From Streptococcus australis (GTDB lineage: Bacteria > Bacillota > Bacilli > Lactobacillales > Streptococcaceae), in the NCBI RefSeq assembly GCF_901543175.1, contig NZ_LR594040.1, forward strand, positions 1,178,001 through 1,242,000: a DNA stretch of 64,000 nucleotides, in the 5' to 3' direction. Below the pieces are notes generated by a model. That model searched no databases. It saw only the letters and a list, made by a program, of their open reading frames with translations, and had not been told where the DNA came from. Positions within the stretch are counted from its first letter, which is position 1. Each line of letters opens with the position of its first letter. Below, in pieces: positions 1-64,000 of the stretch. Position numbers and translations under genes: made by a program.

Positions 1-346
1 GGAATCCATTCCAGAAAGTATCGAAAGGTTCTGTAATGTTAAGGCCCATAATTTCCCAGTGTCCAGTCATGGTATCCTTACCAAGAGATACTTCTTCCAA
101 TTTCGTCACATATCCTGTTGGATTGCTTTCTGCTGGAACAGTCTTCAACGGCGTTTCACGAGGAATATTTCCTAGACCGATTTTAGCCATGTTTGGCACA
201 TTCAAACCAACTGTTTTTGAAATGTGTCCCAGTGTGTCAGAAGCTCCGTCTGGAACTCCTGCATTGACAAAGTTATTGGCATCTGGTGCAGCACCGATTC
301 CCACGGAATCCAGTACCACCAAGTGAATTCGATTAAATTTTGACAT
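1..346 (-). CDS. deoB: phosphopentomutase, N-terminal part (runs off window)
   Basis: Phosphopentomutase interconverts ribose-1-phosphate or deoxyribose-1-phosphate with the 5-phosphates and links nucleoside salvage to the pentose phosphate pathway. About 115 codons of an enzyme that is usually near 400 residues are visible; the 3' end lies outside the window. The N-terminus carries the alkaline-phosphatase-superfamily metal motif [13 protein letters not shown] near residues 10-22, whose Asp binds Mn. The gene starts 14 nt after the rpiA stop, behind an AAAGGAGA ribosome binding site, so the two are probably co-transcribed. The family call is secure from the N-terminal motif and the rpiA context. 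Confidence 0.95.
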
Positions 347-359
347 AGTGTGTCTCCTT

Positions 360-1043
360 TTATTTCCCTTTTGTTGAAGTTAAAATCTGAACACCGTCTC
401 GTCCAGCAACGATGACCTTATCCACCATTTGGTTGAACAAGCCATGCTCTACGACACCAACAACATGGTCCAATTCTTGCCCAAAGGCAATCGGATCTTC
501 AATGACATCCAAGGCTAGGTCAATGATAAAGTTCTGCATATCGGTCACAAAACGTTGGCCGTCTTTTTCACGGAAACTTGGTTTGTAGCCAGCTCGCTCA
601 AATCGACGAAAGACCTGTTCTGATCCATACTGAACCACTTCTACTGGCAATTTAAAAGCACCTAGTTTCTCTACTAGTTTGCTTTCATCAACCACCCAAA
701 TGTATTCTTTTGAGGGCGTTGCGACAACCTTCTCCATCAGAAGGGCACCACCACCGCCTTTGATCCCGTTGAACTGGCTGTCTACTTCATCCGCTCCATC
801 GACTGTCACATCGACAAAGTCCACTTGATCAATCGACTTGAGCGGGATGTTAAGACCTTCAGCCTGTTTACTGGTCACACTGGAAGTCGTTACAGCAGTA
901 ATCTGCAAACCTTCTTCCTTAATCCGACGACCGATTTCTTCTACGAAATAGTAGGCAGTTGATCCAGTACCGAGTCCGACAATCATACCATCCTTGACAA
1001 ACTCAGCAGCCTTGATACCTGCCATCTTTTTCAGATTCTCCAC
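360..1043 (-). CDS. rpiA: ribose-5-phosphate isomerase A
   Basis: A cytosolic pentose-phosphate enzyme that interconverts ribose-5-phosphate and ribulose-5-phosphate. The 227 residues match the usual family length. The phosphate-binding GLGTGSTA lies at about 23-30, the catalytic DGADE at 82-86 and the KGGGGALL loop at 95-102. Translation probably begins at GTG (1043), because a GGAGG site lies 7 nt upstream and the next in-frame ATG is already inside the first helix. It leads an rpiA-deoB operon behind an extended -10 promoter at 1073-1081. Confidence 0.95.
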
Positions 1044-1072
1044 TTAAATACCTCCATTAAAGAGCTACTTTT

Positions 1073-1081
1073 ATTATAACA
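1073..1081 (-). promoter_or_regulatory. extended -10 promoter of rpiA-deoB
   Basis: Reads TGTTATAAT on the minus strand, a perfect extended -10. No good -35 is visible 16-18 nt upstream, which is usual for this class. The transcription start would fall about 25 nt before the rpiA GTG. Confidence 0.6.
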
Positions 1082-1113
1082 TGTATCCGTTTTTATTTCA
1101 TGAATACACTTGA

Positions 1114-1142
1114 AAAACCCGAACATTTTTATTTCGGGTTTT
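1114..1142 (-). terminator. terminator after the U32-family gene
   Basis: A 10-bp stem (AAAACCCGAA against TTCGGGTTTT) with a 9-nt loop and a T run on the minus strand. It lies just after the stop of the U32 gene and isolates that gene from rpiA. Confidence 0.75.
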
Positions 1143-1148
1143 GGTGTC

Positions 1149-2078
1149 CTATTTAACCATATCAGGATCGTAGTCATAGAATCCTGTATCGAGGAAACGG
1201 TTTTTAGGGTGTAACTTGCGCACTTCCTCATCTAACAAGAAGGCTTGGTCATGACTGAAATTCCCCTCTTGGATCAAGCCACGCGCTTGAATAAAAAGTT
1301 TAGCAATTTCTACAAAATTCTGACCAGGTGTATAAAGTCCTTCTAGCTTCCAGTGAGTGAAACCATGTTCTACTAATTCTGTCAATTTAGTCATCAAATC
1401 AAGGTCATTGTTGGCAAAGATGTGGGTACCATGATTATCCTCAAAGATAGAGTAATGGCTCTCTGGGTCGCTCGGTTCCGCCAAGAAGAGGTCACGTTTA
1501 CGTGTCTTTTCATCATCGATATGTGTAAAGTTATAGTAGTTTTGTAAGAGCGGACGCTTAGAATGGTGAATGACGCTAGCTCCGTAAACCAAGACTTCAG
1601 CAGGAATTTCCAAAATTTCTGGCATCTTGAAGAGCTCAGCAGATGGAATTTCACGCGCCAAAACCGCCTCAGATGCACCAGCCTTTTGACCCCAAAAGTT
1701 AATCTGACGACTGCTTGTCACCATAGTTGAAGCATCGTAGATGGTTTTAAAGGAGTAGCCATCACGGTTTACCACGTAAAAGACACCTGCATCTCCAACA
1801 GTAATATAGTCTGTCTTGATTTCTTCCAAGAAGTCTAGGAAAGGCTTGATACGGTCCATCATATCTTGGTGCATGAGGGCATTAACTGCAACAATCAATT
1901 CCTTGCCTGCTTCATGAACCAACTTAGCGATGGTGCGTAACTCTTCATAGCTAAAGGTTGTTGGCAGACGAAGACCAAAATCTTTCTCACCAACATAGAT
2001 ACGGTCTACGCCAGCTTCGAGTAGTTGTTCAACTTGTTCAATACTTTCAGCAGTTGCTGTAATAATAATCTTTTCCAT
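1149..2078 (-). CDS. peptidase U32 family protein, short TrhP1/YrrN-like paralogue
   Basis: A 309-residue TIM-barrel-type protein of the U32 family. Firmicutes usually have two paralogues; the short one resembles YrrN (TrhP1) of Bacillus, linked to 5-hydroxyuridine formation in tRNA wobble positions. The N-terminal part (EQLLEAGVDRIYVGEKDFGLR, residues about 17-37) is the characteristic family opening. I do not see the Cys-rich signature found in the longer paralogue, which fits the short form. It has its own terminator and is not obviously in an operon. The tRNA role is inferred from family knowledge; protease activity is doubtful for this group. Confidence 0.75.
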   Translation of the reverse strand: MEKIIITATAESIEQVEQLLEAGVDRIYVGEKDFGLRLPTTFSYEELRTIAKLVHEAGKELIVAVNALMHQDMMDRIKPFLDFLEEIKTDYITVGDAGVFYVVNRDGYSFKTIYDASTMVTSSRQINFWGQKAGASEAVLAREIPSAELFKMPEILEIPAEVLVYGASVIHHSKRPLLQNYYNFTHIDDEKTRKRDLFLAEPSDPESHYSIFEDNHGTHIFANNDLDLMTKLTELVEHGFTHWKLEGLYTPGQNFVEIAKLFIQARGLIQEGNFSHDQAFLLDEEVRKLHPKNRFLDTGFYDYDPDMVK

Positions 2079-2204
2079 AAGAAAAATTATACCACATTTC
2101 TCAAAAATCAGCTATGAATACTAGGAGTTTTATAAAAAGTCAAAGTCTTTTTTAAAGTTTGCAATCAAAAAGTGAACAGTAACCAGCACCGTCCATTTTC
2201 TTTT

Positions 2205-2885
2205 TTATGCGTGTGTTTCTTCAACTAGGTGGCCATCATTCATGACATAAATACGATCAACCTTATCAAGAAGACGAGTATCATGCGTAATAATAACAAC
2301 TCCTCTTCCTTGTTCATGGGCAATAGCAGCCAACATCTCCGTTACTTGGTAAGCACGCTGGGTATCTAGACTTGCTGTCGGCTCATCTGCAAGAACGATG
2401 CTCGGATTGTTATAAAGCGCTCTAGCAATCGCCGCACGTTGACGTTCACCACCTGATAAAGCCTTGGGATAATGATCTTGTACTTTTGTCAAATCCAACA
2501 AGTCAAAGAGCTCTTTTCGATCACTTTTACTATTTTTTCCCTTATCTAGTCTGTCAATCAAATCCAGCTGTTCCTTGACCGTTAGAAAAGGAATTAAGTT
2601 TGAAGCCTGGAGAATGAAGCCAAACTCTCTAAAACGGAGATCTGTTTTTTCCTTCTCCGTCAAACTGCCTGTTTCCTTCCCCTTTACCAAAATCTTTCCA
2701 CTCGAAGCTTCCTGAAGTTGTCCTAGAGTTGTTAGAAAGGTCGTCTTTCCAGAACCTGAAGGCCCAACGATAGCTACGAACTCTCCCGCATTTAGCCGAA
2801 AATTCGTCTCATGCAGGGCTACGACTTTCATCTTTCCTTCCCCGTAGGTTTTTGTCACTTGATTCATTTCTATCAATGTTGTCAT
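2205..2885 (-). CDS. ABC transporter ATP-binding protein (MacB/LolD type)
   Basis: ATPase subunit of an ABC system that works with the FtsX-type permease just upstream. With the start at 2885 (AAGGAGAA 6 nt before ATG) it has 226 residues. Walker A is GPSGSGKTT (41-49), the signature LSGGERQ (143-149) and Walker B IVLADEPTASLD (163-174). An upstream in-frame ATG would add 8 residues but has no ribosome binding site. A 13-nt gap separates it from the permease stop, so the pair is one operon. Such pairs export peptides or lipoproteins or act in antimicrobial peptide resistance; the substrate cannot be told. Confidence 0.88.
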   Translation of the reverse strand: MTTLIEMNQVTKTYGEGKMKVVALHETNFRLNAGEFVAIVGPSGSGKTTFLTTLGQLQEASSGKILVKGKETGSLTEKEKTDLRFREFGFILQASNLIPFLTVKEQLDLIDRLDKGKNSKSDRKELFDLLDLTKVQDHYPKALSGGERQRAAIARALYNNPSIVLADEPTASLDTQRAYQVTEMLAAIAHEQGRGVVIITHDTRLLDKVDRIYVMNDGHLVEETHA

Positions 2886-2898
2886 ACAATTCTCCTTA

Positions 2899-3954
2899 TC
2901 ATTCTGCAATTGCAGTAATCGGGTCCACCTTTAGCAAGCGTGGAAGTGAAATGACACCACCTAGAAGGGCCATCAAGCAAATTACCAAACTTAGGACAGA
3001 GTAGGCTATCCAACTTGGGTAGAAAAAGAAGGTAGCTGGTAAGACTAAAATCACTCCACCAATAGCAAGCAAGGCTAAAGCAATCCCCATACCAGCTAGG
3101 AGGAAAATTTGACAGAAAAGAGACCATACAATGGTTTTGATCTGTATTCCCTGAGCTCGCATTATTCCATAAAGTCCTAGTTTTTGGATGGTAATAATAT
3201 AAACAAAAATACCCACAATCAAGCCTGTGATGACAATCATAGCAAGAATCATCCCTGAAAACACATTAACCTGAGGTGTGTAACCAGGAATTTTCGATAT
3301 CATTTTTGGGATGGAAATCTGTTTCAGTCCATCGCCAGCCACTTCTATATCATTTTTCAACACCAAGGCAGAGATGGAACGATTGGCTTTCAAGGTTCCT
3401 TGTAAGGTCCAATAAGTTGTCAGACTCGTAAAGACAACAGGCTCGGTAAAAAACTTATTTCCTTGAGTCAGGCCTACAATCTTGTAACTTGCCTCGCTTC
3501 CATTGAGCTGAATGGCATCACCTAGCTTAATTCCATAATTTTCAAAGGACTGATCCACGATAACCTCATCATCCCCTTCAGGGTACCTTCCCTCCGTTAA
3601 ACTAGGAGAGATAAAAGAGTCCCAGTTTTGAGCAAAGATGGAAACATTGACCTTTTCACTATCATCGACTAGATTGGTCACAGCGAACATATAGCCCAAT
3701 GGAGCAGCCTCTTCAGAATTTTTATCCTTGTAGTCCTTTTCAGGAATAAAAGATGCCGTCAAATTATCATTTGCGTAGTCAGATAAAACCACACCCGTTG
3801 CTTGCCAATTATCAATCGCAGCCCGGTTGTTTCGCACAAGACCAAGAGCTAAACTGGTCATAAAAAAGACCATAAAAGCGATAAGAAAAATGGTAGTTAG
3901 AATCAAACTATATCGAAGTTTGTTTCGTACTATTTCTTTGATAGCAAGATACAT
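2899..3954 (-). CDS. FtsX-like ABC transporter permease
   Basis: A 351-residue membrane subunit paired with the downstream ATPase. One transmembrane helix lies at about 17-37. A large extracytoplasmic MacB-PCD-like domain follows (about 40-225), then three helices near the C-terminus, the FtsX topology. The reading frame is open 33 codons further upstream, but that extension lacks hydrophobic or conserved character. MYLAIKEIVRNKLRYS is the typical cytoplasmic start of the family, and AAAGGAGAC lies 4 nt before it. The substrate is unknown. No convincing promoter is seen in the 380 nt upstream. Confidence 0.85.
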   Translation of the reverse strand: MYLAIKEIVRNKLRYSLILTTIFLIAFMVFFMTSLALGLVRNNRAAIDNWQATGVVLSDYANDNLTASFIPEKDYKDKNSEEAAPLGYMFAVTNLVDDSEKVNVSIFAQNWDSFISPSLTEGRYPEGDDEVIVDQSFENYGIKLGDAIQLNGSEASYKIVGLTQGNKFFTEPVVFTSLTTYWTLQGTLKANRSISALVLKNDIEVAGDGLKQISIPKMISKIPGYTPQVNVFSGMILAMIVITGLIVGIFVYIITIQKLGLYGIMRAQGIQIKTIVWSLFCQIFLLAGMGIALALLAIGGVILVLPATFFFYPSWIAYSVLSLVICLMALLGGVISLPRLLKVDPITAIAE

Positions 3955-4338
3955 GCTTGTCTCCTTTAACTTTCCCCAGAGGTAGCAAGAAGGCCACCCA
4001 GTCCAATAGACAGAATCGCTGTCCTTCCATCCATTCAAAACAACTCCTACCAATACTCTTCAAAAGTATCCAGGTAGCAACTCAACAAATCATCTTAGGA
4101 AAAGCACTTGCTTGCTATCAATTTATATAAGTTATCCTTTCCTTTCTCAGTATATCTATAATAGAGAAGGTCGGGTCATCTGTTTTAAGTGTAACATCCA
4201 TGCTATCACTTTCTCTAGTGGGTGTCAAGAAGAGTGACTTAGAAGATGATAAGAGACTTTAGTAGTTTTGTAAACATTCTGTAACAATTCTCTGCATAAA
4301 AAATGATAAAATAGTTAGGTATTGTTAAGGAGAGAATC
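3955..4338. other. intergenic region between the ABC permease and the small membrane protein
   Basis: An AT-rich 384-nt divergent spacer. I recognise only the extended -10 at 4304-4312 for the plus-strand gene. One TTTAAG hexamer occurs near 4175, but the second half of a CiaR direct repeat is absent. No BOX or RUP element, structured RNA or small gene was seen. Confidence 0.4.
4304..4312 (+). promoter_or_regulatory. extended -10 promoter of the 94-residue protein gene
   Basis: TGATAAAAT fits the extended -10 pattern. It lies 27 nt before the start codon, with a TAAGGAGAG ribosome binding site between. Confidence 0.5.
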
Positions 4339-4623
4339 ATGCCCGCAAGAAAATTAGAAGCTTATGAGTTTGAACAAATTCCCGAATCAAAACAAACTCC
4401 GCTTTACCAAGATTACACACCTGAAGCCCCAGTCGGCCCTAACCTAAAAGAGATTTTATTTTTTGTAAATATCGCTTGTTTTTGTATTTTTATGGTGCTT
4501 TTTAGCTTTATCTTTTTGGCCTTAAAATTAAATACAGCTTTGTCATTTATCGCTGCTATGGGAACAAGCTTCGCACTTTTACAACTTCAACGAAAGATTA
4601 TTAAACAAAAGATTTTAAAATAA
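4339..4623 (+). CDS. small membrane protein, DUF3270-like
   Basis: A 94-residue protein with a polar N-terminus (about 1-37), two hydrophobic segments (about 38-60 and 63-82) and a basic tail ending QRKIIKQKILK. It resembles the streptococcal DUF3270 proteins found next to ciaRH in pneumococcus; its function is unknown. AAGGAGAGAATC before the ATG gives a good start. It converges on ciaH, with a shared hairpin terminator between. The position beside ciaH is conserved, but nothing in the sequence shows a functional link. Confidence 0.7.
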   Translation: MPARKLEAYEFEQIPESKQTPLYQDYTPEAPVGPNLKEILFFVNIACFCIFMVLFSFIFLALKLNTALSFIAAMGTSFALLQLQRKIIKQKILK

Positions 4624-4661
4624 AGATTGGTACTACTACCAACCTCTTTTCTAGTTATCTG

Positions 4662-4690
4662 AAAAGACAGTTATAAAACTGTCTTTTTTA
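4662..4690. terminator. bidirectional terminator between the DUF3270-like gene and ciaH
   Basis: Ten perfect base pairs (AAAAGACAGT against ACTGTCTTTT) around a 6-nt loop, with A runs on one side and T runs on the other. It serves both convergent genes and touches the ciaH stop codon. Confidence 0.8.
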
Positions 4691-6025
4691 TTTATTCTTT
4701 CGTTTTGGAGGAGATTGGATAGCGACTTTAACTTCAAAAATCGTTCCTCTAGGTTTGTTATCTTTTACGCTAATCGTTCCTCGTAAGGCATCAACAATCT
4801 GCTTGGCCAAAGATAATCCAAGGCCAAAGCCACCTTTCTGACGGGTTCTCGCCTTGTCTACACGGTAAAAACGGTCAAAGATTTTCTTCTTGTCAGCAGC
4901 TGAGATTCCAATCCCATTATCCGCTACTGTTAGATAGAGGTGGCGATCTGTAGCATAAACCACAAACTCAATTTTCCCATCTCCTTCAGTATACTTGATG
5001 GCATTATCAAACAAGATGGTCATGAGTTGTTTTAAGAGCAACTGATCAGTCATAAAGGGACGATAAATCCGATTTTCATAGTCAAAAACTCGATCATTTT
5101 CAGAAGCAATTAACTCATAGTTGGTAAAGGTGGTTTTAAAGAATTGTGGAGAAACTTCTGCTATTTCTGGCTTAAGTCCATCATCTCGACGTGCTAAATT
5201 GAGAAGGTTGGTTGTAAGGAAGCGCATGTTGCGAACTTCTTCGAGACTCGAAGCAATACTTTCGCTGGATTCCATGATCGTCGCTTCTGGTTTTCGAAAG
5301 AGATTTTCTAAACGATTTTGTAAAACGGCCAAAGGTGTTCTCAGTTCGTGGCTCGCATTTTCAACAAAGGACTTCTGCTTTTGCATACTTTCCAGCAAGG
5401 GTTTGACACTGACACGGGCAAGGTAAACACTAGCGATTAACGACAGGAGCCAGAAACTGGCCATGACCACTACGATTAAATGCTCATGGTTTTGGCTGAT
5501 TTGCTCAAGCTGGCTGGTATTGATCAAGACCGCCGCATATTTGACGTTGCTTGAAACAGTGGACGAATTTGTTTCCATCAAGACCATTCGATAGGTTTCT
5601 TCCTGACCGTAGCTATTGACAACTTGGATTTGCCGAATATGATTCAACTCTTTCTTGTCCAGTTTGATCTTGTCCAAGCCTAAAAAGCGATTGCCCAATA
5701 AGAGCTGATTAAAATCCTTGTCAAAGAGCAAGACTTCCGTATTGGAGCTGACATTGGGCTTGATTTCAGCCTTGCTGGCATCCGCTGTTGCTGGTTGAAT
5801 ATCTTTGACTTCTTCAGTTGCCCGATTAAGGGCTAATTGGATGACAGCTTGAGGGCTAGTGCTAAGGGCTTGTAGTTTTTCATCTACAGAAGTGTAGAGA
5901 CTCGAGTGCATGACCTGAAGGATAATCAAGGTCATAGCAGAGAAGATCAGGGTGAAAACTCCGAAGTTTCGAATGAAATAGCTAAAATCATCTGCATACC
6001 ATGTTTTTTTTAGTTTATTGAACAT
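4688..6025 (-). CDS. ciaH: sensor histidine kinase CiaH
   Basis: Membrane kinase of the CiaRH two-component system, which affects competence, beta-lactam tolerance and envelope stress in streptococci. It has 445 residues with transmembrane helices at about 21-40 and 183-204 around an extracytoplasmic sensor. The phospho-accepting His is H226 in SHELRTPL, and T230, the site of a known cefotaxime-resistance substitution (T230P) in pneumococcus, is wild type. The N box (FDNAIKYT), the G1 box (DNGIGI) and the later glycine-rich [10 protein letters not shown] are present. Its start overlaps the ciaR stop by 11 nt, so the two are translationally coupled. Confidence 0.95.
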
Positions 6026-6689
6026 CTTTTAAAATATACCCGACACTACGCAAGGTTTGAAGATTTTCAGCAAAGGCTGTCCCCTTCAATTTCTTACGAA
6101 CTTTTGAAACATAGACTTCTACAACAGAAATAGTCGTATCGCTATCAAATCCCCATAGACGGTCAAAAATTTGTGTCTTGGGAAGAATGACATTTTGATT
6201 TTGAAGGAAGTAAACCAATAACTCAAACTCTTTTCCGAGCAGTTCCACAGGAGTATCTTCCACCTTAACTTCATTCGTTGAAAGGTTGACGACAATGTCC
6301 CCATAGGTCAAGGTGTTTTCGTTAAACTTACCTGAACGTTTGAGAAGGGCTTGGATCCGCATTTTGAGTTCTTCTAGGTAGAAAGGTTTGGTGAGGTAGT
6401 CATCCGCTCCCAACTCAAAACCATGTCCTTTGTCATCCAAACTTTCCTTAGCAGTCATGATAAGGACTGGTGTCGTAATTCCTTTTTCACGCAATTCTTT
6501 CAAGACTTGGAATCCATTTTTTTCAGGCAACATCAGGTCAAGCAAAATCAAGTCATAGACGCCACTTTCAGCTTCGTAGAGACCTTCTTCACCATCAAAG
6601 ACCTGCATGACATCTGCAAAATCATCTAAAAAGTCAAATACTGAGTTTGACAGACCTAGGTCATCTTCTACTAATAAGATTTTTATCAT
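6015..6689 (-). CDS. ciaR: response regulator CiaR
   Basis: An OmpR/PhoB-type response regulator of 224 residues. The receiver domain (1-115) has acidic residues E8, D9 and D10, phospho-acceptor D51 and the conserved K100 region (LTKPF). A winged-helix DNA-binding domain fills about 125-222. The family partner CiaH follows with an 11-nt overlap. In pneumococcus CiaR activates htrA and small csRNAs through TTTAAG direct repeats. Only one TTTAAG-like half is visible in this gene's own promoter region, so autoregulation is not shown here. The start has AAGGAGGAG upstream. Confidence 0.96.
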
Positions 6690-6713
6690 CAGAAACTCCT
6701 CCTTGTTATGATT

Positions 6714-6722
6714 ATTATACCA
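6714..6722 (-). promoter_or_regulatory. extended -10 promoter of ciaRH
   Basis: TGGTATAAT on the minus strand, about 25 nt before ciaR. A TTTAAG hexamer lies 11 nt upstream, possibly half of a CiaR site, but the repeat partner is missing. Confidence 0.6.
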
Positions 6723-6735
6723 AAATTGCCTTAAA

Positions 6736-6780
6736 AAAAACTCAACTCTCTCTTGTTTTCAGATAGAAAGTTGAGTTTTT
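6736..6780 (-). terminator. terminator between pepN and ciaR
   Basis: The stem CTCAACT against AGTTGAG, extended by A/T pairs and with a long loop, ends in a T run on the minus strand. It separates pepN from ciaRH. Confidence 0.65.
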
Positions 6781-6798
6781 ATTTACATTTCGAACGAA

Positions 6799-9345
6799 TT
6801 AAGCTTTAGCATATTGGGCTACAACAGCTTCTACTGCCGTTTTCTCACGCTTAATCAAGTCAACACGCGCTGCAATGTCCTTGATTCCCATCTTGATATT
6901 ACGGCTAAGAGCAAGGTCAGAGAGTTGTGGTTCAAAGAATTCCTTGTACTCTGCCAAGCGTTGATCTGTTTTAAAGATATGCGATGGGAAGATGACAAAG
7001 CTATCAAAGCTCATATCACCACCAAGGGCTGCCTTAATCCAGTCCCAGTTTTCACGCGCCCAAACCCAAACAGTTTCTTGGGTAGCTTGGTGTCCTAGGA
7101 ATTGGAGATACCATGAAGAAAGGTCTTGTGGTTTCACAACAAACTTATCCTTCCATGAACCAATCAAGGTTTGGATATTATCCGTATCTTTACTATAGGC
7201 AAGAGCCCCTGCCAACTGACGTTTGAAGACTGCATCCGTCGCATGAGTGTAGAGGTCCAGATAAGTTGCCACCAAATCCTTGGTCTCATGGTGTTTCATT
7301 TCATTGATGAGAACTTGAGCGCGAATTGCTGCTGGAAGTCCTGCAAGATTTTCCTTGTGAGTCGCAAAGATTTGGCTAGCGACTTGACTAGCTTCTGCAT
7401 CATTGGAGCGAATCATCATGGAAATGGTCAACTGACGAACCAATTCATCTTCATCTGATTCACCATCTTTAGCTTCAAAACCAAGACGGTCATAGTTGTG
7501 ACGAGCCAATTTAGCAACGAGACGGTTAAAGGATTTCTCAGTTTCTGTTCCTTCATCAATAAAGCGCTCAAGGGCAGAAATCACTTGAGAAACAGCTGAA
7601 ACAACAAGGTAAGACTCTTCCTTAGCAAGTTTATCAAGGACTGGGAGCAAGTCTGCATAAGAAATGTGCCCTGCTTCAGCAAGCAGACGACGTTCTTGAA
7701 CGATTTGCAGTTTGCTTGTATTATCAAGTGTCTCTAGCTCAGCAAGAACAGATTCTAACAAGTCTCCTTGATAGTCGGTAATGTAGTGAGCTGTATTTTC
7801 AGTGTTGAGACGAAGAGCTCCTTCATTTTCAGCAAGAAGAGCGGCGTAGCCAGGTATTTCGATACTTTCAGTTTCAAGTGTATCTGGCAAACCTTTCCAG
7901 TTGCTGTTCAGTGGCACTACCCAGAGGCGGTTCTTGTCTTCGTGCTCACCGATGAAGAATTGTTTTTGTGAAATCTTCAAGACATCATTTTCAACTTTGA
8001 CAGTGAGAACTGGATAACCAGGTTGTTCCAACCAAGAATCCATGAAGGCTGCCACATCACGACCAGACGCTTGTCCAAGGGCATTCCATAGGTCACGACC
8101 AATGGTATTTCCATATTGGTGTTTTTCAAAGTAGGCATGCAAACCTTTAGCAAAATCAGCATCACCGAGCCAACGACGAAGCATATGCATGAGACGGCTT
8201 CCTTTGGCATAGACGATAGCGCCATCAAAGAGCGTATTGATTTCATCTGGGTGTTTGACTTCGACATGGACAGACTGAACGCCATCCGTCGCATCACGTT
8301 TAAGTGCTCCCGGCACACCACCTGTTTGGAAGTCTTCAAAGATATTCCAACTTGGTTCAATAGCATCCACACAGACGTATTCCATCATGTTAGCGAAGCT
8401 TTCATTGAGCCAGAGGTCATCCCACCATTTCATAGTCACGAGGTTTCCAAACCATTGGTGAGCAAGCTCATGGGCAATGACAAGGGCTACCTGTTGACGG
8501 CTGGCAAAGGTTGAGTTTTCATCCACAACCAAGTAAACTTCACGGTAGGTTACCAGACCCCAGTTTTCCATAGCACCTGCTGAGAAGTCAGGGAGGGCGA
8601 TATGAAGAGATTGAGGGATTGGGTATTTAACTCCGTAGTAATCTTCGTAAAACTCGATTGAGCGAACGGCGATGTCGAGTGAGAAATCAAGGTTAGAAAG
8701 TGGATGAGCTTTGGTTGAGTAGACACCTACAAGGGTACCGTTTTTAGTTTTAGCGGTCACACCTTGCAAATCACCTGCAACAAAGGCCAACAAGTAGGAA
8801 GACATACGAGGTGTCGTTTCAAACTTCCAGATACCTGTTTCCTTGCGGTTTTCAACATCAATCTCTGGCATGTTTGACAAGGCCACTTCACCTTCTGCTT
8901 GGTCAAAACGAAGAGCGAGATCAAAGGTTGCTTTGGCTTCTGGCTCGTCCACACATGGGAAGGCTTCGCGCGCAAAATGACTCTCAAACTGAGTAGACAA
9001 GACTTCCTTCTTGACATCATCAACAGTGTAGTAAGAAGGATAAATCCCTGTCATGTTGTCTGTGATTTTTCCTGAAAAAGCAATGACTAATTCAACTTGA
9101 CCAGCCTCAGCTAATTCGATATGCAGGGCTTCATTTTCATGATCAACTGTAAATGGACGAGCTTGACCCGCAACTTCTACAGAAGCGATTTCCAAGTCTT
9201 TTTGGTGAAGGGAAATACGGTCACTCTGTGCTTGACCAGTGATGGTCACCTTCCCAGAAAAGGTCTTGGTCTCACGACTCAAGTCTAAAAATAAATCATA
9301 GTGTTCAGGAACAAATTGCGTAATAAAATGTTCAACTGCTTGCAT
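6799..9345 (-). CDS. pepN: lysyl aminopeptidase PepN (M1 family)
   Basis: A cytosolic zinc aminopeptidase that removes N-terminal residues, especially Lys, in peptide utilisation. Its 848 residues match lactococcal and streptococcal PepN. The exopeptidase motif GAMENWG lies at 257-263. The zinc site is HELAH (292-296) with the third ligand E315 19 residues after the second His. The C-terminal half is the helical ERAP-like domain. It is transcribed alone from an extended -10 promoter and ends at a hairpin before ciaR. The start has TAGGAGAAA upstream. Confidence 0.96.
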   Translation of the reverse strand: MQAVEHFITQFVPEHYDLFLDLSRETKTFSGKVTITGQAQSDRISLHQKDLEIASVEVAGQARPFTVDHENEALHIELAEAGQVELVIAFSGKITDNMTGIYPSYYTVDDVKKEVLSTQFESHFAREAFPCVDEPEAKATFDLALRFDQAEGEVALSNMPEIDVENRKETGIWKFETTPRMSSYLLAFVAGDLQGVTAKTKNGTLVGVYSTKAHPLSNLDFSLDIAVRSIEFYEDYYGVKYPIPQSLHIALPDFSAGAMENWGLVTYREVYLVVDENSTFASRQQVALVIAHELAHQWFGNLVTMKWWDDLWLNESFANMMEYVCVDAIEPSWNIFEDFQTGGVPGALKRDATDGVQSVHVEVKHPDEINTLFDGAIVYAKGSRLMHMLRRWLGDADFAKGLHAYFEKHQYGNTIGRDLWNALGQASGRDVAAFMDSWLEQPGYPVLTVKVENDVLKISQKQFFIGEHEDKNRLWVVPLNSNWKGLPDTLETESIEIPGYAALLAENEGALRLNTENTAHYITDYQGDLLESVLAELETLDNTSKLQIVQERRLLAEAGHISYADLLPVLDKLAKEESYLVVSAVSQVISALERFIDEGTETEKSFNRLVAKLARHNYDRLGFEAKDGESDEDELVRQLTISMMIRSNDAEASQVASQIFATHKENLAGLPAAIRAQVLINEMKHHETKDLVATYLDLYTHATDAVFKRQLAGALAYSKDTDNIQTLIGSWKDKFVVKPQDLSSWYLQFLGHQATQETVWVWARENWDWIKAALGGDMSFDSFVIFPSHIFKTDQRLAEYKEFFEPQLSDLALSRNIKMGIKDIAARVDLIKREKTAVEAVVAQYAKA

Positions 9346-9396
9346 AGTTTTCTCCTATTCTAAGTTTAAGAGTTTTACTCTTATTCAAACAAACTT

Positions 9397-9405
9397 ATTA
9401 TATCA
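9397..9405 (-). promoter_or_regulatory. extended -10 promoter of pepN
   Basis: TGATATAAT on the minus strand, about 50 nt before the pepN ATG. Confidence 0.55.
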
Positions 9406-9465
9406 TGTTTTACTTAAGAAAAAAGGATTGGACAGTAATTTCCAAAACTTTCTTTCTACTATAGT

Positions 9466-9906
9466 TTACTGTGGATAAACCTTGCGAAATTCTTCCAAAA
9501 CAACCTTGCTGTCAGGTGTAAAAGTCAGTCCTGCCTCTCTCAGCCACTCGGCGAAACAGTCCTTATGAACCTGACGCCAATAGGCTAGGGATTTGTCACC
9601 TTCCCCTTCCTTAAAGGCATGTTCAGCAGAAACTTGATTAAAGGATTCGACAGAGACCTTTGTAATTTCGACAATGCAGACAGCTCGATCTTGGCTATCT
9701 AAAATGATATCAAAAGTTCCTTCTCGCGGAAGGGGTTCGTTATCAACTGCATAAAGATCATAGGCTGAGGCGGTTGCTGTCTTTTCGCCTTTTAAAACCA
9801 AATCTGCCAAGAGATCGGCATCTACTCCAAAAGCCCAGGCATCTATCTCATCGCCGATAGAGGGGTTAATTTGCTTGTAAATATTCCACATTTCTTGCGG
9901 TGTCAT
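9466..9906 (-). CDS. ASCH domain protein
   Basis: A 146-residue single-domain protein of the ASCH superfamily, a beta-barrel fold related to PUA and thought to bind RNA. The fold shows in the GEKTATASAYDLY segment (about 39-51) and in the later IVEITKVSVESFNQV strand. Its start overlaps the TGA of the preceding reading frame as ATGA, so it is translationally coupled and is the last gene of the six-gene operon that begins with the DUF2829 gene. The molecular function is not known; some ASCH proteins are nucleases or modified-nucleoside hydrolases. Confidence 0.85.
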   Translation of the reverse strand: MTPQEMWNIYKQINPSIGDEIDAWAFGVDADLLADLVLKGEKTATASAYDLYAVDNEPLPREGTFDIILDSQDRAVCIVEITKVSVESFNQVSAEHAFKEGEGDKSLAYWRQVHKDCFAEWLREAGLTFTPDSKVVLEEFRKVYPQ

Positions 9907-10750
9907 AGGTTACTCCTTTGTAATTTTTTACTTACTTCTTTTACACGTTCTAGGTGGTCTGGATGGTCAATCTCTAAATTAAAAATATCTGGAATAGAAC
10001 TGTAGTGAATAATGCATTTGATACCCATCTGATTCATTTTTTTATGAAAGAAGCATTCAGATAGCCTGCTACAGCAAAGTCAATTTTTTTCGCCCTTGCT
10101 TTATCCTGCATCTGTCTTAGCATATCTAACATTATTGGACTTTCCATATCATGCCATTTACTGTTTCTCACAGTCGCAAAAACAAAAGAAGTCAAATCAT
10201 TCATTCCAACTATAATCTTTGAAATACCAGTTTCCAGTATCCTGTCCAAGTCAAAATATGCTGACGGTAATTCAATCATTGTGCCGACTTTCCCAGTAAA
10301 ATCCTGCTGACGCAATACTGTAATAGCTTGCTTTAACTGCTCAGCATCATTGACAAAAGGAAAGATAACAGACAGATTGGGATTGTTTTGATAAACTTCT
10401 GTAACGACATTGGACTCAGCCTGAAATTCATTCGGACACGCCAATAAACGCCTAGTACCTCTATAGCCAAACAAGGGATGCCCTTCGTCAAAAAACTCTT
10501 TAGTCCCCTCTAGACAATTAGCTTCTGTATTCGTTAATTCTGAAAAACGATACCAAACTTCCTCATCAGAGTACAAGGAGCAGATAGTATCTAGATAATC
10601 TTTTATAAATTGCTGACAACTTGGTAACAGGATGTTTTGATTGAGCTCTCTTAACAAGTATTCCCCACGAATCATACCAATATGGTGAAATAGCTGAGGA
10701 TAAACTTTTTTAATAATTTTTTCCCCACTAAGAGCCAGTTGGTTTTGCAT
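9903..10750 (-). pseudogene. PEP-utilising enzyme C-terminal TIM-barrel protein, frameshifted
   Basis: A stand-alone relative of the PEP-binding barrel of PTS enzyme I and PEP synthase. Visible elements are GMIRGEYLLRE, GYRGTRRLLA, VIFPFVND and the later VGMNDLTSF, in family order. The swivelling phosphohistidine domain is absent, as in other short streptococcal versions. The frame stops at 10034 directly after a run of seven A residues (minus strand, 10037-10043). One more A would continue it through 44 more codons (MNQMGIKCIIHYSSIPDI...) to a TGA that overlaps the ASCH start as ATGA. The homologous enzymes continue in just this way, so the break is a single-base indel or a slippage site. 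Start chosen at 10750, 7 nt after GAGGTG. Confidence 0.75.
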
Positions 10751-10791
10751 GTCCATTCACCTCGTCTTAAGAGATATAATATCAGCTATCA

Positions 10792-11520
10792 TTATATGAC
10801 ACTTTTCTCTAGTTCAAAAGCTACATAAGGTCCAATTAACTCATATCCTAAAAATTCTGCTACTTTTTTGGAAGCCTCGTTATGAGCATCCCAAAGAGGA
10901 ATCATATCTCTATTCAAACTCTCTAGAATCATTGCAGCACCAAGCTTTTTAGCAAATCCATTTCCTTGTTCGTTTGGTCTAGTTGCAACTTCCACTTCAA
11001 CTGCTCCACGGTAAACTAACCCTGAGGAAATCCCAGCAATTAGTTCATTATTTTTAAGAACCACAAAGCCAAATCCACCTTTCAATGCAAAATCCTGGTA
11101 GGACTCAAAATCTCCCTTTAAATCTTGTGACCATTCTTCCTCAGAAAAGCAGTTATAAATATGATTATCAATAGGCACAATACTGTAACCTTCCTCTAAA
11201 TGAGTAACTAGATCATTTAGAAATTCAACTTGAAAATTTGCCTTATCTTTAAAAGAATAGCGAGTAAAAGAAATTAGCCCCACTTTCTGATGCAGAAAAT
11301 TTTGCCAATTAGTATTTTCTGAAATAATAATCTTATAATCTAAACCATATTTCCTAACAAAATCTTCCCAAAATCTGGAATTCAACTTCCCTGCTAGGTA
11401 TAGAAAATTCCCAACATCATAAAAGCTTGTTGTCCTATCACTGTTTCGGTAGACAGTTCCGATTTGAGATTGAAGACCATAGAGAACCATATTTTTCTTC
11501 CATGTTTTAAATAGTTCCAT
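10792..11520 (-). CDS. GNAT-family acetyltransferase (PF12746-like)
   Basis: A 242-residue protein whose C-terminal half (about 130-242) carries a GNAT fold. The acetyl-CoA loop is RPNEQGNGFAKKLG, an R/Q-x-x-G-x-G/A-like motif, near 195-208. The terminal WDAHNEASKKVAEFLGYE pattern is typical of the GNAT_acetyltran (PF12746) group. The N-terminal half is a divergent helper domain. Its start overlaps the Nudix gene by 14 nt and has AAGGGAGA upstream. The substrate is unknown. It is the fourth gene of the operon downstream of the DUF2829 gene. Confidence 0.8.
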   Translation of the reverse strand: MELFKTWKKNMVLYGLQSQIGTVYRNSDRTTSFYDVGNFLYLAGKLNSRFWEDFVRKYGLDYKIIISENTNWQNFLHQKVGLISFTRYSFKDKANFQVEFLNDLVTHLEEGYSIVPIDNHIYNCFSEEEWSQDLKGDFESYQDFALKGGFGFVVLKNNELIAGISSGLVYRGAVEVEVATRPNEQGNGFAKKLGAAMILESLNRDMIPLWDAHNEASKKVAEFLGYELIGPYVAFELEKSVI

Positions 11521-12007
11521 TATCTCCCTTCTTCACCTTCCAATTTCTATAGCTTGTCATATCTAATTCTGGAAATCCTAGTAACTCTGCCTTAACCTGC
11601 AACACTAAAGGAGAAGCATTATCAGCAGTAATTTCTTCCAAACTCAACCAAAGTGCATTTGCTGAATCATTACTTCCATCAAGAACTTCATGAGGAAGTG
11701 ATTTTTGATAGCGTTCGAAATCAAGTACTATATCATAAAAGGCCATGATATGATGTACTGCAAAGTCTTGCCCATCTTCTTGAACCAGCACATCATAAAT
11801 CCTAGGATTAGCATAACCATTAACCTTATATCCCGTCTCTTCCAGAACTTCTCTCTTGAGGGTTTCTGTCAGCCCTTCACCTACTTCCTGGCTACCACCA
11901 GGTAGATCAAAACGATGTTGATAAGGACCTCTCGTTTTCTCAATGCAGAGTAACTTCCCATTTTCAAAGCAAACGCCATAAACACCAAAGTGTTTTTTGA
12001 TTTCCAT
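11507..12007 (-). CDS. Nudix hydrolase
   Basis: A pyrophosphohydrolase of the Nudix superfamily, 166 residues. The Nudix box starts at G38 and has E44, R52-E53, E56-E57 and G59, which fits GX5EX7REUXEEXGU exactly. Such enzymes clear damaged or signalling nucleoside diphosphate derivatives; the substrate cannot be told from this sequence. AGGAGGAG lies before the ATG. The gene is 10 nt downstream of the SDR gene and overlaps the GNAT gene, so it is in the same operon. Confidence 0.88.
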   Translation of the reverse strand: MEIKKHFGVYGVCFENGKLLCIEKTRGPYQHRFDLPGGSQEVGEGLTETLKREVLEETGYKVNGYANPRIYDVLVQEDGQDFAVHHIMAFYDIVLDFERYQKSLPHEVLDGSNDSANALWLSLEEITADNASPLVLQVKAELLGFPELDMTSYRNWKVKKGDNGTI

Positions 12008-12017
12008 CCAACTCCTC

Positions 12018-12716
12018 CTACTTCAAAGACCAGCCACCATCCACAGTCAAGATTTGTCCTTGCATGGCAGATGCGTGACCGCTAGCCAAGAATAAGCTGA
12101 CTTCTGCAATTTCACTTGGTTCAATCCAACGCTTGATAGGAGTTTCACTAGCCACCCAGTCTGCTAAGCCACCGGGTTCAAAGTCCGCAGCAGTCATGCC
12201 TGTCTTGACTGCTCCGGGAGCAATCCCAAAGACCTGAATCCCAGCATCTGCATAATCTAGAGCCAACTGCTTGGTAAAGCCAGCCAAGGCATGCTTAGAG
12301 GAAGTATAGGCGTGACCACCTCCGCCGGCTAAACTAGAAGCGATGGAGCACATATTGATGATGATTCCTTTTTTATTCTCCAGCATTTGTGTCAAATAAT
12401 AGCGAGTCAACTCAACAGGAGTCACGTAGTTAATTTCAAAAATTTCTTGAATTTCCTGCGCCGTTTGTTCCAAAAGTGGTTTGTAATCATCCAAAACTCC
12501 AGCAGTATTGCACAAAACATCCACCCGAGGACACCAGTCAAAAATAGGCTCCAAGTTCAATGTCAAATCTCTCTGTAAAAAGTGGAAATCACCCTGTAAT
12601 AGTGGATTTTCGCCTTGGTCAACTCCATAAACTTGATAGTCCTTCTCTAAAAAAAGTCGAGCTTGAGCCAGACCGATACCTGAACTCACTCCCGTAATCA
12701 ATACACGTCTAGTCAT
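12018..12716 (-). CDS. short-chain dehydrogenase/reductase (FabG-like)
   Basis: A classical SDR of 232 residues using NAD(P). The cofactor motif TGVSSGIG lies at 8-15, NTAG at 70-73, catalytic Ser near 127, and Tyr137 with Lys141 in YTSSK. Its C-terminus (GQILTVDGGWSLK) is typical of 3-oxoacyl-ACP-reductase-like SDRs. It probably does not replace FabG, which belongs in the fatty acid cluster; the substrate is unknown. Its start overlaps the end of the DUF2829 gene by 8 nt and lacks a strong ribosome binding site, which suggests coupling to that gene. Confidence 0.85.
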   Translation of the reverse strand: MTRRVLITGVSSGIGLAQARLFLEKDYQVYGVDQGENPLLQGDFHFLQRDLTLNLEPIFDWCPRVDVLCNTAGVLDDYKPLLEQTAQEIQEIFEINYVTPVELTRYYLTQMLENKKGIIINMCSIASSLAGGGGHAYTSSKHALAGFTKQLALDYADAGIQVFGIAPGAVKTGMTAADFEPGGLADWVASETPIKRWIEPSEIAEVSLFLASGHASAMQGQILTVDGGWSLK

Positions 12717-12945
12717 GCACTTCTACCCAATCCGTCGCCAAAACATCACAAGGTGTCGGACTCCACATGGAAAAACCTTCTCCTTCTCCAGACACGTTGA
12801 TTAGGAAATAAGGTGTCACTTCAAGTGCAACCCCGTTTTGTTCAATAGTGTCAAAAAGCTGCACATAGTTTTCAGCCCCTCCCCAACCAGTTCGTACATA
12901 TTTTTTCTTAGCCTTTAATCCAGGTAGGATTTCTTCAAATGTCAT
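12709..12945 (-). CDS. DUF2829 / Tad2-like domain protein (island target gene)
   Basis: A 78-residue protein of the DUF2829 family, now called the Thoeris anti-defence 2 (Tad2)-like family after phage proteins that sequester the Thoeris second messenger. Family features are the opening MTFEEILPGLKAKKKYVRTG, the Trp after it and the ending PTPCDVLATDWVEVHD. The first seven codons lie inside the left 21-bp att repeat. The ribosome binding site AAAGGAG and everything further upstream belong to the inserted island. Many bacterial DUF2829 genes are not proven anti-defence proteins, so the role here is open. It heads the SDR-Nudix-GNAT-PEP-ASCH operon. Confidence 0.8.
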   Translation of the reverse strand: MTFEEILPGLKAKKKYVRTGWGGAENYVQLFDTIEQNGVALEVTPYFLINVSGEGEGFSMWSPTPCDVLATDWVEVHD

Positions 12946-12946
12946 G
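12926..12946. repeat. left attachment site core (attL)
   Basis: A 21-bp sequence identical to 22857-22877. It contains the start codon and first codons of the intact DUF2829 gene. Island-side bases follow directly to the right. Confidence 0.88.
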
Positions 12947-13027
12947 TTCTTCTCCTTTGTTGTCTATAAACGTTGATTTAATAAGCTTTTTAGTCAGCCT
13001 TTGAGTTCTGAAATATAAATTTGTTCA

Positions 13028-13042
13028 CCTTTTTGTGGACTT
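13028..13042. repeat. candidate integrase arm site, left
   Basis: CCTTTTTGTGGACTT occurs here at the end of the integrase gene. It recurs exactly at 22742-22756, and its 13-bp core is inverted at 22799-22811. All copies lie within about 115 bp of an att core, which suggests arm-type integrase or excisionase binding sites. Confidence 0.45.
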
Positions 13043-14186
13043 ACAAGCTATTCATGGCTTTTTCAAAATATGAAACCGCCTCTTTTTCTTTATCCGCAGA
13101 TAGGTGGCTGTATATATCCATGGTCATAGCTAAAGTAGCATGACCTAAACGGTATTGTAATTCTTTATAGCTGATACCAGCATTTAGCAATAAACTAGCG
13201 TGAGTATGACGGAAAGCGTGAAAAGTAAAGCGAGGAATAGAAATCTCATTACAGCGTCTATCTAAAGCCTCCTGTCTAGTTGCCAGGTTCTGGTACTCTC
13301 TCGTAGGTGTTGCAAACACCACAGACGAAACACGCGCCCCTGACTCCAAATATAATTGGCGTTGTCTATTCTGGTAAAGACGTAACATGTTGACCGTTTT
13401 CTTGTCTATGCTGATTATCCTAACTCCTGCTTTGCTTTTCGGTGTACCTATTAGCTTTAATAACCTACTGTAATTCTTGTTAATGCTTATAGTTCCATTC
13501 TCAAAATCAATATCCGACCATTCCAGGGCTACTACTTCACCAAAACGGCAACCAGTAGCAAGTAAGACACTATACAGAACATAATCAAAATAATATCTAT
13601 ATTTCTTAAACGCCAGTTTTTCCATATGGAGCAACAGAGCCTTTAAGTCGTCTGAAGCTATGAACTTGATCGCTGTATTCTCACGTTTAGGCTGTTTAGG
13701 GAGAATAATATCCCTAGCTGGATTGAATGGCAAGAGCTGGAGAGATACCCCATACTGTAAGACACGCCTATTTATTGAATGAACCACCGCATAGTGAACT
13801 AGCTGAGTCGATAAATCATTGATAAAGCTTTGTATATAGCTAACAGATAGCTTGGTCAGTTTCAGAGTACCAAAGACAGGTATAAGATGATTGTACAGCA
13901 TTCTCTTAGTGTCTAAAAAAGTCTGAGGCTTTACTGTAAGCTGGTAACTGTCTAGCCATAGATCAGCTAACTCCTGATAATTTTTTACAGGTACTACTTT
14001 TGTCACCGTACAACCGTTCGATATAAAATCATCTTGCGCGTGCTTTGCTTTCTGCTTGACCTCTTTTTTTGTCCTACCCGTTACACTTGTTTTAGCTTTC
14101 TTACCTGTTACCTGGTCAACTCCTAAATATACATTAGCACGGTACACTGTTGTACCGTTTTTCTTTTTGACTTCAGTTATTTGCAT
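13041..14186 (-). CDS. int: tyrosine recombinase, island integrase
   Basis: A site-specific recombinase of 381 residues that would insert and excise the island at the 21-bp core. An AP2-like arm-binding region lies at about 1-55, a SAM-like core-binding domain at about 65-165 and the catalytic domain from about 175. Catalytic residues visible are R214, Lys near 252, H323 and R326 (HAFRHTH), H349 (LGH) and nucleophile Y359. No lesion is seen. It ends 95 nt before attL with no clear terminator, so its transcript may continue into the DUF2829 operon. The start has an AGAAAGG site upstream. Confidence 0.95.
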   Translation of the reverse strand: MQITEVKKKNGTTVYRANVYLGVDQVTGKKAKTSVTGRTKKEVKQKAKHAQDDFISNGCTVTKVVPVKNYQELADLWLDSYQLTVKPQTFLDTKRMLYNHLIPVFGTLKLTKLSVSYIQSFINDLSTQLVHYAVVHSINRRVLQYGVSLQLLPFNPARDIILPKQPKRENTAIKFIASDDLKALLLHMEKLAFKKYRYYFDYVLYSVLLATGCRFGEVVALEWSDIDFENGTISINKNYSRLLKLIGTPKSKAGVRIISIDKKTVNMLRLYQNRQRQLYLESGARVSSVVFATPTREYQNLATRQEALDRRCNEISIPRFTFHAFRHTHASLLLNAGISYKELQYRLGHATLAMTMDIYSHLSADKEKEAVSYFEKAMNSL

Positions 14187-14211
14187 ATTTTAAACCTTTC
14201 TAAAATACATC

Positions 14212-14242
14212 AGCAGGCAAGCTATTATTAAAAAGGTTTTAG
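14212..14242. repeat. 31-bp repeat, copy 1
   Basis: 29 of 31 bases match 16278-16308. Both start AGCAGGCAAGCT and end GGTTTTAG. A 10-bp piece (AGCAGGCAAG) also occurs inverted at 22690-22699. The copies flank the regulatory block of the island. Confidence 0.6.
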
Positions 14243-14365
14243 ATTGTGGTTTAAATCATGCTAGGGCTTCACAGATTGCCCTGTATTCGATTTTAAAGAG
14301 TCAGGCGGTAAATAATACCAGAGTTGGAAATAAGGCGGATACGGGGCTTATATGGGTAAATATTG

Positions 14366-14393
14366 AAAAAGTACTTATAAGTTCATACTTTTT
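14366..14393 (-). terminator. terminator after the repressor gene
   Basis: AAAAAGTA pairs with TACTTTTT, with A and T runs on both sides. It is placed about 220 nt after the repressor stop, so the assignment is moderate. Confidence 0.45.
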
Positions 14394-14616
14394 TTAAATC
14401 TTATATTGAACGCCAAGAAATCACGCGCAGAACGTGAAAAAACATGAATTTTTGAAGATTTCAAAAGCTAGAAAAACAAGTGCTTACAAGTCTTTCAATG
14501 GTTTTAAGTTATTTGGGTTCATGTTGACAAAAGTTGACATTTTCAGGGTATAACATACCAAAAAACTAGGAAAACTTATATTTCAGATTTTTACACCTAG
14601 TGGCGCGTGAGGCACC

Positions 14617-15204
14617 CTATTCAGCTTCGGGGTTGAAAATAAACATATCTATGTACTTAATTGTTGGTGAAATATCCCAGACTTCAAACGTTTCAGAAAG
14701 TTGTTGTTTTATATTATCTATCAATTCATTTTTAAATTGCACAGGCATATCATCAAAAATAGCAACTTGAGACATAGAGCCATTTAGTCTAACTTTATCC
14801 AATTGACTTGGATTGAATAGCTTATCAGGGTCTTTACTATACAAATAAAGAAATTTATATTCAAGAAGGTATTTCCTATCTCTCCCTCTTCTAAACTCTA
14901 GTAAAAGATAGCATGGTTCTTCAAATTCAGGAACAAATTCCCAATGTTCTTTGACCTCGGATAATGTATCAAAATTATCAAAGCCACATTGAATTTTTAC
15001 ATCATAAGCCCAAAAATCAAAGAATTCACTAGGAGAAACTTCTAGATAGTTACAAATTTTATCTATTGTTTGTAAGCTAATTTTATCAGTATTATTATTT
15101 GAAATTTTTGAAATAGTTGAACGAGCTATCCCTGTATCATTAAATAATTGGGTAGCCGTTACTCCTCTATCAATCATTAGTTTTGCTAAATTATTTCTAA
15201 GCAT
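14617..15204 (-). CDS. HTH XRE repressor, CI/Stl-like
   Basis: Probable master repressor of the island, 195 residues from the ATG at 15204, which has AAAGGAG 10 nt upstream; a GTG three codons earlier is too close to that site. An XRE helix-turn-helix fills about 1-60, with the recognition region IARSTISKISNNN. The remaining 135 residues are an unrecognised domain without the LexA-type Ser-Lys protease pattern. This suggests derepression by a partner protein, as with Stl of phage-inducible islands, rather than by RecA cleavage. It is divergent from the Cro-like gene, with both promoters in the 150-nt gap. Confidence 0.8.
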   Translation of the reverse strand: MLRNNLAKLMIDRGVTATQLFNDTGIARSTISKISNNNTDKISLQTIDKICNYLEVSPSEFFDFWAYDVKIQCGFDNFDTLSEVKEHWEFVPEFEEPCYLLLEFRRGRDRKYLLEYKFLYLYSKDPDKLFNPSQLDKVRLNGSMSQVAIFDDMPVQFKNELIDNIKQQLSETFEVWDISPTIKYIDMFIFNPEAE

Positions 15205-15227
15205 TAAAATCACGCTCCTTTAAATAC

Positions 15228-15256
15228 ATTTTAGCTTATACACTTCTTTTTTTCAA
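15228..15256 (-). promoter_or_regulatory. promoter of the repressor gene
   Basis: On the minus strand TTGAAA and TAAAAT are separated by 17 nt. The start of transcription falls about 15-20 nt before the repressor ATG. Confidence 0.65.
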
Positions 15257-15274
15257 GATATTTTATTTTTTTAC

Positions 15275-15302
15275 TTGACACGATAAAAATATAGTGTAAA
15301 AT
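15275..15302 (+). promoter_or_regulatory. early rightward promoter of the island, with possible operator
   Basis: TTGACA and TAAAAT are separated by 16 nt. The promoter lies inside an imperfect inverted repeat (TTGACAC to GTGTAA). Just downstream, 15317-15330 holds TAGCG followed by the perfect palindrome TAGCGCTA. Either could be the repressor operator. Confidence 0.65.
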
Positions 15303-15368
15303 AAAGAGTATAATTTTAGCGTTAGCGCTATTATTTTTCTTAAAATAAACAAAAAGGAGTTTAAAGCT

Positions 15369-15566
15369 ATGGAAAATAATTTCCGTGTCTTATTGGCAAA
15401 GCAACGCAAAAAAGTTGCTGACGTTCATTTAGCGACAGGTATCTCAAAAAGTACACTTATTTCACTGTATTATGAGCGCACAAAGCGCCCAGATATTGAA
15501 ACCTTGCAAAAGGTAGCCGAGTATCTAGGCGTAACCATTGACGAACTACTTACAGTCGAAGATTAG
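15369..15566 (+). CDS. Cro-like HTH XRE regulator
   Basis: A 65-residue protein that is essentially one XRE helix-turn-helix (about 6-60, recognition region TGISKSTLISLYY), a typical length for Cro-type regulators. AAAAGGAG precedes the ATG. It is the first rightward gene and probably opposes the CI/Stl-like repressor to commit the island to excision and replication. The next gene (Rha-like) starts 10 nt after its stop. Confidence 0.82.
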   Translation: MENNFRVLLAKQRKKVADVHLATGISKSTLISLYYERTKRPDIETLQKVAEYLGVTIDELLTVED

Positions 15567-15576
15567 GAGGTACAGC

Positions 15577-16206
15577 ATGAACATTGTCTACATGGACGGT
15601 AAGAAAGAGCCGTACACCACAAGCGAGATCATCGCTGAATGTGCTGAAGTTACTCATCACACAATACAAGAACTTTTAAGAAAGCATAAAGCTGACTTTG
15701 AAAGCTACGGAATTATCGCATTTGAAATGCGTAAATTAGACGGCAGAGGACGACCAATGAAAATCTATCGCCTGAACGAACAACAGGCAACCTTGCTGAT
15801 CACTTACCTAAAAAATACCGAACCCGTTAGAGCTTTTAAAAAAGCTCTAGTCAAAGCATTTTTTGAAATGCGGGACGAGCTAACTCAGTTTAAGCTGCAA
15901 CGTGCTTTAGAAAAGCTAAAGCGTAAGACTTTGCATGACAGCATTAAGAACTGGGAACAAAAACCAAAGCGCGCGCATAGCACTATCACAAATCTTTTGC
16001 TAAAAGGCACTAGCGGTATGAATAAAAAGCAACTGATGGCAGCGCGTGGCGGTCTGACAGGTATCGATAGCTTGACCAGTACCGAGCTTGTCAGATACCA
16101 AGCCTTGGAAGATATGGCTATCGCTATGATTAACTTGGGTATGACCTATCAGGATATTAAGTCTATGGTCTTCAGACAAAAAGAAAACGCACCACAAGGC
16201 GCGTGA
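15577..16206 (+). CDS. Rha-family phage regulatory protein
   Basis: A 209-residue protein with an N-terminal Rha domain (about 5-100), recognised from YTTSEIIAECAEVTHHTI, the following FEMRKLDGRGRP and LLITYLKNTEPVRAFKKAL. Rha proteins are phage regulators that interfere with infection in some hosts. The C-terminal half (about 110-209) has a KilA/antirepressor-like look and may mediate partner contacts. Start at 15577 chosen for TTAGGAGG 6 nt before it; an earlier in-frame start lies inside the Cro-like gene. It is co-transcribed with the early genes. Confidence 0.82.
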   Translation: MNIVYMDGKKEPYTTSEIIAECAEVTHHTIQELLRKHKADFESYGIIAFEMRKLDGRGRPMKIYRLNEQQATLLITYLKNTEPVRAFKKALVKAFFEMRDELTQFKLQRALEKLKRKTLHDSIKNWEQKPKRAHSTITNLLLKGTSGMNKKQLMAARGGLTGIDSLTSTELVRYQALEDMAIAMINLGMTYQDIKSMVFRQKENAPQGA

Positions 16207-16277
16207 GAGCAACAAAAAAGGCTTAGCAATAACCACACCGCAGAGCCTTTCACACTATCACTAAAACATAATAAACA

Positions 16278-16308
16278 AGCAGGCAAGCTTTTATTAAAAG
16301 GGTTTTAG
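16278..16308. repeat. 31-bp repeat, copy 2
   Basis: Matches 14212-14242 at 29 of 31 positions. It lies in the 278-nt gap after the Rha-like gene; I saw nothing else in that gap except the ribosome binding site of the next gene. Confidence 0.6.
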
Positions 16309-16484
16309 TAAAGATTTATACCTAGATTATAGCATATCTGGGACACTTTGACCATACGGAGAGCGCCAACTCTTAAAACTGGTATCACCTCACGCTTTCA
16401 AACTTTGGCGACTCTGAGCGCGAGGCCAGTGACAAGAAAAACATTCAAAAGACTCTAATTACATAAAAAAGCGAGGTAATTACC

Positions 16485-16787
16485 ATGAAAAAACAAGACC
16501 AAAATCAAACAGTTGCTCTGACAGTTAAGTAAATCAAAGAACAAGGCCAACGCACTACCGACGTTATGACGAGAGTAGACACTCTAAAAGGCTATGCTAA
16601 CAGTCTTATGCTAGCCATGAACAGCGAGCCAGACAAAGCCGTTCTATTAAGCTGCCTAAAAAACTTTCTAAGCCAAGTATATGACCAGATGGATGTAATG
16701 TATCAGGAACTAGACGCCGTGGCATATCAGCTACTGGAATGCGACAATCCCGAAGAATTAAAAGCCTACCTGAGAGTGAAAGGATAA
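16485..16787 (+). pseudogene. small island protein gene with an in-frame ochre stop
   Basis: Codons 1-15 (MKKQDQNQTVALTVK) follow a GCGAGGTAA ribosome binding site and end at TAA (16530-16532). The same frame then stays open for 85 codons to 16787, including a helical segment DTLKGYANSLMLAMN and SQVYDQMDVMYQELDAVAYQLLE. The intact protein would have about 100 residues. A restart at ATG 16566 is possible but has no ribosome binding site. The simplest reading is a nonsense substitution of a CAA or AAA codon. Function unknown; it resembles small helical proteins in phage early regions. Confidence 0.6.
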
Positions 16788-16798
16788 GGGTTATTAGC

Positions 16799-16969
16799 AT
16801 GAGCGAGCTACTAGGTGCAATTTTAACACTACTACTTTTCTTTCTAGCTGGCGTATGTGCTGAGCTGTTTCACTCCTGGGCTATTGCTTACAGACGCCGA
16901 GGATATATCACCAAACGGCAACTCAGAAAGATGGAAAAATGGCTTGAAACAATGGAGGGTAGAGGATGA
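16799..16969 (+). CDS. small membrane protein of the island
   Basis: 56 residues with one strong transmembrane segment (about 5-25, LGAILTLLLFFLAGVCAEL) and a basic cytoplasmic tail (RRRGYITKRQLRKMEKW). The start at 16799 is preceded by AAGGGTTATTAGC. Its last codons overlap the next start as ATGA, so it sits in a tightly packed early operon. The family is not recognised and the function is unknown. Confidence 0.6.
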   Translation: MSELLGAILTLLLFFLAGVCAELFHSWAIAYRRRGYITKRQLRKMEKWLETMEGRG

Positions 16970-17298
16970 CGGAGCTTGAAGAAAGAATTTTAAGACTGAT
17001 ACCTGTAGGGGCGGACGAGCCACGCGCAGGGCGGGATATAGCCAATGTGCTAGGGCTAGAGATGAGAGCCTTACGAGATCATATTCTCCGGCTTATCGTT
17101 CGCTATGGTATCCCCATTGTGGCCAAACGTGGGGCAAGTAACGGCTACTATATCCCTGCTAACGATACCGAACGCCTAGCAGGGATCAGGGAGCTAAAGG
17201 CTCAGTATGACACAGAAGGAAGGCGTCTAGATGTGCTTATCAAAGCTGATTTAGAAAGCTATAAAGAGCTGCTGAAGGGAGCTGATAAGAATGTTTAG
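16966..17298 (+). CDS. winged-helix DNA-binding-like protein
   Basis: A 110-residue protein with a predicted winged helix at about 1-65: ILRLIPVGADEPRAGRDIA, then helices LEMRALRDHILRLIVRYG and a wing AKRGASNGYYIP. A charged helical tail follows. Proteins of this type occur in the replication or regulation block of streptococcal phages. It overlaps both neighbours (ATGA upstream, 8 nt downstream). No enzyme motif is seen. DNA binding is inferred from the fold pattern only. Confidence 0.6.
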   Translation: MTELEERILRLIPVGADEPRAGRDIANVLGLEMRALRDHILRLIVRYGIPIVAKRGASNGYYIPANDTERLAGIRELKAQYDTEGRRLDVLIKADLESYKELLKGADKNV

Positions 17299-17569
17299 TC
17301 TCAGCAAAGAAAGTGAAAACAGTCTAAAACGTGGCATATTAAAACTGGTAGAAAACTTTCTAAAAGACTATTTAAAGCCTAAACAACGTATAACAGGGCT
17401 AATGACACCTAAACAACTCAAGGAAGAGTTAGAGATAGATTACAACACCTTAAAACGTTGGGAACGCGCAGGGCTAAAAAGGTGCACTCCTCCTATCGAG
17501 GATACACGCAAAGTCTTTTATAGAATCGGTGATATTCTAATATTTCTAGGAGCTGATAAAGAATCATAA
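17291..17569 (+). CDS. MerR/excisionase-like small HTH protein
   Basis: 92 residues. After a 35-residue helical lead, a MerR-type helix-turn-helix follows at about 37-85 (MTPKQLKEELEIDYNTLKRWERAGLK, then VFYRIGDILIFLG). That pattern is found in excisionases and phage early regulators. It could be the missing excisionase of the island, but it lies in the replication block rather than near int, so this is a guess. It ends 10 nt before the replisome organiser gene. Confidence 0.55.
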   Translation: MFSLSKESENSLKRGILKLVENFLKDYLKPKQRITGLMTPKQLKEELEIDYNTLKRWERAGLKRCTPPIEDTRKVFYRIGDILIFLGADKES

Positions 17570-17579
17570 GGAGTAAAAC

Positions 17580-18359
17580 GTGGCAAGAACAAAAATATAT
17601 TTTTGGCTAAAAATTGATAAGAAATTTTTTGATAATATTTTTATCAAGAGACTAAAGACAATACCGGGTGGGTACACCATGACAGTTATTTATATTAGGC
17701 TCATGCTAGAGAGCTTGGAGAGTGACTGTATTTTATACTATGAGGGCTACTTTGATAATCTTAAGGAAGAGTTAGCCCTAAAATTAGATGTATCAGAAGA
17801 TGATATAGATATGACCATGGCATACTTTACAAAATGCGGTTTAATACAGATTGACGAAGATAAAAACGCAGAACTACCCCAGGCTAAAGCCCTAGTACAG
17901 CAGGAAACTAACCAAGCAGCATACATGCGAGAATATCGGAAACAGCAACGAGAACAAAAGGAAAATCTTACAATGTTACCCGAAGACCTCACAACGTTAT
18001 CTATGTGTAAGACAGAGATAGAGATAGAGATAGAGTTAGAAGAAGAGATAGATAAAAAAACTTCTTCTGCTCCTACTGCTGAAATCTCTAACTATTACCA
18101 AAAGCGTATAGGGGTTATGGATGGGCAACAATATCAAATACTGACTGACTATCTCACTCTTGACGGTATAGAGCTAGAGGCCATAGAAAAGGCTGCAGAT
18201 AACGGCAAGCGATCTTTTAGCTATATCAATTCAATACTGAAGAACTGGCGACAGAATGGCATTAAAACCATGACACAAGTCGAATCTGAACAGAGACAGT
18301 TTCAGCAAGAGAAACAAGGTCAGTCTGGCGATGATATTCAAGACCCCTTTATCTACTGA
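17580..18359 (+). CDS. phage replisome organiser, N-terminal domain protein
   Basis: A 259-residue replication initiator. The N-terminus (KIYFWLKIDKKFFDNIFIK, then PGGYTMTVIYIRLML) is the Phage_rep_org_N domain. A charged linker includes a run of Glu-Ile repeats (EIEIEIELEEEID, about 141-153) encoded by GAGATA-like units. A DnaD-like C-terminal domain (about 160-235, YINSILKNW) follows. It starts at GTG with AAGGAG 6 nt upstream. With the DnaC-type loader 15 nt downstream it would load the host helicase at the island origin, whose position is not certain. Confidence 0.85.
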   Translation: MARTKIYFWLKIDKKFFDNIFIKRLKTIPGGYTMTVIYIRLMLESLESDCILYYEGYFDNLKEELALKLDVSEDDIDMTMAYFTKCGLIQIDEDKNAELPQAKALVQQETNQAAYMREYRKQQREQKENLTMLPEDLTTLSMCKTEIEIEIELEEEIDKKTSSAPTAEISNYYQKRIGVMDGQQYQILTDYLTLDGIELEAIEKAADNGKRSFSYINSILKNWRQNGIKTMTQVESEQRQFQQEKQGQSGDDIQDPFIY

Positions 18360-18374
18360 CGGAGAGGAGAAACA

Positions 18375-19199
18375 ATGGAATTACTGAATACAGACCAGCT
18401 AAACGAAAAAATAAAGGTCACTGATGAGCTTTGCCCAACTCATCAGATTAACCTAGTACAATTCAAAAAGCCAGATGATTATACATCACCCTACTGCATG
18501 GAATGTACTAGGGTGAATATTAAACAGACGGAGCTAGAGGGCGTAGAAAAAGCTCTAGGGCATGATCTGAACTCTTCAACCTATGATGTGCTAGCGCGTG
18601 AAAGTACGGTGTCAAATGAGCTGAGAGAAGCCTCTTTTAGCACTTTCAAAGCTGAGACAAAAGAGGAACACGAGGCCAAGGAGTTTGCTATCAAGCAAGC
18701 TAAGCTGTACCTAAATGGCATGACAGGAAACACGCTGATTATGGGCAAACCAGGCACTGGTAAAAGTCATTTATGCTATTCCATGGCCAAAGCCATCAAC
18801 GAGGGCTATAAGTCTAAGAATGACCCTAAGAGCGTCCTCTTTGTCAGCATTGCTGAAATCGTCACGCGCATTCAGTCAGGCTGGCAGTATAGGCAGAGTG
18901 ATTTTACAGAGTATGACGCCTTGAAGCTGCTGACTGAAGTTGACTATCTCTTTATTGACGATTTAGGTACAGAAAGCGTTATGAATAGCCGAAAAGATGA
19001 GGCTAATAACTGGGTACAGACCTTTCTTTTCAAGATTTTTGATAGGCGGGAAACAACCATCATCAATACCAACCACAACGGAAAAGAGTTGGCCAGAATT
19101 TATAATGACAAGCTAGTCAGTCGAATTGGCAAACGGTCAGAGGGGAATGTATACAACATGACAGACATCAAAGACAAGAGGATGAGGCGTAATTTTTAA
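18375..19199 (+). CDS. DnaC/DnaI-type helicase loader ATPase
   Basis: A 274-residue AAA+ ATPase that delivers the replicative helicase. A possible zinc site (C20, H23, C41, C44) lies in the N-terminal part. Walker A is GKPGTGKS (124-131) and Walker B LFIDDLG (192-198). The sensor region IINTNHNG and an Arg finger region SRIGKRSEG follow. The GGAGAGGAGA ribosome binding site and 15-nt gap show co-translation with the replisome organiser. The pair is typical of phage and satellite replication modules. Confidence 0.9.
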   Translation: MELLNTDQLNEKIKVTDELCPTHQINLVQFKKPDDYTSPYCMECTRVNIKQTELEGVEKALGHDLNSSTYDVLARESTVSNELREASFSTFKAETKEEHEAKEFAIKQAKLYLNGMTGNTLIMGKPGTGKSHLCYSMAKAINEGYKSKNDPKSVLFVSIAEIVTRIQSGWQYRQSDFTEYDALKLLTEVDYLFIDDLGTESVMNSRKDEANNWVQTFLFKIFDRRETTIINTNHNGKELARIYNDKLVSRIGKRSEGNVYNMTDIKDKRMRRNF

Positions 19200-19223
19200 C
19201 CAAATAAAGAAAGGAGGAAGCCC

Positions 19224-19682
19224 ATGATAGAACCAGTATACTTTGAACAGGCAGATCAGGGACTGGAGGAACTCAATCGCAAACGTGACGATTTTATGAC
19301 AGATGAAACACCAGTATGTCTTGAAGATACGCCTAAACTGATTGAACTAGGTGAGAAGCTCCGGACGGAAGACACCAGCATAAATACCTATGAGTTATAC
19401 AGACACCCTGAAGCGCGTGCAAAGTTATTCGCCCAAATCGCGGAAGCCTGCTTCTTGCTAATTGCAGATAGTTCACCAGTACCAGTGCAGCCAACACAAG
19501 CACAGCGGATACATTTTTGCGAGTACTTGGAAGGACAGTTCCAGAATATCATTAAGAAGTTGATTGCAGGAACTGACAAGCAAGTTCTGGAGTCTTTACT
19601 TGAAGCTTTACAACTGCCCAAAGAAAAGCAAGCTCAGTTTGTCCGTGATGTGGTAGTAAGTGGCTTACTCAGTGAAGAATAG
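19224..19682 (+). CDS. hypothetical island protein
   Basis: A 152-residue acidic, mostly helical protein preceded by GAAAGGAGGAAGCCC. I do not recognise a domain. The middle part (YELYRHPEARAKLFAQIAEACF, about 53-74) and QKPKEKQAQFVRDVVV-like C-terminal helices suggest a small helical bundle. It is the last gene before a terminator and so the end of the first rightward operon. Similar proteins follow replication genes in streptococcal satellites, but no function is known to me. Confidence 0.6.
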   Translation: MIEPVYFEQADQGLEELNRKRDDFMTDETPVCLEDTPKLIELGEKLRTEDTSINTYELYRHPEARAKLFAQIAEACFLLIADSSPVPVQPTQAQRIHFCEYLEGQFQNIIKKLIAGTDKQVLESLLEALQLPKEKQAQFVRDVVVSGLLSEE

Positions 19683-19686
19683 TAGC

Positions 19687-19709
19687 AAAGGGGCATTGCC
19701 TCTTTTTGT
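19687..19709 (+). terminator. terminator of the island early operon
   Basis: An 8-bp stem (AAAGGGGC against GCCTCTTT, one G-U pair) with loop ATT and T run. Confidence 0.7.
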
Positions 19710-19770
19710 TGTTTCACTACTACTGAACCCAATCAATTTGGGTTTTTCCATATAGGGGTATTTTGAGAGA

Positions 19771-20289
19771 ATGAAAGTTATTAAATCAATAACCATAGAG
19801 ACATTTATAAAACCAATGAAAAACAAAAATATCAGTCATGGTATAGCTGAGTTGGACGGTAGAAAACTGGAAATAGACTTAGATAACCTGTATATCACCT
19901 TTGGAAGTAATCATTTTGATTTAGCAAGTATACCAGGAACTAAGGGAGGTAATCGCTATTTCTTTCTCTGTCCTATTTGTGGTAATCGATGCAGAAAACT
20001 CTATAAGAGACTTTTGCTATATGGTTGTGGATCATGCCAGAAAATACACAAGACAACACTGAACCGAAGTAAGACAGATTGTCAATACTATTGGGAGCTT
20101 GCGCTTAGGGAAGCTAGAAAGGTAGAACCAGGTTGGAGTCCCAAACGTGGCGGATATATGTTTGACAGTTTTCCTGAAAGACCAAAGTATATGAAACGTG
20201 ACAAGTATGATAAGCATTACCAAAAGTTTGTGAACTACACAAAGAAAGGAGATAGTTTTTGGCTGAATGGTTTAGGATCACTCCGATAA
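19771..20289 (+). CDS. zinc-ribbon protein of unknown function
   Basis: A 172-residue basic protein. A zinc ribbon is formed by C67-C70 (CPIC) and C86-C89 (CGSC), with an extra Cys at 74, flanked by aromatic and basic residues typical of nucleic-acid binding. The tail (RPKYMKRDKYDKHYQKFVNY) is strongly basic. The ribosome binding site is weak (GAGAGA directly before ATG), so the start is uncertain. The gene stands alone between a terminator and the repeat-rich region and may be cargo or a late regulator. Confidence 0.55.
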   Translation: MKVIKSITIETFIKPMKNKNISHGIAELDGRKLEIDLDNLYITFGSNHFDLASIPGTKGGNRYFFLCPICGNRCRKLYKRLLLYGCGSCQKIHKTTLNRSKTDCQYYWELALREARKVEPGWSPKRGGYMFDSFPERPKYMKRDKYDKHYQKFVNYTKKGDSFWLNGLGSLR

Positions 20290-20525
20290 TTTGTAGTAGG
20301 GTGTAATTTACCAAACAAATAAATACTACATATTAGACGGTTTAAATGTTAAAAAAGCTAGATATATCAAGGATTTAAGTAAGTAGAGCGTTCCAAAAAA
20401 AGGGTGAGGTAAGGAGGAGGTTGCGTATTTAAAAATACTAAGATTTTACAAAGGTACAGGACTTTTTTCTAGTGATAGAACCCTAAGATCACCCTAAGGT
20501 ATCGACACTTTTAGAACCATAGAAC

Positions 20526-20579
20526 GGTAAGGTTTTGGTAAGGTATCGAAGTTTTACAATGGTGAGGTTTTGGTTAGGT
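20526..20579 (+). repeat. paired GGTnAGGT iteron-like repeats
   Basis: GGTAAGGT at 20526 and 20537, then GGTGAGGT at 20561 and GGTTAGGT at 20572; another copy is at 20403. Within each pair the motifs are 11 bp apart, about one helical turn, and the pairs are 35 bp apart. The spacing is what a protein bound to one DNA face would need. Confidence 0.6.
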
Positions 20580-20621
20580 AGTGGCAAAAAATATGCCTGA
20601 CAAATGGCAGGGTTATGTGTG

Positions 20622-20717
20622 TTGAACTCCGAGCGAACGCCGAGAAAATAGCTCTTGAACAGAGAAGGAACTGAGAAGATTATATGGCTTGAACCTCGAG
20701 CGAACATAGAGAAAACG
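20622..20717 (+). repeat. three degenerate 33-bp direct repeats
   Basis: Copies start TTGAAC at 20622, 20655 and 20689, a period of 33-34 bp. The first and third share CGAGCGAAC and GAGAAAA; the second is more diverged. Read as codons each gives L-N-x-E-R/G-T, but stops interrupt two of them. Confidence 0.55.
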
Positions 20718-20789
20718 CAAAAAAAGCCAAAGCAATCCGCCTCAGCTATAATTAACACAATAAAATTATACCATACAGGAGGCCAAAGT

Positions 20790-21209
20790 ATGACACCAGA
20801 GCAAATAAAAGAAAAACTAGAGGGTATTAAGTGGATAAATAAAGAAATAGAGGGCTTATATTTAGAGCTTGCGGCTTTAGAAAGTGGTATTATCAAAAAG
20901 CTAGAAATGACCACTACCAGAGTACAAACAAGCAGGGTAAATACAGCAGAGAATAACCTTATAAGTGTTCTGAAGCTAAAAGAGGACACTTTACAGAGAA
21001 TTGAGCGACTTACTGAGGAGAGAATGGAAATATCTAGGTTGATCGATAAGCTGGTTAATCCTCTTGAGCGTTCTGTTCTAAGACTTTTTTACTTGAATAA
21101 TCTCGACGCTTGGGAGGTAGCTGAGGAAATAGGGAAATCTAAATCTTCGATATATAGTGTAAGGCAGGAAGCTATAGAACACTTAACAGGTATAGTAAAT
21201 GGAGATTGA
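20790..21209 (+). CDS. DUF1492/ArpU-like phage transcriptional regulator
   Basis: A 139-residue protein with a long coiled-coil N-terminus (about 1-95, many Leu/Ile/Glu) and a C-terminal sigma-70 region-4-like helix-turn-helix (NPLERSVLRLFYLNN, then AWEVAEEIGKSKSSIYSV). This is the DUF1492 pattern, related to ArpU/RinA late-gene activators of phages. Start at 20790 chosen for CAGGAGG 8 nt upstream; the frame is open further back through the 33-bp repeats but without a good start. In a satellite it may activate or hijack late transcription; that is inference. Confidence 0.78.
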   Translation: MTPEQIKEKLEGIKWINKEIEGLYLELAALESGIIKKLEMTTTRVQTSRVNTAENNLISVLKLKEDTLQRIERLTEERMEISRLIDKLVNPLERSVLRLFYLNNLDAWEVAEEIGKSKSSIYSVRQEAIEHLTGIVNGD

Positions 21210-21431
21210 TTTAACCTTAGCACAGAGACTAGTTCGTATAGGATACCCTATGCTTCGTATTTGCTCCCTATTTTGCTTTGTTTCGTACTAGATGACTAAA
21301 ACACCATGGATAAACTAGAAGTCCTTAGAAACGATTCTGGGGGCCTTTGTGATTTGAGAGATAATAAGTATTATCCCTTTACAGTACGTGTAATACGTGT
21401 TATAATAATATTGTCAGGAGGTAAAAGCGCT

Positions 21432-21611
21432 ATGCCTATGACACAAAAAGAGATGGTCAAACTCCTTACTGCTCATGGTTGGATAAAAACCAAAGGCGGT
21501 AAAGGCTCCCACGTTAAAATGGAGAAAGAAGGGGAAAGACCTATCACAGTCCCTCATGGTGAACTAAATAAGTACACTGAAAGAGGGATAAGAAAGCAAG
21601 CAGGACTGTAA
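21432..21611 (+). CDS. hicA: HicA-type toxin
   Basis: An mRNA interferase of the HicA family, 59 residues, with the dsRBD-like fold and catalytic His27 in GKGSHVKM, followed by RPITVPHG and the LNKYTERGIRKQAG helix typical of the family. AGGAGG lies 11 nt before the ATG. It precedes hicB by 42 nt. Just upstream, ACGTG recurs within GTACGTGTAATACGTGTTA overlapping a TATAAT (about 21405), a likely HicB operator. As in many elements it may stabilise the island or act on infecting phage. Confidence 0.9.
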   Translation: MPMTQKEMVKLLTAHGWIKTKGGKGSHVKMEKEGERPITVPHGELNKYTERGIRKQAGL

Positions 21612-21653
21612 TAAAGGCAGTCCCCCGCTTGTCTTTGATTTTGGAGGTAAACT

Positions 21654-22106
21654 ATGCTTGTCACTTATCCAGCTTTATTTTATTATGACGATACAGACGG
21701 AGCAAACGCCCCTTATTTTGTCACTTTCCCAGACTTTGAGCATTCAGCAACCCAAGGCGAAGATATGGCTGACGCTATGGCAATGGCCAGCGATTGGCTC
21801 GGTATTAACCTAGCTGATTATATCGAGAATGGGCGAGAAATTCCTACCCCTACCCCTATTAACGCTCTATCTTTGGCAAATAATAACCCTTTCCGTGATG
21901 ATGAGGATATAGAGCTAGTTTATGACCCTAGCAAGTCTTTTGTCTCTATGGTTATGGTTGACGTAGCGGAGTATCTAGGTAGTCAAGAGCCTGTAAAGAA
22001 AACCCTAACTATCCCACGTTGGGCGGATACTTTAGGACGTGACCTAGGTTTGAACTTCTCACAGACCCTAACAGACGCTATTGCTGATAAAAAAATCCAT
22101 GCTTAA
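21654..22106 (+). CDS. hicB: HicB-type antitoxin
   Basis: A 150-residue antitoxin with the partial RNase-H-like HicB domain at about 1-70 (YPALFYYDDTDG, YFVTFPDFEHSATQG, DMADAMAMASDWLG) and a C-terminal DNA-binding part (about 110-148, LTIPRWADTLGRDLGLNFS), probably HTH or ribbon-helix-helix. TTGGAGG precedes the ATG. It neutralises HicA and should autorepress from the ACGTG repeats before hicA. The pair sits at the cargo end of the island. Confidence 0.9.
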   Translation: MLVTYPALFYYDDTDGANAPYFVTFPDFEHSATQGEDMADAMAMASDWLGINLADYIENGREIPTPTPINALSLANNNPFRDDEDIELVYDPSKSFVSMVMVDVAEYLGSQEPVKKTLTIPRWADTLGRDLGLNFSQTLTDAIADKKIHA

Positions 22107-22222
22107 TAATTAACTATGATATAATTGACTTATAAACAGAGCTTTTCCATCTCCCCTTGAAACAGTTCATTCTGCAGTAGGAGGTGGGACGGTTCTGTTT
22201 TTACCATAAAGGAGCATTTAAG

Positions 22223-22432
22223 ATGGCAAAAGTTAAAGAGAAATGGAACCCAACAATATCCCATATTGTCCCTAAAGGTACCAAACTAGCTGACGGTACA
22301 ATATTAGACAAAGAAACCACCTTATCACAAGAAGAATTTGATAAAAACCCTCCTGTTATTCCAGCAGGACATCCTTTTTATAATATTTGTGCTGGGATAA
22401 TACAAGAAAAAATAGAGAAAGGCGAACTATAA
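22223..22432 (+). CDS. small hypothetical cargo protein
   Basis: 69 residues, soluble, with TISHIVPKGTKLADGT near the N-terminus and EEFDKNPPVIPAGHPF in the middle. AAAGGAG precedes ATG 22223. No domain is recognised. It follows hicB by 116 nt that include a possible -10 (TATGATATAAT-like near 22120), so it may have its own promoter. It is the last gene before the right island end. Confidence 0.5.
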   Translation: MAKVKEKWNPTISHIVPKGTKLADGTILDKETTLSQEEFDKNPPVIPAGHPFYNICAGIIQEKIEKGEL

Positions 22433-22537
22433 AAATCCGATAGGATTGCGCGTGACAATCGCGTGAAACATTATTGTTGACGTTAACATAATTGATAACC
22501 ACGCGCTTTTTAGCGTTTCTCTTTTCGAGTGGTACCG

Positions 22538-22546
22538 TGGTATAAT
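22538..22546 (+). promoter_or_regulatory. extended -10 promoter at island right end
   Basis: TGGTATAAT on the plus strand with no gene downstream. It would produce the candidate short RNA at 22553-22624. Confidence 0.45.
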
Positions 22547-22552
22547 GTAATC

Positions 22553-22624
22553 ACAGTTGGAGGCTTGCATAGTCTAGCCGATTAAGGAAAGTTAACCCAT
22601 GGAGGTCATACACTCCCTTTTTTT
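22553..22624 (+). ncRNA. candidate small RNA of the island
   Basis: Begins 7 nt after an extended -10 and ends at a short hairpin (GGAG/CTCC, 22601-22616) followed by seven T. A first hairpin GGCT/AGCC is formed at 22562-22579, and GGAGG occurs twice. No frame is present. The terminator stem is only 4 bp, so the end is doubtful. Confidence 0.3.
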
Positions 22625-22741
22625 GGTATAATAATCCTATCAGATAAGCAAAAGCAACTAAAAAAGCGTAGCTGATGACTACGCTAGTTCTTGCCTGCTG
22701 AACTCGTAAATTATTGACCTATTTTAGGTCTTTTTTACTCC

Positions 22742-22756
22742 CCTTTTTGTGGACTT
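22742..22756. repeat. candidate integrase arm site, right
   Basis: Exact 15-bp copy of 13028-13042 on the same strand. A 13-bp inverted copy lies at 22799-22811. Located 100 bp inside attR. Confidence 0.45.
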
Positions 22757-22843
22757 TGGGAGAATATTAAAGGTCATTTGTGACTATGTTTTTTCAAAAA
22801 GTCCACAAAAATAAAGCCTATAAACTCCTATTTGAAGCCATTC

Positions 22844-22876
22844 CTAGACACTTTTCAGGATTTCTTCAAATGTCAT
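22844..22876 (-). pseudogene. 10-codon stub of the DUF2829 gene at attR
   Basis: ATG followed by TFEEILKSV and TAG. The first seven codons are identical to the intact gene at 12945; the last three come from the island. The native ribosome binding site AAAAGGAGAAA and promoter lie immediately upstream. It marks where the original gene was cut from its promoter. Confidence 0.75.
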
Positions 22877-22877
22877 G
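22857..22877. repeat. right attachment site core (attR)
   Basis: 21 bp identical to 12926-12946. Beyond it to the right the sequence resumes chromosomal, with the original upstream region of the DUF2829 gene. Confidence 0.88.
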
Positions 22878-22911
22878 ACTTTCTCCTTTTATATCAATAA
22901 TTCTTCACTTC

Positions 22912-22920
22912 ATTATAACA
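22912..22920 (-). promoter_or_regulatory. original extended -10 promoter of the DUF2829 operon
   Basis: TGTTATAAT on the minus strand, about 36 nt before the stub start codon. It now transcribes into the island end rather than into the intact gene. Confidence 0.6.
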
Positions 22921-22947
22921 AAAAAACCGCTTTAAAACGGCTTTTTG
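22920..22947 (-). terminator. terminator after the aldo/keto reductase gene
   Basis: AAAAAGCCG pairs with CGGTTTTT on the minus strand, ending in a T run that runs into the next extended -10. Confidence 0.7.
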
Positions 22948-22975
22948 ACTGTAATTTATTCAAATCTGCTTCTAC

Positions 22976-23902
22976 CTACGGCAAATCGTTCCCTGCAGCA
23001 AGATAAATTTCATACCATTCTTTTCTTGTTAAGCTAAAGTTTGCCGCTTGGCTAACTTCTCTCAAATGCTTAGGATTTGTTGTACCTACGACTGCCTGCA
23101 TTTTAGCTGGATAACGCAATATCCAAGAAATTGCAATAGTTGAAGGAGTTACTCCATATTTAAAAGCTAAACGATCAAGTACTTGATTCAAAGCTTGAAA
23201 TTTCTCATTTCCAACAAAATTCCCTTTAAAATACCCGAATTGTAAGACAGACCATGCTTGAATGACCACATCGTGTAATTTGCAATATTCAAAAATGTTG
23301 CCATCTCGCATAGTTGCTTGACTATCTTCCATATTAACATGAAAACCTGATTCGAATCCTGGAGTAAAAGCCGCACTCAATTGTAGCTGATTAACAGCTA
23401 ACGGCTGCTTGACATCTTTTTTAAGCAACTCCATCATCATAGGATTTTGATTAGAAACTCCAAAATCTCGAACTTTACCTTGTTTATAAAGGAGATTAAA
23501 GGCTTCTGCTACTTGGTCAGCTTCCATCAAAGCATCTGGTCGATGAAGAAGCAAGCTATCTAGATGTTCAATCTTCAATCTTTGCAAAATACCGTCTACT
23601 GATTTTATGATATAGTCCTTAGAAAAATCAAAATAGGTGAATTCTTCAATGCGAATTCCACATTTTGACTGAATCCACATCTCCTCTCTTAAATCTGGAC
23701 GATTTTTTAGGACAAGACCTAACAGTTCTTCACAACGACCACGACCATATATATCAGCCAAGTCGAAGGCATTGATTCCAACAGAAAGAGCTGTTTCTAC
23801 AAGCTCTTCAACTTCTTTTACAGACTTATCTTTTATTCTCATCATTCCGAGAACAATTTCTGATAATTCTTTGTCTTCTTGACCAAGAGTTATGTATCTC
23901 AT
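22976..23902 (-). CDS. aldo/keto reductase (YdhF-like)
   Basis: An NADP-dependent oxidoreductase of 308 residues on the AKR barrel. The catalytic tetrad D47, Y52, K80 and H120 is complete (FDLADIYG, WIQSK, LLLHRPD). Family length and the ending (AISWILRYPAKMQAVVGTT) are normal. The ATG at 23902 has GAGGAG 9 nt upstream; a TTG one codon earlier is less likely. The gene has its own promoter and terminator within 48-bp repeats on both sides, so it looks like a one-gene insertion. The substrate is unknown. Confidence 0.9.
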   Translation of the reverse strand: MRYITLGQEDKELSEIVLGMMRIKDKSVKEVEELVETALSVGINAFDLADIYGRGRCEELLGLVLKNRPDLREEMWIQSKCGIRIEEFTYFDFSKDYIIKSVDGILQRLKIEHLDSLLLHRPDALMEADQVAEAFNLLYKQGKVRDFGVSNQNPMMMELLKKDVKQPLAVNQLQLSAAFTPGFESGFHVNMEDSQATMRDGNIFEYCKLHDVVIQAWSVLQFGYFKGNFVGNEKFQALNQVLDRLAFKYGVTPSTIAISWILRYPAKMQAVVGTTNPKHLREVSQAANFSLTRKEWYEIYLAAGNDLP

Positions 23903-23940
23903 CAATTTTTTCTCCTCTAATTTCTACTGTTCTTCCCTTC

Positions 23941-23949
23941 ATTATAACA
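23941..23949 (-). promoter_or_regulatory. extended -10 promoter of the aldo/keto reductase gene
   Basis: TGTTATAAT on the minus strand, 39 nt before the start codon, inside repeat copy 2. Confidence 0.6.
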
Positions 23950-23976
23950 AAAAAACCGCTTTAAAACGGCTTTTTG
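23949..23976 (-). terminator. hairpin terminator in repeat copy 2
   Basis: Same hairpin as at 22920-22947. It would end transcripts coming from the short fragment at 23997-24191. Confidence 0.6.
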
Positions 23977-23996
23977 ATTATGATTCTCCTATTATT

Positions 23997-24191
23997 CTAC
24001 GGGATATCACTTGACTCTACTTTATAGTAATAAAAATCTTCATCATAATTTCCAGCTGATTGAGTAATAATTAAGCGTGGTCGTGAGCTATCTAATTGAT
24101 CACCCATTGGATTTTTAAAACCTATTTTAAACAATCCAATAGCAGCACTCGTATGACTACTTTGTAAACTAACATAGCATAGCACTTCCAC
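23997..24191 (-). pseudogene. short fragment of an unknown coding sequence
   Basis: A 64-codon frame with only GTG as a possible start and no ribosome binding site. The frame is open further upstream into the lytB terminator without an ATG. Its composition (SSDIP end, FYYYKVESSD, LIITQSAGNYDED) looks protein-like. I read it as the 3' remnant of a lost gene; the family is not recognised. Confidence 0.3.
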
Positions 24192-24213
24192 ACTAGTTTG
24201 TAAAGCATAATAG

Positions 24214-24250
24214 TTAAAAAAACGACAACCACTTTTCAGCAGTTATCGTT
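24214..24250 (-). terminator. terminator of lytB
   Basis: On the minus strand AACGATAAC pairs with GTTGTCGTT (one G-U) around a 12-nt loop, followed by seven T. Confidence 0.75.
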
Positions 24251-24259
24251 GCTTATCTT

Positions 24260-26284
24260 TTAGTCTTTCCCACCAAGTTTGCTATTGATGGTCATCATGA
24301 TGCTAGCTATTTTTTCACCCCAATATGGATCAGAAGCATAGAGAACATTCATTCCTGTCGCCTTGTTCCCCAAGTGGTCTCTTCCACGGTCAATGTAATT
24401 CTCACGAATCCACTTAGCCGCGCCGAGGATCCCCTTATCCACATCATCAAATTTCTTGGCTGAGGTATACGGGCTCGAATCATAAGCTGCAATTCCAAAG
24501 AAGTTATTCTTATCCTTGGCAATCTTGCTCCGTCCCCAAGCACTCTCAAGTGCACTATGGGCCATTAAGTAAAGAGCATTCACACCATATCGTTCCTCAG
24601 CTTCCTTAAAAACAGCTCCCTTACCAGCGAGGCGACTATCCCGAATATTCATCAAAGAATAAATTTTATCCAATTCAGCTGCACTGTAATTACTTGGTTT
24701 AGTCAAATTTCTAAAGAGGAAAGGATTTTCAATGGTGAAGCCATCAAAATGAATCCCATCAGTTGAATAATATTTCTTACCAATGGTCATAGCTGAGCTA
24801 TGTGGCGCAACACGAAGACTCACATAAGGTGACAACTCATGGTAAAAATACTTACCATCGCTTGTATAATGAGGGACAAATTCACTGTCTTTATCAATAG
24901 CGACTAGGTCACTTTTATTCATAAATCCTGACAATCCCGAAACATTAACTGGTATTTGACTATCTTTTTTAGATTGGGCATCCCCAAGTGAAACTATGGT
25001 TCCTTGCGATACATAACTCAATCTTTCACCAGAAGCGCTATAGACATAAGCAGTAATTGGTTTCACTTTGTAATATTTTGCCTCTGAGATCCACTTCCCA
25101 TTATTCTGGAAGGAATACTCTTTACCTTTGATCGTAAAAGTACCTGTTACATATCGACCATCATCTTTTAGATAGTACCAAGCATCGTAATCTTTGTCAA
25201 AAATCCATTCATTTTTGGCCATATAGCCACCGGATTTAAGGTAGTATGAACCAATCCATTCACGAGAAGCGTAGCCCCCACCTGATTTCAAGTAGAACCA
25301 GCTATTGTAGGATTTATCAAAAATCCACTCTTTTTCCGCCATAGCACCACTATTTTTCAGATAGTAGTCACTTTTCCACTGGCTACTTGCCATCACACCA
25401 TCGCTATTGAAATAGTACCATGTTCCTTTGATTCTTTCCCATTTGTTGCGGGAAATTTTTCCCGAAGCTGTAGCATAGTACCACTTGTCAGATATTTTCA
25501 CCCAATCGTTTTCTGCCATGGCACCACTACCTTGGAAGAGATAGTCATTATAGATGGTGCGACTAAGCATGACACCTTCCTTATCAAAGTAATACCAGAC
25601 ACCTTCAATCTTTTCCCATTTGTTGCGAGAAATCTTTCCTGAAGCTGTGGCATAGTACCACTTGTCAGATATTTTTACCCAATCGTTTTCTGCCATCGCA
25701 CCACTACCTTGGAAGAGATAGTCATTATAGATGGTGCGACTAAGCATGACACCTTCTTTATCAAAGTAATACCAGACACCTTCAATCTTTTCCCATTTGT
25801 TGCGGGAAATTTTTCCCGAAGCTGTAGCATAGTACCACTTGTCAGATATTTTCACCCAATCGTTTTCTGCCATAGCACCACTACCTTGGAAGAGATAGTC
25901 ATTATAGATGGTGCGACTAAGCATGACACCTTCTTTATCAAAGTAATACCAGACACCACCAATTTTTTTCCAGTTTACGACAGACTGGTTATTTTCATAA
26001 AAACGCCAGTTTCCTTGCTCTTTTTTCCAACCTTCCTTGATAACGTCCTCGTTTTTTTCCTTTTTGGATGAGTTATCTTTAGAAGAATTTTCCTCTTTTA
26101 CAACCGGCTCTTTCTTGGGCTCCACTTGGGGAACTTCCTTTTTCGGAGTAGCTTCTTCTTTTTTCTTGACTACATCTGTGGTCTGAGTTTTTTTCGTAAC
26201 CTGAGATTCTTCAGCATATACTGATGTCTTTGCAAATCCTGCCATAGAAAGAACGACAGTACTTGCAAGTAGTATCTTCTTCAT
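24260..26284 (-). CDS. lytB: endo-beta-N-acetylglucosaminidase LytB, choline-binding
   Basis: A secreted murein hydrolase that separates daughter cells, 674 residues. The signal peptide is at 1-24 (cleavage after VYA), followed by a Lys/Glu-rich linker to about 75. Choline-binding repeats fill about 80-380, with WYYF and GxM patterns. The C-terminal catalytic part (about 450-674) includes SH3b-like and GH73 regions with HSALESAWG and NNFFGI. Three tandem copies of a 59-residue unit (about 177 bp each, roughly 25430-25960) are nearly identical. GAGGAGAA precedes the ATG. Choline binding implies phosphocholine on the cell wall. Confidence 0.93.
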   Translation of the reverse strand: MKKILLASTVVLSMAGFAKTSVYAEESQVTKKTQTTDVVKKKEEATPKKEVPQVEPKKEPVVKEENSSKDNSSKKEKNEDVIKEGWKKEQGNWRFYENNQSVVNWKKIGGVWYYFDKEGVMLSRTIYNDYLFQGSGAMAENDWVKISDKWYYATASGKISRNKWEKIEGVWYYFDKEGVMLSRTIYNDYLFQGSGAMAENDWVKISDKWYYATASGKISRNKWEKIEGVWYYFDKEGVMLSRTIYNDYLFQGSGAMAENDWVKISDKWYYATASGKISRNKWERIKGTWYYFNSDGVMASSQWKSDYYLKNSGAMAEKEWIFDKSYNSWFYLKSGGGYASREWIGSYYLKSGGYMAKNEWIFDKDYDAWYYLKDDGRYVTGTFTIKGKEYSFQNNGKWISEAKYYKVKPITAYVYSASGERLSYVSQGTIVSLGDAQSKKDSQIPVNVSGLSGFMNKSDLVAIDKDSEFVPHYTSDGKYFYHELSPYVSLRVAPHSSAMTIGKKYYSTDGIHFDGFTIENPFLFRNLTKPSNYSAAELDKIYSLMNIRDSRLAGKGAVFKEAEERYGVNALYLMAHSALESAWGRSKIAKDKNNFFGIAAYDSSPYTSAKKFDDVDKGILGAAKWIRENYIDRGRDHLGNKATGMNVLYASDPYWGEKIASIMMTINSKLGGKD
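25430..25960. repeat. three tandem 177-bp units within lytB
   Basis: Each encodes 59 residues of paired choline-binding motifs running from KWEKIEGVWYYFDKEG to YYATASGKISRN. The copies differ at only a few nucleotides, so recent expansion is likely. Limits are approximate. Confidence 0.75.
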
Positions 26285-26415
26285 TTTATTCTCCTCAGTA
26301 GAAATCAATCTATACTATTACTATTTTCCAAACCCTATTGTAACATAGTTAACAGACGGAAATATTACAAATTGATGAAGATTCTATGTCTTGTTGACGA
26401 TAAGGAAGGTCTATC

Positions 26416-28165
<1,750 letters not shown>

Positions 28166-28205
28166 GATTTTCCTCCTTAAATTTTAAGGGGACCAGATAA
28201 AGAAA

Positions 28206-28227
28206 AGACCTTGCTAGTGCAAGGTCT
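28206..28227 (-). terminator. attenuator terminator before pyrK
   Basis: A 9-bp perfect stem (AGACCTTGC/GCAAGGTCT) with a 4-nt loop and T-rich tail on the minus strand, about 40 nt before pyrK. It is the conditional terminator of the PyrR mechanism. Confidence 0.85.
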
Positions 28228-28335
28228 CAGTCGAGATAGGACAGAACTCATGCGCACAACTAAAAGGTCTCCGCAGAGAGTTTTCCCTATCACTTTTATC
28301 TGACACCTTGTGAGTCTCTCTGGACTCCCCTTAAA
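28206..28335 (-). promoter_or_regulatory. PyrR attenuation leader of pyrK-pyrDB
   Basis: Near 28302-28328 the minus strand carries the conserved PyrR-binding element AGTCCAGAGAGACT followed by CACAAGG, and the terminator at 28206-28227 ends the leader. When UMP is high, PyrR binds this anti-antiterminator and transcription stops. A single attenuator is present here. The identification rests on the well-known PyrR loop consensus. Confidence 0.85.
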
Positions 28336-28350
28336 GGTTAAATTTGTATT

Positions 28351-28379
28351 AGTATACCCTTTCAAAGAAAAAAAGTCAA
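28351..28379 (-). promoter_or_regulatory. promoter of pyrK-pyrDB
   Basis: TTGACT and TATACT separated by 17 nt on the minus strand, about 20 nt before the PyrR leader element. Confidence 0.8.
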
Positions 28380-28413
28380 GTAGAAAACGAACATTCTACT
28401 TGACCTCACTGGA

Positions 28414-28794
28414 TTATTTTTCACGAATGACTTCGACCTTGTAGCCATCAGGATCCTTGACAAAGTAATAGTTTGGTGGGGTTCCTGGTAGGCCTTTTGG
28501 CTCTGTAACCTCATAGCCTTTCGCGCTATGTTCTTGATGAAGTGCCTCAAGGTCAGGTGTACTGAGGGCGATATGGGCAAAGCCATCACCTACCACATAA
28601 GGACCGTGGTCATAGTTATAGGTCAATTCCAACTCGTAGTCATCACCCTCAAGTCCTAGATAGACAATGGTGAAGGCATAATCTGGAAAATCCTTGCGAC
28701 GTAATTCTTTAAAACCAAAAGCGTCTTGATAAAATGCGATTGATTTTTCAAGGTTTTCTACTCGCAAGCAAGTGTGTAGCATTTTTGAAGCCAT
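28414..28794 (-). CDS. gloA: lactoylglutathione lyase / glyoxalase I family
   Basis: A VOC-fold metalloenzyme of 126 residues that converts hemithioacetals of methylglyoxal. Metal ligands are His near 5 (MLHTCLRV), Glu near 57 (YELELTYN), His near 74 (FAHIALS) and Glu near 122 (YKVEVI), in family order. The start (ATGGCTTCAAAAATG) has AAGGAGAAAGC upstream. It lies between the L20 operon terminator and the pyr promoter. Streptococci usually lack glutathione synthesis or have low levels, so the thiol partner in vivo is not certain. Confidence 0.92.
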   Translation of the reverse strand: MASKMLHTCLRVENLEKSIAFYQDAFGFKELRRKDFPDYAFTIVYLGLEGDDYELELTYNYDHGPYVVGDGFAHIALSTPDLEALHQEHSAKGYEVTEPKGLPGTPPNYYFVKDPDGYKVEVIREK

Positions 28795-28811
28795 AGCTTT
28801 CTCCTTTATTT

Positions 28812-28844
28812 CTAAAAAGACTGGGACAATCCTGTTCCAGTCTT
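28812..28844 (-). terminator. terminator of the infC-rpmI-rplT operon
   Basis: Stem AAGACTGG/CCAGTCTT plus inner pairs, with T run on the minus strand, 8 nt after the rplT stop. Confidence 0.75.
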
Positions 28845-28852
28845 AAAAGTAA

Positions 28853-29212
28853 TTATTTACCAAGTTTTGCTTTAGCTGCATCTGCAAGAGCTGTGAAAGC
28901 TGCTGCATCGTTAACAGCCAAGTCAGCAAGCATTTTACGGTTAACTTCGATTTCAGCCAATTTCAAACCATGCATCAATTGTGAGTATGAAAGTCCGTTC
29001 AAACGAGCTGCCGCATTGATACGAGTGATCCACAATTTGCGGAAGTCACGTTTCTTTTGACGACGGTCACGGTATGCATAGTAGTAAGAGTTCATTACTT
29101 GTTCTTTTGCAGTACGGAACAAGATGTGTTTAGCTCCATAGTAACCTTTTGCTAATTTAAGAATACGTTTACGACGTTTGCGTGATACAACGCCACCTTT
29201 AACACGTGCCAT
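28853..29212 (-). CDS. rplT: 50S ribosomal protein L20
   Basis: An assembly-critical protein of the large subunit that binds 23S rRNA and, in Firmicutes, the leader of its own operon. 119 residues, very basic N-terminus ([20 protein letters not shown]), normal length. It lies third in infC-rpmI-rplT, 51 nt after rpmI. The leader upstream of infC would mediate L20 feedback. Confidence 0.97.
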
Positions 29213-29263
29213 GTTTTATTTCCTCCAAATATTTCCTAGAATTGTTTACTTACTGTTAGGCTA

Positions 29264-29464
29264 TTATTTCAAGCGAGTAAGCATTGCTTTGATACGTTTG
29301 AAATCTCCTGAATGCACCATAGATGCTTTACGAAGATGACGACGTTGTTTCTTAGTTTTTCCGTGGAAACGGTGAGAAGTGTAAGCACGGAAACGTTTAA
29401 GTCCACCAGAACCTGTACGTTTGAAACGTTTAGCTGATGCGCGGTGTGTTTTTTGTTTTGGCAT
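29264..29464 (-). CDS. rpmI: 50S ribosomal protein L35
   Basis: A 66-residue basic ribosomal protein starting [18 protein letters not shown], the family signature, with the usual length. It sits between infC and rplT in the conserved operon. AAAGGAGAAAA precedes the ATG. Confidence 0.97.
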
Positions 29465-29496
29465 GATTTTTTCTCCTTTATTTAACTTTCTGACAA

Positions 29497-30027
29497 TTAT
29501 TTTTTGTCAGTTGCTGGCGCCAACTGCATGAACATTTGGCGTCCATCCATCTTAGCTCGTTGTTCTATGATCGCAATATCTTGTGTTGCTTCAGCAAACT
29601 CGGCTAAAACTTTTGCACCAATCTCTTTATGGGTAATCATACGACCCTTAAAGCGAATAGATACCTTAACTTTATTTCCTTTTTCAAGGAATTTACGTGC
29701 ATTGCGAAGTTTTGTGTCAAAGTCTCCCTTGTCAATAGTTGGACTCAGACGAACTTCTTTCACAGTAACAACACTTTGTTTTTTACGTTGTTCTTTTTGC
29801 TTTTTCTGATACTCAAATTTGAACTTACCGTAGTCCATAATTTTAGCAACAGGCGGTTTTGCTTGGGGTTGAATCAATACTAAGTCAACATTTGCACTAT
29901 CAGCCAATGCTTGCGCTTCGCTGAGTGGCTTGATGCCTAGCTGTTCTCCCTCAAGACCGATCAAGCGAACTTCACGTACACGAATTTCATCATTGATGAA
30001 TAAGTCTTGCTTTGCTATGGTTTTCAC
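29497..30027 (-). CDS. infC: translation initiation factor IF-3
   Basis: IF-3 binds the 30S subunit and checks start codon selection. The N-terminal domain ([14 protein letters not shown]) and the C-terminal domain ([21 protein letters not shown]) are complete, about 176 residues. The start is uncertain. I give GTG at 30027, but the Shine-Dalgarno core GAGGTG overlaps it and stands 6 nt before ATA at 30016-30018 (ATAGCAAAGCAAG). Rare start codons are known for infC in other bacteria. Upstream in-frame ATGs lie inside the attenuator hairpin and are improbable. Confidence 0.93.
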
Positions 30028-30042
30028 CTCTTTTTTATTATT

Positions 30043-30082
30043 AGAGAAAAACAAGAGCGGGCTCGTAATGATACAAGCCCGC
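30043..30082 (-). terminator. attenuator hairpin in the infC leader
   Basis: Minus strand GCGGGCT pairs with AGCCCGC, followed by TCTTGTTTTT. It lies within the transcribed leader about 20-50 nt before infC, so it must be conditional. Confidence 0.75.
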
Positions 30083-30176
30083 ACGTTATGATAGCGTTTC
30101 TTAGAAACTTTTCATCCGTAGGGCCAGGCAACTTGATGTCACAAGGCGAGAAGCTCTCACTTCTGCTTTTCTCAAC
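30083..30176 (-). ncRNA. L20-type leader of infC-rpmI-rplT
   Basis: The transcribed region between the promoter (30183-30211) and the attenuator. It has paired segments GAGAGCTTCTC and GTTTCTAAGAAAC. In Firmicutes this position holds the L20-binding leader that terminates transcription when free L20 accumulates. I infer the class from position and the terminator and cannot verify the consensus. Confidence 0.6.
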
Positions 30177-30182
30177 TTTTAT

Positions 30183-30211
30183 ATGATACCAAGTTTTCTA
30201 TACCTTGTCAA
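30183..30211 (-). promoter_or_regulatory. promoter of infC-rpmI-rplT
   Basis: TTGACA and TATCAT with 17-nt spacing on the minus strand, about 150 nt upstream of infC. Confidence 0.8.
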
Positions 30212-30331
30212 GATAAAAAGTCATTTTTTCGAAAAAGTTTCTGTTTTCTTCTTGATGTCCGCATCAAAAAGAGAGAACCTAGTTGGTTCCCTCTCTATGT
30301 TATTTTTTCCCTCACCTTCCATATAGGAATG

Positions 30332-31516
30332 CTAAGACCTATTAAAACCTTCCTTTTTACGTGAACTTCCCCATCTTTCGATAAATAGAATACCCACTAA
30401 CAAAAGAATAATCAGGCAAGGAAGTAAGACCATCCCCATGCTCCAATTTAGATCTACATTATTAATCTGCTTAGGTAATCTTCCAGATAGAATCTCCACT
30501 GAACGCAAGTAAGTAAAGGGAATCAGATGGGCAATACTCTGAAGAGGCTGGATCGTTTGGATACCAAACAATAAGCCAACAATCCCAATGAGGGAAAGAA
30601 AGAGGACAGGCATTTTTTGCTTGAAAAAGTAAGCAATCAAGTACACGATTTCCACAATGACGATAAAGGCTAAGAAAGCTAAGAGCAAGCTAGGAAATAA
30701 CACATCTTGTATCTTCCCAATAGTTACCTCTTGATTGGTTAAGCTATAGAAAGGGTAGGGATAATCTAACTGTCCAACACCACTTATTAGACTTCCCACT
30801 AGAAAAGAAAATCCACAGATTCCAATAAACAGCACACTTACATAACTCACCCCAACTCCAAGAGAGGACATGGCAAATGTCACTTTTGAAAAAGGATATA
30901 ACTGAGCTGTATCGAGATTATTTTGATATCTTTCTGCAAACAGTTGTGTTAGCATGAAAATAATACCAATCACAAACAAGCTTGGGATGATAGCCTCTAA
31001 AATCCAGACAATCTGATCAATCCCGTGGGTCGGAAACTCCAAAGTATGTGCTTTTATGTTCAAGGGATACAGGGCTTGGTAAATCTTTCGTTGGCGGTCA
31101 ACTGCCATTTTAAATTCAGAGTCAGAAGTCGGTTGATTTGACATAACTTCATAATTCTTCTCTTCATCTTGCCACTGCAAATAATAGGCTTCTTTCCAGC
31201 GCCCTTCTTTTAGTAAGGTTAGAATTTCTTTCTTTTGCGTTAAAAGATGTTTTTGTGATTCTAAATTACTTTTAACAATCTGGTATTCCTCCGAGTTGGT
31301 ATCAGATATTTGGGAGAGTTTCTCTTCATATTCATTGATGACTCTCTCATTTTTTACAAGACGGGTTTCCAACTCGCTCTCCAAGCTGACGGAGTTTGCA
31401 GTCTGACTATTAAGATAAAAGGTAACACCGAGTCCAGATACAAATAAAGCTAAGATAATCCAGTTTAAGCGACTTTTGAAAACTTTTTTTAATAAAAATA
31501 GGCTAATATCTTTCAT
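30332..31516 (-). CDS. ABC transporter membrane protein linked to a secreted peptide
   Basis: A 394-residue ABC-2-like membrane protein. A first transmembrane helix lies at about 15-33, then a long extracytoplasmic coiled-coil-like region (about 40-150, ending near KAHTLEFPTHG). Five or more helices follow from about 165 to 385. The start overlaps the ATPase stop as ATGA. It is the third gene of an operon whose first gene encodes a small secreted peptide. Export of that peptide or protection from it is plausible; the family of the membrane protein is not recognised precisely. Confidence 0.75.
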   Translation of the reverse strand: MKDISLFLLKKVFKSRLNWIILALFVSGLGVTFYLNSQTANSVSLESELETRLVKNERVINEYEEKLSQISDTNSEEYQIVKSNLESQKHLLTQKKEILTLLKEGRWKEAYYLQWQDEEKNYEVMSNQPTSDSEFKMAVDRQRKIYQALYPLNIKAHTLEFPTHGIDQIVWILEAIIPSLFVIGIIFMLTQLFAERYQNNLDTAQLYPFSKVTFAMSSLGVGVSYVSVLFIGICGFSFLVGSLISGVGQLDYPYPFYSLTNQEVTIGKIQDVLFPSLLLAFLAFIVIVEIVYLIAYFFKQKMPVLFLSLIGIVGLLFGIQTIQPLQSIAHLIPFTYLRSVEILSGRLPKQINNVDLNWSMGMVLLPCLIILLLVGILFIERWGSSRKKEGFNRS

Positions 31517-32106
31517 AACGGAACCTCTTCTATCTGCCCCTGACGAATGGTTACGATGCTATCGCAAATCCCCACTAACTCCTCTTTGTAGTGGGAACTT
31601 AAAAGAACCAGCTGCTCTCGTCTATCGATTTGTGCCAATCTATCAAAAAACTTCTGTCGATAATACTCGTCTAAACCATTTGTTACCTCATCCATGAGCC
31701 AGCATTTCGCCTGACTGAGGAAATACATAGCAATCACCAAGCGTTGCTTCATCCCTAAGGAATACTTACGAATAGGAAGGTTGATATAGTCAGACATTTC
31801 CCAATAGGCGATTTCGTCCCCCAAGTTTAGGTCTGACTTCCAGATATTTTTTATGAGACGAAGGTAGTCCATCCCACTTAAGTTTCCATCCAGCCATTCA
31901 ATACTCTCATAATAAAATAAAGAAGGAGGGACTGCGATATTTCCACTACTAAGGGGAAGTAGCTTGCTCATGGCTCGGAACAGGGTCGTCTTTCCCGAGC
32001 CATTGATAGCAAGAAGGCCATAAATCCTGCCCTTTTCAAATGTGAAATCAACATCTTGTAAGATGACTTGTCGTGTTTTTAAGGTAACATGAGTAAGAGT
32101 TATCAT
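31513..32106 (-). CDS. ABC transporter ATP-binding protein
   Basis: A 197-residue ATPase. Walker A is GLLAINGSGKTTL (about 30-42), with Ala-Ile-Asn in place of the usual Gly-Pro-Asn; the signature YSLGMKQRL lies near 115 and Walker B CWLMDEVTNGLD near 135. It is short because the C-terminal region is compact. The gene lies 47 nt after the small secreted peptide gene and overlaps the permease start by 4 nt, so all three are one operon. Confidence 0.88.
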   Translation of the reverse strand: MITLTHVTLKTRQVILQDVDFTFEKGRIYGLLAINGSGKTTLFRAMSKLLPLSSGNIAVPPSLFYYESIEWLDGNLSGMDYLRLIKNIWKSDLNLGDEIAYWEMSDYINLPIRKYSLGMKQRLVIAMYFLSQAKCWLMDEVTNGLDEYYRQKFFDRLAQIDRREQLVLLSSHYKEELVGICDSIVTIRQGQIEEVPL

Positions 32107-32153
32107 ATACAGCCCTCCTTTTTTTCACTCTTTAACGATTGATAGTTTCCTGT

Positions 32154-32402
32154 CTAGTAGTTAATGACCTCATAACGAGCGTAGTTCCAGCCTCCGCCAA
32201 CTTTATACTCAGAATAGCTGTAATAACGAGACCATTCCGGAATGACCTTATATCTATATGCATGGTAATTCATTCTAGACTCATAGAAGGCATTCCAGTC
32301 ATAGCGATAATTTTTAAGAACGGTCTTAGCAGATACACTAGACTGAAAAAGACCAATAGATAACAAACTAGCTAATAAAACAACTTTTGCTGATTTTTTC
32401 AT
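32154..32402 (-). CDS. small secreted peptide precursor, bacteriocin-like
   Basis: An 82-residue precursor with a clear signal peptide (KKSAKVVLLASLLSIGLF, cleavage after VSA near 25). The mature part of about 57 residues is very rich in Tyr, Trp, Asn and Arg, with no Cys, and ends GGGWNYARYEVINY. The GGGWNY pattern recalls the start of lactococcin-972-type bacteriocins, but the rest does not match. A strong promoter lies upstream, and the ABC ATPase and permease genes follow. No Shine-Dalgarno is visible before either ATG (32402 or 32411). Bacteriocin function is inference. Confidence 0.65.
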   Translation of the reverse strand: MKKSAKVVLLASLLSIGLFQSSVSAKTVLKNYRYDWNAFYESRMNYHAYRYKVIPEWSRYYSYSEYKVGGGWNYARYEVINY

Positions 32403-32444
32403 GGTTATCATTGAATTTGTATCATTAGTATTGAAGACGCTTTC

Positions 32445-32473
32445 ATTATATCGTTTTTCCCTGTATTATGCAA
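32445..32473 (-). promoter_or_regulatory. promoter of the secreted peptide-ABC operon
   Basis: TTGCAT and TATAAT with 17-nt spacing on the minus strand. The transcript would start about 35 nt before the peptide ATG. Confidence 0.75.
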
Positions 32474-32515
32474 CAGATTTTTAGTCCATTTCATTAATAT
32501 ATAACATTTTTCTTC

Positions 32516-34756
32516 CTATCGAACGCTTTCAATTCGCCAACTTTTCCAACCTTTAAAGCGAGTAGCTCCGTTCTGGTCAGTTCGGTAAACCTTACTCTTG
32601 ATACTTTCCAGTCGTGTCAAGGTTTCCTGATGGGGGAGTTTTGCACGATTGTTCTTACCCACTGAAATGAGAGTAATCTCTGGTTTGAGTTTTTCTAGAA
32701 AAGCTGGATTTGATGAGGTTTTAGCACCATGTTGACCGACTTTTAAGACATCCACCTCTAAGGTAGGGTATTGCTTTAGAAGATCCTTTTCTCCCTTCTC
32801 CTTCAAGTTTCCAGTAAAGAGAAAGTACTTATCCATGAGTTTTCCATAAAGAAGGAGAGAATCATCACGATTCCCATCTCCAATCTTCCCTGGAGATAGG
32901 ACTTCTAAGTAACTGCCAAAAATCGGAAAATTCTCCCCTGCTGTCACACTGCGTACCTTGGTTTGAGTCGCTTCTAATTCTGCCACAAATTCTTTCTGTG
33001 TCAAACTTCCTTTTGATACTAAAATCTCCCCTACATGGAAAGCCTTGGTCACCTCCAGCAAATCTCCAACATGCTCCTTGTCTGTATTGGTCAAAATCAG
33101 CTGATCAATCTTATCTACTCCTCGACTTTTAAGATAGGGAATCAAGGTCCTCTGGGCATTGCTGGTTGTAGACTTTTGCTGCCAAGCTTGGATTTTTTTG
33201 TCGGATTCTGCCTTACCTCCTACATCTATCAAGATAGTTTTACCAGTCATATCCCGTAGAAAAATGCTTTCTCCCTGCCCAACATCCAGCATGGTGATTT
33301 CATTTTCCAGCGGGTGTTTGGTTATGAAAAAGAGTCCCACGATAAAGAGGCTGAACCCTGCTACTCTTTTGATGTTTTTCCTAAAATCATAGACCAAGGC
33401 CAATGAAGCTAAGAGGAGAATCAAAAGCCATGCGTTTGGTTGTCCAAAGACCAAGGGCCTACTTGCCATCTGCGAAACCAAGCGAATGATGCTCTCCAGC
33501 CATTCAAAGACAAGGTTAAGCTGAGTGACTGGGTAAACAAAAGACAGAATGAATAAGATAGACAAAAGCGGTAAGAAAACCAAGTCAAACAAGAAGGAAA
33601 AGACAAAGGTCAAAAGGATAGACCAAGGCTGAAATTCTGCAAAATAGAAGGATAGAATGGGCAATATTCCCAAGGAAATGACTAGACTTTCTCTGGCAAC
33701 AGCCTTGAGCCCCTCCCCTTCTTTGCTTGTCATGGTCAAGATAAAAGCATAGGCACAGGACAAGACACCTCCTGCTGTTAGGAAAAAGTTGGGCATGATG
33801 ATAAAGAGGACAAGAACAGTCAAGGCAAAATTGTCCAAGCTCTTAACACCATGTTGGGCTAGTAATTTTTGTAAGAGACTACGAATGACCGAAGCTGAAA
33901 ATCCTGTCAGCCCTGCATAGATAAGGGAAAAAGGGTAGATCAGCCACTTCAACTTTTCTTGAGTCAAGCCCAATCGCAAGAGGAGCTTCTTAAAGGATTC
34001 CATAAAAAATCCAACCTGCATACCTGACAAGGCAAAGAGATGGATAATTCCAAGACTGGAATAGAGCTCATTCATCTCCTCAAAATCAGTATCTAGATGT
34101 CCGAAAAGAAGACCTGTCATATAGTTGCGCATAGGATCTGGAAAGTGCATCTTAATCCAAACTACAGCCTTTCGACGTAAACTGGACAGATTTTCTCCTA
34201 TATCCCAACTGCTAATCTTTTTCATTGACTGGATACTCTTGATAGTCAAAGTTTGGTAAATTCCTTGAGTCTTCAGATAGGATTGATAGTCAAATCCACC
34301 AAAATTTCTCTGACCTTCTGGCTCGGAAAGTTTTCCTTCTAGTTCAATCTCATGAAGATCTGTTAAGGCCTGAAAGTGCTCTCTCTCCTCCTCAGACTGG
34401 AGTTTATAGTAAACTTGGAAGGTGCGACCCTCAGCCTTGCCCCGAAAGGACAGACTATCTCCATTGACCTTAATAGTGTCAGGCAAAATCCGTACCCTCT
34501 CAACAGAATCCACTAGGTTTTGACTAGCTTGTGTCTGTTGCCAGTTTTGAAACAAAAAACAAAACCCAAAAACTCCACAAATCGCTAGAACTTTACCAGC
34601 CGATTTCCAAGGAAATTGGAAAAAGAGACAGACAAGCAAAAAAACAAAACCTAGCAGTGAGAGATAGGACGCTCCTAAAATGGCATAGTAAAGCCAAAGT
34701 AACAAAAAGCCCAGATAGATTAAGGGGATAGGAAGAGTCTTAATCCACTGTAACAT
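32516..34756 (-). CDS. comEC: competence DNA channel protein ComEC
   Basis: A polytopic membrane protein that forms the channel for single-stranded DNA uptake, 746 residues. An N-terminal soluble OB-like part (about 55-190) lies between the first helices, the competence core with many helices at about 205-480 (FGHLDTDF, FALSGMQVGFF), and the metallo-beta-lactamase-like domain at about 490-735 (LDVGQGES, DVGG, KVGQHGAKTSS). Its start overlaps comEA by 17 nt. It should be induced late in competence through the combox upstream of comEA. Confidence 0.95.
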   Translation of the reverse strand: MLQWIKTLPIPLIYLGFLLLWLYYAILGASYLSLLGFVFLLVCLFFQFPWKSAGKVLAICGVFGFCFLFQNWQQTQASQNLVDSVERVRILPDTIKVNGDSLSFRGKAEGRTFQVYYKLQSEEEREHFQALTDLHEIELEGKLSEPEGQRNFGGFDYQSYLKTQGIYQTLTIKSIQSMKKISSWDIGENLSSLRRKAVVWIKMHFPDPMRNYMTGLLFGHLDTDFEEMNELYSSLGIIHLFALSGMQVGFFMESFKKLLLRLGLTQEKLKWLIYPFSLIYAGLTGFSASVIRSLLQKLLAQHGVKSLDNFALTVLVLFIIMPNFFLTAGGVLSCAYAFILTMTSKEGEGLKAVARESLVISLGILPILSFYFAEFQPWSILLTFVFSFLFDLVFLPLLSILFILSFVYPVTQLNLVFEWLESIIRLVSQMASRPLVFGQPNAWLLILLLASLALVYDFRKNIKRVAGFSLFIVGLFFITKHPLENEITMLDVGQGESIFLRDMTGKTILIDVGGKAESDKKIQAWQQKSTTSNAQRTLIPYLKSRGVDKIDQLILTNTDKEHVGDLLEVTKAFHVGEILVSKGSLTQKEFVAELEATQTKVRSVTAGENFPIFGSYLEVLSPGKIGDGNRDDSLLLYGKLMDKYFLFTGNLKEKGEKDLLKQYPTLEVDVLKVGQHGAKTSSNPAFLEKLKPEITLISVGKNNRAKLPHQETLTRLESIKSKVYRTDQNGATRFKGWKSWRIESVR

Positions 34757-35390
34757 AGTCTTTTAACTTTTCTATGGTCTTTACACCAATACCAGAGACC
34801 TTCTTGAGTTCGTCTACCGACTTGAATTTGCCATTTGCCTCACGATGGTCGATAATGTCCTGAGCTCGTTTCCCTCCAAGTCCTTTGACCTGTTTGAGTT
34901 CTTCTAGGCTGGCCTTGTTGAGATTGACCTTCTTTTCTTTACTTGTCGAAGAAGTCGTTCCAGAGGCGGTCTGCTGACTAGCTACTTCTTCCCCCTTTGT
35001 CGGGACGTAAACCAGAGCCTCGTCACTAACTTTCTGGGCTAAATTGAGCGACTTGCTATCTGCTTGCTCTGTCAAGCCACCAGCCTTCTGAACGGCATCA
35101 TGAATCCGACTCCCTACTGGCAAATCATAAATCCCTGGCGATTTGACAGCACCTTTTACATCCACTGTGATATGATCTTGTTCCAGAGGCTCTTCTTTTT
35201 CTTCCTTCTTCACTTCTTTTTCAGCCGATGAATCCTTTGAAACGGCTGCAACTTCAGCCTGCAAATTCGTTTCCTTGACAGGTGTTTGTGACGTTGGTTT
35301 TAGTAGGAAAAATCCACCTACAAGCAAACCCAAACCAGCACAAATGACAATAATTTTATAATCTTTGATTTTCTCGATAATTGCTTCCAT
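34740..35390 (-). CDS. comEA: competence DNA receptor ComEA
   Basis: A membrane-anchored DNA-binding receptor for transformation, 216 residues. One N-terminal helix (about 10-30), a Lys/Glu-rich linker, an SLBB domain at about 73-130 (ITVDVKGAVKSPGIYDLP) and a helix-hairpin-helix pair at about 150-216 (VNLNKASLEELKQVKGLGGKRA). Length is normal. GAGAGGAGAAA precedes the ATG. The combox at 35410-35417 ties it to ComX. Confidence 0.95.
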   Translation of the reverse strand: MEAIIEKIKDYKIIVICAGLGLLVGGFFLLKPTSQTPVKETNLQAEVAAVSKDSSAEKEVKKEEKEEPLEQDHITVDVKGAVKSPGIYDLPVGSRIHDAVQKAGGLTEQADSKSLNLAQKVSDEALVYVPTKGEEVASQQTASGTTSSTSKEKKVNLNKASLEELKQVKGLGGKRAQDIIDHREANGKFKSVDELKKVSGIGVKTIEKLKDYVTVD

Positions 35391-35409
35391 ATTTTCTCCT
35401 CTCTTAAGT

Positions 35410-35417
35410 TATTCGCA
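35410..35417 (-). promoter_or_regulatory. combox (ComX/SigX promoter) of comEA-comEC
   Basis: TGCGAATA on the minus strand differs at one position from the combox consensus TACGAATA. It is preceded by a T-rich stretch, as usual, and lies 20 nt before the comEA start. Confidence 0.75.
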
Positions 35418-35427
35418 AGAGGAAGAA

Positions 35428-35455
35428 AAAACAGTCGAAAATTTCTTTTCAACTG
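35428..35455 (-). terminator. terminator after the acetyltransferase gene
   Basis: CAGTTGAAAA pairs with TTTTCGACTG (one G-U) around GAAA, followed by six T on the minus strand. Confidence 0.8.
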
Positions 35456-35456
35456 C

Positions 35457-36026
35457 TTATTTATTTGCAAAATAGTCTTCCTTGGTCAAGACATAATGAA
35501 CTCTTGTGACAATTTGGCCTTCTTCATGCTGGTCCATACAAGCATATGGTTCTGCATGTGAAAAATGCATGCCTGATTTCTCCATGACCTTTCCAGATGC
35601 AGGATTGTCCTTATCGTAAAGGGCGGTCAACTTATTCATTCCAATTTTCTCAAAAGCTAGCTCAATCACAGCACGATTGGCTTCTGTCGTCAATCCTTGA
35701 TTCCAATACTTTTGATTGATAATGTAGCCAATAGCTGCCTTCTTAATAACAGGATCAATCTTGTGCAAGTCAATGGTTCCAATAAACTGACCATTGCTTT
35801 TTAGTTCGATTCCCCACCGGCCCAAGGGATTAGCCAAGTAAAACTGAGCAATGTTGTTCTTAGTTTCTTCTAAGCTTTGATTTGTTGGAAAAGTGTAGCG
35901 CGTATTATCCTTGTCCGAGGCATAAGCAAACATTGCTTCCGCATCATCCAAGGTTACAGGTCGGAGCAATAAACGTTCTGTCTCCACTATTGGATACTGG
36001 GCTAGTTTTAAAAAGATTGATTCCAT
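35457..36026 (-). CDS. GNAT acetyltransferase, RimJ/RimL type
   Basis: A 189-residue N-acetyltransferase. VETERLLLRPVTLDDAEAMF (about 14-33) is the RimJ/RimL opening, and YWNQGLTTEANRAVIELAF (about 108-126) carries the acetyl-CoA loop, somewhat diverged from Q-x-x-G-x-G/A. Start at ATG 36026 chosen for AGGGGGAAG 6 nt upstream; a GTG two codons earlier is less likely. Single-gene unit with its own terminator before comEA. The target, protein N-terminus or small molecule, is unknown. Confidence 0.85.
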   Translation of the reverse strand: MESIFLKLAQYPIVETERLLLRPVTLDDAEAMFAYASDKDNTRYTFPTNQSLEETKNNIAQFYLANPLGRWGIELKSNGQFIGTIDLHKIDPVIKKAAIGYIINQKYWNQGLTTEANRAVIELAFEKIGMNKLTALYDKDNPASGKVMEKSGMHFSHAEPYACMDQHEEGQIVTRVHYVLTKEDYFANK

Positions 36027-36099
36027 ACACACTTCCCCCTATTTACAAGTATTTTCCTACTAGCTTATCAAAAAAAGCTCATCAAAGCAAAAGTTTTTC

Positions 36100-36128
36100 T
36101 TGATTTTCGAAACAGATTTATATAAAAT
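36100..36128 (+). promoter_or_regulatory. promoter of ald
   Basis: TTGATT and TAAAAT with 17-nt spacing. The transcript would start near 36135, at the first stem of the structured leader. Confidence 0.6.
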
Positions 36129-36130
36129 AA

Positions 36131-36181
36131 AAACATCACGATAATCGGGTTTCTCTGTGATGTTTGATTTTAAAGACCCGA
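36131..36181 (+). ncRNA. pseudoknot-like leader before ald
   Basis: AAACATCAC (36131-36139) pairs perfectly with GTGATGTTT (36157-36165). The loop segment TCGGGT (36145-36150) pairs with ACCCGA (36176-36181), with two further pairs possible. The crossing pairs make an H-type pseudoknot ending 24 nt before the start codon. It may instead be a DNA inverted repeat or a terminator remnant. Confidence 0.35.
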
Positions 36182-36205
36182 ATTTAGAAAATGGAGTAAA
36201 CCTAT

Positions 36206-37318
36206 ATGTTAATCGGAATCCCAAAAGAAATTAAGAATAATGAAAACCGTGTCGCCCTCACACCTGCTGGTGTCCATAGTTTGATCACCCGTGGTCATCG
36301 CGTCCTCATCGAGACAAACGCTGGACTCGGTTCAGGATTTACTGATGCAGACTATCAAAAGCAAGGTGCTGAGATTGTCGCTACTGCTAGCGAAGCCTGG
36401 GCAGCTGAGTTGGTCGTGAAAGTAAAAGAGCCATTAGCTTCTGAATATGGGTACTTGCGCAACGACCTGCTCCTCTTCACCTACTTGCACATGGCCGCTG
36501 CTCCAGAATTAGCAGATGCTATGTTAGCAGCAAAAACAACAGGAATTGCCTATGAAACTGTCCGTGACAGCCAAGGACATCTGCCACTCCTCGTTCCTAT
36601 GAGTGAAGTTGCTGGCCGTATGGCGGTTCAAATCGGAGCTCACTTCCTTACCAAACAAGCTGGTGGCTCTGGTGTCCTACTTGGTGGTGTACCAGGTGTT
36701 CCAAAAGGAAAAGTAACCATCATCGGTGGCGGTGTCGTCGGTACACACGCTGCCCGCATCGCCCTTGGTCTTGGTGCTCAAGTGACTATTTTAGATATCA
36801 GTGCTAAGCGTCTCTCGGTTCTAGAAGAAGTCTTTGGAAACCAAATCCAAACTCTTATGTCAAATTCTTTCAACATCGAAGCAAGTGTGAAAGATGCTGA
36901 TGTGGTGATTGGGGCAGTTCTCATCCCTGGTGCCAAGGCACCGAAATTGGTGACAGATGAGATGGTCAAACAAATGCGTCCAGGATCTGTCATCGTTGAC
37001 GTCGCCGTTGACCAAGGTGGTGTTATCGCAACAGCAGATCGTGTGACAACGCACGATGAGCCCGTCTATGAAAAACATGGGGTGCTCCACTATGCTGTCG
37101 CCAACATCCCTGGTGCCGTAGCTCGTACTTCTACCATCGCCCTGACCAATGTGACCCTTCCTTACATCGAAGCCTTAGCAGGAAAAGGTTTTAAGAAGGC
37201 AATCACTGAAGATCAAGGCTTACGTGAAGGAGTTACAACTTATCAAGGTTACTTGACTAGCCTCCCAGTTGCCCAAGGCCTCGATAAAGATCACACGTCT
37301 ATCGACGAACTTGTTTAA
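36206..37318 (+). CDS. ald: alanine dehydrogenase
   Basis: NAD-dependent enzyme that interconverts L-alanine with pyruvate plus ammonia, 370 residues and full length. The N-terminal motif [17 protein letters not shown] (about 4-20), the catalytic Lys in VVKVKEPL (about 73) and His in YLHMAAAPE (about 95), and the NAD loop [13 protein letters not shown] (about 172-184) are intact. In many pneumococci this gene is disrupted, so an intact copy favours a mitis or oralis relative. A GGAG site lies 9 nt before the ATG. It converges on phoH. Confidence 0.95.
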
Positions 37319-37341
37319 AGTTAGAGACTCATAAAAAAGCA

Positions 37342-37373
37342 AAAAGAGCAGTTCACATCTGAACTGCTTTTTT
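37342..37373. terminator. bidirectional terminator between ald and phoH
   Basis: AAAGAGCAGTTC pairs with GAACTGCTTTT around ACATCT, with T run on the plus strand and A run on the left. Confidence 0.8.
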
Positions 37374-37375
37374 TG

Positions 37376-38362
37376 CTATTCTGTTTCTTCGTTCTTTTCT
37401 TCAACCTTAACTGGAGCTGGTTCATAAGCTCGGATAATCTGAGCGACAACTGGATGGCGAACCACATCCTTAGCTGAAAAATGAACAAAGTCAATTTGAT
37501 GAATGTTCTTGAGCTTTTCTTGGGCATCAATCAAACCTGACTTGACGTTACGCGGAAGGTCAATCTGACTGATATCTCCATTGACAATCATCTTAGAATT
37601 AAAACCTAAACGCGTCAAGAACATCTTCATCTGCATGATAGTCGTATTTTGCGCCTCATCAAGAATGACAAAGGCATCATCCAAGGTCCGTCCACGCATG
37701 TAGGCGAGGGGCGCGATTTCAATGATTTCACGCTCCATAAGACGAGTCGTTTGGTCTTTGCCGAGAATCTGATACAAGGCATCGTAAACAGGTCGAAGGT
37801 AAGGATCTACCTTCTCCTTGAGATCCCCCGGAAGAAATCCTAGACTCTCACCTGCTTCCACTGCTGGACGAGTAAGGATAATCCGCTTGACCTGCCCACG
37901 TTTAAGGGCTGTCACTGCCAAGGTCACTGCAAGAAAGGTTTTCCCAGTCCCTGCTGGCCCAATTCCAAAGGTCACATCATGCTGTTTGACACTGTCCACA
38001 TAAAGCTTTTGCCCCAAGGTTTTGACACGGATAGGTTTCCCTGTATTGTCCTTGATAATTTCTTCTTCGTAAAGGGCGACAAACTTGTCGATTTCGTTGT
38101 TTTTGACCATGCTAATAGCCGTCACTACATCTGGCGTCCCAACGGTCATTCCACGATTAACCAAAACCATCAATGCCTGGATAACCTGACGGGCTTCCTC
38201 ACAGGCAGTCTCTTCTCCCAAAACCTGGACAATCTCCGTACGGGCATGAATCACCACATCGAGCTCTTCTTCCATCAAACGAAGATGACGTTCATTGGAT
38301 CCAAAAAGATGAAACAAGTCATCCGGATGACTAAGTTGAATGTCTATTGAATGTTCCTTCAA
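37376..38362 (-). CDS. phoH: PhoH-like ATPase
   Basis: A predicted RNA-associated ATPase, 328 residues. An N-terminal KH-like part (about 1-85) is followed by the P-loop GPAGTGKT (135-142), Walker B FVILDEAQN (about 231-239) and a terminal PhoH core. Bacterial PhoH proteins act near ribosome assembly and RNA turnover. It lies upstream of ald on the other strand and is followed by the convergent terminator. The neighbours yozE, cvfB and frr match the pneumococcal order. Confidence 0.92.
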   Translation of the reverse strand: MKEHSIDIQLSHPDDLFHLFGSNERHLRLMEEELDVVIHARTEIVQVLGEETACEEARQVIQALMVLVNRGMTVGTPDVVTAISMVKNNEIDKFVALYEEEIIKDNTGKPIRVKTLGQKLYVDSVKQHDVTFGIGPAGTGKTFLAVTLAVTALKRGQVKRIILTRPAVEAGESLGFLPGDLKEKVDPYLRPVYDALYQILGKDQTTRLMEREIIEIAPLAYMRGRTLDDAFVILDEAQNTTIMQMKMFLTRLGFNSKMIVNGDISQIDLPRNVKSGLIDAQEKLKNIHQIDFVHFSAKDVVRHPVVAQIIRAYEPAPVKVEEKNEETE

Positions 38363-38442
38363 ATAAAGAACCTCTCTAATCCGTTTATTTCTTTTTATTA
38401 TAGCAAAGAGAACAATAAAATACTAGCCTCATCTCATTGTCT

Positions 38443-38658
38443 CTAGTGTTCTAAGTATTCTTGCCAGATGGCGTCAAAGTCTCCTAGGTTGAAAGAGAAA
38501 CTGGCATGCTCCTCCAAAAAACGACTCACCTCATCGAAATCATCCGTGTGTTTTGGAAAGGCTGACTCTTCAAAAGCGAGATCTGCCAAGATAGCTTTAG
38601 GGCTATTACTTTTAGGATTGCGCTCGGTCATGAGCCAAGTGTAAAATGATTTTCTCAA
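38443..38658 (-). CDS. YozE family protein (UPF0346)
   Basis: A 71-residue SAM-like helical protein beginning [15 protein letters not shown], the family signature, and containing [16 protein letters not shown]. Its role is unknown in streptococci. AGGAGAAAG precedes the ATG. It follows the GrpB-family gene by 12 nt. Confidence 0.88.
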
Positions 38659-38670
38659 TTCTTTCTCCTA

Positions 38671-39261
38671 TCAAGACTTTTTTTGATGAAACTTTTCTGA
38701 TTCTTGAAAATTACTGGACTTAGCTTCTGATACGTAGTGTTTTATAAAATCTGTTTTCGCATCTGTATAGGCATCTCGATTGTGTTCAAATTTTTTCCAC
38801 AAACTTAGTTTTAATTCCTGATACGCTTGGGCGATATCTGGATGCTGGCAGAGATAATCTCTAAAATAAATCTCGTCATGATCTCCCGTCATTCGCAAAT
38901 GTAGATGAAAAACTTTCTCAGCAAATCCCTTCTCTGTATAGCCTTTATTTAGAGAAATCCTGTTAGGACTCTCCGACATCACTAGCCAACCATTCTTCAC
39001 CAATAAATCCCTAACTCTTGCTAAATCCTCTATTCTACCTACTTCTAACAGAATATCAACGATATTTTTGGCCCAAATATTAGGGATAGCAGTGCTACCG
39101 ATATGTTCTATTCTTTGAATAACATTTGCACCTAATATTTTTTTCAGATTTGTTTTTTCCGATTCATACCAGTCTTTCCACTCTGACTTGTGCTCTACTA
39201 GAAAAATAGGAAAAAGTTGCCAGAGTTCCTCTAAACTCATTTCTTCAAGTTTCTTTATCAT
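38671..39261 (-). CDS. GrpB family protein (UPF0157), nucleotidyltransferase-like
   Basis: A 196-residue protein. IQRIEHIGSTAIPNIWAKNIVDILLEV (residues about 48-74) is the GrpB signature with the G-S pair of a nucleotidyltransferase fold. Two features of active homologues are conserved: His near 54 and the Asp in VDILLEV. It lies between cvfB and yozE, which are adjacent in pneumococcus, so it looks like a local insertion. Function uncertain. Confidence 0.85.
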   Translation of the reverse strand: MIKKLEEMSLEELWQLFPIFLVEHKSEWKDWYESEKTNLKKILGANVIQRIEHIGSTAIPNIWAKNIVDILLEVGRIEDLARVRDLLVKNGWLVMSESPNRISLNKGYTEKGFAEKVFHLHLRMTGDHDEIYFRDYLCQHPDIAQAYQELKLSLWKKFEHNRDAYTDAKTDFIKHYVSEAKSSNFQESEKFHQKKS

Positions 39262-39272
39262 GTCTATAAGAC

Positions 39273-40127
39273 CTAAATCAACTCTGTCCCAAACTGGTCT
39301 TGCTTGATTTTGCCAGCCTTCATCAAGCCACCGAGTGCTTTCTTGAACTGACCTTTAGAGATACCAAAGGTTGCTTTGATGTCCTCTGGAGAAGACTTAT
39401 CATTCAAGGTCATAAAACCGCCACTGCTTTCCAAGTAGGTCAAAATCATCTGGGCATCATTCTCCAACATCTCAAAAGAACGTGGTTTGAGGGATAGGTT
39501 CAAGGTACGGTCCACTTCACGGAAACCGATGACACGCGCATCTAGCACTTGTCCCAAACGTGGCTCTGCGTAGCGCTCGCTAGGATGGATAAAACCAAGC
39601 ATGTTATTCTCTGGGAGATAGACAAAGGTCCCTGACAGCTTGAGGCGGTAAACAATGGCTGGCCAGTTTTGGTTCTGCATGTTGTTGTAGGCAGGACGAG
39701 CCAGACGTTGGAAATCTTCTTGATAAGCCAAGAGTCCCCATATTCGGTCTTTCTTGTCCACTTCAAGACGGATGTAAAGTTTATCGCCTTTCTTAGGCCA
39801 GAGTTCCTTGAGCTCAGGGAGGATATCGAGTGACACAACGATTTCTTTATCAGGTAGACCGGTATCGACAAAAACACCCAAGTCCTTACGAACTTCTGTT
39901 ACAGTTCCCCAACCAAATTGGTCCTGAGTAGCAGTCACCTCTAGAGTGGTCAAGCGGAGTTTTTGCTTCATATCCGTGTAGGCAAAACCTTTGACCGTAT
40001 CCCCTACTGTATGTTGACCTTCTTCCTTGGCAAGTGCATAGGTTTGACCATCCTTTTGCACAAAGTAAAAACGGTCATTTTCATCGATGATGAGTCCAAC
40101 GATAAAACTTGCAAGATTTGTATTCAT
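39273..40127 (-). CDS. cvfB: CvfB-type S1 RNA-binding protein
   Basis: A 284-residue protein with three S1-like OB domains and a C-terminal winged helix (about 225-284, GFMTLNDKSSPEDIKATFGISKGQFKKALGGLMKAG). It is related to CvfB of Staphylococcus and Streptococcus, which binds RNA and affects virulence genes. Start at 40127 chosen for GAAGGAAAT before it and because the family begins MNTNLASFIVG; the frame is open 13 codons upstream. It follows frr by 59 nt. Confidence 0.9.
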   Translation of the reverse strand: MNTNLASFIVGLIIDENDRFYFVQKDGQTYALAKEEGQHTVGDTVKGFAYTDMKQKLRLTTLEVTATQDQFGWGTVTEVRKDLGVFVDTGLPDKEIVVSLDILPELKELWPKKGDKLYIRLEVDKKDRIWGLLAYQEDFQRLARPAYNNMQNQNWPAIVYRLKLSGTFVYLPENNMLGFIHPSERYAEPRLGQVLDARVIGFREVDRTLNLSLKPRSFEMLENDAQMILTYLESSGGFMTLNDKSSPEDIKATFGISKGQFKKALGGLMKAGKIKQDQFGTELI

Positions 40128-40186
40128 ATTTCCTTCTTTCGAATAAAACTCAGCCAGCAATGCCAACTGAGTTTTTCTGTTTATTT

Positions 40187-40744
40187 TTAGACTTCCAAAA
40201 GTTCTTTTTCTTTATTGGCAGTCATATCGTCGATGTGTTTAACAGCATCGTCTGTTACTTTTTGAATATCTTTTTCAAGAGTCTTCAATTCGTCTTCAGT
40301 GATTTCTTTTGCTTTTTCTTGTTTCTTAGCTTCGTCCATAGCATCACGACGGATATTGCGGACAGCCACTTTCGCATTCTCACCGACCTTCTTCACTTCT
40401 TTAGCAAGGTCACGACGAGTTTCTTCTGTAAGAGCTGGAATCACCAAGCGAATCACAGAGCCGTCATTAGCTGGTGTAATACCAAGATCAGAAGCGTTCA
40501 AGGCACGTTCGATGTCTTTCAATGAAGACTTGTCAAATGGCGTTACCAACAAAACACGCGCTTCTGGAATGGTAATTGAAGCGATTTGGTTAAGAGGAGT
40601 TTCGACTCCATAGTATTCTACATGTACACGGTCCAGCAAGCTTGCATTGGCACGGCCGGCACGGATTCCACCAAATTCACGAGCCAGACTTTGGTGCGAG
40701 TGGGTCATTCTCTCTTTAGCTTTTTCTACAATTGCGTTAGCCAT
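40187..40744 (-). CDS. frr: ribosome recycling factor
   Basis: Separates ribosomal subunits after termination together with EF-G. 185 residues, complete, with the family elements [18 protein letters not shown] (about 29-46) and the terminal [21 protein letters not shown]. It follows pyrH by 8 nt and is co-transcribed from the pyrH promoter. Confidence 0.97.
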
Positions 40745-40752
40745 AATCTTTC

Positions 40753-41490
40753 CTATTCCTTTTCTTCGATATTGTTTGAAACTGTTGTTCCGATATTTTC
40801 ACCAAATACGACACGTTTGATGTTGCCTGGTTGGTTCATGTTAAAGACAACCAAGTCAATGTCGTTGTCCATAGAGAGGGTTGAAGCAGTTGAGTCCATG
40901 ATACGAAGACCTTTATTGATAACATCACGGTGAGTCAATTCTTCAAACTTAACGGCTGTCTTGTCTTTCTTAGGATCGGCATTGTAAACACCGTCTACGC
41001 CATTTTTAGCCATAAGGATGGCATCCGCTTCGATTTCAGCTGCACGAAGAGCCGCTGTTGTATCTGTTGAGAAGTAAGGTGAACCAATTCCAGCACCAAA
41101 GATAACGATGCGGCCTTTTTCTAGATGACGAAGGGCACGTCCACGTACGTAAGGTTCTGCCACTTGTTGCATAGAGATAGCCGTTTGCACACGCGTATCG
41201 ACACCAACTTGTTGCAATGAATCTGCCATTACAAGAGCATTCATCACGGTCCCAAGCATTCCAGTGTAATCTGCCTGAACGCGGTCCATTCCTGCTTCTG
41301 CAGCAGGTTCACCACGCCAGAGATTTCCTCCACCAATAACAAGGGCAATTTCGATACCTAAACTATGAACTTCTTGAATCTCTTTTGCGATTTTTTGAAC
41401 TGTCTGGATATCAATCCCTACGCCACGTTCACCGGCAAGGGCTTCACCTGATAACTTGATTAAAATACGTTTATACTTGGGGTTAGCCAT
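40753..41490 (-). CDS. pyrH: UMP kinase
   Basis: Phosphorylates UMP to UDP; hexameric and regulated by GTP and UTP. 245 residues of the amino acid kinase fold with [13 protein letters not shown] (about 8-20), [13 protein letters not shown] (about 48-60) and the later [26 protein letters not shown] precedes the ATG. It forms an operon with frr. Confidence 0.97.
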
Positions 41491-41517
41491 TTTTACTCTC
41501 CTTTTTTTATCCTACCT

Positions 41518-41526
41518 ATTTTATCA
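41518..41526 (-). promoter_or_regulatory. extended -10 promoter of pyrH-frr
   Basis: TGATAAAAT on the minus strand, 28 nt before pyrH. Confidence 0.55.
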
Positions 41527-41573
41527 CAATTTCTAAGATTTTTATAGTGCCATGAGCAATTCTTTCAAAAAAA

Positions 41574-42908
41574 TTAGACAGTTAAAAAATCCTCTAAGTC
41601 GGTAAGAGCACGTTCTGCAATTTTTTCATAACGAGCCTTCTTATCACGGATACGCTCGCCTTCTAACTCCTTGATAATGCCAAAGTTGACGTTCATAGGT
41701 TGGAAATGCTTGCTGTCAGCATGGGTGATGTAATGAGCCAGACTTCCAATCGCTGTTGTTTCTGGGAAAATAGCTGCGCTTTCTCCCTTGAAAAGACGAG
41801 CCGCGTTAATACCTGCAACCAGGCCTGAAGCTGCTGACTCGACATAGCCTTCCACACCCGTCATCTGACCAGCAAAGAAGAGATTTGACTGCTTCTTAGA
41901 ACGATAGGTCTGCTCAAGAAGATTTGGTGAATCCATGTAAGAATTGCGGTGCATGACACCATAACGAACAAACTCCGCATTTTCAAGACCTGGAATCATT
42001 TGGAAGACACGCTTTTGTTCTCCCCATTTGAGGTGGGTCTGGAAACCGACGATATTGTAGAGACTACCAGCTGCATTATCCTGACGGAGCTGGACAACAG
42101 CGTACGGTGTCTTAAAGTCGCCATCTCGAGGGCCAGTATAGTCGTCCGGGTACTCCAGACCAACTGGTTTCATAGGACCATAAAGCATGGTTTTAATACC
42201 ACGTTTTGCCATGACTTCGATAGGCATACAACCTTCAAAGTACTTTTCTTTTTCAAAAGAATTGAGCGGAGTTTCTTCCGCATGGACCAAGGCTTCATGG
42301 AAATCCATAAATTCTTGTTTGGTCATAGGAGCGTTAAGATAGGCCGCTTCTCCTTTGTCATAACGAGACTTGAGATAGACCTTGCTCATATCGATAGTGT
42401 TGACATCGATAATAGGTGCTGCCGCGTCGTAGAAATAGAAACCATCGCCGTCATTAAGGGCATGAATCTTTTCAGCTAGGGCGTCGCTGGTCAAAGGACC
42501 AGTAGCGACAACAGTAATAACGTCAGTTGGCAATTCTGTAATTTCATCGCGAACAACTTCAATCAAGGGATGGTTGACCACTTTTTCAGTCACCATTTGG
42601 GAGAAACCATCGCGATCCACCGCAAGGGCACCACCTGCAGGAACACGTGTAGCTTCAGCAGATTCCAAAATGACAGATCCCAAGCGACGCATTTCTTCCT
42701 TGAGAAGTCCAACCGCATTGGTCAAAGCATCCCCACGTAGGGAATTGGAACAAACTAACTCTGCAAAATTGTCTGTTTTGTGCTGAGGTGTTGACTTGAC
42801 ACCACGCATTTCATAGAGTTTAACTGGAATACCACGTTCTGCGATTTGGTAGGCTGCTTCAGAACCTGCCAAACCTGCTCCGATAACATTGATATAAGAT
42901 TGAGACAC
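41574..42908 (-). CDS. trmFO: tRNA (m5U54) methyltransferase TrmFO
   Basis: A folate- and FAD-dependent enzyme that methylates U54 of tRNA, 444 residues. FAD motif [12 protein letters not shown] (8-19), catalytic Cys in [13 protein letters not shown] (about 53) and a second Cys in [15 protein letters not shown] (about 227). The start has AGGTATTAGTGTCGTG upstream with only a moderate ribosome binding site. The 5' leader contains a two-part hairpin (42926-42976). Own promoter behind the rsmI terminator. Confidence 0.95.
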
Positions 42909-42925
42909 GACACTAATACCTCTTT

Positions 42926-42976
42926 GGGTGGAACCTCAGTCCAAATAAAAACAAGCCACTGGACTTTTTGGCACCC
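42926..42976 (-). ncRNA. structured leader of trmFO
   Basis: GGGTG pairs with CACCC at the base and GTCCA with TGGAC inside, separated by internal loops. It lies in the transcribed leader 18 nt before the start codon and is not followed by a T run, so it is not a terminator. No Rfam class comes to mind. Confidence 0.4.
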
Positions 42977-43011
42977 ACAAATCTTTCTAATTTTTCTTTT
43001 ACTAGTATAAC

Positions 43012-43041
43012 AAAAAAAGGGAAGAAGGCAAACTTCCCTGT
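43012..43041 (-). terminator. terminator of the tmk-holB-yabA-rsmI operon
   Basis: GGGAAG pairs with CTTCCC around a short loop, followed by seven T on the minus strand. Confidence 0.75.
43014..43022 (-). promoter_or_regulatory. extended -10 promoter of trmFO
   Basis: TGTTATACT on the minus strand, directly after the rsmI terminator T run. It would give a 100-nt leader that contains the hairpin at 42926-42976. Confidence 0.5.
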
Positions 43042-43920
43042 TTAGTCATTTTCTTGATTTTCTTCCCAATCGTGGTAGGCAGCGTAGAGCTGGCTTTTAT
43101 TCCACTGGTAGAGTTTCGCAACTTCCTTAATGGCTTGATTTTTCTTCATACCTTGCTGGATTCGCGCTTGGATTTCTGAAAACAAGTCCTCCTCGTTCTT
43201 TTCCTCTACATCCTGACTGGCACCTTCAACGATGAGAAGGCACTCGCCCTTGAGTGGCGTTTCAGCGATGTTTTCTAATAACTCAGAGATGGTACCTCGT
43301 TGGTATTCTTCATAGATTTTAGTCAATTCCCTGACCAAGACGACCGAGCGATCGCCGTAAACTGCTAGCATGTTTTCTAGCGTATCCGCTACACGGTGGG
43401 GCGATTCATAGAAAATCTGAGTTTCAGGATAGTCTTTTTTTAAGTCGAAAAATTGCTTTTGCTGGCCTGATTTTCTCGGTAAGAAACCGTAAAAGATATG
43501 TGGTTGTGGCGCCAAACCACTAGCAATCAAGGCAGAAATTCCTGCAGAGGCACCTGGAACTGTGACAACTGCAATCTCTTCTTCGATAGCTGCCTTGACT
43601 AAATCGTGACCAGGATCCGAGATGCTAGGCAGACCCGCATCGGAGACCTGAGCAATACTTTGTCCTGCTTTCAGAAAACTAATCAAGTCAGGAATCTTTT
43701 CCTTGGCATTGTGCTCGTGAAAACTGATCTGCTTAGTGGAAATGTCAAAATGCTTGAGCAAAAGACCCGTATTGCGCGTGTCCTCAGCAGCAATCCAGTC
43801 CACCTCTTTCAAGGTCTGGATAGCACGAAAGGTCATGTCATCTAAATTGCCAATCGGCGTTGCTACTAAGTAAAGCTTGCCATAGGGAGTTTGCCCCTTA
43901 AAACTTTTTTGAATCTGCAT
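43042..43920 (-). CDS. rsmI: 16S rRNA (cytidine-1402 2'-O)-methyltransferase
   Basis: Methylates the ribose of C1402 in the decoding centre. 292 residues; LYLVATPIGNLDDMTFRAI (about 17-35), AEDTRNTGLLL (about 45-55) and VPGASAGISALI are the family motifs. The start has CAGGGAGTAGGC upstream and lies 2 nt after yabA. It is last in the tmk-holB-yabA-rsmI operon. Confidence 0.95.
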   Translation of the reverse strand: MQIQKSFKGQTPYGKLYLVATPIGNLDDMTFRAIQTLKEVDWIAAEDTRNTGLLLKHFDISTKQISFHEHNAKEKIPDLISFLKAGQSIAQVSDAGLPSISDPGHDLVKAAIEEEIAVVTVPGASAGISALIASGLAPQPHIFYGFLPRKSGQQKQFFDLKKDYPETQIFYESPHRVADTLENMLAVYGDRSVVLVRELTKIYEEYQRGTISELLENIAETPLKGECLLIVEGASQDVEEKNEEDLFSEIQARIQQGMKKNQAIKEVAKLYQWNKSQLYAAYHDWEENQEND

Positions 43921-43922
43921 GC

Positions 43923-44240
43923 CTACTCCCTGTATAACAACTCGTCACAGAACATACATTCCTCGTCCTGCTCTCGGCGTTGTCCATAAAAATCATTACA
44001 TACGTGAAACCCGTCTTTATAGATCCGACGGACGCTTTCACGAACATGCTTGGCCTTAACAGGTGTATCTGCTTCTACCTCGCCTAAGCGTTCGCGCAAC
44101 TTACTATTTTCCAAACGAAGAGCTGTATTTTCTTCTACCAGGCTCTTGAGATTTTTCTTGATGGCTTCCACATCAGCCAAGGTCACCAATAACTGTTGAG
44201 AAAAATCGTCTAGCGCATCAAATAATTCTTTTTTGTCCAT
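43923..44240 (-). CDS. yabA: replication initiation control protein YabA
   Basis: Binds DnaA and the DnaN clamp and limits reinitiation. 105 residues with a coiled-coil N-terminal half (about 1-55) and a C-terminal zinc site H-x-C ... C-x2-C ([17 protein letters not shown]). Normal length. It follows holB by 36 nt and precedes rsmI by 2 nt. Confidence 0.93.
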
Positions 44241-44276
44241 AAACCAGCCCTTTCCTTTCTTTATCCTTCATTGAGT

Positions 44277-45167
44277 TTATATTTCTTTCAAGACCAGATA
44301 TTCCATGGCATTTTGAAAGCTGACATTAGCCTGCCACATTTTTCTAGCTTCTAGCAAATCTTGTAAAATCTGTCGAATCCTTGCTTGCAAGAGATCCTGC
44401 CCACAGAGGACTTCGAGGATTCTCAAGACCTGATCTTGTTTTTCCTTGTCATCTGCCAAGCTAGCTAATTTAGCAACTTGGAGAAAACTTTCTTTTTTCT
44501 TAGCTAATAACCAAGTTAGCAGGCGTTCACTCTCATCAACCAAGATCCAAAAACTTGCCTGGTTTGCCAACTTTTCTGCTTCAGCTCGCGATTGACAAAA
44601 CTGGGCTAAAAGAGTCGCTTTTTTCTTGACCAGACCTGCTTGTTCTAATTGATGGATCAGCTTTTCTTCTTGCTTTTTAAAGTGGAAAATCTGTGTCCGA
44701 CTTCGGATAGTCGGCAACATCTTTTCCTCATCGCTAGTCAAGAAGAAAATATAAACTTCACTCTGAGGTTCTTCGATGACCTTGAGCAGAGAATTGGCTG
44801 CGTTGGGATGCATTTTCTCAGCTTCCTCGATAATAAAAACCTGTTGCTGGCTTTCAATCCCTGCTTGGGAAAACTGACCCACCAATTCTCGAATCCGTTC
44901 TGTCTTGATGACCTGATTGACTGGCTTGATTAAAGTAACATCGGGAAATTCTTCCTGCTCAATCAGCTTGCAGTTTCGGCATTTCTCACATGGTAGAACG
45001 CCTACTTTATCCCTACAAAAGAGGCTCTTAGCCAAAAATTGCGCCATTTCCAAGCTTCCAAAGAAACCTGAAAAAAGATAGGCGTGATTAAGCTGGTCTT
45101 GTTCTAAAATACGGACGAAGCGGTCAAATTGCTCTGGTTGCCAAGCCTTTAGTTGATCTTGTTTCAT
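44277..45167 (-). CDS. holB: DNA polymerase III subunit delta'
   Basis: A clamp-loader subunit, 296 residues. The AAA+ fold carries a zinc module (C-x8-C-x2-C-x2-C around [12 protein letters not shown], residues about 50-70), [19 protein letters not shown] (about 113-131) and RSRTQIFHF. It has no functional Walker A, as is usual for delta'. Its start overlaps the tmk stop by 4 nt. Confidence 0.94.
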
Positions 45168-45802
45168 TTTGCCAATCCCATTCTCTCAAACAAGACAGTT
45201 TTGGTAGCTTCCACAACTTGCTCCAAAGGAAGACTGGCATCAATCTTGGCAATACGACTTCCTTCTTTTTCCAGAAGAGAGAGGTAGCCTTGACGGACTT
45301 TTTTATGCAAGTCCAAACCTTCCAAGTCTAAACGATTGACCTCGCGATCACTGTTAGCTGCTATGCGAGCCAGCCCTTCTTCCACCTCGATGTCAAAATA
45401 GAGTGTCAAGTCGGGTTTGAGGCCATCTGTCGCAAAGTGATTGAGCCAATCAATGGCATCAATATCTAAGCCTCGGCCAAATCCCTGATAAGCAACGGAA
45501 CTATCGATGAAGCGGTCCATAATGACCAACTTGCCAGCTTCGAGTGCTGGGAGAACTTTTTCCACCAAGTGCTGTCTGCGACTGGCGATATAGAGAAGGA
45601 GCTCTGTTTTAGGATCCATCTGAGTATGACTTGGATCCAAAATCACTTGACGAATCTTCTCCCCAATCAAGACTCCACCTGGCTCACGGGTGGTCAGCAC
45701 CTCTACTCCTTTTTCCTCTAAAATTGGGAGCAGAGCCTCTAAAACACTGGTCTTTCCTGCTCCCTCTGGTCCCTCAAGAGAGACTAAAAATCCTTTTGAC
45801 AT
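45164..45802 (-). CDS. tmk: thymidylate kinase
   Basis: Phosphorylates dTMP to dTDP, 212 residues. P-loop GPEGAGKT (11-18), DR-x motif [13 protein letters not shown] (about 95-107) and lid region. The first gene of the tmk-holB-yabA-rsmI operon. Ribosome binding site is weak (AAATGAGTTAGAC), and a TAGAAT -10-like element lies about 30 nt upstream. Confidence 0.96.
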
Positions 45803-45893
45803 GTCTAACTCATTTCTTTTTTTCTACCTTCTATTCTATCAAAAAAATAGGTTTTTGTGACAATCTTTTTGTGTCTTCTCATTTCAATCGACC

Positions 45894-45925
45894 ATAAAAG
45901 AGGCTTGGTGTCATCCAACCTCTTA
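45894..45925 (-). terminator. terminator of the proBAC operon
   Basis: AAGAGGTTGG pairs with CCAAGCCTCTT (one bulge) around ATGACA, with T run. It touches the proC stop codon. Confidence 0.7.
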
Positions 45926-46720
45926 TTTACCTAGTTCTTGTGTTCGTTTGTAGGCTTGATGAACTGCATCCATAACTGTCCCTCGAAAAGCATGCGCTTC
46001 TAGACTCGCTACACCAGCGATAGTCGAACCGCTTGGGCTACAAACTTGATCTTTTAAGACCCCAGGATGCTCTTGGGTTTCTAGGAGCAATTTCCCAGCT
46101 CCTACCACAGTTTGAGCTGCCATTTTCAATGCCGTTTCTCGTGGCAATCCTGTCTGTACACCCGCATCTGCCAAAGCCTCGATAAAGAGGTAGACAAAAG
46201 CTGGTCCACAACCTGCGAGACCTGTCGCCGCATCGATTAAGCCGTCTCCCAGCTCAACCAATAGACCAGCCTTGTCTAAAAGCTGACAAAAAAAGTCACT
46301 GTCCTCGGCACGACAGTTTGCTGACATGGCATAACTAATCACTCCTTGACCGATAGCCACTGGAGTATTGGGCATGATGCGAATGATTCGGTGTTGACTT
46401 GGCAGAAGACTTGCCAGTTTTTCCAAGGTCAATCCAGCCGCCATGGAAATCAAAAGAAGACTCTCTCGTTTTTCAAGGATAGTCTGATATTGAGAAAGTA
46501 AGTCTGAAAACTGAGCAGGTTTAACTCCTAGAAAAATCACATCTGCTTCTGCAAAAATTTCTTCATTACTGGAAGCCTGGCCACCGAAATTGGCGATGAA
46601 AGCATCTACTTTTGCTTGACTACGATTGGCAAGGAGAATCTGAGCACCCGTCTTGGCCTGCAAGACAGCCTTAGCCAAGCTAGCTCCCATATTTCCCAAA
46701 CCGATAAATCCAATCTTCAT
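45923..46720 (-). CDS. proC: pyrroline-5-carboxylate reductase
   Basis: Last step of proline synthesis, NAD(P)H-dependent, 265 residues. Rossmann motif IGFIGLGNMG (3-12) and the C-terminal family signature GVLKDQVCSPSGSTIAGV (about 219-236). It follows proA by 3 nt and closes the proBAC operon. Confidence 0.96.
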   Translation of the reverse strand: MKIGFIGLGNMGASLAKAVLQAKTGAQILLANRSQAKVDAFIANFGGQASSNEEIFAEADVIFLGVKPAQFSDLLSQYQTILEKRESLLLISMAAGLTLEKLASLLPSQHRIIRIMPNTPVAIGQGVISYAMSANCRAEDSDFFCQLLDKAGLLVELGDGLIDAATGLAGCGPAFVYLFIEALADAGVQTGLPRETALKMAAQTVVGAGKLLLETQEHPGVLKDQVCSPSGSTIAGVASLEAHAFRGTVMDAVHQAYKRTQELGK

Positions 46721-46723
46721 CTC

Positions 46724-47986
46724 TTACTCCCTTATCTGTCCGTCACCAGTAACCACATACTTGTAGCTGGTTAATTCCTTCAAGCCCATTGGCCCACGCG
46801 CGTGCAATTTCTGGGTAGAAATTCCCATTTCACATCCAAGACCAAATTGCCCACCATCAGTGAAACGCGTTGAAGCATTGACATAAACCGCTGCTGAGTC
46901 TACTTGATTTGTAAAGTAAGCCGCAGCTTCAGCATTTTCTGTCACAATGGCGTCCGAATGATGGGTACTGTGGGCTTCAATATGCGCAACCGCTTCTTCT
47001 AAACTGCTAACGATCTTAACCGCTAGGACATAGTCTAAAAACTCAGTGTCAAAGTCTTGGGCCTCGGCTGCTCGACCTGAAACAAACTGACTTGCTTTCT
47101 CATCCAAGCGGAATTGAATCGGTTCCAGCCCATCTTCTTTCCGACTTGTAACCAGAACTTGCTCCAAGCGAGGAAGGAAATCCGCTGCCTTGTCTTCATG
47201 AACCAGCAAAACTTCCATAGCATTGCAGACAGAAGGACGACTGGTTTTAGCATTGTTGATGATAGACAGAGCCTTGTCTTCATCGGCATCCTTGTCCACA
47301 TAGACATGGACAATTCCAGTACCTGTCTCGATAACGGGTACGATAGCATTTTCAACCACAGCATTGATCAAACCAGCTCCTCCACGAGGAATGAGAAGGT
47401 CTAGATAGCCCTTGGCCTTCATCATAGCATAACTACTTTCTCGACTGGTATCTTCTACTAGTTGAATCACATCAGGATGAATGGTCGTCGTCTCCAAGCC
47501 CTTCTTCAAGGCTGTGACAATAGCATGGGCAGTTTGGTAGGCGTCCTTACCACTACGAAGAACGACCGCATTCCCACTCTTTAGAGCCAAGGCAGCCGCA
47601 TCAGAAGTTACATTCGGACGGCTTTCATAGATAATACCGATAACACCCATAGCCACACGTTTCTTGGTAATAACCAAGCCATTTTCAAGATGACTTGTTT
47701 CTAGGACTTCACCGATAGGATCTGGTAAAGCAACCACTTCACGAATCCCTCTTGCCATCGCTTCTATACGTTCCGCATCCAAATAAAGACGGTCTAGCAT
47801 AACATCTGAGATTTTCCCCTTGGCTGCTGCCATATCAAGGGCATTTGCCACTAAAATCTCCTCAGTAGCTACCAATAAATGATCAGCCATGGCTAGCAAG
47901 GCTTGGTTTTTCACTGTTTCACTAGCAGTGTTGATTGACTTTTTAACAGCCTGTACTTGTTCAAATTGTTCTTGTGTCCTTACCAT
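46724..47986 (-). CDS. proA: glutamate-5-semialdehyde dehydrogenase
   Basis: Second step of proline synthesis: reduces glutamyl-5-phosphate with NADPH. 420 residues, aldehyde dehydrogenase fold. The catalytic Cys lies in [13 protein letters not shown] (about 247-259), and the later [19 protein letters not shown] is the family end motif. It follows proB by 9 nt. Confidence 0.96.
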
Positions 47987-47995
47987 CGTTCACCT

Positions 47996-49105
47996 CTAAA
48001 ATTCTGTAAAGAGCAGCTGGATTTCAGGAGTGATGGAAATCCAGTCATCACGGTGAATCAAGACTCCCTTAGCTTTTTGAGAACGGAGCATATCTTCTAG
48101 GGCTGAGACACCAAATTGGACACGTCCCTTTCCAAGAGATTGACCCGTTTCTTTATCTGCTACTGTTACAATATCGTGGTAAGAGAAGTTCCCTTCCACT
48201 TCTACCACACCTGATAAAAGGAGACTTTTTCCGTTTTTTGAAAGTGCTTCTGCAGCTCCACCATCTACCCAAATCGTCCCCTGACTTTGAGCATAGAAGG
48301 CCAGCCATTGTTTCTGGGTACGAAGTCCCTTCTCTTGCGCAACAAAGAAGGAACCATCCTTGGTCTCCTCCGCTGCCTCGATCAAGGCATCAGATTTCAT
48401 GGAAGAGCAGATATAGACTGGCACACCTGACTCCGTTGCAATCGTAGCCGCCTTGATTTTAGTCAACATACCACCTGTACCATTAGACGAACCTGCTCCA
48501 CCAGCCATATCAATAATCTCACGATTGATAGTCTCGATTTTCTCAAGACGTTTAGCTCTTGGATCTGAGTTGGGATTGCCAGTATAGAGACCATCCACAT
48601 CGGTCAAGAGAACCAAAAGGTCTGCTTGGACCATCGCTGCTACCTGAGCACTCAGAGTGTCATTATCACCCACCTTGAGTTCGTCAATGACGACACTGTC
48701 ATTTTCATTGATGATGGGAATCGCTCCACGATGAAGCAATACAGACAAGGCCTGATGGGCATTCTTATAACGACGTTTATCTACAAAATCATCCTGGGTC
48801 AGCAAGATTTGCGCGGAGACGATTTGGTGCATGAGGAGGTTGGTTGTGTATTCCTCCAACAAAAGTCCCTGACCAACTGCAGCAGAAGCTTGTTTATCTG
48901 CAATCTTGATCGGACGTTTTTTAAAACCCAAAGCTCCAAATCCAGCGGCAACTGCCCCAGATGACACCAAAATCAACTCATGTCCAGCTTCATGCAGCAT
49001 AGCTAATTGTTGGGTAATTACCTTTACTTTACTTCTTGATAAACTCCCGTCTTCATTTGTCAAGGACGAAGTCCCCACCTTAAAGACGATTCGTTTGTAC
49101 TTCAT
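47996..49105 (-). CDS. proB: glutamate 5-kinase
   Basis: First, feedback-inhibited step of proline synthesis. 369 residues: amino acid kinase domain (about 1-255; [10 protein letters not shown] at 6-15, [16 protein letters not shown]) and C-terminal PUA domain (about 275-365). Start at 49105 chosen for CGGAGTGAG before it and for the family N-terminus [11 protein letters not shown]; an ATG 7 codons earlier lacks a site. No T-box or other proline-responsive leader is seen in the short 5' region. Confidence 0.95.
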
Positions 49106-49134
49106 ATTCTCACTCCGATTCTTCATATTTATCC

Positions 49135-49143
49135 ATTATAACA
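49135..49143 (-). promoter_or_regulatory. extended -10 promoter of proBAC
   Basis: TGTTATAAT on the minus strand, 30 nt before proB. Confidence 0.6.
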
Positions 49144-49174
49144 TGAATGTTTTAAAATGGAAAAGACTTGAAAT

Positions 49175-49208
49175 GAAAAAGGTTGAGACAAGGCATCTCA
49201 ACTCTTTT
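49175..49208 (-). terminator. terminator of the LysR-lspA-rluD operon
   Basis: GTTGAGA pairs with TCTCAAC around an 7-nt loop, with five T on the minus strand, just after the rluD stop. Confidence 0.7.
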
Positions 49209-50106
49209 ATCTATTCTCAGTTTTACGCAATCTTTCCAGCGTTTCTTTAAAAATCTCTGGAATATCTGCTGTGAACTCCAAGGTTTCACCTGTTCTCGGA
49301 TGAGTAAAACCTAGAGTTTTAGCATGGAGGAATTGTCCATGTCCTTTCAAGGTTTTGCGTGGACCATAGACCTCATCCCCAGCGACCGGATGGCCAATAT
49401 AAGCCATATGAACACGGATTTGGTGGGTACGCCCTGTTTCCAGTTGCAACTCCACTAAGCTATAATCACCAAAACGTTCCAAAACCTGAAAACGGGTCAC
49501 TGCTGGCTTCCCTTTAGCAGTCACAGCCTGTTTCTTACGGTCTTTTTCGCTCCGACCAATCGGTGCTTCAATCACACCACGATCATTTGGCAGATTGCCA
49601 TGAACAATCGCCCAGTATTTGCGTAGAGACTTCTTGTCCTTGAGTTCTTGAGCGAGCGCTAAGTGAGCCTCATCATTCTTAGCAATCATGAGCAGACCAG
49701 ACGTGTCCTTGTCAATGCGGTGAACGATTCCTGGGCGGAGAACCCCATTGATACCTGACAGGTCCTTGATATGGTACATGAGGGCATTGACCAAGGTTCC
49801 ACTAGTATGACCTGCGCTGGGATGGACCACCATGCCTTGAGGTTTGTTAACAACGGCTACATCCTCATCTTGGTAGATGATCTCGAGTGGCAGATTCTCA
49901 GCCACATACTCTAAAACCTCTGGTTCTGGCACATGGTAGGTGACGACATCGCCCTCTTGGACAGTGTATTTTGCTTTCTTGGCTTGCCCATTAACCAAAA
50001 CTTGTCCAGCCTTGATTTGTTCATTAGCGAGACTGCGTGACAATTCTGTCAGGTCAGACAGAGCCTTGTCTAAACGTTGCCCACCAGTTTCAATTTTTAT
50101 TTCCAT
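49207..50106 (-). CDS. rluD: RluD-family 23S rRNA pseudouridine synthase
   Basis: Converts specific uridines of 23S rRNA helix 69 to pseudouridine; paralogues differ in target, so the exact sites are inferred. 299 residues: S4-like RNA-binding domain at about 10-70 ([20 protein letters not shown]) and catalytic domain with [12 protein letters not shown] (about 136-147, catalytic Asp) and [20 protein letters not shown]. Overlaps lspA by 17 nt. Confidence 0.9.
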
Positions 50107-50557
50107 TTACTTCCTCTTTAAGCATTGCAATCAATAAAACAACGACACCAACTGTCAAATAGCTGTCAGCCACATTGAAAATCGCAAAGTTGATAAAGTC
50201 TAGGTGAAACATATCCACCACAAAACCTTGACTCATCCTGTCGATAAAGTTGCCAAGACCTCCTGCGATTATCAGAGTCAGTCCAAAGACCAGCCAAAGA
50301 GAAGCCTCCATGTGCTTATGTAGATACCAAATGGCACCCGCCATAACAACCAAGGTAATGATAGCAAAAAACCACTGCTGGTCTTGTAACATAGAGAAGG
50401 CTGCCCCTCTATTTTGCAGGTAGGTCAAGCTAACGAGATTGGGTATCCAAGACCGAACCTCTCCCAAAGGTATCTGTTGGACGACATAGGCTTTAACCCA
50501 CTGATCCAGTGCAATTAAGAGCAGTACAATCACTGCCACTATTCCTCTTTTTTTCAT
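50090..50557 (-). CDS. lspA: lipoprotein signal peptidase
   Basis: Membrane aspartyl protease that removes signal peptides from prolipoproteins, 155 residues. Four transmembrane helices; catalytic Asp residues in [16 protein letters not shown] (about 106-121) and [11 protein letters not shown] (about 130-140). Its start overlaps the LysR stop as ATGA. It acts on lipoproteins such as the one encoded at 60049-60729. Confidence 0.95.
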
Positions 50558-51462
50558 GATTTCCTCTTTTGATCAAAATATTCTTGCATGACCTCAACGA
50601 AGAGTGTCCCAGCTTGACTAAGCTCGACTTCTTCCCGTTTGACATAAACCATGCGATTATCTAAATTATCCTTGAGGCGAATAACTGTAATGCCATTAAC
50701 ACTATCACTATCCAAAAATCCAGACCCCGTCGCATACGCATCCGTTCGCTCTAAAATACCATTTAAGGTAGCACGGTCCGTCACATTGAACATCTGGGAG
50801 CTAGCACTGGTATCAACAAAGTTCTCTGAATAGTAAAGGTACTCGTCCTTTTCCTGAGTAAAGCGAACTGTTGGTAAATCAGCTAAATCCTCCATGACCA
50901 GTTCTTCTTTTTCCGCCAAGGGATGTCCTTCACGCAAATAGATGTGAGTATGAAAAGGAATCAACTCAATGACTTCGAGACCTAACTTTTCAACCCGTTG
51001 CATAATTCCCTTTTGATTTTGATTATTAAGGTAAATAATCCCAATCTCACTATGACCCTGAGCTACTTCATCTAGGATTTGAACTGTAGTAGACTCAAAA
51101 ATACGGAAGTTTTTGTAGTCAGGATAGCGCTCTGAAAAAGCCGTAATCGTTGGTGGCAAGAAGTCATAGTGCTGACTGGCAATGGAAAATTCATCCTTTT
51201 CTTCCTCAGGATTGGCATACTGATTTTGAAAAACATCAAATCCCTTGACCAATTCCTGCGCTTTCTCGTAAAATTCCATACCACGACGGGTCAAAAAAGT
51301 CCCCGAACTCGTCCGACGGAAAATCTTAAAGCCCAGCTCTTTTTCCAAATCGCGTACAGAAATAGACAGACTGGGCTGACTGACATACATCTTTTCAGCA
51401 GCTTCTCGGAAAGTACCACTATTGGCAATAGCAACAACATAGCGTAATTGTTGAATATTCAT
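50554..51462 (-). CDS. LysR-type transcriptional regulator
   Basis: A 302-residue LysR regulator with N-terminal HTH (about 1-60; [28 protein letters not shown]) and periplasmic-binding-like effector domain. It resembles streptococcal CpsY/MtaR-like regulators in its conserved position upstream of lspA-rluD, but the target genes cannot be told. Own extended -10 promoter; lspA and rluD follow in the same operon by overlap. Confidence 0.9.
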
Positions 51463-51490
51463 CTTCTACCCCCAACTTCTCTATCTGTTC

Positions 51491-51499
51491 ATTATACCA
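51491..51499 (-). promoter_or_regulatory. extended -10 promoter of the LysR-lspA-rluD operon
   Basis: TGGTATAAT on the minus strand, 29 nt before the LysR start. Confidence 0.6.
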
Positions 51500-51588
51500 T
51501 AATTCAGAAGTTTTCCACAAAGGAAAAAGAATAGCCTTCATAAAATCCAACTACACTAGACTTAAAAAAAGATGGGTATCAAAACAAG

Positions 51589-51623
51589 AAAATAGGCTCT
51601 CCGAAAACTCGGAAAGCCTATTT
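51589..51623. terminator. hairpin downstream of the L27 gene
   Basis: AAATAGGCTTTCCGA pairs with TCGGAGAGCCTATTT allowing one or two mismatches around a 4-nt loop. It is the second hairpin after rpmA and may act in both directions. Confidence 0.6.
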
Positions 51624-51666
51624 AATGCTACTTAGAGCTTCCTCGCCTTTTCATTTCAAGGCTCGG

Positions 51667-51692
51667 GATAAAAAGGTTCACTGGACCTTTTT
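51667..51692 (-). terminator. terminator of rplU-prp-rpmA
   Basis: AAAAAGGT(CC) pairs with (GA)ACCTTTTT around a short loop and ends in a T run; it begins at the rpmA stop codon. Confidence 0.65.
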
Positions 51693-51984
51693 ATTTAGCG
51701 ATTGGATAAACAGAAACTTGTTTCTTATCGCGACCTTTACGTTCAAAGCGTACTACGCCTTCAACTTTAGCGAACAAAGTATCGTCTCCACCACGTCCAA
51801 CGTTTACACCTGGATAGATGTGTGTACCACGTTGACGGTAAAGGATTGATCCACCTGTTACAGTTTGTCCGTCAGCTGCTTTAGCTCCAAGACGTTTCGC
51901 TTGTGAATCACGTCCGTTTGATGTAGAACCTCCACCCTTTTTGTGGGCGAAAAGTTGCAAGTTGTTAAGAGTCATTTTTAACAT
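51691..51984 (-). CDS. rpmA: 50S ribosomal protein L27, with cleavable N-terminal extension
   Basis: 97 residues. The first 12 residues ([12 protein letters not shown]) form the extension removed in Firmicutes by the protease Prp, leaving [15 protein letters not shown] as the mature N-terminus that reaches the peptidyl transferase centre. Prp is encoded just upstream (16 nt gap). The operon order L21-Prp-L27 is conserved. Confidence 0.97.
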
Positions 51985-52000
51985 AATGTTTTCCTCCGTG

Positions 52001-52354
<354 letters not shown>

Positions 52355-52360
52355 TTAAAA

Positions 52361-52675
52361 TTAAGCGTTGATTGCGTTGATGACAACTTTTGTATATGGT
52401 TGACGGTGACCTTGTTTACGGTGGCTACCTTTTTTAGGTTTGTACTTGTAAGTAACAACTTTCTTTTGTTTTCCTTGTTTTTCAACAGTTCCAACTACAG
52501 TAGCTCCAGCAACAAGTGGAGTTCCGACAACAGTGTTTTCACCACCAACAAGAACAACTTCGTTAAAAGTAACTTCTTGACCAGCTTCAACGTTCAATTT
52601 TTCAACGTAAACTGCTTGACCAACTTCAACTTTAACTTGTTTTCCGCCAGTTTTGATAATTGCGTATGTGCTCAT
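52361..52675 (-). CDS. rplU: 50S ribosomal protein L21
   Basis: 104 residues, complete, beginning [19 protein letters not shown] and ending [19 protein letters not shown], both family hallmarks. First gene of the L21-Prp-L27 operon, with AGGAGGTGC before the ATG and a long leader upstream. Confidence 0.97.
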
Positions 52676-52689
52676 TATGCACCTCCTAT

Positions 52690-52840
52690 GATTTTTTGGG
52701 TTTCCCCGTATTTTGTGAAGACTCGCCTAGCATCGTGGGACGAACCACTTAGTATATAAGCTCTATGTATAACAAAGTTTAAACCTCGTATACGACGAGC
52801 AACGATGTTCGTGCGGTTGCACAGGACTGTGCATAGTCAA
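52690..52840 (-). ncRNA. L21-type ribosomal leader
   Basis: The transcript from the promoter at 52848-52876 has a leader of about 160 nt. It contains paired segments such as GCACAGTCCTGTGC and CGTCGTATACGA near its 5' end. Lactobacillales carry an L21-binding leader here. The class is inferred from position; the consensus was not checked. Confidence 0.55.
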
Positions 52841-52847
52841 CTCTTCA

Positions 52848-52876
52848 AGTATAGCATATCTTCTTTTTTCTTACAA
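52848..52876 (-). promoter_or_regulatory. promoter of rplU-prp-rpmA
   Basis: TTGTAA and TATACT with 17-nt spacing and a TGC extended -10 on the minus strand. Confidence 0.75.
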
Positions 52877-52892
52877 GTAAAATCAATCAAAA

Positions 52893-53579
52893 TTAAGTTT
52901 TTTCTTTCCCTTTTTTCTTCCAAGAAGCAAAAAGCATACTGAGGTAAAAGATGCTCATCATCACGGGAACACCTAGAATCGTCTTTTCATGATAGAAAAC
53001 CGTCAAATAGGCTGAAAAGACAACTCCAAGAACAAAGCTGGTAAGTAGGCTAACGAAAATCAAGGCTTCACGCAGGAAGGGCGTATGTTTAGTCCGGAAA
53101 TAATCCCCAAAAGCCAACATGGTTCGTTTAATATTCCCTGTCATAAAGGCATTATTATAGGCAATCCCCGACACTTCTCCAAAGGCTGTTGTCACCAATC
53201 CCATACAAAAGGCTAAAGGTGGGACTAAGTAGATATTGTCTACTGACAAGGGAACAAACCCAATGATTATGGATAATACCGCGAGTGGGATCAAGGACAA
53301 AATCGGCTTTTTAACAATTCTCAATTTTTCCTTATAAATAGTTAATAAAAGGACCCCCATCATAAAAGCTAGCAAGGTCATTACTTTGGCACTAGCATCT
53401 GACACATTATGTTGAATGAGTCCTACTGATAGAAAAACCACATTCCCAGTCTGTCCTGCCACAAGGGTATTTCCTCGCACAATAAAGGTATAGGCATCGA
53501 CATATCCTGCACAAAAAGTCAAAAAAAGCGCTAGCCTCTTAGACTGACGTGATATTTTTCTTATTGGTAATAATCTCAT
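52893..53579 (-). CDS. YoaK-family (DUF1275) membrane protein
   Basis: A 228-residue integral membrane protein with six predicted helices. FCAGYVDAYTFIVRGNTLVAGQTGNVVFLS (residues about 23-52) is the DUF1275 signature, and NNAFMTGNIKRTMLAFGDY the second one. The function of the family is not established; a small-molecule transport role is possible. It has no operon partner and is divergent from the Gfo/Idh gene. Confidence 0.88.
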   Translation of the reverse strand: MRLLPIRKISRQSKRLALFLTFCAGYVDAYTFIVRGNTLVAGQTGNVVFLSVGLIQHNVSDASAKVMTLLAFMMGVLLLTIYKEKLRIVKKPILSLIPLAVLSIIIGFVPLSVDNIYLVPPLAFCMGLVTTAFGEVSGIAYNNAFMTGNIKRTMLAFGDYFRTKHTPFLREALIFVSLLTSFVLGVVFSAYLTVFYHEKTILGVPVMMSIFYLSMLFASWKKKGKEKT

Positions 53580-53670
53580 TTTCTCCCCCTTTTCATTTCA
53601 TCTACTTATTTAAATATTGTACCACTTTCTCCAAGAAATGCGTAGTCCATTTGAAAATTTTTACCATCTA

Positions 53671-53700
53671 TTGGATAGTCCTTCTTTTCTGTGTTATAAT
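53671..53700 (+). promoter_or_regulatory. promoter of the Gfo/Idh-helicase operon
   Basis: TTGGAT and TATAAT with 18-nt spacing, 34 nt before the start codon. Confidence 0.65.
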
Positions 53701-53734
53701 GAAGGAAGGATTTGAAGTCGGAAAAGGAGTATCT

Positions 53735-54712
53735 ATGCTTAAATTAGGTGTCATCGGAACAGGCGCTATCAGCCATCATTTCATAGAAGCAGCCCATGCT
53801 AGCGAAGAATACCAGCTGGTCGCAGTCTATTCTAGAAAACTAGAAACTGCCGCAACCTTTGCTTCTCGCTATCAAAATGTCCAACTCTTTGATCAATTAG
53901 AAGACTTCTTCAAGTCTTCCTTTGATGTAGTCTATATCGCCAGTCCAAACTCCTTGCATTTTGTTCAAGCCAAGGTTGCCTTGTCTTTTGGTAAGCATGT
54001 TATTCTTGAAAAGCCAGCTGTCACTCAGCCACATGAATGGCTAGATTTGAGGCAAACAGCTGAGAAAAATCACTGTTTTATCTTTGAAGCAGCTCGTAAT
54101 TACCACGAAGAAGCTTTTACCACTATCAAAAACTTTTTAGCAGACAAGCAAGTGCTAGGAGCAGATTTTAACTATGCCAAGTATTCTTCCAAGATGCCTG
54201 ACTTGTTGGCTGGACAGACACCCAATGTCTTTTCAGACCGTTTTGCTGGTGGAGCCCTTATGGACTTGGGGATTTATCCTCTCTACGCAGCCGTTCGCCT
54301 TTTTGGAAAGGCTCAGGACGCGACCTACCAGGCTCAACAACTTGACAATAGCATTGACCTAAATGGAGACGGTACCCTCTTCTACCCCGACTTCCAAGTT
54401 CATATCAAGGCAGGAAAAAACATCACTTCCAATCTTCCTTGCGAGATTTATACATTAGATGGAACCTTAACACTCAACACGATTGAACATGTCCGCTCAG
54501 CTATTTTTACCGACCACCAAGGAAATCAAGTCCAGCTCCCTACCCAACAAGCTCCTCATACGATGGCTGAGGAAGCCACTGCATTTGCACACATGATCCA
54601 GCAACCAGACCAGACACTTTACCAGAACTGGCTGGATGATGCGGGTTCTGTTCATGACCTATTATATACCATGCGCCAGACTGCTGGCATTAGATTTGAG
54701 GGAGAAAAATGA
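53735..54712 (+). CDS. Gfo/Idh/MocA family oxidoreductase
   Basis: NAD(P)-dependent oxidoreductase of 325 residues. Rossmann motif VIGTGAISHHF (6-16) and EKPA motif (HVILEKPAVTQP, about 89-100) with the catalytic Lys. Start at 53735 chosen for AAAGGAGTATCT upstream; the frame is open for 62 codons before it, but those run through the promoter. It overlaps the helicase gene as ATGA. The substrate, probably a sugar or polyol, is not known. Confidence 0.88.
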   Translation: MLKLGVIGTGAISHHFIEAAHASEEYQLVAVYSRKLETAATFASRYQNVQLFDQLEDFFKSSFDVVYIASPNSLHFVQAKVALSFGKHVILEKPAVTQPHEWLDLRQTAEKNHCFIFEAARNYHEEAFTTIKNFLADKQVLGADFNYAKYSSKMPDLLAGQTPNVFSDRFAGGALMDLGIYPLYAAVRLFGKAQDATYQAQQLDNSIDLNGDGTLFYPDFQVHIKAGKNITSNLPCEIYTLDGTLTLNTIEHVRSAIFTDHQGNQVQLPTQQAPHTMAEEATAFAHMIQQPDQTLYQNWLDDAGSVHDLLYTMRQTAGIRFEGEK

Positions 54713-55791
54713 AAACCAAACTACCTATTGAATGGCAAGAACTAAGTAACCGACTTGGTTTCCAAGAATTCACCCCCATTCAAACTCAACTATTTGAGCC
54801 CCTTCTTGCTGGAGAAAACCTCCTAGGAGTGAGCCCAACAGGAACTGGTAAGACCCTAGCTTACCTCCTACCGAGTCTACTCAGACTACAAAAGAAAAAA
54901 GCCCAGCAACTCTTGATTCTAGCACCAAATACAGAACTTGCTGGACAGATTTTTGATGTATGTAAAACGTGGGCTGAAGCTATCGGCTTGACTGCTCAGC
55001 TCTTCTTATCAGGTTCGAGTCAGAAACGTCAGATTGAACGCCTAAAAAAAGGGCCAGAAATTCTGATTGGAACTCCTGGCCGTATCTTTGAGTTGATTAA
55101 ATTGAAAAAAATCAAGATGATGAATGTGGAAACCATCATCCTGGATGAATTTGACCAATTGCTCGATGATTCTCAGATTCACTTTGTCGAGAAAATTACT
55201 CACTACGCACCTCGTGACCACCAACTCGTCTACATGAGTGCGACGACCAAGTTTGACCAAGAAAAGATTGCTCCAAACACGCGCACCATCGACCTTTCTG
55301 ACCAAAAGTTGGACAACATCCAACACTTCTACATGCAGGTAGACCAACGTCACCGAGTGGATATGCTACGAAAGCTTGCTCATGTAGAGGACTTTCGTGG
55401 TCTGGTCTTCTTTAACAGCCTATCAGACCTTGGGAGCGCAGAGGAAAAACTACAGTATCGGGATATCTTGGCTGTTTCCCTCGCTAGCGATGTCAATGTC
55501 AAGTTTAGAAAAGTTATCTTGGAAAAGTTTAAGGATAAGCAGCTAACCTTGCTCCTTGCAACTGACCTTCTGGCTCGTGGAATTGATATCGATAGCCTAG
55601 AATGTGTCGTAAACTTTGATATTCCTAGAGATATCGAAACTTACACCCACCGCGCTGGCCGTACAGGTCGCATGGGCAAAGAGGGCTATGTTATCACTCT
55701 CGTAACCCATCCTGAAGAACTAAAAAAACTCAAGAAGTTTGCAAATGCACGTGAAATTATCCTAAAAAACCAAGAACTCTATATTAAATAA
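54709..55791 (+). CDS. DEAD-box-type RNA helicase (DEFD variant)
   Basis: A compact RNA helicase of 360 residues with only the two RecA domains. Q motif (FTPIQTQLFEPLLAG), Walker A PTGTGKT (43-49), TPGR (122-125), motif II DEFD (146-149) in place of DEAD, SAT (about 177) and motif VI HRAGRTGR (about 321-328). It resembles the short YfmL/CshC-type helicases involved in ribosome assembly or cold adaptation. Overlaps the Gfo/Idh gene by 4 nt. Confidence 0.88.
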   Translation: MKTKLPIEWQELSNRLGFQEFTPIQTQLFEPLLAGENLLGVSPTGTGKTLAYLLPSLLRLQKKKAQQLLILAPNTELAGQIFDVCKTWAEAIGLTAQLFLSGSSQKRQIERLKKGPEILIGTPGRIFELIKLKKIKMMNVETIILDEFDQLLDDSQIHFVEKITHYAPRDHQLVYMSATTKFDQEKIAPNTRTIDLSDQKLDNIQHFYMQVDQRHRVDMLRKLAHVEDFRGLVFFNSLSDLGSAEEKLQYRDILAVSLASDVNVKFRKVILEKFKDKQLTLLLATDLLARGIDIDSLECVVNFDIPRDIETYTHRAGRTGRMGKEGYVITLVTHPEELKKLKKFANAREIILKNQELYIK

Positions 55792-55817
55792 GGTTGGCTC
55801 TCGCCAACCTTTTTCTT
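55791..55817. terminator. terminator between the helicase and DUF1934 genes
   Basis: AGGTTGG pairs with CCAACCT around CTCTCG, followed by TTTTTCTT on the plus strand. The genes converge here. Confidence 0.75.
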
Positions 55818-56193
55818 ATCCCCAAGTAATTTCCAATTGATAGCTGGCAAAGGGGTGTCCCTCTTGATTTTGTAGTTGATAATCTAAATGAATCTTTTGC
55901 CCATCAACTTCATAACGGCTCGTTTGGATGATAAACTCCTGCATACCCATTGGAGTAGGGATATAGGCTAAACTATCGCTATCCCTTAGAAAGCGCATAA
56001 TGGTCTTGGGATTGGAAAATCGGCTCATCACCAGTTCTTCTTGATGAAATTTGAGAACCACTTTTTCCTTTTCCTCATTATAAAAGAGTAAATAGCCATA
56101 ATCTCCTTTTTCACGCACTTCCACGTCATAGAGTTGATCAATGACTTCCAACTGTTCATCAAACTGAATCGTATTTCGCATCCGAATCTTCAC
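55816..56193 (-). CDS. DUF1934 / YwiB-family protein
   Basis: A 125-residue beta-barrel-type protein (calycin-like fold in YwiB). MKIRMRNTIQFDEQLEVIDQ is the family start, and LAYIPTPMGMQEFIIQT with LDYQLQNQEGHPFASYQLEI the conserved second half. Function unknown. Single gene, divergent from the HD-domain gene. Confidence 0.82.
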   Translation of the reverse strand: MKIRMRNTIQFDEQLEVIDQLYDVEVREKGDYGYLLFYNEEKEKVVLKFHQEELVMSRFSNPKTIMRFLRDSDSLAYIPTPMGMQEFIIQTSRYEVDGQKIHLDYQLQNQEGHPFASYQLEITWG

Positions 56194-56249
56194 ATCAAAT
56201 CCTCTTTCTTGTCTCTTGTCCTACTATTTTACCAAAAAGAGCAGGATTT

Positions 56250-56258
56250 TGCTATAAT
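56250..56258 (+). promoter_or_regulatory. extended -10 promoter placed at the HD-phosphohydrolase start
   Basis: TGCTATAAT ends 6 nt before the ATG at 56265, so transcription should begin at or within a base or two of the start codon. The mRNA would be leaderless. Confidence 0.65.
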
Positions 56259-56264
56259 GGTCAT

Positions 56265-57572
56265 ATGAACGAAAAAGTATTCCGTGACCCAGTTCACAAC
56301 TATATCCATGTTAATAATCAGGTCATCTATGACTTGATCAATACAAAAGAATTTCAACGTCTGCGCCGTATTAAGCAACTCGGCACATCCAGTTATACCT
56401 TCCACGGTGGGGAGCACAGTCGTTTTTCTCACTGCCTCGGGGTCTATGAGATTGCACGTCGTATCACAGAGATTTTTGAAGAAAAATATCCTGAAGAATG
56501 GGATCCCGCTGAGTCTCTCTTGACCATGACCGCTGCTCTCCTACATGACCTTGGGCATGGTGCCTATTCGCATACTTTTGAAAATCTTTTTGATACAGAT
56601 CATGAGGCCATTACTCAGGAAATCATCCAAAGTCCTGAGACAGAGATTCACCAAGTCCTGCTTCAAGTAGCGCCAGATTTCCCAGAAAAGGTAGCCAGTG
56701 TCATCGACCATACCTATCCTAACAAGCAGGTCGTGCAGCTCATTTCTAGTCAAATTGATGCAGACCGCATGGACTATCTCTTGCGCGACTCCTATTTTAC
56801 AGGAGCATCTTATGGGGAATTTGACCTGACTCGAATCCTCCGAGTGATTCGTCCTATCGAAAATGGTATCGCCTTTCAGCGTAATGGCATGCATGCCATC
56901 GAAGACTATGTCCTCAGTCGCTACCAGATGTATATGCAGGTTTATTTCCACCCAGCAACACGCGCCATGGAAGTTCTCCTGCAGAATCTCCTCAAACGTG
57001 CCAAGGAACTCTACCCTGAGGACAAGGACTTCTTTGCACGAACTTCTCCACATCTCCTCCCTTTTTTCGAGAAGAAAGTCACTCTAACTGACTATCTGGC
57101 TCTTGATGATGGCGTGATGAATACCTACTTCCAGCTCTGGATGACCAGTCCTGACAAAATTCTAGCAGACTTGTCGCAACGCTTTGTCAACCGCAAGGTC
57201 TTTAAATCCATCACCTTTTCACAAGAAGACCAAGACCAACTCGCAACCATGAGAAAATTGGTTGAAGAAATCGGTTTTGATCCAGACTACTACACTGCTA
57301 TTCATAAGAACTTTGACCTCCCTTATGATATCTATCGTCCCGAATCTGAAAATCCACGGACTCAGATTGAAATTTTACAAAAAAATGGGGAGCTGGCAGA
57401 ACTCTCTAGCCTGTCTCCTATCGTCCAATCCCTTGCTGGCAGCCGCCACGGAGATAATCGTTTCTATTTCCCAAAAGAAATGTTAGATCAAAACAGCATT
57501 TTCGTAAATATCACCCAGCAATTTTTACACTTGATTGAGAACGATCATTTTAGCCCAAATAAGAACGAATAG
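56265..57572 (+). CDS. HD-domain phosphohydrolase (YwfO/EF1143-like dNTPase)
   Basis: A dGTPase-like HD hydrolase of 435 residues that probably degrades dNTPs. Metal ligands are H56 (HSRFSH), H94-D95 (LLHDLGHGAYSH) and Asp near 166 (QIDADRMDYLLRD). The N-terminus FRDPVHNYIHV is the family start, so ATG 56265 is right although no ribosome binding site precedes it. The HAD gene follows by 9 nt. The substrate is inferred from the family. Confidence 0.9.
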   Translation: MNEKVFRDPVHNYIHVNNQVIYDLINTKEFQRLRRIKQLGTSSYTFHGGEHSRFSHCLGVYEIARRITEIFEEKYPEEWDPAESLLTMTAALLHDLGHGAYSHTFENLFDTDHEAITQEIIQSPETEIHQVLLQVAPDFPEKVASVIDHTYPNKQVVQLISSQIDADRMDYLLRDSYFTGASYGEFDLTRILRVIRPIENGIAFQRNGMHAIEDYVLSRYQMYMQVYFHPATRAMEVLLQNLLKRAKELYPEDKDFFARTSPHLLPFFEKKVTLTDYLALDDGVMNTYFQLWMTSPDKILADLSQRFVNRKVFKSITFSQEDQDQLATMRKLVEEIGFDPDYYTAIHKNFDLPYDIYRPESENPRTQIEILQKNGELAELSSLSPIVQSLAGSRHGDNRFYFPKEMLDQNSIFVNITQQFLHLIENDHFSPNKNE

Positions 57573-57581
57573 AGGAACTAT

Positions 57582-58388
57582 ATGAGTATTAAACTAATCG
57601 CCGTCGATATCGATGGTACCCTAGTCAACAGTAAAAAGGAAATCACTCCTGAAGTCTTTTCTGCCATCCAAGACGCCAAACAAGCCGGTGTCAAAATCGT
57701 GATTGCAACGGGTCGTCCCATCGCAGGTGTTGCCAAACTTCTGGATGACTTGCAGTTAAGAGACGAGGGTGACTATGTAGTAACCTTCAACGGTGGCCTT
57801 GTCCAAGAAACTGCGACTGGACATGAAATTATCAGCGAATCCTTGACCTATGAGGATTATCTGGATATGGAATTCCTCAGTCGCAAGCTCGGTGTCCACA
57901 TGCACGCCATTACCAAGGACGGTATCTACACTGCCAATCGCAATATCGGAAAATACACGGTGCACGAATCAACCCTCGTCAGCATGCCCATCTTCTACCG
58001 TACTCCTGAAGAAATGGCTGACAAAGAAATCGTCAAGTGTATGTTTATCGATGAACCTGAGATTCTCGATGCTGCAATTGAAAAAATCCCAGCAGAATTT
58101 TACGAACGCTACTCTATCAACAAATCTGCTCCTTTCTACCTAGAACTCCTTAAAAAGAATGTAGACAAGGGTTCAGCGATAACTCACTTAGCTGAAAAAC
58201 TCGGATTGACCAAAGATGAAACTATGGCGATCGGGGACGAAGAAAATGACCGCGCCATGCTCGAAGTCGTTGGAAACCCCGTTGTTATGGAAAATGGAAA
58301 TCCAGAACTCAAAAAAATCGCCAAATACATCACCAAAACGAATGACGAATCTGGCGTAGCCCATGCTATTCGTACGTGGGTCTTGTAA
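57582..58388 (+). CDS. HAD-superfamily Cof-type sugar phosphatase
   Basis: A cytosolic phosphatase of the Cof/IIB subfamily, 268 residues. Catalytic DIDGT (9-13) with nucleophile D9, IATGRP (41-46), Lys near 195 (NVDKGSA) and GDEENDRAM (about 218-226). Substrates are sugar phosphates or cofactor phosphates. GAGGAACTAT precedes the ATG. It is in an operon with the HD gene and is followed by a hairpin terminator. Confidence 0.93.
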   Translation: MSIKLIAVDIDGTLVNSKKEITPEVFSAIQDAKQAGVKIVIATGRPIAGVAKLLDDLQLRDEGDYVVTFNGGLVQETATGHEIISESLTYEDYLDMEFLSRKLGVHMHAITKDGIYTANRNIGKYTVHESTLVSMPIFYRTPEEMADKEIVKCMFIDEPEILDAAIEKIPAEFYERYSINKSAPFYLELLKKNVDKGSAITHLAEKLGLTKDETMAIGDEENDRAMLEVVGNPVVMENGNPELKKIAKYITKTNDESGVAHAIRTWVL

Positions 58389-58411
58389 CATGATTATCAT
58401 ATAGAAAAAGT

Positions 58412-58457
58412 ACCCCATAAGTTAGAGATAAAAGTCTAACTTCTGGGGTGTTCTTTT
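58412..58457 (+). terminator. terminator of the HD-HAD operon
   Basis: ACCCCA pairs with TGGGGT and AAGTTAGA with TCTAACTT inside, followed by GTTCTTTTT. Confidence 0.8.
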
Positions 58458-58509
58458 TGAATATTGAATTCGTCACAAACGAGTTACCTTTAGAAACTTG
58501 CAAAACAAA

Positions 58510-58839
58510 TCACTCTTCCCCCTCAAACATCAGAGCATCTAATTCTTCTCTTTCAGCTGCAATCTCTTCAAAGGTAGAAATAATATTATTTAAAAATTCT
58601 AAGGTGATAATACCAGTCGAATCTCTCATCGTAACCATAGTCCCAATAGCACTCAACTCATGGATGAGGGCTCTCATCTTTTTCAATTCGTCCAAATCTA
58701 ACATGTCTACCTCTATTACCGTGTCATGATTATTTATTTTGGATTGGATTAAAGAGAAAGGTAAGGATGAATAATTTCTTAACAACTTATAGGTTCCTGA
58801 CTTGTCACCTATAGAATCTATACAAATAGCTAGCATCAT
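58510..58839 (-). CDS. hypothetical protein in an unfamiliar module
   Basis: 109 residues, soluble and acidic, with alternating beta and helical character: LAICIDSIGD at the start, then DELKKMRALIHELSAIGTMVTM in the middle and an acidic tail EEIAAEREELDALMFEGEE. I do not recognise the family. AAAGGAGTAAAA precedes the ATG. It lies on the same strand as the membrane and lipoprotein genes at 58992-60729, 152 nt downstream, and converges on the HAD gene. Confidence 0.6.
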   Translation of the reverse strand: MMLAICIDSIGDKSGTYKLLRNYSSLPFSLIQSKINNHDTVIEVDMLDLDELKKMRALIHELSAIGTMVTMRDSTGIITLEFLNNIISTFEEIAAEREELDALMFEGEE

Positions 58840-58991
58840 TTTTACTCCTTTATACTTGAAAACATCAGTATCCCATGTCTACAAGGAAGAGATATAAGCT
58901 TGAATCTCCTCTATCATACATCGATTTGTCGTTCTTACTCTTATAGCTTGAAGCCATAAAGATAAAGCAAGCACAATAGCTTGCTTGAAAG

Positions 58992-59957
58992 TTAAGGAAT
59001 TAAAAATTGATTTTCATAATCTTTTGGGAGCTCATAAGATATTTCTCCATTACTATTACCAAATCGACTTTGATTAAAAATTGGAAATAGCTTGGAGTCG
59101 TACACAGTTTTTATAACAAAACGTTCTCTTTCAAAACTAATAGTTGCAGCTACTGAGGGATCCTTAAAAACTGATTGTTCCCCTTGGGAATGCAAGCGAA
59201 CGTCTATAGTAGCTACTTCTTCAGGATATTTCTCAAATCTAACATCAAAACGAATGTCGCTACCTGTCGAAGGAATGTACATTTGATATTCACTTACACT
59301 GATACTTTGAATCTTTCCTAATTTCTGTTCCAATTCTGGGTCGTTTCTATACAGGTCTGTTTGGATAGCTAGTTTGAAATTTTCCTCATGTTCTTGTAGC
59401 CATCTGTTAAGAAGACGAATCATACTTTCTTTTTGAATTTGCCTGGATACATCCTTGCCTTTGCTAACAGAATCATCCAAAAGTTTATTCATAGTTTCAG
59501 TCAATTTATCTTGCTCTCGCTTCCAATCCCACGAGGGGTCACTTGATACCTCTACTACTGACAAGTACCATCTCTCCATAGTTTCAGGAGATTTATAAGG
59601 ATTGGGTTTTATAAATGTAAAAGGACCTATACCAGCATCAGGAAAGTATAATTCTACTTTCATTGACTGCTTGCGATTATTATTAGCATAGGCTGTAAGG
59701 GAGATATGATAATTTCCACCTACATCTCCACCATTATCAAAGCCTCCCCTCGCAGAACCTGGTAAAAGCGTCACTGACTTTATATATTGCCCTTGACTAT
59801 CTATGTCTGCAATAATTTCGCTCTTGATAGAATCCTCATGATCATGAATAAACTTACCAGTGTTCCCAATCGGTAGCCTAATTAACAAATATGACAAACC
59901 AATAATAATAAAGGGAACGGAAATCGCAAGGAATATCCACTTGTTCGATTTTAACAT
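58992..59957 (-). CDS. membrane-anchored extracytoplasmic protein of unknown function
   Basis: 321 residues with one N-terminal helix (about 7-27, WIFLAISVPFIIIGLSYLLI) and a long outward-facing part. The latter seems to hold two related halves: about 30-140 with VTLLPGSARGGFDNGGDVGG, and about 195-300 with IQSISVSEYQMYIPSTGSD. A helical linker (about 145-190) joins them. No enzyme motif is seen. GGAGATATT precedes the ATG. It follows the lipoprotein gene by 91 nt on the same strand. Confidence 0.65.
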   Translation of the reverse strand: MLKSNKWIFLAISVPFIIIGLSYLLIRLPIGNTGKFIHDHEDSIKSEIIADIDSQGQYIKSVTLLPGSARGGFDNGGDVGGNYHISLTAYANNNRKQSMKVELYFPDAGIGPFTFIKPNPYKSPETMERWYLSVVEVSSDPSWDWKREQDKLTETMNKLLDDSVSKGKDVSRQIQKESMIRLLNRWLQEHEENFKLAIQTDLYRNDPELEQKLGKIQSISVSEYQMYIPSTGSDIRFDVRFEKYPEEVATIDVRLHSQGEQSVFKDPSVAATISFERERFVIKTVYDSKLFPIFNQSRFGNSNGEISYELPKDYENQFLIP

Positions 59958-60048
59958 AATATCTCCTGATGCTCATTAAAAATCAGTTATGAAACAGCTT
60001 TTATAGTGCTTTATCTTTCAACTCGACGGTTACTTTTTTCAATTTCAT

Positions 60049-60729
60049 TCATTGATTATCCTCCCGTTGTTTAAATATAGTTAAATCTATTTGAACAGCC
60101 TCATCCTTAGATTCCATTAGTATTGAAATTCCATAGATTGTTCCACTAGAGTAATCTAATATTATTCGACAGGTCGTATCTTCTGGCATATCGTACTTAT
60201 TTTTAAGATATTTATAGAGGCCAGAATGATTTTCAGGCTGGTAGATAATATCGCTCAATTCAGTTTCAGCACTCTTAAAGGTTTCTTTTATATTCAAGGA
60301 AGCGAAATAATCTCTTTGTACTACCAAATTAAGAATTTCTTCATCATATAAAGGAGTTACCTCCGACCCATAATTTAACTTCCCATTAGAGTAAGTAACA
60401 GGAACTGTTTCTTTATTATCCCCAATTTTTATTGTATAGTCACCCTTAATGTCAGATTGGCTAGTATCTAAGAATACTTTATAATCCTTTACTACGTTTC
60501 CACTCTCTATATAAATACTATTTTTGTAAAGCTTTAATCCATTAAAATCCTTCTTATCTTGCTCTAAAAATTTAAATATAGGCTCAAACGTTTTTTCAAA
60601 TTCGTACTGTTCCTTTGTTCTGTTTTTGGGAATGGTTTCACCACCCAAACTACATCCATTCAGTGTATAAAGAGTCAGGACCATTAGCATCACACTAACA
60701 ACCCAAAATAAGCGTTTATGTTTTTTCAT
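60049..60729 (-). CDS. lipoprotein of unknown function
   Basis: 226 residues. A type II signal peptide is clear: KKHKR, a hydrophobic stretch and the lipobox LNGC with the lipidated Cys at 26. The mature part starts SLGGETIPKNRTKEQYEFEK and shows TIKIGDNKETVPVTYSNG-like strands, with no known domain. AGGAGAAAG precedes the ATG. Together with the membrane protein downstream it resembles immunity or surface accessory modules, but that is only contextual. Confidence 0.7.
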   Translation of the reverse strand: MKKHKRLFWVVSVMLMVLTLYTLNGCSLGGETIPKNRTKEQYEFEKTFEPIFKFLEQDKKDFNGLKLYKNSIYIESGNVVKDYKVFLDTSQSDIKGDYTIKIGDNKETVPVTYSNGKLNYGSEVTPLYDEEILNLVVQRDYFASLNIKETFKSAETELSDIIYQPENHSGLYKYLKNKYDMPEDTTCRIILDYSSGTIYGISILMESKDEAVQIDLTIFKQREDNQ

Positions 60730-60824
60730 CTCTTTCTCCTAAACATTCTATACCTATTATAACATAAAAAAGAGAGCGATTTTCTTCTCCCTATATATTT
60801 TCATGGCCTCTTATGAGTTAATAA

Positions 60825-60856
60825 ACAAAAAAACACTGAATCTTCAGTGTTTTCTT
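60825..60856 (-). terminator. terminator after tRNA-Arg
   Basis: AAACACTGAA pairs with TTCAGTGTTT around TC, with seven T on the minus strand, 25 nt after the tRNA. Confidence 0.75.
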
Positions 60857-60880
60857 TATGTTTCTTTACGCTTCTTATTA

Positions 60881-60952
60881 TGCCCCCTGCAGGGATCGAA
60901 CCTGCAACTACTCCTTAGGAGGGAGTTGTTATATCCATTGAACTAAGGGAGC
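60881..60952 (-). tRNA. tRNA-Arg (anticodon CCT)
   Basis: A complete cloverleaf. The acceptor stem is GCTCCCT/AGGGGGC (one G-U). The anticodon stem ACTCC/GGAGT encloses CTCCTAA with anticodon CCT for the AGG codon. The T arm is GCAGGTTCGATCCCTGC. CCA is not encoded. It lies downstream of rplS, between two hairpins. Confidence 0.93.
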
Positions 60953-60956
60953 TAGA

Positions 60957-60988
60957 GAAAAACTCTGCTGGGTAAGCAGAGTTTTTTA
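60957..60988 (-). terminator. terminator of rplS
   Basis: AAAACTCTGCTT pairs with AAGCAGAGTTTT around a 4-nt loop, with T run on the minus strand, 7 nt after the rplS stop. Confidence 0.8.
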
Positions 60989-60994
60989 GTCGAA

Positions 60995-61342
60995 TTAACG
61001 ACGGATTTCTTTGATACGAGCTGCCTTACCTTGAAGAGCACGTAAGTAGTACAATTTCGCACGACGTACTTTACCGTAACGAACAACTTCGATCTTTTCA
61101 ACACGTGGAGTGTGGATTGGGAAGATACGCTCAACACCTACACCGTTAGAGATTTTACGAACTGTGTAGTTTTCTGAGATACCAGCACCTTTACGTGCGA
61201 TAACAACACCTTCAAAAATCTGAACACGTTCACGGTTACCTTCGACAACTTTCGCGTGTACACGAACTGTGTCACCAGGACGGAATGATGGGATATCTGT
61301 ACGAAGTTGACCTTCAGTCAAACTTTGGATTAATGGATTCAT
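60995..61342 (-). CDS. rplS: 50S ribosomal protein L19
   Basis: 115 residues, complete, with [24 protein letters not shown] (about 19-42) and the terminal [22 protein letters not shown] that identify L19. ATAGGAGAATAAA precedes the ATG. A hairpin leader lies upstream. Single-gene unit. Confidence 0.97.
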
Positions 61343-61389
61343 TTTATTCTCCTATCTTTGTCAATCTTGAGGAACCTTCCTCAGCGGAT

Positions 61390-61431
61390 AAACTGTATTT
61401 TTGTGCGTCCATTACACACAAGATACAGTTT
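61390..61431 (-). ncRNA. hairpin leader of rplS (L19-leader-like)
   Basis: AAACTGTAT pairs with ATACAGTTT at the base and TTGTGTG with CGCACAA inside. It starts at the predicted transcription start and lies about 50 nt before rplS. L19 leaders of this kind are known from Firmicutes; the class is inferred. Confidence 0.5.
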
Positions 61432-61455
61432 ACCAAATTTCCACCTAAAAGTAAA
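61427..61455 (-). promoter_or_regulatory. promoter of rplS
   Basis: TTTACT and TAAACT with 17-nt spacing and a TGG extended -10 on the minus strand. Confidence 0.6.
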
Positions 61456-61460
61456 GAAAT

Positions 61461-61790
61461 TTATAGCAGAATTCCTAAAAAAATCGCTAGAAAACCGCCT
61501 AGGTAAGTTAAAAGAAAATAGCTAAAAAATACTTTCTTGTCACTTAACAGTCTTTGTAGCTCGTCATTCAGAGTTGAAAAGGTCGTCAACCCACCACAGA
61601 AACCTGTCGCGAGGATAGTATAGACTTCCTTAGACTCCACATGGTTATAGAGCAAGCCAATCAAAAAACAACCGAGAAGATTGGCTATGAGAGTTCCTAG
61701 GGGGAACTTTGAGGATTGATTATATTGGGAAAAGAAATACCGCACTAGGGCTCCGAAGCCGCAGGCGATTGCAAGATAGACGATTACCAT
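61461..61790 (-). CDS. crcB: fluoride channel subunit CrcB/FluC (second)
   Basis: A 109-residue four-helix membrane protein exporting fluoride as a dual-topology or paired dimer. GFCGGLTTFSTL (about 69-80) is the family signature and GTLIANLLGCFLIG the N-terminal one. It overlaps the first crcB by 7 nt. In Gram-positives such pairs form heterodimers. No fluoride riboswitch is seen upstream of the operon. Confidence 0.93.
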   Translation of the reverse strand: MVIVYLAIACGFGALVRYFFSQYNQSSKFPLGTLIANLLGCFLIGLLYNHVESKEVYTILATGFCGGLTTFSTLNDELQRLLSDKKVFFSYFLLTYLGGFLAIFLGILL

Positions 61791-62158
61791 TTCTTCCTCC
61801 CTAGATAATAAGCCAAGAGCAGGCCTCCACCAATACTCAAAAGTAGGTAGATGCCTAAACTAAGATAACGCCCGGTATTAAGCAATTTCACAGCATCCAA
61901 GAGCAGGCTAGAAAAGGTTGTTAAACCACCACAAAAGCCTGTACCCAGCGCCAAAACCAAGCCCTTACTGCTTCCCTTATAGAGCAGATAGCCTTTTACC
62001 AGATAGAGCAAACAGAAAATGCCCAGATAGTTGACAAGGAGGGTCCCCCAAGGAAAGTCGGGACTAGCTGGCAACTGACTAGATACAAAATAGCGGACAA
62101 GGCCACCTGACATAGCAGCTAAAAAAATCCCGAGCGGATAGAATTGTTCTTTTTTCAT
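61784..62158 (-). CDS. crcB: fluoride channel subunit CrcB/FluC (first)
   Basis: A 124-residue partner of the next gene, with the signature GFCGGLTTFSSLLLD (about 73-87) and PWGTLLVNYLGIF. Four predicted helices. It overlaps the chorismate mutase gene by 4 nt, so it is part of a three-gene operon, an arrangement shared with pneumococcus. Confidence 0.93.
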   Translation of the reverse strand: MKKEQFYPLGIFLAAMSGGLVRYFVSSQLPASPDFPWGTLLVNYLGIFCLLYLVKGYLLYKGSSKGLVLALGTGFCGGLTTFSSLLLDAVKLLNTGRYLSLGIYLLLSIGGGLLLAYYLGRKKW

Positions 62159-62421
62159 TTGATGTTTTGATCCTGATAATCACGCGAACGTTTGAGAATA
62201 TATGAAAAAGTCGCAACAATGGTTTCTTGATAGCGCTTATCTTCTACTCGATTTTTGACTTTCTCAAAAATAACTTCTTCTCTCTTAGAATCTAAGATTG
62301 GCTTACCAGATGCTTTCTTATAAGTGACAACCCCTTCAACTAGGTGCATCCGTTCTTCTAGGAGCTTGACGATTTGATCGTCAATTTGATCAATTTCTTG
62401 CCGAATAATATCTAAATCCAT
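62155..62421 (-). CDS. chorismate mutase (AroQ type)
   Basis: An 88-residue all-helical chorismate mutase that makes prephenate for Phe and Tyr synthesis. LDIIRQEIDQIDDQIVKLLEERM (residues about 3-25) with the conserved Arg, then VVTYKKASGKPILDSKREE (Lys and Arg active-site residues). AGGAGGAGATGCC precedes the ATG, and an extended -10 (TGATACAAT, 62446-62454) lies upstream. Operon with both crcB genes. Confidence 0.9.
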   Translation of the reverse strand: MDLDIIRQEIDQIDDQIVKLLEERMHLVEGVVTYKKASGKPILDSKREEVIFEKVKNRVEDKRYQETIVATFSYILKRSRDYQDQNIK

Positions 62422-62494
62422 GGCATCTCCTCCTTTATTTGAATTATTGTATCAAAAAGCTTATAAATAGGCTAGTAAAATCCCAAAATAACTA

Positions 62495-62531
62495 ATAAAA
62501 AACTGCATCGACTTATTCCAGTCAGCGCAGT
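62495..62531 (-). terminator. terminator of the flavodoxin gene
   Basis: ACTGC-x-CTGAC pairs with GTCGA-x-GCAGT (one mismatch) with T run on the minus strand, just after the stop codon. Confidence 0.55.
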
Positions 62532-62538
62532 CTGATTC

Positions 62539-62982
62539 TTATCCTACCTTAGCAGCCAATTCTTCTGCGAATTGTTCCAAGCGTTCAATATCTTCTTCCT
62601 CAGCAGAGAGATCAACTTTGACACATTCTGAACCTTTTTCTGCTCCTGTCGCTACAAAAACGCGATCAAAGTCATCGACAGCCTTACAGAATTCGTCGTA
62701 GAAGGTATCTCCTGAACCGACCACTCCGTAGATTTTGCCATTCAAGTTGAGATCTGCTAGGTCTTCGTAGAAGTCCATCATCTCATCTGGCAATTCTCCA
62801 TCACCATAAGTGTAAGTCGCAACGATAGCGATGTCTGCTTCTAAGAAGTCTGAAGCGTCAACAGTTGTACACTCATCCACATCGACATCCAAGCCTAATT
62901 CACGCAATTTGTCTGCAACAATATCTGCAATTTCTTCGGTATTACCGGTCATACTGGCAAATACAATTTTTGCTAATGCCAT
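62539..62982 (-). CDS. flavodoxin
   Basis: An FMN electron carrier of 147 residues. The phosphate loop SMTGNTEEIAD (10-20), the W/Y loop ATYTYGDGELPDEMMDFYED (about 55-74) and VVGSGDTFYDEFCKAVD (about 87-103) show an intact short-chain flavodoxin. AGGAGGACGATATGGC gives the start. Single-gene unit, divergent from pde2, with TATAAT near 63010-63015 on its strand. Confidence 0.93.
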   Translation of the reverse strand: MALAKIVFASMTGNTEEIADIVADKLRELGLDVDVDECTTVDASDFLEADIAIVATYTYGDGELPDEMMDFYEDLADLNLNGKIYGVVGSGDTFYDEFCKAVDDFDRVFVATGAEKGSECVKVDLSAEEEDIERLEQFAEELAAKVG

Positions 62983-63085
62983 ATCGTCCTCCTCAATTTA
63001 TCTTTCTCCATTATATCACATCTTTTTCATTTTAAAAATAAAAATTCTTGTGCTACAATGAAATGAGAAAGAATTGAGGTTATTT

Positions 63086-64000
63086 ATGGAAATTTGCCGG
63101 CAAATTTTAGAGAAAATCAAAGAATACGATACCATTATCATTCATCGTCATATGAAACCAGATCCAGATGCCATAGGGAGTCAGGTAGGTTTAAAAACTC
63201 TTCTCACACACCATTTTCCAGAAAAGACCATCAAAGCAGTCGGTTTTAATGAACCGACTCTAGCTTGGATGGCGGAAATGGATACTGTCCAAGATAGTGA
63301 CTACCAAGGAGCCCTTGCTATTATTTGTGATACAGCGAATCGTCCTCGTATCGATGATAAACGCTATGAACAAGCTGATTTCACCATCAAAATCGATCAT
63401 CATCCAAATGATGATATCTATGGCGACCTATCTTGGGTGGATACAAGTTCAAGCAGTGCCAGTGAGATGATTGCTCTATTTGCTCAAGAAAACCAACTAA
63501 CTTTGTCTAGCGAAGCGGCACGACTTCTCTATGCAGGAATTGTCGGGGACACAGGGCGTTTTCTCTACCCGTCAACTAGTGCCCGTACCTTTAGAATAGC
63601 TGGCCAGCTCCGAGAAGTTGATTTTGACTTTGCTGGACTGTCTCGTCAAATGGATACCATGAGCTTCAAGATTGCAAAATTGCAAGGGTATGTTTATGAT
63701 CACTTAGAAGTTGATGAGAATGGGGCTGCACGCGTTCTGCTTACTCAAGACATCTTGGAAAAATATAAGGTTACGGATGCTGAAACGGCTGCGATTGTCG
63801 GAGCACCTGGTCGAATTGATACCGTTAAGGCTTGGGTCATCTTTGTTGAGCAAGTTGACGGTCACTTCCGTGTGCGTATGCGCAGTAAAATCACCCCTAT
63901 CAATGAAATTGCCAAAGAACACGACGGAGGAGGACATCCATTAGCTAGTGGCGCCAATTCCTATAGTCTAGAAGAAAACGAAATCATCTACCAAAAATTA
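63086..64000 (+). CDS. pde2: DHH-DHHA1 phosphoesterase Pde2/NrnA, 3' end outside window
   Basis: Manganese phosphoesterase that cleaves pApA, the product of c-di-AMP breakdown, and short oligoribonucleotides or pAp. 305 codons are present without a stop, close to the usual 311-313 residues. DHH motifs are HRHMKPDPDAIGS (20-32), CDTA (81-84), IDHHPND (103-109) and GDTGRF; the DHHA1 end motif GGGHPLASGA is near 288-297. The start ATG 63086 follows GAATTGAGG. The organism therefore probably makes c-di-AMP. Confidence 0.93.
   Translation, partial: MEICRQILEKIKEYDTIIIHRHMKPDPDAIGSQVGLKTLLTHHFPEKTIKAVGFNEPTLAWMAEMDTVQDSDYQGALAIICDTANRPRIDDKRYEQADFTIKIDHHPNDDIYGDLSWVDTSSSSASEMIALFAQENQLTLSSEAARLLYAGIVGDTGRFLYPSTSARTFRIAGQLREVDFDFAGLSRQMDTMSFKIAKLQGYVYDHLEVDENGAARVLLTQDILEKYKVTDAETAAIVGAPGRIDTVKAWVIFVEQVDGHFRVRMRSKITPINEIAKEHDGGGHPLASGANSYSLEENEIIYQKL

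Follow-up and report, generated by a model that had tools for sequence, protein, structure and literature searches.

Does a mobile element that integrates at the start codon of a Tad2-like (DUF2829) gene take control of an anti-defense locus, or does it affect its host in some other way? The question is posed by a 9,931-bp element of Streptococcus australis, located within a 64,000-nucleotide stretch of contig NZ_LR594040.1 that was analyzed as a whole and is hereafter called the window. The reading that we favor, with a probability of roughly 0.7 given the sequence comparisons described below, is that the element is a satellite with a start-codon integrase, and that its integration and excision would exchange the promoter that drives a host operon found almost throughout the genus, rather than simply knock that operon out.

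The element and its boundaries

The element is bracketed by two exact 21-bp direct repeats, AGGATTTCTTCAAATGTCATG (12926–12946 and 22857–22877). The first 20 bases of the repeat are present in only 2 copies in the whole 1.93-Mb genome, so that the pair is not a chance occurrence. The left core holds the start codon of the adjacent PF11195 gene. The uninterrupted attB, the check set by the original prediction, is present among the relatives: the rejoined flanks align unbroken over the junction in 88 fetched loci, and the core, searched with up to 2 mismatches allowed, is single-copy in 138 of the 143 genomes of the genus that carry it. Thus, the exact boundaries and the start-codon integration originally proposed for the element both hold.

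The genes listed in that prediction (integrase, HTH repressor, Cro-like protein, Rha, replication genes, DUF1492 and HicA/HicB) are all confirmed (Table 1). The claimed absence of virion genes is borne out as well: among the 16 island ORFs scanned against Pfam and PHROGs, none belongs to a head, tail, portal, terminase or lysis family, and these scans detected no family of a packaging-interference or terS/cos module. Four of the 16 ORFs have no family in either database. The MerR-like HTH protein, which has a homologue in 12 of the 15 other islands or island fragments compared, might be the excisionase.

Table 1. Features of the element and of the flanking host genes (window coordinates).
Feature	Position	Strand	Evidence or remark
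GNAT acetyltransferase, last gene of presumed operon	10792..11520	-	PF12746 E 3.8e-71
NUDIX-like gene, next in operon	11507..12007	-	ORF, named by inspection; variable among relatives
SDR (3-oxoacyl-ACP reductase-like)	12018..12716	-	NF005118 388.9 bits; 8-bp overlap with DUF2829 gene
DUF2829/Tad2-like host gene, 78 aa, integration target	12709..12945	-	PF11195 E 2.6e-19
attL core, 21 bp	12926..12946	.	start codon and first codons of DUF2829 gene; exact direct repeat
Island left end, integrase stop to att core	12947..13040	-	no terminator, no TATAAT found
Island-supplied ribosome-binding site AAAGGAG for DUF2829	12952..12958	-	sequence
Possible integrase arm-type site AAGTCCACAAAAA, left	13030..13042	-	0 mismatch, position 105-106 in 13/13 islands
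Tyrosine integrase, 381 aa, intact	13041..14186	-	PF00589, PF14659, phrog_1
HTH repressor, cI-like position	14617..15213	-	PF13443 E 7e-17
Cro-like HTH protein	15369..15566	+	PF13443 E 3e-13
Rha-type regulator	15577..16206	+	PF09669 E 1.6e-16
Small ORF, no family	16566..16787	+	Pfam/PHROGs scans
Small ORF, no family	16799..16969	+	Pfam/PHROGs scans
Phage protein phrog_2113, function unassigned	16966..17298	+	PHROGs
MerR-like small HTH protein	17291..17569	+	PF13411 E 3e-4, just under cut-off
Replisome organiser, DnaD-like	17580..18359	+	PF09681, PF07261
DnaC-like helicase loader	18375..19199	+	phrog_50 E 5e-60
Satellite protein, no family	19224..19682	+	homologue in 10/15 compared islands or fragments
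Satellite protein, no family	19771..20289	+	homologue in 10/15 compared islands or fragments
DUF1492, phage late-regulator-like	20790..21209	+	PF07374, phrog_36; scanned as 20655-21209
HicA toxin	21432..21611	+	PF07927 E 4e-15; scanned as 21306-21611
HicB-like antitoxin	21654..22106	+	PF15919, phrog_497
Phage protein phrog_3624, function unassigned	22184..22432	+	PHROGs
Intrinsic terminator reading inwards	22665..22685	-	about 171-192 bp inside attR
Possible integrase arm-type site, right outer	22744..22756	-	0-1 mismatch, 135-137 bp from right end, 13/13 islands
Possible integrase arm-type site, right inner, inverted	22799..22811	+	<=2 mismatches in 6/13 islands; inverted repeat I6
10-codon ORF MTFEEILKSV created at attR	22844..22876	-	sequence
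attR core, 21 bp	22857..22877	.	exact direct repeat
Displaced native promoter of DUF2829 operon, extended -10 TGTTATAAT	22912..22920	-	sequence
Aldo/keto reductase, host gene upstream of empty site	22976..23905	-	PF00248

The size and gene content fit the class of streptococcal chromosomal islands (about 7–20 kb in length, carrying an integrase together with genes for lysogeny control and replication), as does the site-specific integration, with attL and attR in the window and an empty attB among the relatives. The repressor, Rha and the replication genes are all of phage type, as would also be the case in a degenerate full prophage; against this reading, which is very improbable and was dropped, the relatives at the same site are 9.9–13.8 kb long and similarly laid out, and the best 20 nucleotide matches are all satellite records of 9.5–14.6 kb. 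In agreement with the satellite-type assignment made at the outset, the element, small, equipped with integrase and replication genes and devoid of detected virion families, belongs to a known kind, the streptococcal phage satellites (phage-like chromosomal islands), and appears to be intact.

It is kinship that suggests mobilization by a helper phage. A search for a resident helper with two profiles did not reveal a clear terminase in the genome of the host: TerL_ATPase had no match, and phrog_2, which also gives hits in 11 of 14 controls, had one weak match, in an 820-aa frame that was taken for SecA upon inspection of 200 bases.

The target gene and the anti-defense question

The DUF2829 gene is found in 266 of the 284 genomes of the genus and is followed by the SDR gene in all 110 DUF2829 loci, a set in which the S. 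australis genome itself is counted twice and close relatives are over-represented. On the other side, the aldo/keto reductase gene adjoins DUF2829 in many uninterrupted relatives. The median dN/dS is 0.006 for DUF2829 versus 0.048 for the neighboring SDR. By these measures, DUF2829 is a host core gene under extreme purifying selection. The mean pLDDT of its predicted structure was 49 at first and 91.6 with a broader alignment.

It is here that the original prediction, the other parts of which stood, went too far, by tying the satellite to an anti-defense or signal-binding locus. Tad2 (of SPO1 and others) is an anti-Thoeris sponge with which the streptococcal protein has the Pfam domain in common; beyond that, there is just a distant profile match to the solved, characterized Tad2 chains (E 2e-4). 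In this and other searches, pentatricopeptide, alpha-solenoid and dynein rows were taken for chance or repeat matches, although some of them outscore the Tad2 ones. Chains of solved structure under the names Tad2 or Gp34.65 consist of 88–101 aa, compared with 78 aa in the streptococcal protein, which is several residues shorter over the first half of the alignment. Furthermore, a Tad2 gene would be expected on a phage or mobile element, whereas the streptococcal gene is chromosomal and lies outside the island except for the att core. The 69 phage records that match the protein are all below 60% identity, with the best at 53%, and PADLOC and NCBIfam assign the protein to no family at the limits used. 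ThsB-TIR is present in 27 of the 284 genomes of the genus and is absent from the host genome.

A more elaborate version of this claim holds that the satellite controls a Tad2-like sponge in the service of its own TIR-based defense cargo. Apart from the PF11195 match, it draws on a ThsB-like TIR and DUF4231/SLATT pair that is located beside the integrase in 2 of the 13 same-site islands (L150 and L159) and in Javan365. The same pair, however, is also found in S. intermedius satellites with mutL-type integrases (about 66% identical; three of these strains are listed as having a mutL-site island) and in ordinary prophages, and was therefore discarded as a sign of a Thoeris link. Moreover, there is no ORF in the cargo slot of the window's island, and in other islands this slot holds Abi_2, SLFN_AlbA_2 or RhuM. 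Taken with the strong constraint on a core target, these observations make such control extremely improbable. Because related integrases of the same family are found at the start codons of mutL, dut, trpS and sdaAB, the common feature of the targets is the start codon rather than a defense function. A Tad2-like name alone does not make a locus anti-defense, and a tempting over-reading is hereby corrected.

A proposed exchange of leaders at the island ends

Among the integrases in the genus that are at least 76% identical to that of the window, 16 of 17 lie directly next to DUF2829 and share one orientation, and the start codon of the target is 94–96 bp past the integrase stop; the exception (L165), 79% identical, is at another ORF. 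The 16 fall within a single supported clade (99/98), together with three other rows. The native TGnTATAAT is present upstream of the gene at 74 of 87 unoccupied sites versus 0 of 16 occupied ones, and 14 of the 16 left ends at occupied sites have a GGAG-type ribosome-binding site (those of the other two, L119 and L129, are weaker). The leader of the island is in line with the leftward integrase gene, and the rule that finds the terminator of the opposite end detected none between the integrase stop and the core in any of the 13 islands. At the opposite end, 12 of the 13 (all except L158) have a terminator 171–194 bp inside attR, with differing stem sequences. The sequences show that integration keeps the coding sequence whole, severs the native promoter and installs a leader and a ribosome-binding site of the island.

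In the favored reading, the integrase recognizes the region around the start codon of the conserved DUF2829 gene, and the hand-over of expression would proceed as follows. While the island is circular, its leftward integrase transcript would cross attP and end at the terminator just beyond it. Integration would place the host operon ahead of that terminator, such that leftward transcription from the island would read into DUF2829–SDR and probably drive this operon in the lysogen; the captured host promoter, once integrated, would run into the terminator. An internal promoter, as reported for SpyCIM5, may act in place of integrase read-through, because promoter-like matches in 12900–15400 exceed those in shuffled sequences (20 versus 8.7, sd 2.5, both strands), including a minus-strand match within the integrase gene (13733–13705, 10 of 12) and one weak match in the left end (13039–13012, 9 of 12).

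Several points count against island-driven expression: no minus-strand promoter match is listed upstream of the integrase, in the interval that separates it from the repressor (14187–14616); the same interval contains a weak minus-strand terminator-like site (14437–14421); and SpyCIM1 is reported to silence mutL rather than drive its expression.

If the DUF2829-site islands worked as SpyCIM1 does, integration would be an off switch, silencing DUF2829–SDR until growth-phase excision restores it, and the native promoter is indeed removed here, too. Such a switch appears unlikely given that a well-placed AAAGGAG precedes the ATG in the window's left end, whereas the mutL-site relatives either have no such site (L176 and L177) or have a more distant AAAGGG (L133, L134 and L166), and that the DUF2829 ORF is open in all 16 occupied genomes. 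The trpS-site relative would hardly survive the silencing of its target: a single trpS was found in its genome and tryptophanyl-tRNA synthetase is indispensable, so that the left end of that island must permit expression. This relative provides a natural argument that a left end of this kind must allow expression of the target.

A conserved gene could also be simply a safe, neutral landing site, with small and inconsequential changes in expression; the 21-bp core indeed lies inside a gene of nearly all genomes of the genus, and the starts of conserved genes are used repeatedly. This reading is doubtful inasmuch as the ribosome-binding site is kept, the spacing is fixed at 93–99 bp and a slot for a terminator recurs past attP, all of which suggests that the outcome of integration is under selection.

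The promoter swap itself, the reading preferred here, might be generalized, albeit tentatively. Possibly, a family of start-codon-seeking satellite integrases gives each target (DUF2829–SDR in this case; trpS, dut and others in the relatives) a new leader, with the island as the sole source of transcription, and the attP terminator makes the exchange reciprocal. If so, the satellite would become addictive where its target is indispensable: the cell would be punished if the left end decayed or was lost imprecisely, but not if the island excised precisely.

Comparison with known islands

Two satellite records come closest, Javan365 (S. oralis SK304) and Javan267 (S. infantis). Their integrases are 98% identical to that of the window; Javan365 matches 48% of the element at 91.5% identity, and Javan267 matches 44% at 88.6%. 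These satellites are modular, and their remaining genes differ from those of the window's island; in particular, Javan365 has a primase and the TIR-SLATT cargo, neither of which the window's island has. The Javan365 record starts at the integrase stop and, therefore, its att site lies outside the record.

The integrase of Javan529, from S. pyogenes strain NZ131, is 84% identical to that of the window. The S. pyogenes prophage NZ131.1 reportedly lies close to the promoter of a hypothetical gene, Spy49_0371, and a DUF2829 protein is annotated in another S. pyogenes strain as M6_Spy0382, a neighboring locus number. Javan529 is probably the satellite record of NZ131.1, and Spy49_0371 may be the DUF2829 gene.

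The window's island resembles SpyCI/SpyCIM1 at mutL and related islands in its small size, in the combination of integrase and replication genes with the absence of virion genes, and in targeting the 5' end of a gene that is thereby severed from its promoter. The targets differ, mutL versus DUF2829, and the integrases of the mutL-site relatives are 61–67% identical to that of the window. The element belongs with the streptococcal chromosomal islands that target gene 5' ends, and the DUF2829 start appears to be a new target site. A precise, recurrent target, the near-universal DUF2829–SDR operon, is added to the streptococcal islands at gene starts. The good ribosome-binding site in the left end, the lack of a detected terminator ahead of the gene and the terminator beyond attP set a putative 'keep on' design apart from the 'switch off' design at mutL, where SpyCIM1 silences its target.

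A satellite at the start of the DUF2829 gene

The satellite originally predicted at the start of the Tad2-like DUF2829 gene (PF11195; 78 aa) is a sound observation: its flanking 21-bp repeats match exactly, the site is empty in relatives and no virion family is detected. The island spans 9,931 bp, with a GC content of 0.387 compared with 0.414 in the remaining window. A search with the first 20 bases of the repeat finds no further copies in the genome, the two island ends share 77% of positions across 57 bp, and AAAGGAG lies a few bases 5' of the ATG at both. The island encodes an intact 381-aa tyrosine integrase, a divergent HTH repressor and Cro-like protein pair, Rha, a DnaD-like replisome organiser, a DnaC-like loader, DUF1492 and HicAB; no virion, packaging or lysis family was found in the 16 ORFs scanned, four of which match no family. 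Two sets of internal direct repeats are also present (see the table).

All 127 phage records matching the island by megablast are from Streptococcus, and the best 20 are Javan satellite phages, headed by Javan365 (91.5% over 48%). The integrase matches 339 phage records, with 98% identity to Javan365 and Javan267 and 80–90% to 17 records. In the 284 genomes of the genus, integrase matches (E of 1e-60 or better) occur in 129 and the 21-mer core (up to 2 mismatches) in 143, as a single copy in 138 of these. Among the 17 integrases that are at least 76% identical, 16 adjoin the DUF2829 start in identical orientation; the exception, a second copy in one genome (locus L165), has the same leader followed by a kinase-like ORF sharing just its first codons with DUF2829. 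In a tree of 33 integrases, all 16 fall in one clade (99/98) that also holds Javan365, L165 and L132 (another fetched locus), and the DUF2829-site label changes four times, that is, does not mark a single clean clade.

Once rejoined, the window flanks form a continuous alignment over the junction with 88 fetched loci (80–84% over ~1.6 kb in the longest alignments). Because of how the loci were chosen, this count is biased towards close relatives and may include some genomes twice. The loci searched were those with the 21-mer (30 kept of one set), the best 80 of 286 from another set, L113, the integrase-match loci and further fetched elements.

The islands at this site vary blockwise, with the integrase common to all and the repressor, replication and right-end genes exchanged. 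The 13 elements with both ends found, the window's included, are 9.87–13.83 kb long; for three more (L146, L160, L161), the left end alone was found within the stretch examined. In two of the 13 (L151, L152), the right end adjoins a left-end-like remnant that appears to be a sign of an earlier element; in L152, this stretch includes an assembly gap. Left-end-like sequences with no integrase match close by (see the table), among them that of L065, which is truncated by a contig end, may be left over from elements that once occupied the DUF2829 site.

Features of the island and of related loci (L-numbers, fetched loci)
Feature	Location	Remark
Three imperfect 26-bp direct repeats	window 20476-20580	gap 5' of DUF1492; possibly origin or operator
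39-bp direct repeat (87%), first copy	window 14204-14242	directly 5' of integrase gene
39-bp direct repeat (87%), second copy	window 16270-16308	3' of Rha
Weak terminator-like site	window 14437-14421	between repressor and integrase
Displaced native promoter	window 22912-22920	far side of island
Left-end-like sequence	L151:13134	no nearby integrase match
Left-end-like sequence	L152:14232-14431	no nearby integrase match
Left-end-like sequence	L097, L065	upstream of DUF2829; no nearby integrase match
Element with 79% integrase	L165:14891-16300	DUF2829-type leader and first codons precede kinase-like ORF, not DUF2829
ThsB-like TIR + DUF4231/SLATT	L150:4089-4918 (-)	beside satellite integrase
ThsB-like TIR + DUF4231/SLATT	L159:12588-13612 (+)	beside satellite integrase
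ThsB-like TIR + DUF4231/SLATT	L113:1646-2670 (-)	beside satellite integrase
Satellite at trpS start	L163 / L131	
Satellite at sdaAB start	L130	
Satellites at dut start	L136, L141-L143, L171-L173, L180	

A probable promoter exchange at the integration site

At unoccupied sites, an extended -10 element lies ~25–40 bp 5' of the DUF2829 ATG. Within 60 bp of the ATG, it is found in 74 of 87 distinct unoccupied upstream regions, a set that still contains likely island remnants (e.g. L097), versus none of the 16 occupied ones. In the window, the native promoter now points towards a 10-codon ORF as well as a terminator. Twelve of the 13 islands have this terminator, 171–194 bp inside attR; its stem varies between islands (AGCGTAGTCATCAGCTACGCT, AGCACCCCACAAGGTGCT and sequences close to these). 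Applied to the stretch from integrase stop to attL core, the same rule finds none in any of the 13. The motif AAGTCCACAAAAA recurs at constant distances near both ends (left and outer right copies in 13/13, inner right in 6/13), and its copies look like integrase arm sites.

At the level of sequence, integration leaves DUF2829 whole and deprived of its native promoter, with a new ribosome-binding site, no terminator found between and a terminator beyond attP. In a lysogen, leftward island transcription would drive DUF2829 and the adjacent SDR gene, and excision would give the native promoter back to both. The promoter scan lists no minus-strand match between repressor and integrase, where the weak terminator-like site lies; minus-strand promoter-like matches are present within the integrase gene, and a weak one in the left end. 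The scanned region (12900-15400, both strands) contains 20 promoter-like matches versus 8.7 in shuffles (sd 2.5). A promoter within an integrase gene has a precedent in SpyCIM5 (PMC3430984).

Defence cargo and the target gene

The window's island has no ORF in its cargo slot, which lies between integrase and repressor. In L150 and L159, this slot holds a ThsB-like TIR with DUF4231/SLATT, a pair also found in Javan365, where the TIR is 100% identical to that of L159; elsewhere, it holds Abi_2 (L157), SLFN_AlbA_2 (L155) or RhuM (L154), and is perhaps a small defence hotspot. The left-end cargo of L157 corresponds to Abi_2/AbiD and that of L154 to PDC-S05. Satellites of S. intermedius carry related TIR and SLATT pairs, as do phages of Streptococcus, Staphylococcus and Enterococcus.

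The proposed tie of the target gene to anti-defence falls. DUF2829 is present in 266 of the 284 genomes, is followed by the SDR gene in 110 of 110 loci, and has homologues of at least 70% identity in Lactococcus and Enterococcus; the protein is listed in an S. suis protein-expression table (PMC8125046). Its median dN/dS is 0.006, compared with 0.048 for SDR (248 pairs, 30 sampled loci), both rough values with dS near 1 and pairs with dS <0.05 or >3 dropped. ThsB-TIR was detected in 27 of the 284 genomes, in several through weak matches, and none was found in the window's own genome. DUF2829 here is a cellular protein, conserved but without an assigned function, and its presence is not evidence of anti-defence.

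Related integrases at other gene starts

Among 72 integrase left ends (30 loci, 40 further matches of the genus integrase search, lower-ranking ones being left out, and two other fetched elements), 36 are followed by an ORF of 60 aa or more whose ATG lies 93–99 bp past the integrase stop. The targets are DUF2829 (16), dut (8), mutL (5), a nameless family (2) and, once each, sdaAB, trpS, a QueA-like gene, an ORF without a name and the kinase-like ORF of L165; the sdaAB, trpS and dut names come from NCBIfam on one or two examples, and mutL, QueA-like and the other dut cases were named by inspection of N-termini. A Shine-Dalgarno-like string (loosely defined) lies within 20 nt in 30 of these 36; the six left ends that lack it precede sdaAB (1), dut (1), mutL (2) and the nameless family (2). 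The genome with the trpS site yields one trpS by search and carries a right-end copy of the trpS start region; the script that found this copy found none at the right end for L164 and L165.

The other 36 left ends, with integrase identities of ~50–52% (26) or 59–64% (10), are located elsewhere, in many cases 5' of what looks like a host promoter: of the 35 long enough, 15 have TATAAT within 130 bp, versus one of the 36 that sit at start codons. One of them, L182, has a broken integrase and precedes dut at a larger distance.

Streptococcal islands have been described at the 5' ends of mutL, uvrA, recF, metE and manA, with NZ131.1 near the promoter of Spy49_0371 (PMC4129442); pneumococcal satellites lie upstream of ychF and uvrA, and their excised circles have been measured (PMC10383233). 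SpyCI and a rescue promoter are covered in PMC3430984, and Tad2 in PMC12043709. DUF2829 is not named as an att site in the portions available, supplements aside, of these four papers or of PMC4689407, PMC6813308, PMC13376191 and PMC3542284. By this comparison, the DUF2829 start is a new target site for an element of a known kind, and its promoter-exchange anatomy is instructive: whereas SpyCIM1 blocks its target mutL (PMC4689407), the window island places a new ribosome-binding site 5' of DUF2829.
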